From: Rhizophagus irregularis
Lineage: Eukaryota > Glomeromycota > Glomeromycetes > Glomerales > Glomeraceae
Length of the DNA stretch: 64,000 nucleotides
Reading direction: 5' to 3'
Assembly: GCF_026210795.1 (NCBI RefSeq)
Contig: NC_089458.1
Location: 124,001 to 188,000, forward strand
Part shown: positions 1 to 64,000 of the stretch, in pieces
How the letters are laid out: each line of letters opens with the position of its first letter
Position numbering within the stretch: the stretch's first letter is position 1
Notes under the pieces: model-generated
Seen by the model: the letters and a program-made list of their open reading frames with translations, nothing else
What the model was told of the DNA's origin: nothing
Database searches by the model: none
Translations under genes and position numbers: made by a program

Positions 1-25
1 CGACTATTTGGCTTTTCCAACTTCA

Positions 26-893
26 ATGACATTAAACTCTTTGCCTGATGAAGAACAACATAACCACTCGGAGTTGCTTCGTCATCTCACTTCAGAGTTT
101 AGTAGGCCTTCTACAGGCTGGAATTTTTCCTATCTTAAAGGACGTATGGAAGAACAATTAAATTTATTGCCTTGGAACTATGAAGCGACCGTAAGAGCTT
201 TGTTACCAAATTCTAAAGGTCTATTGGACATGGGTACAGGCAGTGGTGAGTTTCTTGCATCACTAAATCCGCTGCCACCAGATACTTGCGCGACAGAAGG
301 TTGGGCTCCCAACATTGCTATCGCAAGACAACGGCTAAAACCTTTTGGAGTAACTGTTACAGGTACAGCTTCTCCATTTGAAAATTAACACTTTGAATGG
401 TATAATCAATTAAACAAATTTTAATTTAGCTATTACTGATAATGACGTACGACTTCCTCTTAATGATTCTCGATTTGATCTTATAATTAACCGTCACGAA
501 CCTTATATTGTTTATGAAGTTCACCGTCTTCTTAAGCGAGGAGGTTTATTTGTTACACAACAAGTTGGTGAAAAAGATAATATTGAATTAAACAAACTTT
601 TAGGAGCTCCTGAACATCTTGGATATAGAGAATGGCATGTAGAGCAAGCTTGTAGTGAATTAAAAACTGCAGGTTTTACTATCTTAGAAAAACAGGAAGC
701 TTTTATAGAGACGAAATTTTATGATGTAGGGGCTATTGTTTATTATTTGAAAGCAATTCCATGGCAAGTTGAAGACTTTACAGTGGAAAAATATTCAAAA
801 CAACTTGTAAATCTCCATCATAAAATTCAAGAAGAAGGATTTCTTTCGGTTCAAAGTCATCGATTTTTTATTATGGCTCAAAAAGAGAAATAA
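26..893 (+). CDS. Class I SAM-dependent methyltransferase, two exons
   Basis: Exon 1 is 26-362 and exon 2 is 430-893, giving 266 codons. The 67-base intron starts GTACAG and ends TTTAG. Removing it joins codons in phase and removes the in-frame stop at 386-388. Motif I (LLDMGTGSGEFL, about residue 67) marks the SAM-binding loop. Downstream come the FDLIINRHEP block and the LKRGGLFVTQQVG strand typical of small class I methyltransferases. The acceptor substrate is unknown. The protein resembles bacterial stand-alone methyltransferases more than usual fungal ones, so it may have been acquired by transfer (inference). ATG at 26 is the first ATG in frame, but the frame stays open to the window edge, so the true start could lie upstream. 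Confidence 0.72.
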
Positions 894-1585
894 TTTTATT
901 CTCAGGGTGGCATTCATTACATTTATATTTGTGCATGTAAAAACAGAGATAGAAAGGACTTTTGTGTTTTGTTATTCGCATACGTCTGGATTGAGAACGA
1001 AAAAAAAGTTATGATAACTAAGATAGCCAATCTCTTTCCATTATTTGAGAAAAAAAATTCACATTAACAAAAAGTATTTATACATAAGCAAACAAAATAT
1101 CATATATAATTTTTTTTAGCCTTTTATTTATTTATTAGTATTTTTATTTGTAATATATTTTTTTTTAAATAAATTTAAAATTTTTTTTTGATTATCGTGT
1201 AAGCTCTTATTACAAATCATTAATCACATTTGTAAAGAAAAGAAGCTGACTCTTATTTGATGGTGAAACGCGATCAGGCAGAAATTATTATTAAGAATCA
1301 AGTTGACAAGCTTCCGATTTTGCGAATACTTTTATGAAAAAGGAAAGTTTTAAGCTATATACTAGATTATTTGTTTGGATGCGGGATATTCTACTTATGA
1401 CTAGGAAAGTACTAGAGAATAATTGTTGTCTTGATCCTAATATAGTTAGTATTATGAAGAAATGATATATATTAATATATTAATAAAACAATTTTCCAAG
1501 GTGTTTATTGGGTAAGGAGGGTCAATTTATCACTGAGATCAGTGAGATGAAGCTCCAATAACAATATATAATTATCTTATCTTAT
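894..1585. other. AT-rich intergenic region
   Basis: This lies between the 3' ends of two convergent host genes. It holds T- and A-runs only. I see no conserved ORF, RNA gene or repeat family here. Confidence 0.6.
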
Positions 1586-2353
1586 TTAACCTAATGTTAA
1601 AATTTTATTTTTCTTTATATATTCTACAACTTTTGGATCACATAAATCTTCCCAATCACTTAGATTATGAATTAATTCTTTTCTTATCGTTGTGGAACTA
1701 ATATTATTATTGTCCTCTCCATTGATAACCACTACAGATTCTTTCCAAGCATTTTCATCAAAAATACGATTTAGATCATTTTCAATATTTCTTATCCAAC
1801 CATCATCTTCATTCCTACCAACAATAATAAAACCATGATGTCTCAATAGAGTATGAGAAATACCAGTTTTCATAAAATGGTCACTTCCACATAAATAGAA
1901 AACTTTGATGTTGCAATTAATTTCATCGTGTTCATTAAGAAATTTTGACAACCTATATAAAACTTCCCAATAATCAATAAATTTTAGACCACTTTTTTTT
2001 GATTTTGATTCCCACAAATCAACATCAATCCAATCTGATTCACTTACAGCTAATTTACACATTTCAATTCGTTTATCTATTGAAATAGCATATTTACCTA
2101 ATTTACCAAAAACATAACAATCTTGTGAAGGTGATATGAATCCTGCTATAACTTTAACTTGTGATAATCGCGATTCTAATTCTCTTTTAGCTATCTCAAA
2201 ATTATTATAATGTTGTTTATGAATAGGATTCATCGATCCAGTTGTTAATAATACTACAGGCGTTTTTGAAGGAGTTTCAGATTTTAATTGTGATAAATTT
2301 GTTAAAAGTTTTGTTGTTGGAGTTAAATGTGATTCTGAATTATTTGATAACAT
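1586..2353 (-). CDS. NMNAT-type nucleotidylyltransferase
   Basis: Single-exon ORF of 255 residues starting at an ATG (2351-2353 on the other strand). Two signatures of the cytidylyltransferase-like HIGH superfamily are present: TTGSMNPIHKQHY near residue 37 (the GxFxPxHxxH nucleotide-binding loop) and ISSTTIRKEL near residue 218 (the ISSTxIR motif). The spacing and length fit nicotinamide/nicotinate-mononucleotide adenylyltransferases, which make NAD or its deamido form from ATP and the mononucleotide. The middle segment YLCGSDHFMKTG matches the GxD substrate region. No targeting signal is visible. It could be a diverged paralogue rather than the housekeeping NAD enzyme. No frame damage is seen. 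Confidence 0.75.
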   Translation of the reverse strand: MLSNNSESHLTPTTKLLTNLSQLKSETPSKTPVVLLTTGSMNPIHKQHYNNFEIAKRELESRLSQVKVIAGFISPSQDCYVFGKLGKYAISIDKRIEMCKLAVSESDWIDVDLWESKSKKSGLKFIDYWEVLYRLSKFLNEHDEINCNIKVFYLCGSDHFMKTGISHTLLRHHGFIIVGRNEDDGWIRNIENDLNRIFDENAWKESVVVINGEDNNNISSTTIRKELIHNLSDWEDLCDPKVVEYIKKNKILTLG

Positions 2354-2934
2354 TTTGCAAACCCAGTTTTTTTTTTTGGAATAATACGGAAGAACTGCTT
2401 GTGCAACTAAAACTGAAAAAAAAATAATTTATCTATTTAAAGCTGCTACCCGAATAATTCCGAAATGCCGAAACTATTCCGAAATTCCAGAAACTTCTGA
2501 TTGGCTGTTATAATATCACGTGGTCAAACTAAAATTTTTATAACAATCACCACTATTAATTGTTAAAATTCTGTGTAACATTAATCGTATAATGTTTACG
2601 TCATGATTTTATCAACTTCTAACTTCAATTTTAGGTATTAAATTCATTTTTTTTGAACATTAACTAATTAAAATAGAAATTAAAATATTTGAGACTTTTT
2701 TCATTATTTTGGTCTTTTTTCTCAAGATCCTTTTTAATTTCAGGCTGTTAAATATCAACAATAGCCAAAATATATGTAAAAAGATGTGCCAGTTACGTTT
2801 ATTTATCTTATAAAATTAGTTTACATGCTAGATTTTTTTTATATATGTAAAAACACTTTTTGTAATAGAAATGCACTTTTTCAATATTACAACCTGACTT
2901 TATTGCTTTAAAAAAAGATATTACCTATTTATAC
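2354..2934. other. AT-rich intergenic region
   Basis: This is upstream of the nucleotidylyltransferase. Homopolymer A/T tracts predominate and no ORF or RNA is recognisable. The first 100 bases presumably hold its promoter, but no clear TATA element stands out. Confidence 0.45.
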
Positions 2935-3399
2935 CTAATGGATATTCCATTCTTGTAATAGTTTACTTAAGACTTCATTAATTTCAGTTTCTGTGAGTAT
3001 TGTTTCCTTTTGTAACAAGCAACTTAAGATTTGTTTTTTTTCTTCAGTTGTTATAATTCTTTGGCGTTTTAATTGAAGCTCATTTTGATTGTCTAATTCA
3101 ATACTTGTTCATTTTAAATTACCTTTAACTGACTGAAGAACTTGTTTATTAGATTGAATGGGCAACACATCAGATGATTGATTTCCATTATTTTTTGGCA
3201 TAGTATTCTTTTTTAGTTTTTTATTTTTTAATAAATCAGAAATTTTAGTTTTCATTACTGATAATGTTCTCTTTTTAGTATTAATTGCCTCAGTTTTTAT
3301 TACTTTTTGACAAAAAAATTCTTTGATTCTCTTTAATCCATCTATATACTATGCTTGGCTTATTTTTATTAATCCTTCTTGATTCAATTGGGTGGAGAG
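2935..3399 (-). pseudogene. Decayed lysine-rich ORF, unknown family
   Basis: Read on the minus strand, one continuous frame runs from about 3399 to a stop at 2935-2937. It is interrupted by an in-frame TAG near 3350 and a TGA near 3112. The readable protein is lysine- and glutamine-rich and ends in a helical tail (EEKKQILSCLLQ ... KLLQEWNIH). Good codon structure on either side of both stops argues for a dead copy of a real gene and against chance. I do not recognise the family. A dispersed repeat-associated protein is plausible because the flanks are repeat-rich. Confidence 0.45.
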
Positions 3400-3809
3400 T
3401 TTTTTTTTTGAAAAGATCATAATTAATAGGAATATTCATTTCGCAGATAAAACGCTAACCAATTAGGTATCTATCTGATTAGTAATTTTTTTTTGATTGG
3501 TTACCTGATTTATTCAATAGTTAGAAATTGGTATATATTTCAATCAGGTATTAATCAGGTTAATACTTGATTGATAACTATCATTTAGTTTAAATTTACC
3601 GATTGCTCTCTTTAAAACAAATTGTAATTGATTGTTAGTAATTTATAAATTTAAAACAAATTGTAATCCGATTGTTAGTAAATTATAAGTTTATTTATTA
3701 GATAACTTATTTTAAATGTAAATGAATTCTGTTTTATTACAAATAAAATTGTTTATTAATTGGTATAACTGCCATATATATAAGTAGTTGGATTTCATGT
3801 GCCAACTGT

Positions 3810-4020
3810 CACTAGTCGAAAAAGGAATATTCATTCTTAGTAAAATTTGGTCTATATTTAACTAAAATCAAAAATTTGACCTCAATTAGCAATGATCTAT
3901 GATTAGACATTGGTCGAATAACTAACATGCTGGTTGAATGGTCATGTTATGTATTACGCATATCAAAAGTTTAAAAAAGAATCATGCATTCTTTTTTAAA
4001 CTTTTATTCCATCTTTTCCT
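3810..4020 (+). mobile_element. CACTA-type terminal fragment
   Basis: Starts with CACTAGTCGAAAAAGG. The following roughly 200 bases match, in inverted orientation, the sequence inside the end at 7512 (shared blocks include AATGATCTA, GATTAGACAT and AAAGTTTAAAAAAG). It is a left end of the same family. The three bases outside it (TGT) do not match those outside 7512 (ATG), so it may be a leftover or a rearranged end. Confidence 0.5.
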
Positions 4021-4659
4021 CGTCCTTTATTAGCTCTAAAGGTGTGAAAAAAAAAAATTTTTATTATTATTATTTTTTTTTTAAAAATTTTATGTGAGAC
4101 TTCATCTTTTCCTTCCCAGAATGCCAGTCAAAACTATGCACTGGAAATAATAAGGTAAATGGAAGGGGAAGTCAGTTTTTTTATTTTATTTTAATATTAT
4201 GAACGGTTTACTAACTGTTCATATTTTCCATATAGGTTTCGCAGGAAAATGAATGCACTAGTCGAAAAAGGACAATTCGGCCTAAATTTGACCAGGTCGA
4301 ATATAGGTCGAATAATGGTCTAACCTGTGTCAAATTGAGGTCAAATTTTCGGGCGCATTTAGGGTGCCAATCGTCCCAAATTCGGACTAATTATTCGACC
4401 ATTATTTAGGTTTAAATTGACCAATATTTGACCTTAAAACTTTAAGCCGAATTATGGTCTAATAACAACCCATTTATTTATGAATTTATTTTGATTTTTT
4501 TTATCAAATTTATTAAATAAATGTATTTATTAATGCTTAAATACTTTATAATTATATTATTATTATTGCATCTATCTAATTTACAAAAAATATTGCTAAT
4601 TCAAATACAATTCCACAATTACATGATTCATGTATTCGTATATACGAATCTTTGATTGT

Positions 4660-6470
4660 TCTTTAGCAATCCACCCGAACCTATAAAAAAAAGAGAAGAA
4701 CGGTTAGTAACCGTTCATAATATTAAAAAAAAAATAAGAAAAAAAACCAAGATTCGTACTTACTTACGAATCTTTAGTTTTTTCCGTTCTTCAGAAGACA
4801 CCTGAGACACCCGAGACCTAAAAAGAAAAGAAAAGAACGGTTATTAGTAACCGTTCATAATAATATTAAAAAAAAATCAAAAAAATAAACCAAGATTCGT
4901 ACTTACGAATCTTGGTTCTTCTTTTCCCGAAGGTCGAAGCCCACTCCACCCGATCCTAAAAAAAAAAAGAAAGAACGGTTATTAGTAACCGTTCATTAAT
5001 ATTGAAAAAAAAATCAAAAAAATAAACCAAGATTCGTACTTACGAATCTTGGTTCCTCTTTTCCCAAAGGTCAGAAGCCCACCCGATCCTAAAAAAGAAA
5101 AGAACGGTTATTAGTAACTGTTCGTAATATTAAAAAAAAAAATTAAAAAAATAAACCAAGATTGTACTTACGAATCTTGGTTCTTCTTTTCCCCGAAGCT
5201 GGAGTCCCACTCCACCCGATCCTAAAAAAGAAAGAACGGTTATTAGTAAGCGTTCATTAATATTAAAAAAAAAATTAAAAAATTAAACCAAGATTCGTAC
5301 TTACGAATCTTGGTTTTTCCACACAAAAGCCCGCCCGAACCTATAAAAAAAAGAAAGGAACGGTTAGTAAACCGTTCCAAAATGATAAAAAAAATAAAAA
5401 TAAAAAATATATAAAGATTCGTACTGTACTTACGAATCTTTATCTTTGGGTTTTGCGTTCTTCGAAGCCCACCCGAACCTAAAAAAAAAGAAAGAATGGT
5501 TAGTAAACCATTCGTAATAATAATAAATAAAAAGATTAAAGATTCGTACTTACGAATCTTTGGGTTTTCGTTCTTCGGAAGCCCACCCGAACCTATAAAA
5601 AAAGAAAGAATGGTTAGTAAACCATTCGTAATAATAATAAATAAAAACAAAAATTAAAGATTCGTACTTACGAATCTTTGGGTTTTCGTTCTTCGGTAGC
5701 CCACCCGATCCTAAAAAAAGAAAAGAACGGTTATTAGTAAACCGTTCATATATTAAAAAAAAAACAAAAAAATTAAACCAAGATTCGTACTTACTTACGA
5801 ATCTTGGTTTCTTGGTTTTCCTTTCTTCGGAAGCCCACCAGATCCTAAAAAAAAGAAAGAACGGTTATTAGTAACCGTTCGTAATATTTTTTTTAAAAAC
5901 AATAAAAAAAAAATCCAAGATTCTTACGAATCTTTGGAGATTTCCCGTTCTTCGGAACACGGAAGCCCACCCAAACGGCCGAACCTATAAAAAATAAAAG
6001 AACGGTTATTAGTAACCGTTCGTAATATTTTTTTAAAAATAAAAAAATCCAAGATTCTTACGAATCTTGGAATTTTCCCGTTCTTCGGAACACGGAAGCC
6101 CATCCGATCCTAAAAAAAAGAAAAGAACGGTTATTAGTAACCGTTCATAATATTAAAAAAAAATAAAAAAAATAAGATTCGTACGTGAATCTTTGGGTTT
6201 TCGTTCTTCGGAAGCCCTCCCGAACCTATAAAAAAAAATACAAGAACGGTTAGTAAACCGTTCGTAATAATAAAAAAATAACAAAAATAAATTAAAGATT
6301 CGTACTTACGAATCTTTGGGTTTTCCGTTCTTCGGAAGCCCACCCGAACCTAAAAAAAGAAAGAACGGTTAGTAAACCGTTCATAACGATAATATTTAAA
6401 AAAAACAAAAAAAAAAAAAAAAAATATTTGATTCGTAATACAATACTTACGAATCTTAAAATACTCTTTC
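4660..6470 (-). repeat. Tandem array of about 14 exon/intron-like modules
   Basis: Units of roughly 115-130 bases repeat head to tail. Read on the minus strand each unit has a pyrimidine tract ending TATAG or TTTAG, then a 39-50 base block starting GTTCGGGTGG or GATCGGGTGG, then GTAAGTAC, then about 45 AT-rich bases, then a TACTAAC-like motif about 20 bases before the next AG. The donor lies in the centre of an inverted repeat with arms AAGATTCGTA and TACGAATCTT. The TACTAAC motif lies in a second one with arms GAACGGTT and AACCGTTC. Several short ORFs across the array are by-products of this repetition. One commonly seen exon-like block is exactly 39 bases, while others are 45, 49 or 50. Confidence 0.85.
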
Positions 6471-6960
6471 GGAAATCCATCTCCTTTCGTTTTACCCTTC
6501 CCCTTTCGTTTTCCCCTTTCGTTTTCCCCTTTCGTTTCACCCTTTCGTTTTCCCCTTTCGTTTTCCCCTTTCGTTTTCCCCTTTCGTTTTACCCTTTCGT
6601 TTTCCCCTTTCGTTTTACCCTTTCGTTTTCCCCTTTTCTTTTCCATTTTCCTTTTCCCCTTTCTTTCATTTTCCTTTTCCTTTCTTTCGTTTTACCCTAT
6701 CCCTTTCATTTTTAGCTTCCCCTTTCGTTTTAGCTTCCCTTTCGCTTTTAGCTTCCCTTTCGTTTAGCCTCGCTTTTAGCTTCCCCTTTCGCTTTTAGCT
6801 TCCCTTTCGTTTTTAGCTTCCCCTTTCGTTTTAGCTTCCCTTTCATTTTTTCGCTTCCTTTCTTCCCGTTTTTTAGCTTCCCCTTTCATTTTTTCGCTTC
6901 CCTCATTTTCGTTCCCCCTCTCGTTTTCTCTTCCCCTTTCGTTTTCACTTCCTCTTGAAA
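6470..6960. repeat. CT-rich minisatellite
   Basis: Short units of the type CCTTTCGTTTTCC and CTTTCGTTTTAGCTTCC repeat with drift. On the minus strand this is a GA-rich tract that runs directly into the first module of the array (GGATTTCCGAAAGAG...), and it can be read as a K/G/E-rich peptide there. It is probably a slippage-expanded tract, not a conserved coding region. Confidence 0.8.
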
Positions 6961-7060
6961 CCTATAAAAAAACAAGAACGGCTGGTAAACCGTTCTATAA
7001 TATTAAAAAAAATCCACTATTCGTAATAATACTTACGAATCTCAGTCACGTCTTGGATCT
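6960..7060 (-). repeat. Isolated degenerate module of the same family
   Basis: A lone copy carries the AACGG...CCGTTC arms and an imperfect donor palindrome around TACTTACGAATC. It is separated from the main array by the CT-rich tract. Confidence 0.5.
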
Positions 7061-7189
7061 ACAAAAGCAAAAAACGAAAACGTTAGTAAAACGTTTCGTT
7101 AAAAAACAACAAAATAAAATTTGAAGGTATATATATACCTTGAAATAGGAGTCCGGCCTTCTAAATGGGCGTCTTGGACCAGCAAAAGA

Positions 7190-7320
7190 AAAAAAACTGA
7201 GGGATGAAGGGAAAGGGGAAAGGGAAAAGGATAAGAAAAGTAAAGGGACGAAGGGAAGTAAAAGGAGGGAAAGAGGAACGAAGGGAAAGGGGAAGGGGAA
7301 GAAAGAAAATTAAAAAAAGT
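7190..7320. repeat. GA-rich minisatellite, short block
   Basis: AAGGGAAAGGGGAAAGGG-type purine repeats lie on the plus strand, opposite in orientation to the CT-rich block at 6470-6960. They are followed by the inner part of the CACTA-like right end. Confidence 0.65.
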
Positions 7321-7515
7321 TTAAAAAAGAATGCAATAAGATGATCCTTTTTTAAACTTTTAATACGCGTAACGTGTAACGCGTAACGTTTATTCAACAA
7401 TGTTGAATATATGTCTAATCGTAGATCATTACTAATTGAAGTCGAATTTTTTAATTTTAGTCGAATATAGGCCGAATTGTATTAAGGCCGAATATTCCTT
7501 TTTCGACTAGTGATG

Positions 7516-8065
7516 GGCAAGAGAAAACAAAAGGGGAAGTGAAAATGAAAGGATAAAACGAAACTGAAAGGGAAGGGTAAATGAAAGGAAAAGGATAAAA
7601 CGAAAGGGATAGAATAAAAATGAAAAGGAAAAGGAAAACAAAAAAGAAAGAGGAAAAAGAAAGGAAAAACGAAAAGGTAAAATGAAACTGAAGGGAAAGA
7701 GAAAATGAAAAAGAAAAAGGAAAATGAAAGAAGGTAAAACGAAAGGAGAAGAGTAAAAACGAAAAAAAAAAGGGAAAATGAAAGGGGAAAGGTAAAACAA
7801 AAGGAAAAAGTAAAACGAAAGGGAAAGGGAAAAGTAAAATGAAAGGAAAAGTAAAATGAAAGGGAAAAGTAAAACGAAAGGGAAAGTAAAATAAAAGTAA
7901 AAGTGAAGGGAAAAATAAAAGTAAAAGGAAAAATGAAAGTAAAGGGGAAAACGAAAGAGAAGGGTAAAACAAAAGGGAAGGGTAAAACAAAAGGGAAAAG
8001 TAAAACAAAAGTGAGAGGGAAAGCGAAAGTGAAAGGGAAAACAAAAGGGAAGGGTAAAACAAAAG
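7516..8065. repeat. GA-rich minisatellite, long block
   Basis: Purine-only stretches of the type GGGAAAAGTAAAACGAAA continue for about 550 bases just outside the CACTA-like right end. One frame reads as a K/G/T repeat peptide (KGKTKGKGKTKG) that enters the module at 8080. The arrangement GA tract then module mirrors the minus-strand arrangement at 6470. Confidence 0.75.
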
Positions 8066-8074
8066 TGGATGGAT

Positions 8075-8180
8075 TTCTGAAGAACGTACTTTTAAGGTTC
8101 GTAAGTAGTATTATATTACAAATCTTAAATTTTTTTTTTTTATTATTATGGAACAGTTTACTAATCGTTGTTACCTCTAG
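8075..8180 (+). repeat. Plus-strand exon/intron-like module
   Basis: The block ending AAGGTTC is followed by GTAAGTAG, a T-rich stretch, a TTTACTAAT motif and an AG at the CTCTAG near 8180. It is the plus-strand counterpart of the array at 4660-6470. A matching acceptor half (AACGGTTTACTAACTG ... ATATAG) lies at about 4200-4236, just left of the CACTA-like element. Confidence 0.5.
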
Positions 8181-8394
8181 TTACATGTAGAGTTACAACT
8201 TACTACGCCAAAAGATCATGTGGAAGATTAGAATCTACTGTGACTGTGCCAAGCCGACCTAACCGCAGCCTATTTAGCCTATTATTTTTATTAGATTTAT
8301 TATATTGATTATATTTAATATAATTGATATAATTATTTTATTTATTAGTATATTTAATTTATTTATTATATTTATGAATATTTTTATTTATAAC
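8181..8394. other. AT-rich spacer
   Basis: Simple AT sequence (TATTATATT-like runs). No gene seen. Confidence 0.5.
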
Positions 8395-8559
8395 TCCCGG
8401 ATATCAGTATTCTCCTTCAACAATCATGTGATCAGCACAATCAGAATTTTATTTTTTTTATTAAGATCGCAAAATTAAAATTTATTAAAATAATAAAGAG
8501 ATGATTCTAAAAATTTTATTATATTTCTGAACCAATTTTTATAACATTATACAAATGCT

Positions 8560-8755
8560 AAAGCAGACACAGGTTAAAATGCTAAAAATCGGCAAAAAAA
8601 ATGGCGCGAAAAGCAGTGGCTATTCTTGGCTATTCTTGGCTATTCTTGGCTGTTTTTGGCTATTTACGAATTAACCTATACTATTTGTAAATAGTTTATA
8701 CAAATTTGTGAATAGTTTATGCGATTTGCGCCATTTTTTTTGCCTATTTTTGATT
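8560..8755. repeat. Imperfect inverted repeat with short tandem repeat
   Basis: Arms around AAAAATCGGCAAAAAAAATG and its complement CATTTTTTTTGCCTATTTTT flank a short tandem run of GGCTATTCTT (three full copies plus partial ones). It is a small foldback element or subterminal structure of the MULE. Confidence 0.45.
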
Positions 8756-8783
8756 ATTTGACGTGTGAGAAAAAAAATCATCT

Positions 8784-11365
8784 TTATATGTTTTCTTTGT
8801 CATTGCAAATCTCGTCTTCTAAGTTAGGCTTATTTTTCAAAGGATAATTGCGTGAATCATGATACCATGACTTACATAACGAACATTGCCTTTTATTCCT
8901 CTTTTTTAACCCTTCTGCAGGTTCATCACAATGATTTGACTTAGCATATTTCATGGTATTGTTTTCAATTGCTGATAAATATCTTTTATTTGATGGACGA
9001 CCTTTACCCTTATGTTATAGTGGATTTGAAATCATAGAAGTATTAATTTCTTGATTTGTATTTTGTTCAATATCGTCTAAATTTTCATTTCGTGTAAAAA
9101 GTACAAGTTTTTGCTATTCTATAAATCTTTGCAGAAGATCTTCAAAAATTTCACCAGAATTGTTTATGATTGCTAGATTTATAACTTTCTTACATAGCCC
9201 AAATCTATGTCCATAAAATGCTTTTTTTGAATTTTTAACAGGTGAAGCATAAACATTTTGTCCACGAATATTTTTTAATGCTTGAAAAGTTTCAGTTGAA
9301 AGTAATTCTTCTTTATTTTGAATTATACAAATAGATGATTCTTGCATTTCATTCATCAATATGAGACCTTCTTTAGAATACCAACGTGATGGTATTAATT
9401 TTATATTAAATAGTGCCTTTTTAGAATAAAACATCACGGCAAAAAAATGCCTACAAACAAAACCAGCGTAGATCAAATGGAGACATGTGCAATAATATGA
9501 ACCATCACCAAGTAATACAATAAACTGTGAATGATTTGTTGTAGATTGAAGATGTTTCACTTCCCAGATTTCATCGATATAACTCCCAAAACAATCTTCT
9601 AAAGCCATATCAAGTAAAGTCTGCGGTTCTTCATAATCATCCTCTATAAAACCAACATCATGCTGATTTGATTTCTAAATTGATGATATAATGATGTTTT
9701 AGTTATTAATCAGTAAATTAAAGTGGTAAATAGTAGAACAAAATTGATTACCTGCTGAATAACATTTCTACTATCCTGTAATACTACTCTATAAAGTAGG
9801 CTCTCTAATATTTGTTTTCACTGTAAAGCCAATGAATTTGACGTAAGAAATCTCTTACAAACATCATTAATATCTTTAAAAATGGTATTAGAAACATGAG
9901 GAAGTCCTGCTAAAGGATTTATATTACAGAATTCTTGCAATTTTGCATATTTGACTTCGTCCTTTAGTCGTAATTCAATTCCTGTATGAAGTTGACATAA
10001 TGAACTTCCTGAATTTGCTTCCAGTTTTATAACTTGATTCATGCTTTCAACACGTTGTGTTGAATGAGTATTTGCTGAAAAAGTGCATTTGGTGAATGCA
10101 TATGCCCAACATTCTTTAGTTAGATATAATACACGTTCAAAATAACTTTGAACTTCTGGATATTTGTTCATTAGCTCCAGCCACCAAATATTAAAATCTA
10201 AAACCATAAATGAATTACGCATAGCATAAAAGTCTGTAATGAAAGAATTCCATTCATTGCGAAGCTTCTTTTTAAGTTTTTTAACCAAATTTTGTCAAAT
10301 ATGAAAAGCACAATATCATACAATTGTATTAGGATATTGATTGGCTATTGCAACCTGCATTGCAGGATCCGCATCAGTGAAAAGTATGACTGACTAAAGA
10401 CCTCCTGTAGCATTCTTCGTTTATTCTAAAATCCATTCATATGTTGATATTGTTTCATCACAAATTACAGCTGTTGCTACTATTCGATTTCGATGATCAG
10501 AATCAATTACAATAAAAACACTTAAAGGCATCAAATATTTGTTTATTTTACATGTGTTGTCATTTATAATGACATCGTGAAATCTTTTCCAAAACCTTTT
10601 TTGATCAGGTGACATCCAAAAAATTTTGGTAAGCCTATTATCAATGCCTTCGAAATCTACTTTAAAATACCAATTAGGATCTTCCTGCTGTAATTTTATC
10701 AGACGATTAAGCAAAGTTATAGCATCATTTTTTATTTGAGCACTGTCCTTGAATTTTCTTATTGCATCATAAAGACTTTGACGATAGATATCTTGATTAG
10801 GAAACTTATTACGCAAGATTCTTTTCAAAACAGTAGCACCTAAATGACATTCTTGAACATAAAATCGAATTTCTTTTATAATATTATCAGGGATTTTATG
10901 AGATGATTGAGTAAATTGTTGAAGATCTTTATTAATATTCATTACATGATTGTGTTCTTCAATAAATTTGTTAACAAAAACCAAATTTGGACATTTACGA
11001 TATGAGGCATTTAGTGTAAAATTACACTTAATACAAGCTGACTTTTTGTCTTGATTTTGTGTGGGATCTAATTTTTTTTTTGCTTCGTACTTGCCACCAT
11101 GTCTGCATTTATATGTTTTTCGTGACCAAACACCTTCTTCTTTTTCAGCTCGAACAATCTTTGTTTCAAATTCCAATTGAGTAGAGTACTGGTTCAAACA
11201 TTGTTCAAGTACTTCAAAGGAAGTAAATGATTGTCTATTGTAAAGAATTTTTAAGCAGCTGTCTTCAGGTTTATCATCAAAGCACTATTTTCAGATAAAT
11301 TATCATTAATCTCAATAAAGGAGTCATCAAATACATTTTCATCAAGAGTAAGGTCAATTATCTAA
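8784..11365 (-). pseudogene. MULE transposase, FAR1-type, broken
   Basis: Order on the minus strand: an N-terminal FAR1-like zinc domain (CRHGG ... CIKCNF ... HNHVMN), then the MULE DDE core with first Asp in IINDNTCKINKY, second Asp in LFTDADPAM and Glu in STQRVESMNQ. Then comes a SWIM zinc finger CTCLHLIYAGFVCRHF and a C-terminal CxxC-type knuckle (RQCSLCKSWYH) close to the stop at 8784. Several stops and frame breaks occur: after YEWILE (10421), before the block starting at 10288, near 9818 and near 9114. One break at about 9680-9750 looks like a real intron. The enzyme would cut and paste elements in the nucleus, but this copy is dead. Confidence 0.8.
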
Positions 11366-11419
11366 AAAATATAAAAAGAATGATAAAAAAATGTAAATTT
11401 GTAAGTACGATTTCAATGG

Positions 11420-11705
11420 AAATTATTATAAACCAATTTTTCTCAACCCTAACCCTAAGTAATCTAAGTCAACGTTAATTTCAAAGGAATGAATTACTAT
11501 AAACCAACTTTTCCTAACCCTAACCCTAAGTAACTCTAAGTCAACGTTAATTTCAAAGGAATGAATTATTATAAACCAACTTTTCCTAACACTAACCCTA
11601 ATTAACTCTAAGTCAATGTTAATTTCAAGGAATGAATTATTTATTATAAACCAACTTTCCCTAACTCTAACCTTAAGTAACTCTAGATTAACGTTAACAT
11701 CAAAG
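11420..11705. repeat. Four-copy 71-bp tandem repeat with CCCTAA motifs
   Basis: The unit AACCCTAACCCTAAGTAA ... TCAACGTTAATTTC ... AATGAATTA ... TATAAACCAAC recurs about every 71 bases with increasing divergence to the right. Each unit begins with two CCCTAA copies, the complement of the common TTAGGG telomere repeat. It sits inside the right part of the MULE. Confidence 0.75.
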
Positions 11706-12160
11706 TTAATGACAACCTACCTCAGACATTTTTAAATCGGCTTTCTTCAATTTATAATAAAGTCGTGTAAAGAGTAAAATTAATGAAAAAAAAAATATTT
11801 TATTTAAAGAAGAGGAAGTATTTAGTTAATAATTTCAAATAAAAAGAAACAAATTGTTATTAAGAAGAGTGGAAAATTGATTTTGTAGGAATTGAAATTA
11901 TATCATTATGATTGCAAAAATACGTGATCTAATAATATATCATGTGATAATTTGAGGAGGATACTAATATCCCCCGGTGTAGTGTACATATTTACTATAT
12001 TTATTATATTAGTTATATTTATTATATTAGTTATATTTCTTATATTTATTATTATATCTATTATATTTATTATATCTGTATATGTAGTAACTTTTATATA
12101 AATAACGTTGGTATTTTCCTTCGTTATAAGTTAAGTTCGAATTAGTTCACCTTAGTTCTA

Positions 12161-12593
12161 AGGTTGCCTGCCGAAACTAAAAAGGAAATTCCGAAAGGTT
12201 TCGGCCAATCAAATCAAATGCCGAAAATGCCGAAATTAGGCCGAAACTCGGTCTTAATTTTGGCCAAAATTAAAATTCGGCCGAAATTATGATATTGTGT
12301 CACGTGACGTTACACAAATTTCCAAAAAAGGAAATTTTGGTTCCCAGTAAAATCGGAGAAATCGGTTTCACGAAGGTTACACAAATATCCATAAATGGAA
12401 ATTTACGTGTCGATCATTATTCCGGCCAGAATTATAGTATTAATGTTGGCCAATAATTTCGGACAAATTTCGGCCTTTCGGTAAAAGTTTCGGCATTGTA
12501 TAATTTCGGCAAATTTACTTTTAATTGCCTAAACTTTCGGTTTTAAAAAAGTTTCGGCCTTAGCCTAAACTACTTGATTTCGGCAAGCAACCT
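12161..12593. mobile_element. MITE with AGGTTGC ends and TA duplication
   Basis: AGGTTGCCTGCCGAAA at 12161 pairs with TTTCGGCAAGCAACCT ending 12593. Both sides are flanked by TA. The interior is rich in repeated GGCCGAAATT / TTTCGGCC blocks and contains an inner foldback around CGTTACACAAAT. There is no ORF. Terminal repeats plus a TA duplication fit a Tc1/mariner-type MITE of 433 bp. Confidence 0.65.
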
Positions 12594-12753
12594 TACTTAG
12601 TTCCTATTAGTTCTTATTCTTGTAATTATAAAGTTCTATAATAAAGTATAAAGTTTTACACTATAAACGAACTCCCTATTTTAAACGTATCTTGTTTGAT
12701 TGGATTTCAGTTATAGTTAAACATACTTAATCTCCCTGACTGCAAATCATAGT

Positions 12754-15700
12754 TAGGCTGAACCAATTTGATTATCTGTTTTACATTAGTTGTTTATAAA
12801 AATTCAGGGGAGGGGGGGAGGTCAAATAAAAAAAAAATTTTATGAAACCACGTGACTTTTATATATAAGTCACATGCAACCAATTTATTATTATTATTAT
12901 TATTATTGTATAACGAAAAAAAAACTAATCAACATGATTGACCTTTTGCTTTTTCCTACTATTAACCTTATTTTCCAACCGTTTATAAAATGTTTTCCCA
13001 TTTTCATTACAACTACTACATAATGGATATACTAACTTAAAATTTTCTTGTAAATTTTGAGGCACAGTTACAAAGTCATTATTCGCACCACACCAATAGC
13101 AGATAGGAATATTTCCTGCTTTTTTTGAGGTATAATAAAGCAATTCAATAGGCGAATCACAGGAAATTTGAACTCTAACAAAAACCTTTTGTGCTAAACT
13201 ATGATCATCCGGAAAATTGGGGATCCACAGGAATATGTGTAAGTTTGTAGTGCAGATTCTAAATCTTGTTTTTCTTGTTCTGTTAATTTTAATTCACTAT
13301 AAAGGCATCGTGTTTTTCCACATGACTTACATTTTATATAACCCCTGATTTTGGCAGAAATAAGGATATTACTTGGTGCCAGCTCAGCTTTAGAATTTAA
13401 ATTAATTAAAGAAGGACGGAATTTTTCTGTTGTAAATTTGCCATATAAATTTGCAAATGTTTCATAACGATCAGGATTATCTATTTAAAAAGTAATATTT
13501 TAATAATATTTTAGTAATATTTTATTGTTGAATATAAAATATCACAAAGAATACTCTTTGGATGGTACTGGATCAGGCAAAAAATATAAATTTCTTTGAA
13601 AAGACATCAATTGGCATTCTGATGGGATAACAAACTTCGCAGGAAGGTTGATTACATTTTTTAATCTAAAAAATCTGAAAATATAAATATTTAAAATAAA
13701 ACATTTTACATAAGGTAATTTATTACCTGAAATGAATATGCTCTTTCTTGACAATGAGTTTTAATAAATTCTACTAGAAGCTTATGTTTTCGCAATTGTT
13801 GTTGAGTAGTTTCATCTTTAGTCAATGTGGAATCAATTCGCAATATGTTCTTAGTTTATGTAATAAATAAATTAAAAGTTATTAAAATAAAATATAAAAT
13901 ATCAGCCTGATTTAATTTATAAAAAAAATATTACCTTAAACATCTTGTTAATTTCCAAATTAGATGCAGGATTTTCTGTTTCAAATGCTTCATTTTTCCA
14001 AACCAAATGTTCTGTACGTTCACAAAGCAATTTTTGAACTGTTACAATACATTTTTCTAATTCTGATTTTAAGCATGGATTCTCTTTTGCTTTTCCTCGT
14101 ATATCTTCTAATGTCTTTAGAGTTTCAAATTCATCTTCATATTCCTCGGGCATTTGTTCTCTCTTTATAGCAACACCTTGAAGCCCATAATTTATTACAC
14201 TCATAATTCTTTCTGCGGGATTACACCAGCTGTGATGTGGAGCTGTTCTAACTGCAATTAGCATATTAAAATTACCTGCTAAAAACAAACATATTAGCGC
14301 TACGAGCAGATCCAAAAGTACATCTGTGATCAGGACCCGTCAGTATAAAGTGATAATATTGAAGGCAAGGGTTGGTTATGATACTGATGATTTATGAGAT
14401 TAAAAAATTCTGTTGAATGCCTTAATGCGCTACTTGGTTGAAATACGGCATCTTTAAAGCTGACACACACTTTTCCATCATAAAAAGATTCAGATATATC
14501 ACATGGTATATTAATAAATAAAGTAACAGATGGCGTTAATGACAACTTTGTGAAGTCATGATCTGCAGCTGTGATTTCTCCTTCGGCTGGTGCTAAAGTC
14601 TTTTTATTACGAATACCTGTAGATACTGGTACACCCTCACCAATAGGCACTTTATGTTTATCGTCTGCTAAGATAAACATGCATAATCTCGATATTTGAT
14701 ATTGAATTCACATTCATATTTAAATAAAGTGCGACAATAATGTTCATCTTCACTGGATTTTCATAATAATCGTGATTGCACCTTGTATTTTACATTAAAA
14801 CGCCCAGTATATTGTAAAGCCTTGGTAGTATATGCGTTAGATGGTGCAAAATTCAATCTTATCCACTCTTCTGATGGAATAAAGATATCACTTGGTAGAG
14901 GAGGTCCTTGATATATTGCATTTAAGCGAGTAATGATTCTATCTCGCAACTCTCGAATAGATATAGCATATGGAATATATAGAGTAGCACCTGTCCGACG
15001 TTCATTAACAACTGTATTATTGTGCTAAAATATAAATAAAAAAATAATTAATTTTATTATTAGGAATATTAGAATTTAGAAATACAAATTGGAAATTATT
15101 TAATAACCTCATTAAAATATCTGTTAAGTTCATCCCAAAATATATCAAATTTTGATCCTTGAAATCCATTATTAGTCCTTAAATCGATTATTATAGAAAG
15201 ATCTTCCAATAACATCATAAGACGTAATCTTTCTTCCATCTCTTTGCTTATTTTATCATTTGCCAATGAAGCATCACCAGTTAGATCATGATATAGCATT
15301 CTAAGTACTGGTTTTGAAAGATTGCGAACTAGAAAATACTAAAAAAAATTTTGTTGAGTTTTTAATTAACAAAAAATTTTATTGTAAATTGATCATGTTT
15401 ACCATACCTTTTGAAATATGTTTTTTCTCATTTGTCTTGTACAATATACTGGTATTATATCATTAATGCGAATGATCATCTGCGCTTTAAGAGTTTCATA
15501 ATCTTCATTAATTTCGTTGGTATCAGGTTCTCTCCATATAAAATTTAGTATCCCAAGATAATTACCATGAGGATATCTAAAAAATAATATTTTTAGTAAA
15601 ATAATTTTTTGTAATATAAATTATTCACACGCCAACATGCAATTCTTAAATTATAATTTTCTTAAATTTTTAAAAATAAATAAACTTTACCTATATAATC

Positions 15701-16976
15701 CCGTAAGTACAGATAATTGAATATTATGAATAAAATCATGCTTTTTTATAGGATCATCTGGTACATATAAATTGAGATCAATAAAATCAAATAATTCTCT
15801 GTTCGTGAGATCAGAATCTAAACTATGATATCTTGAATCAATCTCCCTTTCATCACATTTAGAAATAAGCCGAACATTACAGTTAGTAGATGGTTCACGT
15901 GCTGGATTTTCACTTTCATGAAGGGCTTTCATATTGTTATTAGTATTATCAAGATGATCAAAATATTTCTTCATCATGGATGTAAGTTCGAAAACATTTA
16001 ATACAACTTCTTGCCAAAAATCTTTAGATGCCCAAGGTTCAGCTAAAGAAAGCTCTATAGAATTAGCTAATTGAAAAAGTTCTAGGCGTGTAAGTTGTGA
16101 TTTTTTTTTCTTCATTCTTTGATAGTATTCATTATAAACTCCATTTTGCTGATATACTGGAAGAGAGCTAAATAATAATGGAAGATGGCATCCTCTTGAA
16201 CGTAATTTTTCTAAGTGTGGGTCTATATACCATATAGCCTTAGTTAAACGTTCAATAAATTTTTTTCCACAAGTGTTGTGATCATTTCCAGGCCAACCAA
16301 CACACATACTCTGAAAAAGTTGAATAATATGATTATATAATAATATATCGCGTATATCTTCACGTTTTTGTGCTGGAAGTTGATATCTAAAATCCATTAA
16401 CCTTGTAAAGGCATTAAGGATATGTATTTGTGATAAAGGTACAACAAAATCACACAGAAGAAGGATATACTTGAGATATATAAATTCCAATGTTTTCATT
16501 AGTAAAAGTTTACCTTGTAACCCTTCTTGCACTGGTACCCAAGGCCCAGTTTCTGTTTTTCTAACTTCCACACGCACATTTTGGTGAAAGTAGTTTCCAG
16601 AAAAAACTGAATCAAATAAGGTTGAAAATAAACTGCTTTCTTCTACTTCTTTTACTAAAGGTCCAGTTATAATTTTAGCATCCTCATTTACTTGAACAAT
16701 TATAAACATTTTTTTATACAATGTTGTGTCATGTAAAACAAAACGCCAAGTGGATATTTTGAAAAACGCGACGTGCATTTTTGCATTTTTTGCATTTTTG
16801 TTAACAAAGAAAATTAAAGTTTAAGCAATATGAAGATCAATGAATATATCATATGATATTACAAATGCTTTTTATTGGCTGAAATTTTTGATCACATGAG
16901 TATTTTTTTTTCAATTTTTTAAGAAATTCGGGGAGGGGGGAAATGTAAAACAGGTAATTAAATTGGTTTAGCCTTA
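12754..16976 (-). mobile_element. TIR transposon with unnamed DDE-type transposase
   Basis: Inverted ends of about 35 bases are seen. TTAGGCTGAACCAATTTGAT then CTGTTTTACATT lies at the left. The right end reads on the minus strand TAAGGCTAAACCAATTTAAT then CTGTTTTACATT. Just inside each end is a G-rich run (GGGGAGGGGGG) close to AT-rich sequence; unlike the ends, these G-runs lie in the same orientation. The only coding content is the pseudogene at 12925-16778. No clear target duplication was found. Confidence 0.6.
12925..16778 (-). pseudogene. Putative DDE transposase, multi-exon, broken
   Basis: A long minus-strand gene of at least seven exons. The first exon is 363 residues (15687-16778), followed by blocks at about 15400-15580, 15096-15340, 14761-15020, 14330-14680, 13917-14315, 13542-13754, 13200-13490 and 12925-13143. 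A DDE-like triad can be traced: ILADDKHKVPIGEG, then YTDG just before a PDHR-like block, then the Glu of NPAERIMS. A conserved DHDF ... KDAVFQPSSALRH stretch lies between. The tail has cysteine pairs (CKSCGKTRC; CYWCG ... CSSC) like zinc ribbons. At least two frameshifts (near 14685 and 14332) and one TGA (14760) break it. The family is widespread in fungi and invertebrates from memory, but I know no accepted name. Confidence 0.6.
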
Positions 16977-17005
16977 ATCTATTCAACGTACCAAATCAGT
17001 TAACA

Positions 17006-17100
17006 CCGTTCCTTTTTTTTATAGGTTCAGATGAACTTCTGACGAATGGAAAACCAAGATTTGTAAGTACGAGTACAAATCTTGGTTTTCTTCTTTGCTG
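17006..17100 (+). repeat. Dispersed exon/intron-like module
   Basis: A pyrimidine tract and TATAG precede a 38-base block (17025-17062) ending CCAAGATTT, then GTAAGTACGAGTACAAATC completes a palindrome. This is the plus-strand relative of the 4660-6470 array. Confidence 0.6.
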
Positions 17101-18050
17101 AAACCTCTAATTTTTTTAAAATATTTTTATAATATAGTTATATAATAGTATGATATAATAACAATATTAAAACAATAAAAATAAAGATAATTTAAAAAAC
17201 GGTGTCAAAATAAAATGCTTAAACAACATAAAAACAATATGATAAAAAGAATAATGAAAAAAAATTATTATTTTATGTTAATTGCAATACTAATACAATA
17301 CTAATATAATACTAATACAATACTTTTGTAAATTGTTATTTATAAAATATTGTATAAATATATATATATTTTTTACAATATCTTTATAATATTATTTTAT
17401 GATATTTTTTTTTGTCCGTCCAATTTTTTCTCAGATCACAGATCAGTCACGAATAGTATTATAAAAATAATTATCATATGGGCATTATACGATCTTTTTT
17501 TTAAAAAATCAATAATGATTACCGCTTCCATATTTTTTTTTTAACTTTTGTAAATTGTGGCAAATTCGGTATAATTAATCTTGGAGGCAAAACATTATTA
17601 CTTGGACAAAAAAAAATGGAATAAAAACTTTATTAAGGACGTCAATGATTTGAACCAATAAGTTAAAAGTCATTAAAGTTATTAATAAATTTACAAATTT
17701 ATATTAATGAACTTTTCTTTATTACAAACGATCTTTAATATACAAAGTGCGAAAAAAAATTTATTTTATGGAGTATCCTGTAAAAAATGTTGTTGTTCTG
17801 TGTTTTAAATTCCAAGGTACGTAATGAATGAATTTATTTATTTCCATATTTTTTTCCATGAATGTATCATTTTCACTAAAAATTTTTTATAGAGTGGTAA
17901 CCGCAATTGCGATTTATCTTTATGAAAATTATAATTCTGAAGAAAAATTACCAAAGAATGATCCTAAATTGAGAAATCAAGTTATTCAAGTTATTCAAGT
18001 TATTCAATGGGTAAATATTTTATTCGCACAAAAAATTTGATTAAAATGAG
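17101..18050. other. AT-rich region with one possible exon
   Basis: Mostly simple sequence. At 17893-18009 a stretch after TTTTTTATAG reads as a plausible peptide (VVTAIAIYLYENYNSEEKLP, followed by a VIQ triplet repeat) and runs towards the modules at 18055. It may be an exon of a decayed gene that contains the modules. Function unknown. Confidence 0.3.
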
Positions 18051-18054
18051 AAAT

Positions 18055-18245
18055 GAACTATGGGCTTCTAACGAATGGAGAACCAAGATTCATAAGAATC
18101 TTGGTTTTTATTTATTTTTATTATTATAGAACGGTTTACTAACCGTTCTTTTCTTTTTTATAGGTTCAGTATCTCAGAAAGGCTTCTGAAGAATGGAAAA
18201 ATCTAAAGTTTCGTAAGTATGAGTACGAATCTTTTGGGGTTTTTT
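18055..18245 (+). repeat. Two consecutive exon/intron-like modules
   Basis: The first module has the exon-like block ATGGGCTTCTAACGAATGG and a mutated donor (ATAAG) inside the palindrome. Then the AACGGTTTACTAACCGTT repeat, a pyrimidine tract and TATAG follow. A second block (GTTCAGTATCTCAG...) ends before GTAAGTATGAGTACGAATC. This is the same family as the main array, here in the plus orientation. Confidence 0.65.
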
Positions 18246-18635
18246 TATTTTTTAATATTATAAGAATGTGTAAAAAATATAAATTTCCCTTCATAAAAAA
18301 TTTTTATTACATAAATAAGATTCTAATACTGTAATTGAGCGTTCTATATTGAAAAGCATTTGGAAGTGAAAGAATAAGGTGGCTCGTTTTGAAGATTCTG
18401 AAGACTAATTAATTTGATTAAAGTAGAAATTTGATTCATTTGTTTTTCATTTTATTTTTCTGTAATACTAAAATTTTTTATTTATTTATTAATACTTAAG
18501 AAAAACTAAAATTGGATTTGCATTTTTACAATAAAATGTCGCAACTAACAATAAAAATATTATTTACTATTCTACTTATTGCGCTTTTCAAAATTGTGCT
18601 ACCCCCTGCAGGTCATCTAATAAAAAAGATTATGA
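18246..18635. other. AT-rich spacer
   Basis: No gene or repeat family recognised. Confidence 0.45.
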
Positions 18636-18639
18636 GATT

Positions 18640-18790
18640 ATGATTATAGGACGATTACTGGACAAAAACTGGACAATTTTGTCTGGTAATTGTCCTGTAA
18701 TTGTCCTATAATCGTCCTATAATCATAATCACTCAGTAATTGTCCAGTAATTGTCCAGTTATTATCCTGTAATCATAATCATCAAGTAAT
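18640..18790. repeat. Foldback cluster of ATTGTCC repeats
   Basis: GATTATGATTATAGGACGAT and its complement recur with short units TAATTGTCC / GGACAATT on both strands, forming nested hairpins. It is a small MITE-like structure with no ORF. Confidence 0.55.
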
Positions 18791-19142
18791 TATAACGTAT
18801 ACAGAATTCTGAAAACTGCGATAAAATATATTACATTATTATTTACATTAAATTTTACATTAAAATATAAAAACATTATTTCCTATTTACTGTATTAAAA
18901 ATAAACCAAAAATACTTTCTAGCGTATTATGGGAAGAATCAGCAATAAAACAACATAATATAGAGTTAATAAAATTGATCTATAACAAAATATTTGAAAA
19001 CCCGAATAATAATATTCACTTATTATCACTGTAATGTAAAAATATGCCACATTCAACCCAAAATATATTTTTTTAAAAGAAATACAACGTTTGATGTCTT
19101 AATAATGAAGCTGTGAGGGGGGATACGTATTTATAAAACAGT

Positions 19143-20350
19143 CTAATAATCAAAACTAAAATCCATCTCATTTGGTTGTTGAATTTCAACGCCATTATTC
19201 TCATATGCTTGTTTGATACTTTGAACCCGATCGTATACTGAAGACATTTTAAATTACTTATATCTGTTGTCCGCCTCATTATATGAGATTATTTCATTAC
19301 TTACTACAATTTCAAACCAGATTTCGAAATTCTGGCATCCATTGATAGTACTGGTAAAAAAACAAGGCGTAAGGGTGTTAATAGCATCTAGCACGTTCCA
19401 CTTAGTTCTAATGGCATTTAGAACTCTTTCAATGCGAAATCCTCATTGTAAATTTAATGTTAAATCCTTTTCATTTAATTGTCCATTACTCCTCTTTAAA
19501 ATTTTTTTTGTAACTTGGGATTTAATAGTTTGACCTTGCTTATGAGGTTTTAATGCACAAAGTAATTCCAATGTTCTGTAAGATTGCACCATGGAAACAA
19601 GAAATCTGAGCTGATATCTCTGAGCAACTTCTTGAGAAATTGAGTCCTTTATCAAACTATTGATTGAATGCCAGACGTGAGCTGATAAACTATTAATAGC
19701 TGCTTTCAACATAGAAATTCTTTTGCCTTCATTGACAGATAAAAATAATTGTAATGAATAGCTTGGCGTATTTAATATAGCTTCTACAGATGTTTGTCTG
19801 TCTGAAAGGTATCCAAAATCATTATTAGTCACAATTTCAATAATGGATATTGGTGTGCCAGAAGGAGTCCTTTTAGTTTTATACAAATCTACTGAAAGAG
19901 CACCCTTAAAAGTAGAAAATTTGTCCTTATGATTAATAAAATTTAAGTAATCAATAAGTCGATTCCTATAATTCCCAGAATGTTTAAATATTAAATTATC
20001 TCTTATTAGAGGATTTTCAGGTAGTTTTTCGATACATCAGCAGTTTAACAAATTTGTCAAAATATTCAACTCTTATTCTGAGATCTCTAGCTTTTTGTCT
20101 TTCTGAACCTATCTGACTAAAATTGTATGTAATTGAAATCTCGTTAACTTTCGTCTCTACAATTCTAAGATCACTAACTGATCGAATGTGCAAAATTCCA
20201 TCTGATTTCGTATATTACATCAACCCGGTTTCAACGTTCATTGTAAATGACTTAATATTAGTTTCTTTTAGTATGCTCCAGAGTGCGAACAAGACGTTGA
20301 ATACATTTGTATTCAACTTATCAGTAACTGTTTCCGCAAGTTTAGCATTA
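19143..20350 (-). pseudogene. Decayed ORF of unknown family
   Basis: The best block (19443-19886) encodes 147 residues including NNDFGYLSDRQTSVEAI and a leucine-rich helical region. Upstream sequence to about 20350 continues with sensible protein (NAKLAETVTDKLNTNVFNVL; ITYNFSQIGSERQKARDLRI) but has a TAA near 20217 and a frameshift near 20030. Downstream, a stop at 19443 is followed by readable sequence to 19143 (RVLNAIRTKWNVLDAINTLT). No domain is recognised and no transposon ends were found around it. Confidence 0.4.
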
Positions 20351-20416
20351 TCTAAAATTTAACAAATTATTAATGACCCAACTGAGTAAAATCTTTAATA
20401 CTAATATTATATATAC

Positions 20417-21056
20417 TGTTATCCTGTCAACGATTAAAGCCGACTGAAAAACTTTAACGCTTTAACAGGTTAACTGGAGTTTAACTTAATAGGAGAGTCT
20501 TAAGTTGATCACAAATAATCACGTGAAATAACATTGTTAAAGAAAATAGGTTTTTATTAAAATAATGTAAAATTTTAGATATAACGAAAAATATAGATAA
20601 TCTCTTGGTTGTGAAATTAACTATCTTGAATTATACTACTGGGAATAATACTCTTTTCATATAACTCAAAAACTACAATACAATTCTTAACTAATTAACT
20701 GACCTCCTCCTACTTGGTAAAATCCTATCACTATTTATAATAAAATAAAAATCAAGAATATTTGATAAAATAAATAAATCAAATATAAAAAATAAATAAA
20801 ATAAATAAAATAAAATAAATAAATAAAATAAATAAAATAAAATAAATAAATAAAATAAAATAAATATATCAAATAAATAATATATAACAAATAAAATAAA
20901 TAAAATTAATAAAATAAATAAATCAAATATATCAGATTTATCAGATTTATCAAATAAATCAAGAAAATCAAGAAAATCGAAAAAATCAAGGGATCTACCA
21001 AATGATCTACAAAATTGATCTACATAAAATTACTGCATCACATTTCTATTTTAACA
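20417..21056 (-). mobile_element. Solo or truncated LTR
   Basis: On the minus strand the segment begins TGTTAAAATAG and ends CAGGATAACA, i.e. TGTTA...TAACA termini. Just outside the start lies AAGGGGGAAAG, which looks like a polypurine tract preceding a 3' LTR. It is 640 bp. The middle is an (AATAAATAAAAT)n run at about 20740-20945. No second LTR or internal coding region is visible, and no target duplication was identified. Confidence 0.45.
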
Positions 21057-21157
21057 CTTTCCCCCTTAAAGAACGAACTCCTGTGAGTCTTTAAATTTCC
21101 AATACCAATTGCTTAATTTCATTTTGTTTTAAAGATCTTATCAAATTAACAGTAGTA

Positions 21158-21596
21158 TTACAGCTATTTTCTAAATTATTGCCCCCTGTTATTTTTAAAA
21201 AATTTTTCAGACGCAGTCGAGCTGATCATGCATAGTAACTTATTCAACTTATAGTGCCGGCCGGAATTATGAGTCATGTGGTTACATAAATTCCAAAAAA
21301 GGAAATTTTTGAATTTGCAAAAATCACAAAAAAGGTATCGCCAAAAAAGGAAATAACATCGTGTTAATTTTCCTTTTTGGGCGATACCCATTCCACAAAA
21401 AAAATATTTTTTGTGATTTTTGCAAATTCAAAATTTTCCTTTTTTGGAATTTGTGTAACCACATGACTCATAATTCTGGCCGGCACTATAAGTCAGCCCG
21501 AATTACTGTGTCTGACTGCGTCTGATTGCGTCTGACTGTGTCTGAAAAAATTTTTTAAAAATAACGGAGGGTCAATAATTTAGAAAATAGCTGTAA
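21158..21596. mobile_element. MITE with TTACAGCTATTTTC ends, TA duplication
   Basis: Long inverted ends (TTACAGCTATTTTCTAAATT at the left and its complement at the right, extending past TTTTTCAGAC) give a 439-bp foldback flanked by TA (21156-21157, 21597-21598). It interrupts the small ORF and carries another MITE inside. Confidence 0.75.
21252..21488. mobile_element. Inner MITE with TAGTGCCGGCCGG ends
   Basis: TAGTGCCGGCCGGAATTATG at 21252 pairs with its near-perfect complement ending GGCACTA at 21488. TA flanks both sides. The arms continue about 100 bases through GGTTACA..AATTCCAAAAAAGG. It is nested within the MITE at 21158-21596. Blocks such as TTCCAAAAAAGGAAATTT are shared with the MITE at 12161. 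Confidence 0.7.
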
Positions 21597-21912
21597 TAGT
21601 ACAATAAATTTGAATAGGATTTGTCTCGAAGATATAATAAACACGAACAGAAATCCAATAATAATGTTCTGAAACCATTTGTCTAACTTGCTTCTTTGTC
21701 AATTCTTTTTGTTCAATAAGCTATCCTAAGAAATATGCAAAAACTAGAGCTGAAATTCTTTGTTTTAGTCGTTGAGCTCGTAATAAACATCGGTAAGTCA
21801 CATGAATTTTTGTTTTATCATCCATTTCATCTGAATAAGGTTCGTCTTGTAATTTGTGAGAACTATTTCCTTCAATTAATAGGTCTTGTAACACAATTTC
21901 GTAAGGCATCAT

Positions 21913-22355
21913 GATGAGAAAAAGTGAATCATAACAAAATAGAACGCGTCTTTAAATAAGAATTTCATTGTCGCACTTAATTAATTAATATTATTAATGA
22001 TCAACTACTAATTTCAGTAGATCGTGACATTATTGTTCCACTAATTTAGTTTGATTGATTTTACCCCTTAAATTAGTTAATCGCATATTACTATTTTGAA
22101 ACATTTCTCCTTATTCTAAAAATAATTTTTTCTTCTCCTTAATTATTTCCACGTGTAATTATTATCAGCTGTTATTGAATTTTTCGCGTTATTTTTGTTA
22201 TTTCGTTTAGAGCATATTTTCTCACGTCATGTCTTTTTCTTATTTAAGAACCTAATTTTTCCTTTCCCCTTGTTCTTCACTTCTCCGCAAAATCTTTTTG
22301 CATATATCACCTTTATTAAAACTTACATATTTTTCCTAACATCTTTATTATTAAA
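21913..22355. promoter_or_regulatory. Divergent promoter region
   Basis: It lies head-to-head between the small minus-strand gene (start 21912) and the plus-strand coiled-coil gene (start 22356). The plus side has TTATTTAAGAACC about 110 bases before the ATG and a pyrimidine-rich stretch (CCTTTCCCCTTGTTC) between it and the start. The minus side has TTATTTAAAG about 40 bases before its ATG. These are TATA-like and CT-rich core elements by appearance only. Confidence 0.35.
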
Positions 22356-25300
22356 ATGGGCTGCCATCGATCAAAAACATCCCAAAAAAAATTACAAGCT
22401 CGCTATAAGGTCCTAAAAGCTGCTCGTAAATCACAACTTCGTCAACTTGAGGGTGAGTATCACTAGTCGAAATAAGGCAAATCGGAAGTAAGGCAAATCG
22501 GCCAAATTTCAGCCAAATTTTGGATAAATTTTGGATATGATCAATAATCGGCTGACATTCAGCATAACTGATTTGCGGTGCAAAATTCCGATTTCAGATA
22601 TGATCGATAATTGGCTGCATATCAGATAACATTCGGCATAGCCGATTTGCGGTGCAAAATTCCAATATTTATTTCAAATTCCGATATTTGTGCATTATAA
22701 TATTTCGACATTCCGATAATTATATTATATGTAAATTTGACATTTAATAATTCCGATATTTGTATTGTATTGTTTTAACATTTAATAAATTTCGATATTT
22801 GTATTATTTGAAATTTGTATTATTTTGAAATTTAAACAATTCCGATATTTGTATTATTTGAAATTATATGTCATTTCATCAAAATAAAGTTCGAAAAAAA
22901 TACTAATTTCAGCGAATATGAAATTTTCTATTGACTGGATTTACCGCTAAATAGACGTTTAAACTTCTCCTGCCTGAAATTCGGTATTTCGTTGGTATAA
23001 ATCGGCCAAGAATATGATGAACTGGAATAATACAATCGCGGGATTCTGGGTAAAACTCGGTACCCCATAATTCAACATTGCATATTTCGTCATCTCTAAC
23101 TCTGAAATGATACCGAATATTTGATGATTCTGCAGGTTTATACCAGCAAATAAATGCTAGATTATGTTCGGATAACCCATCTGGCAAATTAACGGCATGT
23201 GTAAAAAAGTATTGGACTTGTCCAGGATAGCAATTGATATCACCACTTTCTGTCATAAATTTTGCCAAGATAAATGAGCTTTTTACATGACGTGATGATA
23301 TCGAAGAGCTGAATATTTCAGAACCAATTCGGCACCTTCCAAATTGATTCATTTTAACTTGAACTATTATCGAATCTTCTGCACCCTCTCCAAATGGTTT
23401 CCAAAATTCCATCGTTTCATAGCTCGCCATATAGTATTCAACTATTAAGTCAAGCATATCACTTGACATTACAATATCGTTAAATACTGGTCTGAGCATT
23501 TCGCCCGGAAATGCTTCTTTTCCTGTGGTGGTCGATTCATGAATGTTTCTTGAAGTCAACCAAAATCGCCTCATTTCATCAGCAGAAAATTGGTCAGCTT
23601 CTGATAGAGAGCCAACAGATGGTCTATTACTAATCAAATCTAGGCCCTTTGATTCCACGCCGGAATTAATGATATTACTGATTTGATTATCAAACATCAG
23701 GCGGCACATAATTTCCGGTTCAATTTTCCTTCTGCTATTCGGAAAAGAGCCTAAATTTATTTTAAACAAAAGTTGATAAAAATGCATTATTTTAGAAAGT
23801 AACAAGAATATTTAAAATATTATACCTAGCATGCCATTCATGCGCTCAAAGGAAAAACACCAGAATGTATATAAAGGTCCATAGTCGAGTGAGCATTTAT
23901 ATAAGTGAAGTGATAAATGTAAATTCGGTGTGATTTTATCACGACCGTAATTTTCTTCTATCAACTTCACTAGGTTAATTAGCCTCTGATACGCCTCTCT
24001 CATGAAATCGACTTCTACAATTCGACTTACTGAAATTGAACAAATTCTCACAAAATTCACGAGAATCTTCCGGTCATTCTCAGAAAGATGTTCCCAGAGA
24101 GAGACCGTCATCAGGAAATTATATAGTGCGAAAAGTTGCGCAAGTTTACACATCATAATATTTCGTAAGCTTCCAGACCCGCCGCAAGTTTGCGTAAGCG
24201 TAATATTTTGTAACTTTTTAAAATATTTCGAAATATTACGATATGCAAAGCTTCGTAATTTTACGATTTGTAATATTCCGTAATTTTGCGGTTCGCAATA
24301 TTTCGTAATTTTACATAATATTTCGTAAGTTTTCAGACCTGCCGCAAGTTTGCGTAAGCGTAATATTTTGTAACTTTTTAAAATATTTCGAAATATTACT
24401 GTATGCAAGGCTTCGTAATTTTACGATTCGTAATATTCCGTAATTTTACTGCGTAATACTTCGCAACTTTTTAAAATATTTCGAAATTCTATGATGCGTA
24501 ATGTTCCATAATTTGACGATTCGTAATATTCTGTGATTTTACACAACTTAATATTTCGTAATATTTCAAAATATTTCGATAAATAATACTTCATTTTCTG
24601 TACTATAAGTTTATATAATGTATGTTTTATTAGATATAATCATAAAAAATTACAAGTATTTATTAATATATACAGAATACATAAAAGTAAAAAAGAGAAA
24701 GAGTAGAGTAACAATATTATTAGACGTAAAAAGAAGAGAAACAGCTATAGTAACGTTAGTATTAGATATAAAGATAAAAGAAATATTGTTATTATTGTTA
24801 GTATTAAGGTAAAAAGAGTTAAAGAAACAGTAAAAAGAGTAAAAGAAACATGGATATTATCGTTAGTATTAAAGTACAAGTAAAAAGAAATAAAGGAAAC
24901 GTAGATAGTATTGTTAGTATTACGACATAAAGTAACAAAGAGGTAAAAAAAAATGCGTTAATATTAAAATAATTAGTATTAATAAATAAATATTTCTATA
25001 CCTGCAAAGTAATTGAACAAAAGAATAAAGAAATAAAGAGAAAGGAAAAAATAAACATGTTGTTAGTATTGTTAGTATCGTTAGTATTAAAGTACAAGTA
25101 AAAAGGAATAAAGGAAACATGGATATTATTGTTAGTATTACAATACAAAATAACAAAGAGGTAAAAAAAAATGAAAATAATTAGTATTAATAAACAAATA
25201 TTTCTATACCTGCAAAGCAATAAATTATGAAATATATGTAAATATATTGTATATAATTAAAGAAATAATAGAAAGAAGAGACAAAAAAATTAAAAATATT

Positions 25301-28300
25301 GAACAAAAGAATAAAGAAATAAGAAACAAAAATAAATAAGACAAAAACGCGTGCATGATTAAATGATTAAATGATTAAATCACATGCAAGGATCAGCCTA
25401 ATTTGATTGGCCAGAAAATACGATATCGTAAAATTACGGAAATCCGCATTTTAAAAAATCACAGAAATTGTATATGCACAATTACTAAATATTATCCCCT
25501 CGTGATAAATTAAAAATTATCAACACAAACTCAACACAAATTTAACAAATTTAACGAAATTTGGCCAAAATTAACAAATTTTTACCAGAATTATCAACAC
25601 AAATTGAACACAAATTGAACACAAATTTCAGCCACGATTTATTTATGTCACACCCGTGTTGTTAAGAATTAATAACCATTTTATTTATTAAAACTATATT
25701 AATTATGGTAAAAAAAATGCTATTACGTGTGATATATATAAAAAATAATATTTATTTTTTATGCAACCCATAATTCTCTAATAAACTATTTACATACCGA
25801 CCTTCCTCCTCCGTGTTATAAGAGTCAATAGAAAGTATATCATCGTCAGCTATGCCATCATTGGCCACACCATCGTTGGCCGTACCATCGTTGGCCGCAT
25901 CATCGTTAGCCGCACCATCGTTAGGCCTACCATCATTAGTCACATCATCATCAGCCGCACCTGCTCTATCGTCAGCTGCTCTATCACCACCATCGTCTAC
26001 ATCATTACCATCATGAGAATCATCGTCCGAATGTGTAAATTTATCCCTATTTTCCAACTTTTGCTAAAAATCAATAAATAAATAAATAAACTGTAATTCA
26101 AATAATTCACATTTTGCAAATTGTAAATTAAAAACTTACTAAGTTGTTGATTATCTTTGACTTCATTATACTTTCGCTCATTTGAATGTTTTGATTATTA
26201 GGATTTAAGTACGTTTCACATATGCTAATCGCATACGCTATTTGTGTTTTTGAGGGATTTTTATTTTCTTTTCGCAACTTATCGAATTATCAGCGACATA
26301 TATGTCGTAGGTTGCCCATCTTTAACCTTTTTAAATAGGTTGTTGTAACATCTTTTCACCTCCGCCTTACTCTTCCATTCCTGAATCTTTGACGGACTAG
26401 CCTGAGTGTTAATAGACGGTAATTTATGCCCAGTCGCTTCGAAAACAGAATACATAACGTCTTTAACTCCTGTAGACGTGAACGTCCCTCGTATGCTTCT
26501 ATGTTGTTGTACTAACTATTAAAAAAAAATGTTAGTATGAAATTTAATAAAATTCATAATTGCTTTAACTTACAGTCGGGGCAATTTTTTTTTCGAAAAA
26601 AATAATCCATTGATTTTTTTTGAACTGGCGCGTAAATTCCGGATTTTCGTCTTTTAAATATTTTTCGGTAGCGAGTTTGTACTTTCGTCTTGCGAAGGAT
26701 AAACAAAATTTTCAAATAAAATTTTCGACACCTTCTTAACGAGCTCCTAATCAAACGAGGTTAGCATTTCAGGTTTACATTAAATAATATTCATCTTTAT
26801 TACCTTTACATACTCCGGATCTATTGTATTATTATTATTTTTGTTATTATCGTTGAGCTTTTTTTCTATGCTCGAGAGACGGGTTTCGAGATTTTTTTGT
26901 CCGGTGATAAGAACTTCAAGCTTAGAAATTATCTGCGAATTGGTTCTTAATAGTTTTTCTATTGTTTTTTTATTAACTTTAACAATAAAATATAATTTAA
27001 CTATATATTATATAATTTCTTTTATAAAGAATATGATACATATTATGTCAGTATATACCATCAACACTATCATCGGATATTCTCACTCGCTTCTCAGCTT
27101 CGCTACCCTCAGTACTACGTTTTGAAAATCTTTTATTATCGTCAATTCTTCGTTTTCGCCACGCTTTGTAGCCATTATGATAATAAATTTGAAACGAAAA
27201 TATGAGAAAAAGGAGGAAATATATGAGAAAAAAGAGGAAATATATGAGAAAAAGGTGAACTAGAAAATTCGAAAAGGATGAGGAAAAAGGGGGAAATACA
27301 TGAATCAGAAATTCAGAAAAAGGAGGCAAGCTGTCATAAGGTAATTTCCGCCATTCTATACTAAAAAGAAAAAAAACTTGCGAAATATTGCGAAAAATGG
27401 ATGAACTAATGCGAAATATTACGAAAAATGAATGTACTAATGCAAAAATTTTGCATCGTGATATTACGAAAAAATATTGTAACACTTTCATAAGAGAACT
27501 TTAAAAAAAAACTCTCGTAAAAGCACATAGTACAATCGAAATATTAATCAAATCCAATTTATAAAAAAATAACATGTTACACATGTTGGGGCTTTTATGC
27601 ATGGAAAAAAAAAGTTGCAGCCAGTGAACTCATTTGGCTGATCAGATTGATAGTGATCTTGAGCGCTTATAACCTGATTATCGCATAAATTTGTGGCTGA
27701 TCATCCGTCCATTATTGTAAAAGTAATTTGCCGTGTTAAGCCAATAAATTTGCGGCTGATTATCAGATGATTAGCCGATTGAATAAGCCATCCGAATTCT
27801 TACAGCCCGTTACAGCAAATTCAAAATATGCGAAACACTCAGCACTTTTGCTGTCAGATTCACTTGGCAGGTTGCCGGCAAATTGAAATAGTAAATAAAA
27901 TAATAAACAATATTTATATGGTACATCATAGACTTGTTACATTTATTTTTAGATTTGCCAATCCACGAACTCGGCAAGTTCCCGACAGCAAAATTGCTGA
28001 GTGTTTCGCATATTTTAAATTTTGCTATAATGCGTAAAATTGCGAATGATTCCGCGATATTAGCCACCAGATTCTTACAGCCAGTTCCATTTATTAATGC
28101 GTAAATTTGCGTAGTCGTGTCTATTCAAATAACTCAATCAATTGTAATCCATTCAATTAATTCATTAAATTTTTACAATGAATTTGCAATATAATTTTAT
28201 TAGCACACATAATCTCATATAAATTAAATAGTGAATTGATACTTTTCATCAAATTTGACGCGTTAATTTAGTAACATGAGTTTCAAATGCCCCCTTTGTA

Positions 28301-31300
28301 TACGAATATTCAGTCAACGCTTTGCATATACTCAACACGCCCAAAAATGCTTAAAAAATGTAGAAGTAGAAGTAGAAGATGATGATGATAATAATGATAG
28401 TGAAAAATATAGCAGTGAAATGGATACAAGAAGTAATCTAAGTAGTGAATATGAAAATGATAAAGTTGAGGTAATTATGTTATTCCAGATTATTCTTTTT
28501 AAAGAAAAAGTTCAAATTATACTAACTCATTTTGGTTTATAATTTTAGGTGAATGATGATAATAATGTACAAAATATGTCATTTGACAGTATTGGAAGTG
28601 CAATATCAGAGATGAGCCTTGAAGATAGTAACTTTGAAAATATATTAGATTCATCTGAAGAGCCTGAAATTTTTGAAGAACCCAAAAATCTCAATACCAA
28701 AACTTGCACAGAATTTCCTAATGATGCTTATAAAGATCTAATGTTATTAGTAACGAAATATAAAATAAACAATAAAGGTGGTAATGAAATAATACGTTTT
28801 TTTAATAAACATTCAAATCTTACAGAATCACCATTACCAAAAAATATCGAACAGGGACGAGCATTTATGAGTAATATGAAGTTTTCTAATTTAGAATTTA
28901 GTAAAGTTCTTATAACAAAACATAAAGATAAAGATTATTTTCTTTATTATCAAAACTTAATACAGTGCATCAAAAATATCTTAACTGTTCCTGACATAAC
29001 ACAAAATTTTGCGCTATCTTACGAAAACTATGAGGTAAATAGTAAATATTAGTTAATTCAATAATTTAAATAATATTTATTTTAATTTATTTATATTATT
29101 TTATAGTATAATAGAGAAAGTATTTACAGTGAACAAAACACTGGAAAATGGTGGAAAACTACGCAAGAATCCTTACCTACTGGTTCCAAATTATTATCAA
29201 TTATTTTATATTCAGATGCAACAACTACAGATACATTAGGAAAAAGTCAATTGCATCCAATATATATTACATTAGGTAATATCCCAATATGGCGTCGTAA
29301 TAAACAGGATGCAAAGCAACTTTTGGGATATTTACCAATTTTAGAAGCTGCAAATAAAGATCTGGTTCGTGATACCTTTCATAAATCTTTACGTCATTTA
29401 CTAGAACCTATTATTTTATTAAAAGATGGTATAGACCTTTTTATAAATAATGAAAATACCTGGTTTTATCCTAGAGTTTCAACTATTATTGCAGATTGGC
29501 CGGAGGCCGCAAGTTTTTGTTTAGTTTATAAATCCTCCAATTCAAACTTTCCATGTCACTCCTGTTTAGTTAAAAGGGAAAATCTTGCAAATATAGACTT
29601 ATCGGTTAACGATGTAATACTAAGAACTCGCTGATGAAATGCGTAAACATTTTGAAAATGATACACAAAGATCTGTTTGCATAGAATCTGTACATAATTT
29701 TTTTTGGGATTTACCGTAAGTATGCAAAAGTAGAAATAATTATAATAACATATATATCTATTAATTATAAATATTTATATTATCAAGGAATATAAATATC
29801 TACTTGGCTACTGTTCCTGACAGAATGCATCATTTAGATTTAGGTTTATTTCGTTATCAAATTATCTTCACGTGCGATATCTTAAAATTGCAACATGTTA
29901 ATGGTAATAAATTAGTTGAAGAAGTAGATCGCCGTCTAGCAGCAATCCCACGTTTTCCCGCCATTAAAATTTTTTCCAATGGACTGCAGTCAATTGCAAG
30001 ATTAACTGCTAATGAATATCGAAGTTTGATGAAAGTCATGATATTTGTTATTGATAATTTATATGATGAAAATAACAATGAAGTAGATAATTTTGTAAAT
30101 AATGATGATCTTACGAAATTGTACGAATATTGGAATGAAATGTATATTTTAAGTAGATATGAAGAATTTAGTGAAAGTGACTTGGAGAAATTTAATGTAT
30201 GTATTAAAATTTTAGTAAAATTGAAAATTTAAATTAAATAAATTAAATTAACATTTAAGTTTTAGAATGCAATACATAGATGGGCCCGGATGTTTGTCAA
30301 GGCTTTTAAATTTGTTTCTCCTTCCAATTTGAAGTTACCTAAATTGCATTCATGGGTTTATCATATTATTGACTCAATACGATCTTATGGCGCAATAAAT
30401 GGCTATACTACAGAAACTTACGAAAGTCTTCACAAATATTTCGTTAAAATACCCTACCGAATTAGCAATAAAAAAGATGTCGAACCTCAGATTTTACGAA
30501 CTGTAAGTATTTGAAAATTTTATTTATTGTATATATTTATTATATAACTTAAGATGGAAATTAAATTAATAGATAAAACGTCAAGCAATATCTATTAGAA
30601 TGTCTCAACATTCAGTGAATCCGGCAAAAACACCTCGCACTTGTAAATTTTCTGCAAGACTCTTTGAATTCTCTTTACAAGATGCAAATACATTTTTTAA
30701 TGAAAAAAAAGATTCCGTAGACAATAAAATGCAGACTGGTTTTGCTAGATTTATAAGTTGTCTGGATTCATATCTAGATTTACTTAATGGTTTCACAATT
30801 ATTGGTGAAACCCGAATAAACATATACGGATCGGTAACACTGGAAAATGGTGCCATAATGCGTGCCACAAACAGGTATCATAATAAAGTATGGTTTAGCG
30901 ACATAGCTATTTCAATGGATTCTGAAGAATCAAATGATTATATATCAGACAAAGGACTTTGTTATGGACAGGTATTTTTCCAATTTATGTAATAATTTAT
31001 TATAAAAGTATTAATAAATATTTATTATTTATAGGCCTTATTGTTAGCAGAAGTATTAACAGACCCACCGCTAAATCTCGCATTAATTCAATGGTACGAT
31101 TTTAAATCTAAAAGGAACCCATATTTATATGGATGTCCTCACTTAAAATTGATAGAATTATATAACTTTGTAGCTATAGAGTCTATACATGGTGTCGTTC
31201 ACATAGTACCCCGATTTGATAAACAAAATGAATATTTCGTAAATAAATATATTTTTTAGTCACTTGATATAGGAGTTTTGATTTATTTTAATAAAATTAT

Positions 31301-34300
31301 ATCCTTAAAAGAATTTATGGTCACGTTTTCCATATCATAAATAAAATGCAGATTTATTTATTTAATTATTAACAACATGGGCGTAAATCGTGACTGAAAT
31401 TTGTGTTCAATTTGTGTTAATAATTCTGGTAAAAAATTTGTTAATTTTGGCCAAATTTCGTTAAATTTGTTAAATTTGTGTTGAGTTTGTGTTGAATTTG
31501 TGTTGCGTAATTTTTTATTTATCACAAGGGGATGATATTTAGTAATTGCATGTACGACGTACAAGATTTTTTTTATGATTTTTTTAAGAAATGTACGCAA
31601 AATATTTAATCAGAATATAATTGTTTTATTTTTAAATATGATATATTGATGATTTTTTTTTAAAAATTCAATAGAATGTGCTAATAATAAATTGTTTTAT
31701 TTTTAAATATAATATATTGATATTTATATTTAAATAACCAAAACATGTACATGATTTTTAATTATTTTTAATTGAAATCAAACTAAGATTTTTTTTAAAA
31801 AAAAATTAAAATAAATTAAGTGATTTATATCTATATTTAGAATCATGATATTTATATTTAGATAATCCATATCCGCATGAGATTTAATTAATATGTTTAA
31901 TGATGAAAAGTTTAATAAATTAAATTTTAATTGAAACGAGAAATAAAATCAAACCAAAGAGGTATTGTTCAAATTTTATTTAAAGTGACATTTTACGACT
32001 TTCTTTCAAATTTTTACTCATCCCAAAATCAAATTATAAAAATAAAATCAAATCTAATAATGCCTCGCCAAACACGTCGTCGTTCCTATAACGTCCATTG
32101 GAACTGGGCTATGATGGACGAACTTGTCGACATACGCCGCGACAGAAACCGCGCCTACCATAATATTAATGGTAAAAGCCGCCATGATTTTTGGGACTCT
32201 GTTGCCAATAGGTTCATATGACTAATATCTATAATTTTCTTTAAAAAAGAATTTAAATTCAAATTAACCAATCCATTTAATTGAATCAGAATAAATAGAA
32301 TATTTCGAACGAGGGTTTCCGGGCAACAGTGCAGCCAAAAGTGGAGGAACCTCGTCAGGGATTACCATGTAAGTAAATAAATAAAATTACATTCATTTAA
32401 ATTAAATGTATTTACCGAATATTCAAACTGATTTTGATATTTAGAACTATGTCCTTTATCGTAATGGTACCCCTGATCGGCCTGGGCGGCGGCTGTGGAC
32501 GCGTACCGGCCAAAGATATTATCGTGAATTTAGAACGAGATTTTGGGAGAGGCCGGGTAATTATACTATAATAAAATTTTATAATTAATATTACATTCTA
32601 TTTTACGTTCACATTTTAAATTTGATAAATTTGATCAATTTTAGATACGCGTGACGATCGTAGGAGAAGGAGAAACTTACCTACGTATCGTAGAAGATAA
32701 TTATTTTTATTTTTTTATTTATTAAGTGAGTAGCTAGGCCCAGTCCGTACCAAATATCGGCTGGAGACTCACGTTTTTTTTGGGCTGTAACTGATACTGA
32801 CGTCCACGCCGTACAGCCTGAGTACTATTTTATAAAATAGTAGCGAACAAGTATCAAATGTATATTTTTTTATTAAGTTATAATAAAAATTAGAATTTAC
32901 TTTAATTTTTAACATAAAAATTGTAAATAATAAAAAATTCGTAAATAAAAATAAATTTGCTTTCCCAAACTTAAAAAAAAAGGTGTTTATATAAAAGAAA
33001 AGGTGTTTATATTATTTTTGATTATTCAATAGTATCGCATGCCCCTTGTATACGTTCTACTGCATACGCAGTTTACAATCTCGTAAATTTTCGAAACGGA
33101 ATATTACGCAGGTTTACAGTCTCGTAAATTTTCGAAATATTTCAACCGTAATATTACGCAGGTTTACAGTCTCGTAAATTTTCGAAATATTTCAACCGTA
33201 ATATTACGCAGGTTTACAGTCTCATAAATTTTCGAAATATTTTAACCGTAATATTACGCAGATTTACAGTCTCGTAAATTTTCGAAATATTTCAACCGTA
33301 ATATTACGCAAGTTTACAGTTTCGTAAATTTTCGAAATATTTCAACCGTAATATTACGCAGGTTTACAGTTTCGTAAATTTTCGAAATATTTCAACTGTA
33401 ATATTACGCAGGTTTACAGTTTCGTAAATTTGCAGAATATTTTGACCGTAATATTGCGTAAATCTTACGATATTGTAAACTTACGTAATATTTTAACCGT
33501 AATATCACATAAATCTTACGAAATTGTAAACTTACGTAATATTTTGAAATTTTTCGAAATATTATGCCATAAACTTTCATAAACTTACAAAATCATAAAC
33601 TTACGCAATTTTTCGCGCTATAAAATTTCCTGATGGTTGCATATATTGTAAAAAATATTCGCCATTGATCCGCAGTAAAATTTGAAAACCCATCTCCACA
33701 ATCGACTTTTCCCGGGATTCGACCCAAGTCAGCTGGAACTTTAAATTCATCCATTTTTTTCTGAACTGTTTTCAAAATATGTGTTGTTAATACGCCATTT
33801 TCGATCCAAAGTCTTCTTACAATCCATTTTGTGATGCCCTGAAACAAGCAGTGCATCGGGTCGATTGTAATGAACCGAATTGGATCGAAATATGGTAGAC
33901 GCAATAATTCGGACCATCTAACTTCAGTTTGCTTTACAAATCGTTTTCTTGCTGCGTCCGAATTACAGCGTCTCCATCCTATAGCATCTTGACGATGTTG
34001 AGCCGAATCACGGCAAGTAAACCATTCGTCCATTTCATTTATCCCAGCGAAATTATGCTGCCGATTTTCATAATTCGCCTTCTTTTCGCATCTATGACAC
34101 GACACCAAAGCGGAAATATGTCCGCAAATTTTTCTTGCAGCCGGTATGTCACATGAAACAAGAATCAGAGCTGCGCAAATTCTTTTTCCTTCTTGACATT
34201 CATACATTTGATTTAATGTCACTCCTTCCCAAAGTGACTTCAACTCATCAATGATTGGCGCCAGATAGTGATTAATCTTATGTAAACTTACTTCATCTGG

Positions 34301-37300
34301 GCCGGGTAATAAGCCAAGAATCAAGATATTATTGCGCTTGAATCTGACATTCCTCGGAAGGTTACCGATTGCAGCGTATATTACTCCAGTGCTGTGGATT
34401 GTGCCATCGAAGGGTTGAAACCAATCCAAATTCAAAATCAATCTGAGGTGCGAATCAGCAACATCAGATCGGAAAAAAATATTTGAACTTTCATCTGTCG
34501 TTTCTTTAAAAGTTTTCCAAACTTCACCATCGTATATATCAGTTAGGATATTATCGAAAGTTTGACGATTTATCCAATGCCTTAGAGAATTTTCAAAGTT
34601 AAGTTAACGATACATTGCTTCCAATTGCTGTTTAATACTCACAAACAGAAATAATAATTCAGGTTTGATTGAAATTTGGTTATTTAACAATGTTGTTTTC
34701 TGTGCCAAAGGTGTTTGGCACAACCTTAATCTTCTAGTTATCGAATTAGGAAATTCAACATGGCAACACTTCATGATGGCAGGTTGCTCATTTTGGAGAA
34801 AACTTTTTATTTCCTGTTTGTTGTATAATTTGTGGCATTTGGAACACGTCACAAAACTATGAAACTGGTCTTCAAGATTAAGGGCTTTTCTTGCTAGATA
34901 TAAAGTGTCAGGAAATGTGTCAAAATCAGGACTACCGATTTCTGTTAGAACAAGCTTCAAGAATTTTATCAATGAATCTGTAGCTGTTTCTGGTAAGTTA
35001 AACCTGGTTCAGAAGCTCATAATCCATAATAATATCCATAAGAACCGGTTATTTATTGATTGTTCAGTATCAGAATCTTGAAATGGTTCGAAAGGTGGAC
35101 ATGAATAATCTTCAAAAATTTCGTGGTATTCGTCATCATTGGATGGTTCATTATCGGATGATTCATTTCTATCATCGATATTTGCATCTTCCTCCGTAGT
35201 ATATTCAGAAGATTCAGAAGATTTATCATCTACTATATCTCCTAATTCAGCAATTATAACTGGTCGAACATATTTTCTTGATCGTTGTCTACTAGGCAAT
35301 TCAGCTTCCGATTCTCTCATTCGTGGTTTATCTGATATTGAGGCACTTTCGTATGGTTCGTCACTAGGCAATTCAGCTTCATCAGTTAGATGTACTTCTG
35401 TTCTTTCTGAATCATCATCCTCTGAATCTTGGTTAATTTCATGGATAGTTTTCGTACAAGGATTTACTAATCGTCCATTACATTCAGAACAATTACATAC
35501 AACTAACCTTCCAATACGTGATGATGTAGGATAAGATTGATTTGAAGATTCTTCGTCAATTATATTTGACACTGATCTGGTTCTTTGTATACGTGATGAA
35601 GGTATGGCATGAGGTCTAGAATCTGATTCTTCATTGAGTATACTTGATAATGATCTTTTTCTCGTCATTTTTGTGAACGTTTTTCGAAATAAAGTTAATT
35701 GTTAATAATATATCAATAATATCAATATAATTCGTTTAAAATACTTAAATTAGAATAAAATCATCAACTGCGTCGATGTAATACTAAATTTATTAAAATC
35801 ATCAATCTACACTTAAATTATAAATATAAATCATTCAATTAATAATATTGATAATAAAATAGACTATTCGATCGATCAGTATGATGGCGAAAGTTTCTTA
35901 AAGTTTAATTTTTTAAACAACTTCATTTTTTCTCACCAACCTTTTTCTTTTTAGAGTTTAATCTTTTTAGAATTTAATTGTCGATATAATACTTAAATTA
36001 TATTAAATTTATTAAAATCATCAACTATCACTTAAATTATAAATATTACATGATGTTGATTTGCGTTCAAATCGTTCGATTAATAATATTAATAATAAAA
36101 TAGACTATTCGATCAGTATGATGGCGAAAGTTTCTTAAAGTTTAATTTTTTAAATAAAACTTCATTTTTTCTCACCAACCTTTTCTTTTTAGAGTTTTAA
36201 TGTCTAATACTCTTTGCAACCAAAAAAAAAATAAAAAAATAATGAGCCAAAATTCGCAACCAAAAAAATAATGATCCAAAATAGAAAAAATAAAAATACC
36301 GAAAAAGGTTTGGCTAGTGATAATTGAAATAAAACGATTACTAACATCAATAAAAGTTCGTCCAATATCCAACAAGCTGTTGAAGGAACTGCCACGTCAA
36401 TTCATGAGCGAGCTCAAACTACTAACATCAATAAAAGTTCGTCCAATATCCAACAAGCTGTTGAAGAAACTGCCACCCCAATTCATGAGCGAGCTCAAAC
36501 TACTAACATCAATAAAAATTCATCCAATACTCAACAACCATCTGCTGCGCCAAGTCATGAACGAGCTCAAAGTGTAAAAGAGAAATATAAAAATCTTCAG
36601 CTTCCAGATTCGTCCAATACTCAACCACTATCTGCTGCGCCAAGTCATGAACGAGTCCAAAGTGCAAAAGAGAGATATAAAAATCTTCGGCTTCCGGTCA
36701 GATATCAAACTAATGAACCTACCTGCGATGATGATGATGCATCAACAGGTCTGTATCGTGTATATATTGTTAGTTAGATTTAGTATTTTTTTTTTTTGTT
36801 AATTTTACATTTTTATACAGAGAATCGGAGATTATCTCAAGAAGTATCTGATTTGCGTGCGAAGTGTTTACAGTTAGAATGATGAAATAATGAATTAACC
36901 AAACATACAGCTGTCGTTGCCACTGAAATAGCTCGCTTACGAGAAGATAACGAATTTCTTGCTGGTGTTAACGCAGAATTCAGTTCTGAAAATAACGACT
37001 TGAAAGAAGAGGTTAACAAATTAAAAACGAAACTCGAACAATACCAGATACGATCATCATCTGAAAGCCTTGATGTTATTGATGTTCCAGAAGAACGGTT
37101 AGCAAAACGGTTCAAATCGGATGGGTCAAAAAAAGTAAAGAAAACGGTACACTACGCCAAAAATCAATCAAAAGAAGAACAAGAAGAACAACGTGAAAAG
37201 GAGGCGAGAGTTTGTAATTTTGTAATTTTAGGCAGAATTGTACAGTCTTTATACTTTTATACTAATTGTTCCGATTTAAAGATTGAAATGAAAATGATCC

Positions 37301-39401
37301 TCAAAATTATTAAACCTAATGACAATTTGGATGATAACGAAACGTTTAATAATCCAAAAAATGTTGAAATTCGCAGTAGATTAATTCCCAAACTTCGAAG
37401 GGCGATGTTTCCGAATTATAAACCTTCAGTAGCACAATTGACGAACTGGTTGAGCGCCCTCCATAAGTTGCGAAGATCACAAACACAACTGAAAAAAAGT
37501 GGAAAAAGCGACGAGAACAGTCGCAGAGTTCACAACAACAGTCGCGTACAAAATGTAAAATTGTCAAATTTTTTCCTTTATCATCATGTTAATGATTTAT
37601 GCTAATTTTCTTATATATTTATCATTTAAGAAAAAATTGCGTCGAATTAAGGCTGCAAAGGATCTTTATAGGAAAAGTGACGAAAGAATAATTGGTTATG
37701 AAAAACGCCAATTATTAAAAATGTTGGCAAATCGATCTTACCACTCGCCGGAAATCAGTGAGTCAGATGAAGAGAATCCAGATAAGACGATCGTATGCGT
37801 CTATGATTATTCTTGGCGATCACAAGAGGTTTATACTTCGATATTTATTATACTTCGATATTTATACTTCGATATTTATACTTCGATATTTATTATACTT
37901 CGATATTTATACTTTGATATATCACTCGTTCCTTTCTTTATTTTGTATTTATTTTATTTATATTGTCTTTTTTAGCTAAAAAATTTACTTCGAAACATCA
38001 TCGACTCACATTCGGCAGATATTTAAATGGCAAAATTACAATGACCTCGCCAGTATGATGATGAAGTTCAACACTTCGACCGAATGCACCCTGAAGATGC
38101 TCCACAATGGTCATATGTCAAGCAAGAGGATTTTATATATGATACGGAAATCGATAGTAGAAGTGGTTTCGACGAAGATGAAGACTATGGTGAAGAAACG
38201 GAAGAGGTGTTAATCGATAGTCAAAAAAGTGCAGCCGGTAATGATTTAGCTAAATGAAGCGGGACTATCGATCACATTTATTTTAAATTTTTTTTTTTCA
38301 TAAATATTTCTGATAATTAATATATAACGATAATAAATTTAAATCGAATTTTCTATATATAATAATTTTCCGAATTTAGTATGATTTAATTCTTATTTAT
38401 GTCCGATTTAAGTTTCGAAGTACATCTGATTGACTGTCCGAATTTAGTATGATTTAGTTCTGATTTATGTCCGATTTATGTTCTGAAGTACATCTGATTG
38501 GCAGTCAATCGGATAATAATCGGAATATTTTTTTTGTAAAAATCAGACATATTTCAGCCATAATTCGACCTAAAATCAGATATCCGATTTTTAGCCGATT
38601 TGCCTTATTTCGACTAGTGTATTGCACGCAAGGTTCTAAAAATGTTTCTTAAATGGGGATAGCCTGCAGACGGGGTTTTGACCTTTATCCGGTTCTTGAA
38701 CAGTTGATTTCTCTGGCTCTTTTTGACTTGCAGACAGGTATTTATACCTCCAGGATATCTAGTCTTGAATGGACTCCCCTGTAGAACTTTTTTGGACTAT
38801 CAATTTATTCACTTAGTCTTTGACTAACTTGGTGTTTCTACTTTCCCATTTAATAACACAAGATCAAGTTCAAATGTTTCAGTCTGAAAATGATTCCTTA
38901 CAAGTTGAAAATAATTCCTTACAAGAAGAAGTTATGACTTTGACAGAGTTTGGAGTTTTACAATCTGGTTTACTCTATCAACAAGAAGAGCTAATCCATC
39001 AACAAGAAAAGGAAGCGCAATCCAATAACGAACTGTGGGCTATCGCCAAAGTGGAATGCTGGGAGGCCCAGAAAAAGGTTATTCAACAAGATGAAGAAAT
39101 TGTTGGCTTAAATGGCGAAGTAAAACAACTAAAAAGGGAGAACAAAAGCGCTATGTATAGTACAAAATATTTTGAAACTAAATATTATCACGTGATGAGT
39201 GTTATACAAAAATATGGTATGATTGTTGTTGACGATAGTATGCTCAAGTCTTCTTCACCCATACCTTCATCTTCATCTTCATCTTTTTCCTCTTCTTCTT
39301 ACGATCAAATATTTGTTGCTGATGGTCCTGATTATATTAATAATGATAATAATAATGATAATAATAATAACGTTGATAATAATATTAGTAATGAACAATA
39401 A
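22356..39401 (+). CDS. Coiled-coil protein with MGC N-terminus; 16-kb intron
   Basis: Exon 1 is 22356-22452 (MGCHRSKTSQKKLQARYK...), ending at a GTGAGT donor. Exon 2 is 38863-39401. The split codon G|AT rejoins in frame to DQVQMFQ. The CACTA element 22461-38619 sits inside the intron, eight bases after the donor. Without it the intron is about 250 bases. The protein, about 211 residues, is predicted coiled coil (repeated QSENDSLQVENNSLQEEV, then QQEELIHQQEKEAQ) followed by a serine run and an Asn/Asp-rich tail. MGCxxSK at the start is the classic pattern for N-myristoylation of Gly2 and palmitoylation of Cys3, which would place it on a membrane. No enzyme domain is seen. Whether a 16.4-kb intron is still spliced is unknown. 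Confidence 0.6.
22909..24111 (-). pseudogene. tnp2-type transposase, C-terminal half
   Basis: On the minus strand, after the insertion at 24112, the frame reads VSLWEHLSENDRKILVNFVR then LIEENYGRDKITPNLHLSLH and DYGPLYTFWCFSFERMNGML. That is the end of the CACTA transposase core, containing the HLSLH and FSFERMNG motifs. A 75-base intron (GTATAATATT...AAATTTAG, about 23745-23826) follows. A second exon runs to the stop at 22909, with a C-terminal domain of about 290 residues (YPGQVQYFFTHAVNLP ... WYKPAESS) found in this transposase family. Apart from the insertion this half looks intact. Its N-terminal half is at 33633-35668. Confidence 0.8.
24175..24600. repeat. Left subterminal repeats of CGTAATATT type
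   Basis: A block of about 160 bases starting GACCCGCCGCAAGTTTGCGT is duplicated (24177 and 24339), followed by shorter TTTCGTAATATT units. These are likely transposase-binding or fold-back subterminal repeats of the 24112-33632 element. Confidence 0.65.
24601..25469. other. AT-rich spacer with GTTAGTATTA repeats
   Basis: Short interspersed units (GTTAGTATTAAAGTACAAGT, AAAGAGGTAAAAAAAAATG) recur two or three times around 24850-25210. No gene seen. Confidence 0.5.
25752..27177 (-). pseudogene. Accessory gene in the Plavaka element, degraded
   Basis: Minus-strand blocks with intron-like breaks. An N-terminal basic segment near 27175 (KRRIDDNKRFSKRSTEG) is followed by a coiled coil at about 26810-26965 (EKLLRTNSQIISKLEVLITG). 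Next is an exon after a GTAATAAAG...GATTAG intron (ELVKKVSKILFENFVYPS, then KYLKDENPEFTRQFKKNQWI). Then a block at 26280-26520 (HRSIRGTFTSTGVKDVMYSV ... QASPSKIQEWKSKAEVKRCY) and an Asp-rich tail with NDGAANDDAANDGTANDG repeats ending at 25752. At least two one-base frame breaks (near 26710 and 26275) are present. The fold is unknown. Position and style suggest a DNA-binding or regulatory partner of the transposase. Confidence 0.5.
27812..28032. mobile_element. Foldback MITE
   Basis: AAATATGCGAAACACTCAGC and its complement GCTGAGTGTTTCGCATATTT form arms of about 40 bases around a 130-base centre that also holds GCCGGCAAATTG-like blocks. Two antisense short ORFs here are artefacts of the palindrome. 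Confidence 0.6.
28276..31259 (+). pseudogene. Plavaka transposase, nearly complete
   Basis: Exons begin at 28276 (C2H2-like finger CPLCIRIFSQRFAYTQHAQK), then 28549, 29107, 29790, 30266, 30575 and 31036, each bounded by GTA...AG introns. Plavaka core signatures are LYSDATTTDT, LHPIYITLGNIP (with IWRRNKQDAKQLLGYLP), the FPCHSCLV cysteine pair, VPDRMHHLDLGLF, and GAINGYTTETYESLHK carrying the likely catalytic Glu. The C-terminal domain follows (ARLFEFSLQDANTFF ... CPHLKLIELYNFV). One frame break at about 29628 separates DVILRT from DEMRKHFEND. Otherwise the gene is coherent. The enzyme belongs to the CACTA-related cut-and-paste transposases common in fungi. Confidence 0.8.
31561..32059. other. 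AT-rich spacer
   Basis: Contains a short duplicated segment (TTGTTTTATTTTTAAATAT at 31621 and 31692). No gene seen before the Myb/SANT-like start. Confidence 0.45.
32060..32700 (+). CDS. Myb/SANT-like small DNA-binding protein, four exons
   Basis: Exons 32060-32211, 32299-32368, 32445-32556 and 32645-32700 join in frame to give 129 residues. All introns are GT...AG. The start is MPRQTRRRSYNVHWNWAMMD. The pattern of aromatic residues (YNVHWNWAMMDELVDIRR ... HDFWDSVANRI), then CSQKWRNLVRDYHNYV, is that of a Myb/SANT-like or MADF-type trihelix. The C-terminus is Arg-rich (DRRRRNLPTYRRR). The frame is intact, unlike the neighbours. It sits near the right end of the 24112-33632 element and may be that element's end-binding protein, as the Myb-like partner is in Harbinger elements (inference). 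Confidence 0.65.
32701..33055. other. AT-rich spacer
   Basis: A short AAGGTGTTTATAT duplication near 32990. No gene seen. A mildly GC-rich stretch at 32730-32825 shows no tRNA fold. Confidence 0.45.
33056..33595. repeat. 50-bp tandem repeat, right subterminal
   Basis: The unit ACGCAGGTTTACAGTCTCGT + AAATTTTCGAAATATTTCAACC + GTAATATT repeats about eight times at a 50-base period from 33056 to 33430, then decays towards the right end. Motifs match the left subterminal region at 24175-24600. Confidence 0.85.
33633..35668 (-). pseudogene. tnp2-type transposase, N-terminal half
   Basis: Starts at the ATG 35666-35668 with an acidic, Ser-rich leader, and VVCNCSECNGRLVNP as the usual zinc-like element near residue 56. 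A second block (34604-34972) holds CSKCHKLYNK and a conserved cysteine pair. The core (33633-34500) follows with ILGLLPGPDEVSLHKINHYL, CHRCEKKANY and FDPIRFITIDPMHCLFQGI, the DDE-like tnp2 signature (Transposase_21). The frame ends at the insertion after FFTIYAT. Introns or breaks occur around 34973-35010 and 34500-34604, the latter including a TAA at 34604. The C-terminal half is at 22909-24111. Confidence 0.8.
35669..36241. promoter_or_regulatory. Divergent intergenic region with a direct repeat
   Basis: Lies between the minus-strand tnp2 gene and the plus-strand second gene of the CACTA element. A segment of about 160 bases (AATAAAATAGACTATTCGAT ... ATGGCGAAAGTTTCTTAAAG) is present twice, at about 35813-35965 and 36030-36200. 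Shared control of the two genes is possible but unproven. Confidence 0.45.
36242..38257 (+). pseudogene. Second CACTA gene: repeat-rich coiled-coil protein
   Basis: The first exon contains a 26-residue repeat (TNINKSSSNIQQAVE..T..IHERAQ), with two close copies and a third partly matching one, then KEKYKNLQLP twice. A GTCTGT...ACAG intron (about 36750-36819) leads to a leucine-zipper-like coiled coil (SQEVSDLRAKCLQL, EFSSENNDLKEEVNKLKTKL). A basic region (KRFKSDGSKKVKK) and a globular segment (FPNYKPSVAQLTNWLSALHK) follow, then KKLRRIKAAKDLYRKS and an acidic tail ending at 38257. Two adjacent stops near 36880 and others near 36270 and 38040 show decay. It is likely the DNA-binding accessory (TnpA-like) partner of tnp2, inferred from position. 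Confidence 0.5.
38370..38520. repeat. Right subterminal direct repeat of the CACTA element
   Basis: A unit of about 75 bases (GAATTTAGTATGATTTA ... GTACATCTGATTG) occurs twice. It lies about 100-250 bases inside the right end. Confidence 0.6.
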
Positions 39402-39438
39402 TAATTTTCTTATTTTTAATAAAACTTTTGCACTATTT

Positions 39439-42400
39439 TCAAACTATAACTATTGGTTTCAATCTTTGCTCGTAATATTTTTTAAGTCTATTTCCATGAA
39501 TTACATGTTTAATTAATTTTCCGTCTAAATTTCTAAGTTTATAAACATTATCATTAAGCACTTCATGAATAAAATAAGGTCCTATCCACTTATTTTCTAA
39601 TTTTGCTGAGAAATTATTTTTAAGCCACGTTCGTTCTACTAAGACTTGATCTCCTATTTTCAATTTTTCTGAAATTCCTTGTTGATCATATACTTGTTTT
39701 TGCTTCGCTTGTTCTTTTTCAATTCTTAACGAAACATCATTTCGTTCTTCCTCTAATTCAACTATTAATTGATAAATTCGTCTTTGCATTGGGTCTTTTT
39801 CATTTTGAGGTATTTGTGATGGAATTTTTAAATCAATTGGTAAAGTTGCTTCTCGTCCATAAGTTAAATAGAATGGTGTTTTTCCTGTAGTATTATGTTT
39901 TTTCGTTCGATATGCCAAAAGTACTGCATCGATTAATTGATCCCATTCCTTATTATTATCTTAAACTAATTTTGCAATACATTCACCAATTGTCCAATTA
40001 AATCTTTCAACCATTCCATTTGTTTGAGGTCTATAAGCTAAGGTAAGGCGATGCTTAGTTTGATAATTTTCACATAATTCATCAATTAATTTATTCATAA
40101 ATGATGTTCCTCTATCTGATAAAATTTCTTGTGGAATTCCATGTTTACAAATAATTTCTTCATAAATAAATTTTGCTACTGTTTCTGCTTTAATATTGGA
40201 TATCGCTCTTGCTTCTGGCCATTTTGTAAAATAATCTATGGCGACAATAATATATCTATTTCCACTACTGGTGATCGGTAATGGTCCTTTAATGTCAATT
40301 CCTATCCTGTGAAATGGTCCCTTAACTGGTATTGGTATCAGTTCTTCTCGCCGATTAGTAGGTCCTCTTCTTTGACAATTATCACAAGTTCTTATATATT
40401 CTTTTATTACATCTTCTCCTAATTGTGGCCAATAATATCGATCTTTGATTTTTCCAATTATAGCGTCTATTCCTAAATGAGCACCGCTCATATCTGTATG
40501 AAAGTGATATAAAACAGGTTCTACTTGTTCACATAGAATTACTTTTCTTATACCATCCTTTGTTTTTCTAAATAAAATATTGTTTTGACAAATATATTGG
40601 GTTGAGTTTTTTTGAATTTGGGTTTTCCGTTTATTAGTTATACCATCCATAAAAGTGAGAGTTGTTAAAAATAAGATTAATTCATTATATAGTTGTTCAT
40701 CCATAATCATTAAGTGAGGTTGAAGGATTGGTGTGATTATTGGTTGAGGTTGAGTCAAGACGAGAGAATGCATCAGCATTCGCATGTTTAGTTCCTTTCT
40801 GATATACAATGTCATATTTATATTCTGATAAGACAATCTTCCATCTTTCCAATCTTCTCTGTTGTTGAATTCAACAACCATTTAAGCGCTGCATAGTCAG
40901 TGATGATTGTAAATTTACTTCCATAAAGATAATGTCGAAAATATTTAACTGCTCATACAATCGCAAGGCATTCCAATTCTGTGATGGCATAGTTCTTTTC
41001 CGCCGGTATTAAAGTTCGACTAGTATAGGCAATCACATGCTCTTGATTATCAGTTTTCTTTGCAAGTACTGCACCTAATCCTATAATTGAAGCATCAGTA
41101 TATAAAAAGAACGGTTTTGAAAAATCTGGATATTGTACAATCGGTGCTATTGTTAATTTATCTCTTAAATTCTCAAATGCTTTCTGTTGTAAACTCATCC
41201 ATTCGTAGGGTGTATCCTTTTTTAATAACTTGTACATTGGATCAGCAACTTTAGCAAAATTTTTGATGAAGCGTCGATAATAAGAGAATAATCCTAGGAC
41301 TCTGCGTAATTCTCTAATATTTTGAGGCTCTGGGTAATTAACCATTTTATTGACTTTTTCTGGATCAGGTTTAACACCTTCTTTTCCTACAACATGTCCT
41401 AAAAATTGGATGTTCAGCTGCTGCAAAATGACATTTCTCTGCTTTTAATCTTAGATTCGCTTTACGAATTCTATTAAGAACTTCTTTCAAATGTTGAATA
41501 TGATCTTTAAAAGTTTTTGAATATATAATGACATCATGAGATAAACTAAAACGAACTTTTCCCTTTATCACTGTAAAACTTTATCCATAGTTCGCTGAAA
41601 TGTCGCAGGTGCGTTGCAAAGTCCAAAAGGCATGACTTTGAATTCGTATGTCCCAAATTTTGTAATAAAGGCTGTTTTTTCCTGGTCTTCTGCCCTTACT
41701 TTTATTTGCCAATACCCTGATGCTAAATCTAAAGTGGTGAACCATTGTGCATCTTGTAGAGAATCTAATAATTCATCAATCCTTGGAAGCGGGTAATTAT
41801 CCTTTTTTGTAATATTGTTAAGAGATTTATAATTAACGCAAAACTTAAGTTTTCCATTCTTCTTTTTCACTACCATTACTGGAAATGACCAGGGGCTAGT
41901 TGAAGGCTCTATTAGCCTTTGTTCTAACATGTCATTAATTTCACTCTCAATAAATTCATTTTCCTTTGGTGCTGTCCTATAAGCTCGCTTTTTGATAGGT
42001 GGCACTTCTTCAGTGATAATAATATGTTCCCCTTCTGGAGTTTGTTTTAACTCTTGCAATGATTTAGCAAATAAGTCTTTATTTTTATCTAATAATTGAT
42101 GAAGTGATTGATATTGATTTTCCTCTAATTCTCCAATCGGAACAACTTTTTCTGGTTCTAATTGAATATTAGATATATTCGAACTTTCTGATTCTTGCAT
42201 CACGTGGTAAATGTTCCAATCTTCTTGTACTATTTGACAATTATCACAAACTTCTCGATCTTCTAGGGTTTTACATAGGCATTTTCCTGGCCCTTTACTA
42301 TTAATTACGCCAGTACTATTGTGACTTTGTTGCTTAATATATTCCAAATATCCTGGGTGATATTCTCGATCATTGATTTGAAAAGTACTTTGGGTTATTT

Positions 42401-43232
42401 CTGTCTTATAAAATGAAACTGCTATGGTGTCTTCTAACTCATCTTCTAATTCTAATTCATCTACTGGGTCAATGACTGTATATTTTGTTGGGTCCAATTT
42501 TTGAGAACATGTGACAGGAATTTGTTGTTGGATTTCTTCATATTTAATGGTAATGGTATTCTGTCCATAATCAATGTTTGCATTAACCTTTTTCAACCAC
42601 TCATTACCAAGCAGAACATTATATTCAGCTGAGTTTGTAACTATCATATTAACATAAACTTTAATATCCTTCATTTGTACTGGAACTTGTTGAACCATTC
42701 CCAGTGGTGATGACTTTTGTCCCGTTACATCGATGATTTTAATATTCGTAGGTAATTCAATTCCTTTATTGACTTTATCTAGGAATCTTTTAAAAATAAT
42801 ACAACCTACAGCTCCTGAATCTATTAAGACATTAACAGGCTGTCCATATACAATCGCTTCTCCATACAAAGCTTCTTCGGCTTTTTGATTAAGATATGCT
42901 GGTTCTTCTCTAATCAATTGGTTAAGAATATCAGTATAATAATTAATTAGTGTTGGAGTTAATTCATTATGTTTTGCCATAAATTGGAATTGTTCAAAAG
43001 AAGTAATTGTCTAAGCTCCTTGTTTTTCAGGTTCAGTTCGCTGTAACTCTTGATAATCAGGTACTTTTGTTATATAAACATCACAATTAAAAGCTGGATC
43101 ATTAAATAAAAATACACATTCATCTTTTTTAATATCTAGCGCTATTTTTTCTTTTGTTTCTCTAAGCACAGCTTGAAGAGAAGATTCACGATTCTCTACT
43201 TTTCCTCCTGCTACTTGCCATAAATTATACAT
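39439..43232 (-). pseudogene. Nudix-protease-RT-RNase H-integrase polyprotein
   Basis: From the 5' end: a Nudix domain at 43011-43232 (GGKVENRESSLQAVLRETKE), one TAG, then in the same frame the protease (VNVLIDSGAVG) and reverse transcriptase (WFTTLDLASGYWQIKV; MPFGLCNAPATFQRTMDK) to 41568. A frame break lies in the polymerase YxDD motif near 41530, where one base appears to be missing. RNase H (LYTDASIIGLGAVL) follows to 40953, then a stop. The integrase (40881-39439) has an HHCC zinc finger (CDNCQ) and DDE residues in IGIDIKGPL, LSDRGTSF and GMVERFN. A TAA at 39961 and a GPY-like C-terminal segment (NKWIGPYFIHEVL) complete it. It cannot be active as it stands. Confidence 0.85.
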
Positions 43233-43438
43233 TATTTTATTTTTCTGTAGTCATTTCAATAAATAAATTCCAAAGTTATTATATAAAATGTTGAGAATAT
43301 ATGTAGGTCTTTTTAACAGTTGAATTGGTTTTTCAAAAGGTCTGATTTCTTCTAATGGATCCTTCCAATTCACTCTTTTAGTACTAATTTCGTTAGAGGG
43401 TTTTCTAAAATTCACACTCTCCCCCTCCTGAGATGCGT

Positions 43439-45057
43439 TCAGTAGTTTAAACGACCATTATTTTGGAAACCATTATTGGTTCCATTATTACTATTATTAT
43501 TATTTGATGGTGGTGACCTGCAATTCCTAGATACATATCCTTTTCTTTCACAATTGTAACAATCAACATTCCTTAAATCTCTTCCATTATTGTTGCGATT
43601 ATTATTATTTTGTTGATTATTTCTTTGATGACAGTTTTTCGTAATATGTCCAGTTCTTCCACAGACATAGCATCCTGAATTATTCCTGTTTTGATTATTA
43701 TTGTTGTTATTATTTGGAGTAGGATTGGTTGGTTTAGTTTCTGTGCGCATTTGGCTTAATGCTGCAGTAATTCCTTCACTGATTTTCCATTCAACCATCT
43801 TTTCTACACTTTCTGGTTGGAAATAATTTATCAAATAGGCAGGTTGATACATAGCTAAGTTGGTTCGAGCAGGGATCATTCCTCCATTCATATTTTGTAA
43901 ATATTCTGGCATCATTGAATAGACTGATAAATTCATTCCCATTGAAAAAGCAGTTTCTAATGCTTGTGCTTTTTCCATTGCTTCTTTTACTGTTTGAGGT
44001 ATAGCGGATTGTACAGGTACAACAAATTCAGGTCTTAAACCTTCAATAAATTCATGGATTTTATCTAATTCCATTCGTTTATTCGTAGGATCCACTCTTT
44101 TCCATAATTCTGTGATTGCTGCGATATATTCTTCAATTGTTTCTCCTTGTTTTTGTTTCCTATTTCGCAGTTGATGTTTCCATTGACTAATCCTGAAGGG
44201 ATTACAGAAATGATTTTTAAATAAATGCGTAAATGATCGTTGAGGGCTATTATCATTCTCCCAAAAAGTAATATTTTGACGATTGTACCAAGTTAATGCT
44301 GTCCCTTTAAGATAGAATGCTACTAAAACAATCGCTCGTTCTTCGCTGACTCTATTAGCTACACAAGTTCTACTAAAAGCTTCAATCCATTCGACAGGAT
44401 CCTGATTTCCTCCTTTGAAAACTGGAAAGTCGACTAGTCTAGATTCTCTAGGCTCGACTCCTTTTGCATAAAATTTTTGGACTTGTTGAAAAAACTGTAA
44501 CATGATCTTATTTTGTTCAGTTTCACTAATAGGAGTTTGTTCTTCTGGTTCTACATCATCTTGTAAATTATTACTAGAAAAATCAAGAAGGTCATTCTGT
44601 CGAGAAGTTTTCAGGGTTGATGTTCTAATACTAGAAGAACCGAATGAACCCTGAAACGGTTTTACAGTTACAAATGATTTAGGATTTAATGATAATCCAG
44701 TACCAGAATATGGTTTATAAGTTGAAAACGGTTCTGTATTCCATTTATTTGAACTACTGCTGGTTTTAGCCTTTTGCTTCTCTTTTACTTCTTTTTTTGG
44801 ATCATAAATGTGGTCATTTGAGGTATCATTTATACTTATTTGACTGAAACTACTATCTTCACCATTTTTGAGTACTGTATCATGTGATATTATACTTTCT
44901 GCTTATTCGTTTTCACCTTCTTCATTTTGTTGGTCTTGCCATGCTTTGTCTTGTATACTTGTTGTAGGCTCAGTTCCTCCAAATTGTTATTCACTACCTG
45001 AACTTTCATCATTTTTATCTGTCTTATTTTGATTCACTTTCCCTGACATCTTACTTG
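43439..45057 (-). pseudogene. Ty3-type Gag with two zinc knuckles
   Basis: The intact block 43439-44503 (354 residues) carries the capsid-like region (FPVFKGGNQDPVEWIEAFSR, then ALTWYN) and two CCHC knuckles (CYVCGRTGHITKNC and CYNCERKGYVSRNC) separated by Asn-rich linker. Upstream the same frame continues to an ATG near 45050 (MSGKVNQNKTDKN) but contains two TAA stops near 44990 and 44902. Gag binds element RNA and forms the particle. The knuckles are typical of Ty3 elements. A Ser/Thr-rich leader precedes the capsid region. Confidence 0.75.
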
Positions 45058-45112
45058 TATTACTGGCTGTATCTGATGATTGTTCTGAATAATATGCTTC
45101 CCAATTATTGAA

Positions 45113-45985
45113 GTCCCTTTCTTTTTTTTTTAAGAAACCTGGACGAACGAAGTCGTTAAGACGTTAACGACCAGGATTTAAAAAAAAGAACGAACTATGG
45201 TAAAGTTCATTTTTTTTTTAAGTTTTTTTTTATTTTTACTTAAGGGAACGTAATTAATGTTTCCTTTTTTTTTTAGAAAACCTGGACGTGAATGAAGCCA
45301 TTAACGACCAGGATTTAAAAAAAGAACAAACTATGGTAAGTTTATTTCTTTTTTTAAGTTTTTTTTTATTTTTACTTAAAGGAACATAATTAACGTTCCC
45401 TTTCTTTTTTTTTAGGAAACCTGGGCGAACGAAGTCGTTAAAACATTAACGACCAGGATTTAAAAAAAAAGAATGAACTATGGTAAGTTCGTTTCTTTTT
45501 TTAAGTTTTTTTTTATTTTACTTAAGGGATCATAATTAACGTTCCCTTTCTTTTTTTTTAGAAAACCTGGACGTAAACGAAGTCGTTAACGACCAGGATT
45601 TAAAAAAAGAATGAACTATGGTAAGTTCATTTCTTTTTTAAGTTTTTTAATTTACTTAAGAGAACGTAATTAACGTTCCCTTTCTTTTTTTTTTAGGAAA
45701 CCTGGATGTGGAAAAAGTCATTAACGACCAGGATTTAAAAAAGGAATGAACTATGATAAGTTCATTTCATTTTTTAGGTTTTTTTTTATTTTTACTTAAG
45801 AGAACGTAATTAACGTTCCCTTTCTTTTATTTTTAAGAAACCTGGATGCGAGATGAAGCTGAACGATCAGGATTTAAAAGAACGAACTATGGTAAGTTCA
45901 TTTTTTTATTTTTATTTTTATTTTTATTTTACTTTAAGAAACGTAATTAACGTTTCCTTTCCTTTTTTAGTACAAGGACCAGATC
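45113..45985 (+). repeat. Second tandem array of exon/intron-like modules
   Basis: Six units of about 140 bases read on the plus strand as T-tract + TTTAG, a block of 54-67 bases (AAACCTGGACG ... CCAGGATTTAAAAAAAGAA ... ACTATG), GTAAGTTC, a T-rich stretch, and GTAATTAACGTTCC about 25 bases before the next AG. Exon-like blocks: 45277-45335, 45416-45482, 45562-45620, 45697-45755 (donor mutated to ATAAG) and 45838-45891. Three are exactly 59 bases. A seventh acceptor at about 45968-45970 leads into a different sequence. The primary sequence is unrelated to the 4.7-6.5 kb array. Confidence 0.8.
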
Positions 45986-46140
45986 CGAACCAGATTCAGA
46001 TCAGATTCAAATCAGATTCAAATGGATCTAAACCAGATTTGGATTAAATTGAACCAGATCTAATCAGATTCAGATCAGATTAGATCTATTAAAATAAAAA
46101 TCAGATCAGATCAGATTTAAGCTAAATCTGGTCTGAACTG
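45971..46140. repeat. CAGATTCAGAT-type short repeats
   Basis: Interspersed GATCAGATT / CAGATTCAAAT units follow the last splice-like acceptor of the array. Low-complexity, no ORF of note. Confidence 0.55.
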
Positions 46141-47410
46141 ATCTGTTAGAAGCACTAATTACCTGTTTAGAGAATTAAATTAGTATAAACCGGTTTTTAT
46201 AGTATCAAAATGGTTAAACATTATATCAGAAACTATAGAAACATGTGACAGAACTACCTGAAAATTTGGGTTCTATCTGTGTATTCAGGGGCTTTGAGAG
46301 AAGAATAAAAAAAAAATCTACAAATAATATAATAAAAAATGTTACATGAAGTGAAAGAGTAACACAACAAAATTACCAAATCAGTAAGATATAATAAATT
46401 CAGAGAATTCGTGAAATTTAAATTTGAACAAAATGATTTAGTAAAAAATTTAATGTCACAATAAAATCAAAGCCACATATATATTTGCACAAGTCATAGG
46501 ATTATTTTAAAATCAGCATTCAGTTTATTTATTGAATTTCGTTAGTTTTTATTTTTTATATAATTTATATAAATACTATACTTCTCCGCTAATTAATTAC
46601 GTCGTATTTCAGCGAACGGACCAATTCACTATTTATTATAAAATTACTATGAATTAATTACGTCTGTCAAAATACATTACGTCTGTCAAAATAAATTTAA
46701 TTAGTATTTTGTCATTTTGACGAAAAGTATAATAAATACTACCTGAGTTCTAATACAAAACTTCTGTGAATTATATTCGGGTCTTAAGCCAAGGGAAATT
46801 TTTTATATTGAGTAAAATACCTAAAGTGGGTACGCCAGAACCCCGAAAAATACATATAAAAGTCAGAGATAATCAGCAAAATTTTAGCCTAAAATAAGCA
46901 AATGTTTATACTAAGATCAATACGCAAATTTGGTTTATGACTTTATATATTACATTGAAATAAGCAATTTTTTTTATGACTTGCATATTGATTTATTACA
47001 TTTTATAGTAATTTTATATTTTTATTACACATGATGTTTTCTAAGATCCAATTATCATAATTTCTTTTACTATAAAATAATTTTTTATAAAAATTATTAT
47101 CAAATGGAAATACTAATACTATATTATTTTCGATCCAAAATTTATGTTGTAGTTGTTTAAACCTAAGCGTCGTAATTTTTTCTAATAATTCAGTATCATT
47201 TAATTATATTAGGAAATTCGTACCTTTTGCTTGTAGTTGATTATCTGCTATATCTTTTATATTATAGATCAAATTATGATTAAGTCGTGATCCGCGAATG
47301 ATCGGCATCAGATCATATGAGTTGTGTATAGTAAATTTGGGGATAAGATACATTATAACCAGTTGTAATAAATTTAAATCTCTCGTTGACAACCTTTAAA
47401 AACTGTCATA
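46141..47410. other. AT-rich intergenic region
   Basis: No gene recognised. It includes a duplicated ATTACGTCTGTCAAAATA (46657 and 46677) and, near 47200-47390, a minus-strand ORF of 62 codons without recognisable features. Confidence 0.45.
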
Positions 47411-50400
47411 ATGGCTCCAACTTTACGCGTTACTTTAATAAAACCAGGAACTATAGTTCCTGAACTTCACTATGGACCTTATTCTTTTTATTGGTGGATA
47501 ATTTCAAACGAAAATGAAACTTTATTTCCGATTAGGCTGGGACAACAGACTAAAGTTTGTCTTAACGAAGTAGATTTCATTTTAACTATACAAACTGGTT
47601 CTGGTAATAACAAATTAATGCCAATGTATTGTTGTCAAAGTGGTTTACATGTTGTTACAGAGCCAAGTTCTACAAAGGCTATTTCTACAGCTTATAAAAA
47701 CCGTTTCAATACTTCAACACGCTATTCAGGGTATCAAGCAATGGGTTGGAATGACAAAAATATCCTTGAAACTTTAAAACAAGATATTCAACATATTCCC
47801 GTTACTGTTAATGTAGAAAATTGTATAATTTTTATTTATGGTATAGGGACTTCTTCACGCGAAAAATGGCGTTATGCAGGTTCAGGTTTTCAATCATCCC
47901 TTCTTCATATGTATGAAAGAAAGCAGTCAATTTTTGTATCACGGATTGAAGAAAAAAAATGCATTGTTGAAATTTACCGAGAATCTGCTTTAATAAAACA
48001 ATTTAAAGGCGCAACGCCAGATGAAGTGTGGGAAAAAACAGGACAACTGAAAAAATTTACCGGCACACAACTTTATGGTCTTGATAATCCAATTACAAAA
48101 AATCTAATTCAGCAGTATTGAACTCAATGCACTCTTAATGACTGGAATGATGAATATATTTTAGAAAGGTTATTTGATTATCATGTAAAAAGAAGAACTC
48201 TGGCAAATGCTAATTGGAAATATTTTTTTACAAGTTGGGTTAAAACTGAAAATCCAATAATTGAATTAGAACCTGCTTTGCATGCTATATATCCAAAAGG
48301 ATATGAATTTAGTGAACGTGAATTAAGTGCGTGGCAAACCATGCTAAAAGCAGTTGGTGCAACAAATATAACTCCTTGGTTATCTGAAGAATCAAAGGTC
48401 AGTAAATTTGTGATATTTTTATTGTTATTTTTTTTATCTTTCAAACACTAAAATAAATATTTTTTTATTAGCGTCAATTATGGACAAAATCGCAAATGGA
48501 AAAGCAGACAAGGTAGCATTTGCTGCTTTATATAAAAGTGGTTTTCTTACTAGTATTCCAAAGAATATGCCAAACGCAACACATACATTTTGGATGTGTT
48601 TTGAACATGCACTTGCTAACAACAAAAAAACTCCTGATGGAAAAAGACGTATACTTTCTATAATTTCCAATGAGTTTACCTATGGAGAACTAAAACAAAA
48701 TTTGAATGTAATATTTTATAGTTTTGCTTTATATGTAAAATTTTAATGTACACGTTCTTGAATTATTTATTCTTTTATTTTTAAAATTATGTAAATAAAC
48801 TAGACGTAAAAAAGACAATGAAAAATTTGCAAAAAATTATTACTGATACAATAATGTAAAATTTTATATTGTTTTTATAATAAATATATACAGGTTGGTT
48901 CACATACTATTGTAGAATCTCGCAAGCATGCACGTATCAATGGTTATGGATCCCCTCCACTTGTAAAACCAATAATTTGCCGAAGAAGGTTTACACCTGA
49001 AATGCTTGAACAAATTGACAGATTTTTAAATGATAAAGAATTTGTCAATATGAGTTCATACAAAACTGATGCAAAATCGGGAAAACCAATCAAATACTTA
49101 CAAGACACGAAAAAAGCATTATGGGAAAGATTTGCAGAAGAGTATCCTAATGGTATGCGTCGTACATCTTTTATGACATGTCTTGAAGGTGGTCAATATG
49201 TGTACCGAGAAAATTTAGGTGGATTATGTTCTACATGTAATGACTGTGGTTATATGGTATTTGGAGATATTGGAGTAATTATTTCTGCCCATGTTATGGA
49301 TGAACCTCTGAAGGTAAAAATAAATTTTATTAAAATTTGCAAGTATGAATTCTAATATATTTTATCTTATTAGAAACGTTTATTAACAAAATCACAAGAA
49401 TTGCGTCGATACATACGTCGAGAATATTCAAAAGAACTGGAGGTTACAGCAGCTGGTATCGCGGTTCATAATTCCTGTATTAGTCATTGTATACGACATG
49501 CCTTTGGAGACTGTAATCTTAATCATCCAGTTACCTGTTCAAAATGTGAAAGTATTTTTAGTTTTTTTGAAGAATTAAAAGCAGCAATAAGTGAAGAGTA
49601 TTTTGAAATTCTTGATGAATATCAGCAAAAACTCATAGCATGGATGGCACATCATGCCCGTAAAATATACTTGAATATTCATGTACGAACAAATTTAGAA
49701 GAATTGGATGAAGAAGGTGCTGTAATGATTGTAGATTACAAAATGAGGATATTACCTCAAAGTGCACGTGAGCCAAAACAGAGTTTTTTGGAAAACGCGG
49801 TTGGAGTTTTCATTCTGTACTTGTATATACCAAAAATATGGAACAAAATCAACTGGATGTTCAAGTATTTGATCACTGTGATCTAACGATACGCGCCAAG
49901 ATGCATGGTTTACTGCATCTTCCCTCCATACTGTAATTGAAACATTGAATCCAAAACCCAAATGGGTAACAATAATGTCAGATAACGGCATGCATTACCA
50001 CTGTACAAAGTTAATGTTGATTATTGCACATTGGAAGGAGTGGTATAATATAATTCCTCGCAAATGGATCTTTCTTGAAGCAGGAGAAGCCAAAACTTCG
50101 ATTGATTCACATCATGCACAGGTGCATTCTGCTATATTATTATATTGAGAGTCAAAGATAATACTGATTGAGTGATTGATCAATTCATTGATAATAATAA
50201 GGTTTCTCAAGCAATGAAAAGATACGTAAAGCTTGGATATGATGTTATTTCTGGAGATGATATCGAATTAGCAGTAAAAGGTATAGCAGGCGTCCGAGTT
50301 TCTAATTTGAATCCTAACAGAGATAATGGTAAATTGTAGTTCTAATTAGCAAGCTGTAAAACTTGAAATAAATCTAATATTTATTTTCAATTTAGATAAA

Positions 50401-51278
50401 GCAAAATTGGGCACAATTATGGGAATATCCAACCTGCAAGAATGGACTTGGCCCACGGACGAAGAAAAAGTAGGATATATTCATGCACGTGCACTACCAG
50501 GGAATTGGAGAGTGGAAAGAATGGTCACTTGAAAAAATAGAAAAGATTGTTAAAAAGCGAAAAATTGAAAAACCAAATCCTACTTTTACATCTCATACAC
50601 AATCAATTAAGCAATGGAATATACCAATTTTAAATAAAGAAAGTGAGTTTACCTGTTTCCATATTATTCCTAAATAAAAGTAACATATTTGCTTGTTAGA
50701 CAAACAAGATCCAACACAGAATGAATCGGTAGGTGATATTCAATTCTAGAATTTTCGTTATATTCTTTATTATAATCCTATTTGCTATTATGTATTTGTA
50801 TTACCAATAATAAGCGCCAAGAATATGTGAACCAAATACTTTCTGATCTGACTAACCTGGAAAACAATAGATCATTGGAAACCAAAAGGTATAAATATTA
50901 AACAATCACATCTTTATTTGTTGATTGTATTATTTATTTATTTTTTTTTTGCGTAGTCAACAAACGTTTACCAGTGGATGGGCTCTAAAAGAAAATGAAA
51001 AAACTCGTCAGCGTGGACCAGTAAAAAGAATATCTCCCCAAGTAAAGTATCTTTTAGAATCAATGTTCCATACTGGAACAGCAAATCCTCGTCAAAAATT
51101 AAATGCACAACAGATGCATGAAGAACTTTTAAAGCGTGCAGAACTTGGAGAAATTAAAGAAAATGACATACCTAAAGTAACTACAATAACAAACTGGATT
51201 TTAACTTTTTCACGCAAATGGAAAGAGGCTATGGCTTTGCGTACTTTGGAAGAAAATATGGACTCTGAAAATTCATAA
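47411..51278 (+). pseudogene. Large DDE-like gene of an unnamed family, multi-exon
   Basis: Exon 1 (47411 on) encodes a first domain ending GATPDEVWEKTGQLKKFTGT, reminiscent of an FY-rich C-terminal motif. A TGA at 48119 interrupts, and the frame continues (CTLNDWNDEYILERLFDYHV). Later exons start near 48474, 48893, 49373, 50397 and 50956. A cysteine/histidine block (CISHCIRHAFGDC ... HPVTCSKCESIF) precedes an RNase H-like core: MIVDYKMRILPQS, then VTIMSDNGMHYH, then the EAGEAKTSIDSHHAQVHSA block. KRYVKLGYDVISGDDIE follows. Single-base frame breaks occur near 49786 and 49880 and stops near 50150-50210. The C-terminus (KYLLESMFHTGTANPRQKLN) is helical. Proteins with this arrangement occur across protists and animals from memory, without a name I know. 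Confidence 0.6.
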
Positions 51279-51616
51279 TAAATACTTGTAGCAAGTACTT
51301 ATAAAGAGAGAAATGTAAATAATGTTTAATAAATGTTAAAAATTCGTAAATTGAAAAGGTGAAATTTATGTATTATATATACGTGTACCTCTAAAATCTA
51401 CAGCTGCTACAAAGAAAAAATTTTTCGTCAAGTCGGTTAAATGAAATTTTTTTTGTCAAACCATATTTTACATTATTGCGTGATCTGGTTGAGCTGTGAA
51501 TTTGTTTTAGTAATACTTGCCTTATTGCGAATGATAGCAGTTATTTTTATTTAATAAATGATCGACAAATTTTTACCCCAAAATTTAATAGTAATTTTGT
51601 GTCGATCTTTCACGGA

Positions 51617-54600
51617 TCATGACTTAATTATTGCTGTTGGCATCCGCCAAGAAAATCTTAATTTTTTTCTGAAGGCTCGTCTAAATGGTAACATAATAGA
51701 TTCACATTCTCGATCATTAAGAATTGTCATTTGAGCACAATACTTAATCGTAGGGATAATAAGAGCGTTGAATACATATTGCAATTGTTTATCAGAAATC
51801 CTCTTATGTTTAATATTATTGATCAACTTTTTAACTTCTGATTTAGCTTGACTAAGCCCGAAATTTTTATCATCGTTGACATTGAACTAAACACCTAATA
51901 TTCTAATAGATTTACTAGGATTTTTAGGTTTAATATTAATGTATTCTGATCCAAATTTAATCATTAAACTATTCAAATAATTAAATGATTTATCTATTTT
52001 TTTCAATAATAATTCAGACTTATCTTTGTTGATTTTAATGTCATTCAAATTATAAAATTCATTTGCTATATCTAATATTGTTTCCAGCTGAAGTTGATTT
52101 TTTGCCAATAACATGGTATCGTCCATGTACACTTTTTCTGGAAATATGATCGATTCTTTAATATAATCAGAATAAATATCCTTTTTATATTTCGCTGTAA
52201 TTTCGTAGCTATGACTTCCTTGTTGTAATTGGCAGAGTTAAAGATCGTAATATATACACCAGAGGAGTGGTGAAATAATCTCTTCCTGGTCTATTCCTGT
52301 TAAAACATTATAAGGATTAGTTTTACCAACTGCGGTAAAAACTTGATTTTTTCGGTCTAAGAATAAATCACAAATAATTGAAATGAAATTATTTGGTAAT
52401 TTCAATCTTTCCATTGCTTTTTTTAACATATGAATGTTAACCCTATCGTACACTTTTGCCATATCGAAAACTAAAATCCATAGTTCTTTTTTATTTTCAA
52501 TTGCATCCTGTATTATTTCTTTAATTATTTTAATTGGTTCAAAGGTAGAATTACCTTCTAATTCTGCAAATTAATTCCCTCTTAACACATTATTTCCTTT
52601 ATTTAATATGGATACTAAAAGCTTTCTCATTGTTTCTAATAGGACGATTGGCCGAGTATTCATTAATTTACAAGCCCAAGGTTTCGGTTTAGATATGGGA
52701 TATAAATCAGCTAGTTTTCACTCTTTTGGAATTTTCTTTAAAGTTAGACATTCATTTAAATAATCTTTAATGTATGTCTTCATTTCTAAACTACTATGTT
52801 TAATCATCTCGTATGATACTCTTGACGGACCTGATGCCTTTCCATTCAGAAGTAAGGAAATATGATACTCAATTTCTTCTTATGTTATGTGATTCATAAG
52901 ACCATCATAAATATTTTCATCAACATAGTTTCTAGGGGAATATTGATCAATCCATATTCCAAACAATATTTTTTCTTGATTTGTGGATCCTGCTATTTGT
53001 TGAAAATGATTGTTAACTTCTTTTTTAATTGATTGAGGATCTGTTTTTAAAACATCATCATTATTCTCAGTAACTATTACTCGATCAATGACAATTGATT
53101 TTATTTCTCAATTCATGAATGAATTAATCATCTTCTTTTTATTGTTCATTAAATCGTCACATCTTTCTTGTATATAGTTTTTCATTTGAATATTTCTATA
53201 CTAAATAAGTTCTGTTTTGTATTGTATTATTAACAAATTATTAAATTCTTTGAGTTTTTCAAGATATAAAAAAATATTTGTTGGAGTTATATCACTTGTT
53301 GAAACAGCTACAGTAACTTAATCTACATCATTATCTTGTTAATGTTGTTTTTTGTTTATAATTAAGTACTACTTTTTTAACGCTTTCAGATTTTGTGAAA
53401 AGGGCTCGTAGGACCCCGGATATCTCCAAAACAGGTCATAAGTCACACTTTCGGCAGATTGGCCCATTTTTCAGGGGCTCAAAAAATCGTTTTTTGTAAA
53501 TATCTCGGCATCCAGTGGTCCAATTTTGATGAACATTTTTTTAAATTGTAGAGCTAAATGAGGGCTACAAAATAAAAAAAAGTTCATTAAAATTGAATTA
53601 CTGGATGCTGAGATATTTACAAAAAACGATTTTTTGAGTTTCAGCAAAAAGGGGTGTTTTTGGCCAAAAGTCCATTATGACCTTTATATTAGATATCCGG
53701 GGTCCTAGGCTCGTGATTTACTCATGTGATTAATATTAAAGGAATCCTTCTTTTGAGATTTAGAAATTCATTGTAACTTTCTTCTAAGATTCCTAATGAA
53801 GCATATATGTTGATAAGATTTCGAATCTTTAAAATGACTTGATTTTTTCCTATTTAACATGATAATTTTCTTTTGTTTAATCAATGTCTCACGTGACTTT
53901 TCTTTATCACATGACTGTTGCATCAATTCGATTAATTTTTTCCTAAAATTTATCCATTTTTTATTTAAATCATTAATATTGTTACTTGTTGATTGGGGTT
54001 CGTCTATAAAAAGTTTTGCTGTTTTATCTTTATATGTCAACCAAATCTTCATCTGTCATTTCGTCATATGCATATATCATTTTCCATCTTCTTTGTTGTT
54101 GGAGCTTAGCTAATTGTTTTAACCCAACAATTTCTTGTGTGAAAAACTGATTTAATATCATTAGATGGTCTGTTTTTATATCATTTGGTCTGTAAAGTTT
54201 TTGATTATTTAACTGAAGTGCCAAAAAATGAGACGTCCAAATGTAATCTATCCTTGAAGACGTGGCTTTATTATTACCATTACCATAAAAGGTATGTCTA
54301 GAATTTGTTTCAGAAATATCAAATAATAGATTTGTAGTGTCAAACATCAGTATATTTTCTAAGTATTCAAAAATCTGATGTTTTAATTTTATCTGTTATC
54401 CTTTTTATTTCCTTTTTAAAAATGAATCATAGTGATTATTTAAATCACCCATCATTATTATTTCATAATTTTTTCTTTTAGCTTCATCTAATAGTCTTTT
54501 GATTTCGTTCATATAATCATTTTGAATTGATATTACATGTAAAGATGCTGGCAAATAGCATTGTACAATTCTAATTTTCAAGTGCTCTTTAAATTGGAAA

Positions 54601-54900
54601 TCTAATGTTATGATTCGTCCTTTATATTCCATTATATTAAAGATGTGAGCGTCTAAAGATCTAGATACTATAATTCCAGTTCCAGATCCAACATAGTCTT
54701 CATCTTTTAAATTTGTAAAATAAGATATGTAATCGTTCGTAATGTTTTTATATATAAATTTAACTTCAAAATTCTTTAATGAAGTTTTGGAAATGTCTAA
54801 TATGTTAATTCGCTTTTTCTCTAAAAGGTCTAATATAAATTGACGCTTTTCTATTATTAGGCCTGTACATTAAGAGTAGTTATATTAAGATAGGGTTGTA
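51617..54900 (-). pseudogene. LINE ORF2: endonuclease and reverse transcriptase
   Basis: The APE-type endonuclease starts near 54895 (NITTLNVQ), with DEDYVGSGTGIIVSR, MMGDLNNHYDS, SRHTFYGNGNN and RIDYIWTSHF, and the catalytic His region IKTDHLMILNQFF. The reverse transcriptase fingers and palm include FDMAKVYDRVNIHML, GIDQEEIISPLLWCIYYDL and VYMDDTMLLAKN (the YxDD box). The thumb-like end is near 51617. Stops and frameshifts are frequent (about 54405, 53768, 52238, 51887), and the foldback element at 53410-53706 interrupts it. It is a dead copy of a target-primed retrotransposon polymerase. Confidence 0.8.
53410..53706. mobile_element. Foldback MITE inserted in LINE ORF2
   Basis: Inverted ends AGGACCCCGGATATCT at 53410 and the complement ending CCGGGGTCCT at 53706 extend inward with a highly similar core (CTCAAAAAATCG, TTTTTTGTAAATATCTC, GCATCCAGT). 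GGCTCGT occurs at 53403-53409 and again at 53708-53714. The 7-8 bp duplication fits a hAT-like MITE. Confidence 0.7.
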
Positions 54901-55068
54901 ATTGGAAGCATTTTGTTTTGTTATTTTCAAACAAGTTATTTTTTTGTTTGTTAGTATAAATATTAATTTTTGGGGAGGCAGGATAAAATTTTTTCTTTTA
55001 TTTCTTTTTTTGAGGTATTTTTTGTTGTACTATTATTAAAAATATATATAAAAAAATTAAGAGGAAGA

Positions 55069-56945
55069 TCAATCTTCCACTATTGCGTTATCTCCATCTT
55101 CTAGTCCTGCCGTATTAGAAGACGATGTAATTTTAGATGAAAGGGAGTCGAGTTTTTTCGCGATTTGAGTCAATAAGGTCATATTTTGTTCAATTTTTTC
55201 ATCAGATTTGGATAATTTAGCTTCGAATTCGTCCATTCCTGAATCAGATGACAATCCAGAATCTTCGATATGAACTCTTTTATTGTTATTGTTGAACGAA
55301 GTAGTAGCCTTTTCTTTCGATTTTTGATTATTATTTTTTAAGATTGATTTATGTTGTTGTTGTTATTTTGTCTGTTGTTTATTTCTACAAGCAATAAACT
55401 TTTCATGTAATGCTTTATTATCTTTTTGAATTGCTGTGAATTGTCTAAAAATCTGGTTTACCGCATCCTTAATGTACTCAATATCTTGTCGGACTGGGTC
55501 GACTGATTTGGATTGACGATGACCATTATTACCCATATATGGGTTGTCGTGGATAATATTTTTTTCATTCCATTCTCTACGATTATTATTAGGATAAGAT
55601 TGTTGTCTTCTTTTATTATTATTTCCTTCTTTAGTAACATCTGCATATGAAGAGGATTTCTTTTTTTTAAATTGACTAAACGCTTGTGTTCTGTTCAAGT
55701 ATTTGGGTTTAATTTGTCGTTCTTTGTCGCAATCTTTGGCAATATGTTCAGGAGAGCCGCACACGTGACAAGCTTTTTCGTCTAGGTTAAACCAAAAAAG
55801 TATGCTTCTCTTAATGTTTAATTTCAAACTTGCTGCTTCTGTTAGCACATCTTCGTCAGGAAAATACACCATTGCATATTTCAATAAGTTATAATTTTTT
55901 GGATTTCTGGGAATAACTACACTTTTAGCGCCAGATCCCTTAAGCAATTCGGTCAATTCTCTTCCTGTAGTACCAAATAGTAAGCCAGTGAGTTTGAGAG
56001 CATATCCATATCTATCTTCTCTAGACTCGTCATTTAATAAAAGTGGAATAACTCTGACTGTATGTTATTCTAAATAGCAACTCCATTGGGAGTAAAAACT
56101 GTTGATATCATCTTCTCGTTCGTATCTGATATAGGCATGTTGGTACAGACCTTTAACTCTAGTATACAAGTCTTCAATCTTTCCATATTTACTAAATATC
56201 GCACGAATTTCGTATGGTTTATAGTTAAGGGGAATATTAAGAACTTGAATCACACACAACTTCTGCACCTCTTTTTCTTTTGTCTTTTCGATTTTATCAC
56301 TATCATTTTTTATTTGAAATTTTATTGGTTCATCATTTTCCATAAATTTGAATTCAGCGTTAATAAATTTGTTGTATTGATCTTGATTATTGAACTCAAT
56401 TTGGAAAAGGTTTTCTTTATTTTTTTTCTGATAGATAGTTGTAATCTTCACGATATTATAATCTTTATACAATTGACTTTTAAGGAATTTTATCTTAGTG
56501 ATCCTATTGTTACCCAGAATCTTATTGAATGGAGCTCTAGCCCTAAAAGACAATTTGCCATTTTGTTGATTATCTAAATCTTCTGAAGGCGGGTTTGAAG
56601 CCTGCTTATCATTAGATGATTGTCTAGTAGATTGTTGATTATCAGTTTTATTATTATCGAGATCCATTGATGTTTCATCTTATTGATCATTACCCGAATC
56701 ATTTGAGGGAAGCGTTTGGAAATGAGGGCCACCTTGCAGCCTTCGTGATGAAACACTAGAGGCTGCCTGTTGGTATATTGATTTATCATAGCTTCGTTAT
56801 TCGACAACGACCCAAGGACCAGTACTAGATGACCTGATGGTCATAGTATGCTGCCTAGTAGTTTGTTGTTGTTGTTATTTTTGTTGTTTTCTTACATTTC
56901 GCTTGCTAAGCACTTCAGTAAAATCTGGCTCATCAACCGCTTATA
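55069..56945 (-). pseudogene. LINE ORF1: RRM-like and CCHC protein
   Basis: N-terminal sequence (DEPDFTEVLSKRNVRKQQK) near 56940 is followed by three stops in frame before MDLDNNKTDNQQS (56667). The middle holds an RRM-like fold (CVIQVLNIPLNYKPYEIRAI, KYGKIEDLYTR, QHAYIRYEREDD). A stop at 56065 interrupts before KLTGLLFGTTGRELTELLKG, and the CCHC knuckle CHVCGSPEHIAKDC lies at about 55770. The tail is Asn/Lys-rich with a final coiled coil (KSDEKIEQNMTLLTQIAKKL) and an acidic end at 55069. It binds element RNA in related LINEs. Confidence 0.7.
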
Positions 56946-56950
56946 TCAAC

Positions 56951-57463
56951 TGAAAATAAAGTATTTTATTTAATAAAATTTAAATAGATATTCTATCTCA
57001 TTTTCTACTATATAAATTGTATGGAGTGGGAAAGAGTTTATATCATATGGGCTGATTTGTTTACTCTGCATTAAAAAGAGTTATTGAATTGATTTTCACA
57101 ATTTTCATTATTCAAAATTTTTTTGTAATACTAAAAAATCATCTGATTAATGATCACTTGACTAAATAATAAGTTGAACAAAAATTTATATTTGCAAAAC
57201 TTAAATCATTAAATTCACCTTAAATGTCTAACTAAAGGGTAAGGTCCTATAGAGAATGAAGTTCTGAATTCTATATACGTATACTAGCTGTTAGGCATGA
57301 AAATGTTTCTCATTTTTATTTGTAATAGTTTTAGCACTACCACTCTTTTAGTAATAAAATTAAATTATTAAATGTAAAAGAGGTGTGAAAAAACCTATTT
57401 CACTAATAAAAAACCCATTTCTTATATATATAGAATTTTTAATATATATTATTAAAAAGTAAG
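56951..57463. other. AT-rich spacer
   Basis: Between the LINE 5' side and the Tc1/mariner element. No gene or repeat recognised. Confidence 0.45.
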
Positions 57464-57465
57464 TA

Positions 57466-59173
57466 TGGTCCGGTGCAAAAAGATTTATACCTCAAACAGA
57501 GGACCGAAAAAAAAATTTTTTATTATGTAAATTTTTTTTATTTATTTAATTATATCAATAACATGTTGGGAAAATCAAAATATGAATATTAGATTAAATA
57601 ACGCAATCTTCATCAGAATTATCATATTTGTCAAAATCTTCATCCATTAATTGTGCGTTATCATCAAATTCTAAGTATTCCTTAGCATTTTTAAGTGCTC
57701 TTCTCCAGAACCCAATGATTACCTGTGATGTAATTTTTTTTTTAAAAGCATTTAAAAGTGTATTTCGAACAGATAAAAGGTTTGGATGTGGGCCTGAATG
57801 TGCAACTTCACCCTTCACAACTGACCAAATACCTTCAATTAGCTGAAGTTCACAATGATATGGAGGGGTAAATGAAACTTCATGTTCATACTGTTTTGCA
57901 ATTTTAACACAAGCAAATGTCACCTTTTCTTTGTTCATTTGAACCAGCTCCAAAAGTTCTGGTCTTCTTAATTCATCAGAAAAAACAATATTGTGAGCAT
58001 TTAGCCAATCAATTATTTCCTGCTTTTTTGTATTTGAAGTTGGAATATTTTCAACCCACCGTTTATGATAACTTGCTCCATCCATATGAATATTTACAGG
58101 TCCATATTTTTCATAAAGTGCTTTACAAAGAGTTGAAAAAAGGTCTTCAAAAATTTCTGCATTAAAATTTCCATGATAATCTACTTGATTTGGCATAATA
58201 TTTGCATCTTTGACAACATCGGGAATATTATCCCATTCATCAGCATTGTTTCTTTTTCGTCCCCGGTTTCCAGGATTGGTTTAATTGTTGGGTCCCAAAT
58301 GTGAACAGAGTTGGGAACAAGTTCACCATGTAGTTTGTTAGAAGATCTATTTCGGAATACAATAATTGCTCCAAAAATTACTACTAATGGACCGTATCCA
58401 GATGTTAAACAACACCTTGATGGGGAACCCATGTATTGCGTGAAGTATGATGTAAATGACAGTAAGACTCATCAAGAAAGACTTCTGGATGACGTGGAAC
58501 AATCATTTTTCCTTCTAAATTAGCAAAACGAAATCGAAGATAACGGCAACGGTATGCAACATTATTTGGCGATCATGGAGAATGTTTCGTTCTCCCTGGC
58601 CAAAATAATAACCCAAGCGATGTAATACTCGAAGAAGCTTCCATTTAGAAAAATTATATCCTTGTTCTAGAAGATACTGTCGTAGGATAACTGTGGAAAG
58701 TTGCTCAGCCTTTTTGTTAGCATCCAAAATTTTTGTACGCAAAAGTTCTGAAACATTTTCATCAGGTTGAAATTTAGGTCTTCCGAGGATTTTATGTGGT
58801 GTAAAAGTATCATCACTGCGGTTGTACCAGTCTGACACCACACTTCCAACTGTACCCTCAGCTACACCCAATATCTCAGCAATATGCTTGCGTAATGTTA
58901 GCTTATGATGATCATTACTTGTAGAGCTATCCCCCAAAAGATAGTTGTGAATGTTAATTATCATTGATTTTTCGTTATTTGTTAATGGTGCACCATTTCG
59001 TTTCAGGAAATGAGAATACATGGTATGGAAAAAAATTTTTGAGAGAATGTGTGTTTGGATATGTTCTAACAAATTCTTGAATATCAGCCCACCTTATTTA
59101 AGTCGTACGATATTTTTATTGGCGTAAATCCATCCCTTTTTTGGTGAGGTACAAATCTTTTCGCACCGGACCA
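57466..59173 (-). mobile_element. Tc1/mariner element with wide D-E spacing
   Basis: Ends TGGTCCGGTGCAAAAAGATT at 57466 and the near-complement finishing CGCACCGGACCA at 59173 are flanked by TA on both sides (57464-57465, 59174-59175). It is 1.7 kb with a single transposase (57594-59072, minus). Terminal repeats differ by a few indels. Confidence 0.85.
57594..59072 (-). pseudogene. IS630-Tc1-mariner transposase, DD82E-like, frameshifted
   Basis: The N-terminal helix-turn-helix region (58540-59072) has LTLRKHIAEILGVAEGTVGS, ILGRPKF and LRQYLLEQGYNFSKWKLLRV. The first catalytic Asp is in VFLDESYCHLHHTSRN near 58480, the second in VNIHMDGASYHKRWVE near 58075, and the Glu in YHCELQLIEGIWSVVKG near 57830. 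The second D and the E are separated by 81 residues, far from the usual 34-41. Frame breaks lie around 58530 and 58415 and a frameshift near 58196. The C-terminus is acidic (DEDFDKYDNSDEDCVI). The enzyme would excise and insert at TA; this copy is dead. Confidence 0.75.
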
Positions 59174-59344
59174 TATATTTTAATAAAATATAAAGTAAAA
59201 TAAAAATTTATATAGTCTTGGTAGCTATAAATGTTTATAAAAGTATAATAAAAATATCATATAAAAGATGGTATCATAATAGATATTTTCAAACAATAAA
59301 AATAATTATTTTATGTTAGAATTTGTATTACCATCTTTAAATGC

Positions 59345-59665
59345 AAATATATCAAGATTCACTGATCCATTTTCTATAATTTTAGGCTTGTTGGAAAGCC
59401 CTTATTCTGGACTTTATAAGCGAAAAAAGAGCTTACCAATTGAATCATTAAATCTGGAAATATTTATGTTTAAAGTTGAGGTACAAACTTTTTAACATGC
59501 TTAATATCTTGGGATTCACTGATCTGTTTTTTATAAATTTAGGCTCTTCAGAAAGTCCTTGATCTGGTCTATATGAGCGAAAAAAGAGCTTGCCAATTGG
59601 ATCATTGAATCTATCTGGAGATATTTACATTTAAAGTTAAGATACAAATTTTTAATATATATAGT
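59345..59665. repeat. Two-copy direct repeat of about 165 bases
   Basis: GATTCACTGATC...GCGAAAAAAGAGCTT...CAATTG.ATCATT...ATATTTA..TTTAAAGTT occurs at about 59357-59497 and 59514-59660 with moderate divergence. No coding signal. Confidence 0.65.
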
Positions 59666-60029
59666 AAATGCTAAGAATTACATTAATTTAAAAGAAATAT
59701 TTACCAACTTATAGTATAATAACATTAAATAAAAGTTTTTTAATACTCATCCCCAATTTACTGTATATTATATAGTGTTTTGTATAATAAAAATGTAACA
59801 AATTTAATATTTTAATTAAAGGTAGACAAATCAGCTCATATGATTAATTAATTATATAAGTTGATTAATTACTAGTCAAATTTAAATATTTATTTAAACT
59901 ATTTAATAAAATTTTAAAATTTAATCTTTTTCTTTTAAAAACTGAAGTTAAGTTAAAATAAATTTTTTTTTAAAAAAAAATTAATTTTTGTAGAGGTTCC
60001 AGTTTTATAACCATATGAAAAATTTTTAT

Positions 60030-60500
60030 ACTTAAAATATGTCTAAATACTTTTGAAATATACTTTTAATGTACTTGATTTTGCCTAAGTACTTAAATTA
60101 TACTTAAAATATACTTAAACTAGAATTTGAGTATAATATAAGTGTATTTTTTACATATTTAAAATATTCAAATATTCTTAAAATTCAATTAAGTATATTT
60201 TAAGTATATAAAAAATACACTTATATTATACTTAAATTTTAATTTAAACATATTTTAAAAATATTTTAAATATATAAAAAATACATTTATAATGTGCTTA
60301 AATTCTAGTTTAAATATATTCTAAGTATAATTTAAGTATTTAGGCAAAAAAACAAATATATTAAAAGTATATTTTAAAAATTTTAAAAATATTTTAGGCA
60401 TATTTTAGATATATTATAAGTATATCACAAATTAAAATAGATATTTATTTTAAGTATATTTTAATAAAATTTTAAGTACATTTTAAGTATAAAGATTTTT
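60030..60500. repeat. AT palindromic satellite-like tract
   Basis: TATTTTAAGTATA and TATACTTAAAATA units alternate on both strands (AGTATATTTTAAGTATA, AAATACACTTATA). Could form cruciforms. No ORF. Confidence 0.6.
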
Positions 60501-60663
60501 TATAGAGTAAAGTTTTTAAAAATTTTGAAGTATAAGATAAATAAAATTAGCAATTTTATTTAACTTCAAAGTTTTCTTTTAAAATTTTAAAATTTTACTT
60601 ATTTTTATTTTTAAAAATTTATTGTTTTAAGAAGTAATCCGCTTAAAAACTACAGAAAATTAC

Positions 60664-61060
60664 TATATAAATTTGTGGAAAAAAATTAAAACCAAAAAAA
60701 GGTACTATCTCATGATCTAGTGATTGGATTTCAATGATTTCTTTGCTAATTAGTAGCTAATGGTACCTCTTCAAAATAAAAAAAAGATATTTAAAATTGG
60801 ACTGATATATCACAAGATAATTGAAACCATAATTTTTTATGGACAGCGGAAGATTTATCTGGAACTTCAGAAGATTTACCTGGAAAAAATCATTTTTTGT
60901 GATTATATTGTGATATACCAGTCCAATTTTAAATATCTTTTTTTTGTTTTGAAGAGTGCATTGAAAGCTATAAACTTGAAAAAAGATCATTAAAATCCAA
61001 TCACCAGATTACAAGATAATGCTTTTTTTTGGTTTTAATTTTTTTCCCTGAATTTATATA
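60664..61060. mobile_element. Foldback MITE
   Basis: TATATAAATTTGTGG then AAAAAAATTAAAACC at the left pairs with GGTTTTAATTTTTTT then CCCTGAATTTATATA at the right. A second pair, AAAAAGATATTTAAAATTGG and its complement, closes an inner stem. About 397 bp, no ORF beyond palindromic artefacts. Confidence 0.6.
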
Positions 61061-61882
61061 CAGTCAACTCCCTCTATAATCACTCCCGTTATAGTCACAT
61101 TCTACTATATAGTCACACCAGTTGAATGTTCAAAACACTTTATTATTAAAATCTATTCTATATAGTCACAATCTATCTATAGTCACTATCACACCTATCC
61201 TCAAAAATCTTATATTAAAAAGAACCATTTATAATCACAGTTATATAAAGAATATATTAAATAATTTGGCATCTAATAATCATACAAAGATGTACCATAG
61301 CTTGTTAGAAGCGTCTCACTGAGACGAATTGAATGGTGGTAGTTTTATCCTTTTATGATCACTGGCTGATGAATTATTTGACAAAATGTTAAGCATCAGC
61401 ATTATTATATTTCTTGATTTACATTTACTGCACCATTTAACATTTTGCTAAATTTCTCGGTATTTAGTGGTTGCAAAAAGACGATTAATAGTTCGTTGGA
61501 ATCGTCTCATCAAGATGAATCGAATGGTGGTAAGCACATCTATCTGTAATCAATATTGACGGAGTTATTACTTAAAAACCATTTAATATTTTTTAATTTT
61601 GAAAATTGATCTAGTGATTGGATTTCAATGTATTTTATATATACCATTAGAACTGTCTTATCAAGATGAATCGAATGGCAGTAAGATCATCTCTCTACTA
61701 TACAATCAATATTGGCGGAGTTACGATACAATAAAGTTTTAAATATAATTCTAGCCAAAATTATATTAATTTTTGGCCAGAATTATGATATACTAATATA
61801 AGAATTTTTTATATAGTCACATCTCTTTATAATTACCAAATATGGACTGTCCCAAATGTGTGACTATAAAGAGAGTTGACTG
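61061..61882. mobile_element. Non-autonomous pogo/Tigger-like element
   Basis: CAGTCAACTCCCTCTATAAT at 61061 and the complement ATAAAGAGAGTTGACTG ending 61882 are flanked by TA. CAGT-starting ends, TATAGTCAC subterminal repeats and the TA duplication fit pogo/Fot1/Tigger elements. The interior repeats a block containing AAGATGAATCGAATGG two or three times. No transposase is present. Confidence 0.7.
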
Positions 61883-61884
61883 TA

Positions 61885-62689
61885 TTGCAACATTATATTA
61901 TGCCCCATGTACCTTAAATTAATGATTGGCCTAGCTTATCAAAAGCTTTTATAATGCCTTAATTATTAATTATCATCAATTTGGAGCATATTGAGATTTT
62001 GGGTATTATGCAAATTTGACTGGTTTGCCGATTATTTGCAGATTATTACCAAATTATTTAACCAAATTTTTTAGTGATCCAATTTTTTTAAGGTTTTTTT
62101 ATAACTAAATTTTCTAGATCATAATTTGTTCTTTAGATAGATATCAAATATTTCCTTAAACTTGTGTAATTTGTTAGTAATCTCAGTAATATGTTTTAAA
62201 TTATGACAAATAATTCTATTTAAAATCCTTATTTTTCAAACAAATTTACAAAATATCAATTGATTTTTATTAAAATTTCATATAATTTTTAAAGTAAGTA
62301 TAGGGAACAACTTTACTTATACCATAAAAGATGGGTTAGAAGTTGTATAAGGTGTGACTATATGGAAGTATACTCATCAGATGTAAGTGATTTACTAGTC
62401 AATATTTGGAATATTTTAACCCGTATTTTTTATAAGGTGAAAAATATAGCCTTTTACCAAAGCTTTAAAATTACTAAGATTTCTAATACATGTTTTATAT
62501 ATGTGAAATATATCACAATAACTTTATTAATAAACATATAATATTTACATCCATTTAAATTAAAATTATTTTGGTATTATCATCAACAGCATAAAATTTA
62601 ATAAAAGAAGCACCATAAATTACATTCACTATCATAAATCAATTTTAATTCAAAAGTATGGAAAATGCATAATTAAACTAATAAAATTT
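61885..62689. other. AT-rich intergenic region
   Basis: Downstream of the ubiquitin hydrolase gene. No ORF or repeat recognised. It presumably holds the hydrolase 3' UTR. Confidence 0.45.
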
Positions 62690-64000
62690 TCAATTAGTCT
62701 GTCGGCATACTGTTTCTACTAATTCTTTGGCTTCTGAAATAAATAACAAATAGTAAATACTTTCTAAACATACATTCTACGTTTTTTTTTTTAAAAAAAA
62801 AATAAAATTATAAAATACCTTGTGCTCGAACATAAACCATACAATAGGGATTTGCTGAAGAACCTGTGGTATCAGCAAAGACCTCATGATCTACTACCTT
62901 TCATAAAAAATTATCAAAATAATTTTACAATTAAACACCAGTATTATTTGTTTAAATTAGTAAATTTAAATACCTCTGTTATATATGAATCATTGAACTT
63001 TAACCATCGATCCTTTTCAAAATCAAATATGTATATCCAATAATGGCCAAAGTTTGCTTGACCTAACAAATATAATTTATATTAATATATCAATGTAAAC
63101 TAATAGTCAAACCTACAACTTACCACTATGTATGAAAACAGCATGTAAGCGATATGCGCATTCCTGTAAATCTTGATAATGTTGGCTTAATTGAGACTTT
63201 AATTGTGATATTTTGTTATGATATTCTATAATGTAATTCAAAACATATTTTAACGTCGAATTAACCAATGCATTACATGCAAACATCTTATACATCACTT
63301 AATTGTAACCTGCCTTCAGATTCTTCTTTAACAAGATTACTTTCTTGTTCCACAGCAACCAATGAATTCTCGTCTATTATGTCATTTTTCATTTCATCAT
63401 GAATGAAATCGGCAGTCAATTTAAGTAAATCGACCTTAGATAACCTGGTTGTCTTTTTCATGTATGAAAAGCAAACTATTAGAATCTCTATTATATCTAT
63501 CTGAATATAATTTGGCTCTTTTACCTTATCCTGCTCATAGTCATTAAGTTCCGCTTGCAGTCTATCGATATCCTGTTTCCAATTATGAGCTTCTTGTCGT
63601 CTTTGTTTTAACAGTTCATAATTCTTATCTAAGTATCTATCAAGATAAATAACCTTGTCAAACCGAAGAAATGCATTTGATTTATAAATATTGGACGTGG
63701 ATCGATCAAATTGCACACGCTATAATCAAGGTTAACCAATATGCAATTGGTAAAATTGGTAATGAAAATAAAAGCATTTCTTTCTGTATTGCATTATGAT
63801 CTACAAAATTACCTCACCTGAACATGGATTTGTAATATAGGAGGTATTTTAGTAATAGTAACTTCTCTTATCACTTGAGTGCCATCATAATCAACCTGAG
63901 TGAATTGTATTTAAAATTAAAATCTAATGGCAGGAAGTACCAATAACAAATGATAACGCATAATTAATTCACCAGTGACGCATCAAAATAAACATCCAGT
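62690..64000 (-). CDS. UBP2-like ubiquitin C-terminal hydrolase, C-terminal part
   Basis: Partial: the 5' end lies right of the window. Exons on the minus strand: 63973-64000, 63818-63895, about 63124-63719, 62974-63062, 62819-62897 and 62690-62733, all with GT...AG introns. The order [44 protein letters not shown] and IYLDRYLD, then a helical insert, [40 protein letters not shown] and [10 protein letters not shown] is the C-terminal half of a USP peptidase. The catalytic His is in GHYW and the polar partner in NDSY. Resemblance is strongest to the Ubp2/USP25 type. The large exon changes frame near 63290, so either a short intron (43 or 73 bases fit) or a one-base error exists there. The function is removal of ubiquitin from substrates. 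Confidence 0.8.

Follow-up and report, generated by a model that had tools for sequence, protein, structure and literature searches.

The transposon that carries the main array

The window analysed here is a stretch of 64 kb (124001–188000 of contig NC_089458.1) from the arbuscular mycorrhizal fungus Rhizophagus irregularis. Its central feature is a non-autonomous CACTA-type transposon of 3,257 bp (4256–7512) whose gene-like content lies on the minus strand. Comparison of the two ends reveals terminal inverted repeats (TIRs) CACTAGTCGAAAAAGG at 4256–4282 (plus strand) and 7486–7512 (minus strand), the inverted ends reading CACTAGTCGAAAAAGGA, and an ATG target-site duplication flanks the element on the left (4253–4255) and on the right (7513–7515). 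At the corresponding place of L009, a locus related to the surrounding sequence, an uninterrupted AAAATGAATGGGCAAG is found. This paralogous empty site shows that the insertion of the element made the 3-bp duplication. A TIR beginning with CACTA and a 3-bp target-site duplication are the defining marks of CACTA transposons. The window element has both and is assigned to CACTA/CMC-EnSpm on these grounds. No transposase is recognised inside it.

Read along the minus strand, the element contains a first intron-like unit (7059–7138; donor palindrome GTATATATATACC, branch palindrome AACGAAACGTTTTACTAACGTTTTCGTT), a second one (6962–7036) with a branch hairpin whose core is changed to TACCAGC, and a purine-rich exon-like block (6451–6961) built from a tandem repeat of about 13 nt, AAAACGAAAGGGG. 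There follows an array of 14 intron and mini-exon units with donor and branch hairpins (4646–6450), whose last exon-like block occupies 4646–4680. An earlier note on this sequence had reported about 14 minus-strand units with a set of splice signals, which agrees with our count. That the array is bounded by a transposon, and that a second array of the same design lies at 45114–45968, goes beyond what the note described.

Elements of this kind are numerous. The TIR word, with at most one mismatch, has 103 copies genome-wide and none in the reversed control. Identical 3-bp flanks are present in 19 of 22 bounded CACTA-type elements, namely 20 whose ends pair in the list of TIR matches, L006 and the window element; the three misses are L021, L033 and L035. 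At least one branch palindrome occurs in all of the 22 except L034. Those flanked by duplications are 1.4–4.3 kb long. A 201-bp marker is found in 11 copies, the window included, at 97–100% identity (40 scored of 268 candidates), and eight aligned copies of the window element diverge by 0.8–4.6%; together, these values indicate a recent spread. In L026, one CACTA copy has apparently inserted into the donor hairpin of another unit, between the flanks AAGTACGAGTAC and TACGAATCTTGG.

Plavaka, a family within the CACTA superfamily, is reported to be prevalent in DAOM197198 and in further strains of R. irregularis (PMC11075540). The window element resembles CACTA/CMC-EnSpm and Plavaka elements in its CACTA-beginning TIR, its 3-bp duplication and its recent multi-copy spread. 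It differs from them in having no recognised transposase and in its interior, which is an array of hairpin-bearing exons and introns. The carrier of the array is an ordinary kind of transposon; what is unusual is its content.

Neighbouring elements in the window

The 4256–7512 element has interrupted an older, outer CACTA-type element on the plus strand. The left end of the latter (3810–4252), with a TIR at 3810 and 88% identity to L009 over 446 bp, contains a hairpin intron of its own (branch at about 4201), and the element continues at 7516–8190 with a purine-rich block and one degenerate unit (8080–8190). Its right TIR was not found within 7600–11000. In the inner as in the outer element, a purine-rich tandem block (6451–6961, with its 13-nt repeat, and 7515–8065) forms the exon-like block which precedes the units.

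Another dispersed repeat with a hairpin unit (18055–18235) lies on the plus strand at 17166–18576; L055 is a copy of it, with 91.6% identity over 1.4 kb. The relatives of the array listed in the earlier note can now be placed: the one at 7000 is part of the array's own element, the pair at 4200 and 8080 lies in the older element into which it inserted, and the one at 18055 is in this other repeat.

A much larger CACTA element of 16.2 kb spans 22461–38619, with TIRs (CACTAGTCGAAATAAGG) near-identical to those of the window element and TAT on both sides. It contains a Transposase_21 frame on the minus strand (33593–34603, E 6.4e-15), and the large element is a possible source of transposase for the window element. 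A Plavaka-type frame in its interior (29107–29631) has several stops and is decayed. The same element also holds tandem repeats at 24154–24579 and 33085–33505. Frames named by eye as those of a Gypsy-like retroelement (zinc knuckles, reverse transcriptase and integrase) lie at 39439–44902, just before the second array. Compared with Rfam, the window has no hit that reaches a gathering score.

Organisation of the array units

On the minus strand, each unit begins with a branch palindrome (GAACGGTT...AACCGTTC or variants of it), which is followed by 12–18 mostly pyrimidine bases and an AG, an exon-like block of 35–57 nt, a donor palindrome and an AT-rich spacer. The first exon bases after the acceptor are 6349, 6225, 6109, 5984, 5844, 5710, 5592, 5478, 5340, 5221, 5088, 4955, 4817 and 4680, and the corresponding blocks measure 40, 39, 48, 57, 46, 39, 39, 45, 36, 50, 45, 49, 50 and 35 nt.

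The signals are less uniform than the earlier note had stated. Blocks of 39 nt, called frequent there, account for three of the 14, and the acceptor TATAG for five, the remainder being TTTAG. The branch word is TACTAAC in six units and TACTAAT in the other eight. Twelve donors read GTAAG, and GTAAGTAC is present in eight; the unit at 6225 is without GTAAG and has kept its palindrome. A scan of all 64 kb for strong-signal candidate introns finds 18, of which 13 lie in the 14-unit array and three in the 45-kb array; 11 of the 18 have both hairpins. The 13 array introns passing this strict scan have donor stems of 7–15 pairs; their branch stems comprise 8–9 pairs in 11 cases, and 3 and 4 pairs in the other two.

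The units are widely dispersed: GAACGGTTTACTAACCGTTC with at most one mismatch has 252 matches genome-wide, and the reversed pattern none. The branch palindrome has no exact match in the viral contigs. By eye, the exon-like blocks of the window units, and those of the loci L042 and L044, seem to hold a short hairpin too, with TTCCG...CGGAA in one family and CCTGG...CCAGG in the other, so that a unit may have three hairpins.

Placement of the splice signals within the hairpins

Candidate introns were picked on four signals alone, the donor, the branch, the pyrimidine run and the AG, and palindromes were ignored in the choice. Among 511 candidates from all fetched non-control loci, with the window excluded, 373 form a donor hairpin with 8 or more Watson–Crick pairs, 311 a branch hairpin with 6 or more, and 235 both. 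The reversed sequences yielded five candidates, none with either hairpin. With so few candidates, this control chiefly tells us that such signals seldom come together by chance, and it is the controls with shuffled arms which address the hairpins themselves. Nine chaperonin regions gave no candidates and no such modules in this selection; a strict intron pattern gave one candidate there, and seven in antisense.

The fetched loci include overlapping or repeated ones (L012/L020, L016/L022, L008/L026, L010/L029 and L002/L040 among them), and exact duplicates were removed only in a set of 422 unique candidate introns. In this set, 298 introns have the donor hairpin (8 bp or more) and 259 the branch hairpin (6 bp or more). 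The loop covers at least three bases of the donor hexamer GTAAGT in 269 of the 298, and part of it in 18, the donor lying in the left arm of the stem in the remaining 11. Similarly, at least two bases of the branch core YTAAY lie in the loop in 246 of the 259.

That the palindromes exceed chance, as had been proposed, is borne out by the shuffled controls. For branch sites of the fetched loci, picked with no regard to the palindrome, 175 of 228 unique contexts have stems of at least 6 pairs; shuffling one arm lowers this to about 11. By a lenient measure, donor stems of at least 6 pairs are present in 215 of 234 introns from CACTA loci (78 with the exon side shuffled) and in 26 of 32 from hAT loci (11 when shuffled); stems of this leniency are also found in 8 of 19 ordinary donors.

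These ordinary introns were defined as gaps between profile matches in the chaperonin regions, where 24 gaps were tried; 19 introns resulted, and 16 of them entered an accessibility comparison. The donor hexamer is predicted to be unpaired with a mean probability of 0.59 in the window element (16 introns), against 0.34 for the 16 chaperonin donors (p 0.0006); in the hAT-type locus L042 it is less exposed (mean 0.47, n=10). The earlier note had called the units ‘hairpin-gated’. The hairpins indeed sit on the signals, but ‘hairpin-displayed’ appears to be the better term, given the position of the loops over both cores and the predicted exposure, with the qualification that few control donors were compared and that the hAT-type value is intermediate. 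Furthermore, TACTAAC is present in none of the 19 chaperonin introns (L046–L054), whose pyrimidine tracts look weak; the introns of the transposons therefore have stronger signals than these ordinary ones.

A second array in an unrelated transposon class

The second tandem exon–intron array occupies 45114–45968 on the plus strand. Its exons (GAAACCTGGACG...ACTATG) are unrelated to those of the first and its design is alike, with a branch palindrome GGGAACGTAATTAACGTTCCC. In both families, the part from branch to acceptor consists of GAACG, a loop and CGTTC, followed by a pyrimidine run. The unit of the second array has 308 matches in the genome, and many of the matches listed are in tandem. 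The right TIR of the element which carries it lies at 46140–46157 (plus strand); the left end was not found in the window.

All five complete related elements fetched have termini reading TAGTGCTC...AGCACTA, flanked by perfect duplications of 8 bp (GCTACAAT, GTTGAAAG, TATAAATA, CTGTAGAT and ATTAAGGT), between which they measure 1.6–1.8 kb. An 8-bp duplication together with a TIR beginning TAGTG or CAGTG is the mark of hAT transposons. The TIR of these relatives begins with TAGTG, and the second array belongs to a hAT-like family. The right end of this family has 85 copies in the genome and none in the reversed control. L042 and L044 differ from known hAT elements in their interior, a tandem exon–intron array, of which by eye the first unit has a donor only and the last an acceptor only. 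A complete transcription unit with several introns would be expected to have such end units. The surprising part is that two unrelated classes of transposons hold alike, hairpin-centred exon–intron arrays.

Other carriers and the question of mobile introns

The units are not confined to these two families. Dispersed repeats at separate places (L061, L063, L066 and L013), 97–99.8% alike over about 2 kb, hold the same unit together with introns which have other stems, and so do L005 and L007. In these introns the branch reads AAGAAACG-AACTAA-CGTTTCTT and the donor ATGTAAGTTTCG-TTT-CGAAACTTACAT. The first four loci contain several introns with long donor hairpins (AAGTTTCGAAG...CTTCGAAACTT), and the borders of the repeat were not found. 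In the introns with other stems, the donor arm has its partner further downstream, within the intron, whereas in both arrays the partner is upstream, in the exon. That an alike layout is reached from either side favours selection on the fold at some time. Overall, one layout is realised by several stem types: GAACGG/CCGTTC, GAATGG/CCATTC, GAACGT/ACGTTC and GAAACG/CGTTTC.

The earlier note had offered two origins for the array, introner-like elements or an exon amplified with its intron, and the second is the one that fits. For the first, the intron itself would be mobile and make new introns in host genes. Many similar copies do exist genome-wide, and fungal introner-like elements and stwintrons are described as having an inverted-repeat structure (PMC8469720). 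The target-site duplications, however, surround the whole CACTA-type or hAT-type element, and the ends of the introns are not insertion borders. As the duplications belong to the whole element, an introner-like origin is not supported. Twelve loci were taken as apparent lone copies, from the 100 listed of the 252 GAACGGTTTACTAACCGTTC matches; nine of them in fact hold 2 to 10 units, and L055, L060 and L062 have one. No host gene was recognised around these 12, a small sample, mostly multi-unit, viewed without a protein-library scan. The nine sampled chaperonin regions are free of such modules. We consider it highly improbable that the units are introners.

Symmetrical stwintrons are nevertheless the nearest published inverted-repeat introns that we found (PMC8469720). 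They and introners share with the present units the combination of repeated spliceosomal-type introns and inverted repeats. The terminal inverted repeats of stwintrons, according to the same text, are 45–55 nt long and span the intron, whereas the units of R. irregularis have two short, separate hairpins, on the donor and on the branch. Moreover, there it is the intron which inserts into genes, in stwintrons without duplications, while here the duplications are those of larger mobile elements.

Maintenance and decay of the folds

Are the folds maintained by selection? The earlier note had suggested, from complementary changes in the arms such as GAATGG with CCATTC, that they are, or that they were copied as such. 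In the array, this compensated pair is present in two of the 14 units (5592 and 5478), and two others (5221 and 5088) have a one-sided break. In an arm-swap comparison with fixed register and intact inner core, the outer arms of the branch match their own partner slightly better than a swapped one (0.576 vs 0.557, z 2.4, 79 unique), and those of the donor do so more distinctly (0.648 vs 0.583, z 3.8, 48 unique). The donor arms fall into the subtypes CCAAG/CTTGG, AAAG/CTTT and TTAAG/CTTAA, with GGTTC/GAACC in some units. Independent events of covariation are few, the branch change from C-G to T-A being seen in 7 of 79 unique arm pairs. The corresponding hAT values (z 4.0 for the branch, 1.9 for the donor) come from tables containing plainly non-branch rows and are not used as evidence.

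Recent change tells a different story from this modest covariation. At five C-G positions with good pairing (branch 5 and 8; donor 4, 5 and 8), one-sided changes comprise 41 breaks and 26 wobbles, which gives no sign of present selection at the RNA level. Recent copies change mainly at CpG, and among eight of them CpG variation is 0.19–0.20 in the stems, compared with 0.24–0.31 in the element termini; the hairpins are thus little or not protected. For R. irregularis, strong bimodal CG methylation is reported in a published methylome (PMC8647823). The case for folds maintained at present is accordingly weak, and we read the data as an old design whose present copies are mostly decaying. Diversifying selection was considered for the exon bodies (102 variable of 492 sites) and the purine block (109 of 505) of the eight copies and rejected; the apparent excess of variation is partly due to misaligned shuffled units (L026, L030) and partly to CpG change.

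The palindromes might instead act in the DNA, as binding sites of a transposase or as cruciforms which promote the gain and loss of units, the splice motifs being secondary. Repeated motifs bound by the transposase are known from plant CACTA elements. The changes tolerated in RNA only, the wobbles, are not enriched, which is in line with a role at the DNA level. Such a role nonetheless leaves unexplained why a polypyrimidine tract and AG come after each branch palindrome of the window array, and why the loops are centred on GTAAGT and YTAAY. To us, it is an unlikely account of the palindromes.

Coding capacity and splicing

In a spliced model of the window copy, one frame of 287 amino acids runs through all 14 array exons, a length reached by none of 300 dinucleotide shuffles. 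Frames in close copies are unequal in length and in random-frame p: L022, 275 aa (p 0.000); L026, 262 aa (p 0.014); L029, 281 aa (p 0.082); L036, 147 aa (p 0.030); L030, 151 aa (p 0.000); L006, 202 aa (p 0.290); L039, 159 aa (p 0.342). In L036 and L030 the simple gene model left an intron in place. Exon lengths are not kept at multiples of three (remainders 0, 1 and 2 in 123, 68 and 101 of 292 unique exons), and of 32 hAT-type exons 28, 29 and 18 contain stops, depending on the phase.

A long frame of this kind could suggest a captured gene for a secreted repeat protein, an SP7-like effector with one repeat per exon. SP7-like proteins of R. irregularis have hydrophilic tandem repeats (PMC11333574), and the full-length frame is beyond the reach of the shuffles. 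When the array exons alone are considered, though, 14 of 300 shuffles reach the observed length, and a frame of 287 aa is found in antisense to the spliced model as well. Frames rotate between units, other close copies have shorter frames, and the hAT-type exons have their stops. Finally, the repeat-ending motif Y[KR]Rx[AP]x[AP], which PMC11333574 gives for the family, is absent from the 287-aa frame. We therefore rejected the likeness to SP7-like effector genes, which stops at the organism and the hydrophilic repeats and lacks the motif and a conserved frame; that the array derives from such a gene is very improbable.

Processed copies were searched for with two junction patterns, one per family, each of which fixes one type of exon end and exon start, so that variants could escape. 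Neither has a match. This bears on a more serious alternative: an unspliced palindrome minisatellite inside a transposon, in which the splice-like words are relics of one captured intron, copied along. Internal tandem repeats are frequent in non-autonomous elements. The lack of matches to the junctions and of clear protection of hairpins or signals in recent copies agrees with it as well. On the other hand, the coupling of donor, branch and hairpin recurs in the hAT-type family, whose exons are unrelated, and also in repeats built on other stems. The intron-like signals are also stronger than in the 19 ordinary introns, none of which contains TACTAAC. We regard this reading as the less likely one.

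A model of the array and its implications

Our preferred reading is that the array is probably a gene-like unit's exon–intron body, amplified internally within a non-autonomous transposon of CACTA type, and that it is putatively spliced. The minus strand would be transcribed, and the spliceosome would remove the units as many short introns. In most hairpins, the apical loop would contain either the core that pairs with U1 (AAGT) or the one that pairs with U2 (CTAA), so that these signals may stay accessible in an AT-rich transcript in which ordinary donors tend to pair. Unequal exchange between units would gain and lose copies, and most of the present copies may be methylated relics decaying at CpG. 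With an open frame through the spliced array, a basic repetitive protein is possible as the product.

A broader reading is more speculative, and we put it forward tentatively. The units may represent a structural class of spliceosomal introns whose short hairpins present the cores for pairing with U1 and U2 in their apical loops. At least two unrelated classes of DNA transposons would carry and spread this class, and it would have been amplified into tandem splicing arrays. Such arrays might serve the element through variably spliced RNA or through engagement of the spliceosome. In Arabidopsis, splicing is reported to be associated with an unpaired state of the RNA immediately before the 5′ splice site and at the branch site (PMC7784297). 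There it is a feature of ordinary genes, while here it would be a repeated design in transposons. A literature search, judged by titles and the openings of abstracts, gave no description of hairpin-displayed tandem splice arrays in transposons. The structure of introns is mostly treated as something that hinders splicing, or as regulation found here and there.

These elements offer introns in the hundreds, near-replicates with a fixed layout and differing stems, loops and motifs, and they constitute a natural library for the effects of hairpins on splicing. Since the tandem amplification of exons and introns is tied here to mobile elements with clear borders, the growth of a splicing array can be traced copy by copy. 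If the units are unspliced, they would be a rare case of palindromic satellites which mimic introns in two classes of transposons. If the broader reading is true, the structure-guided recognition of introns would be a selectable trait of mobile DNA.
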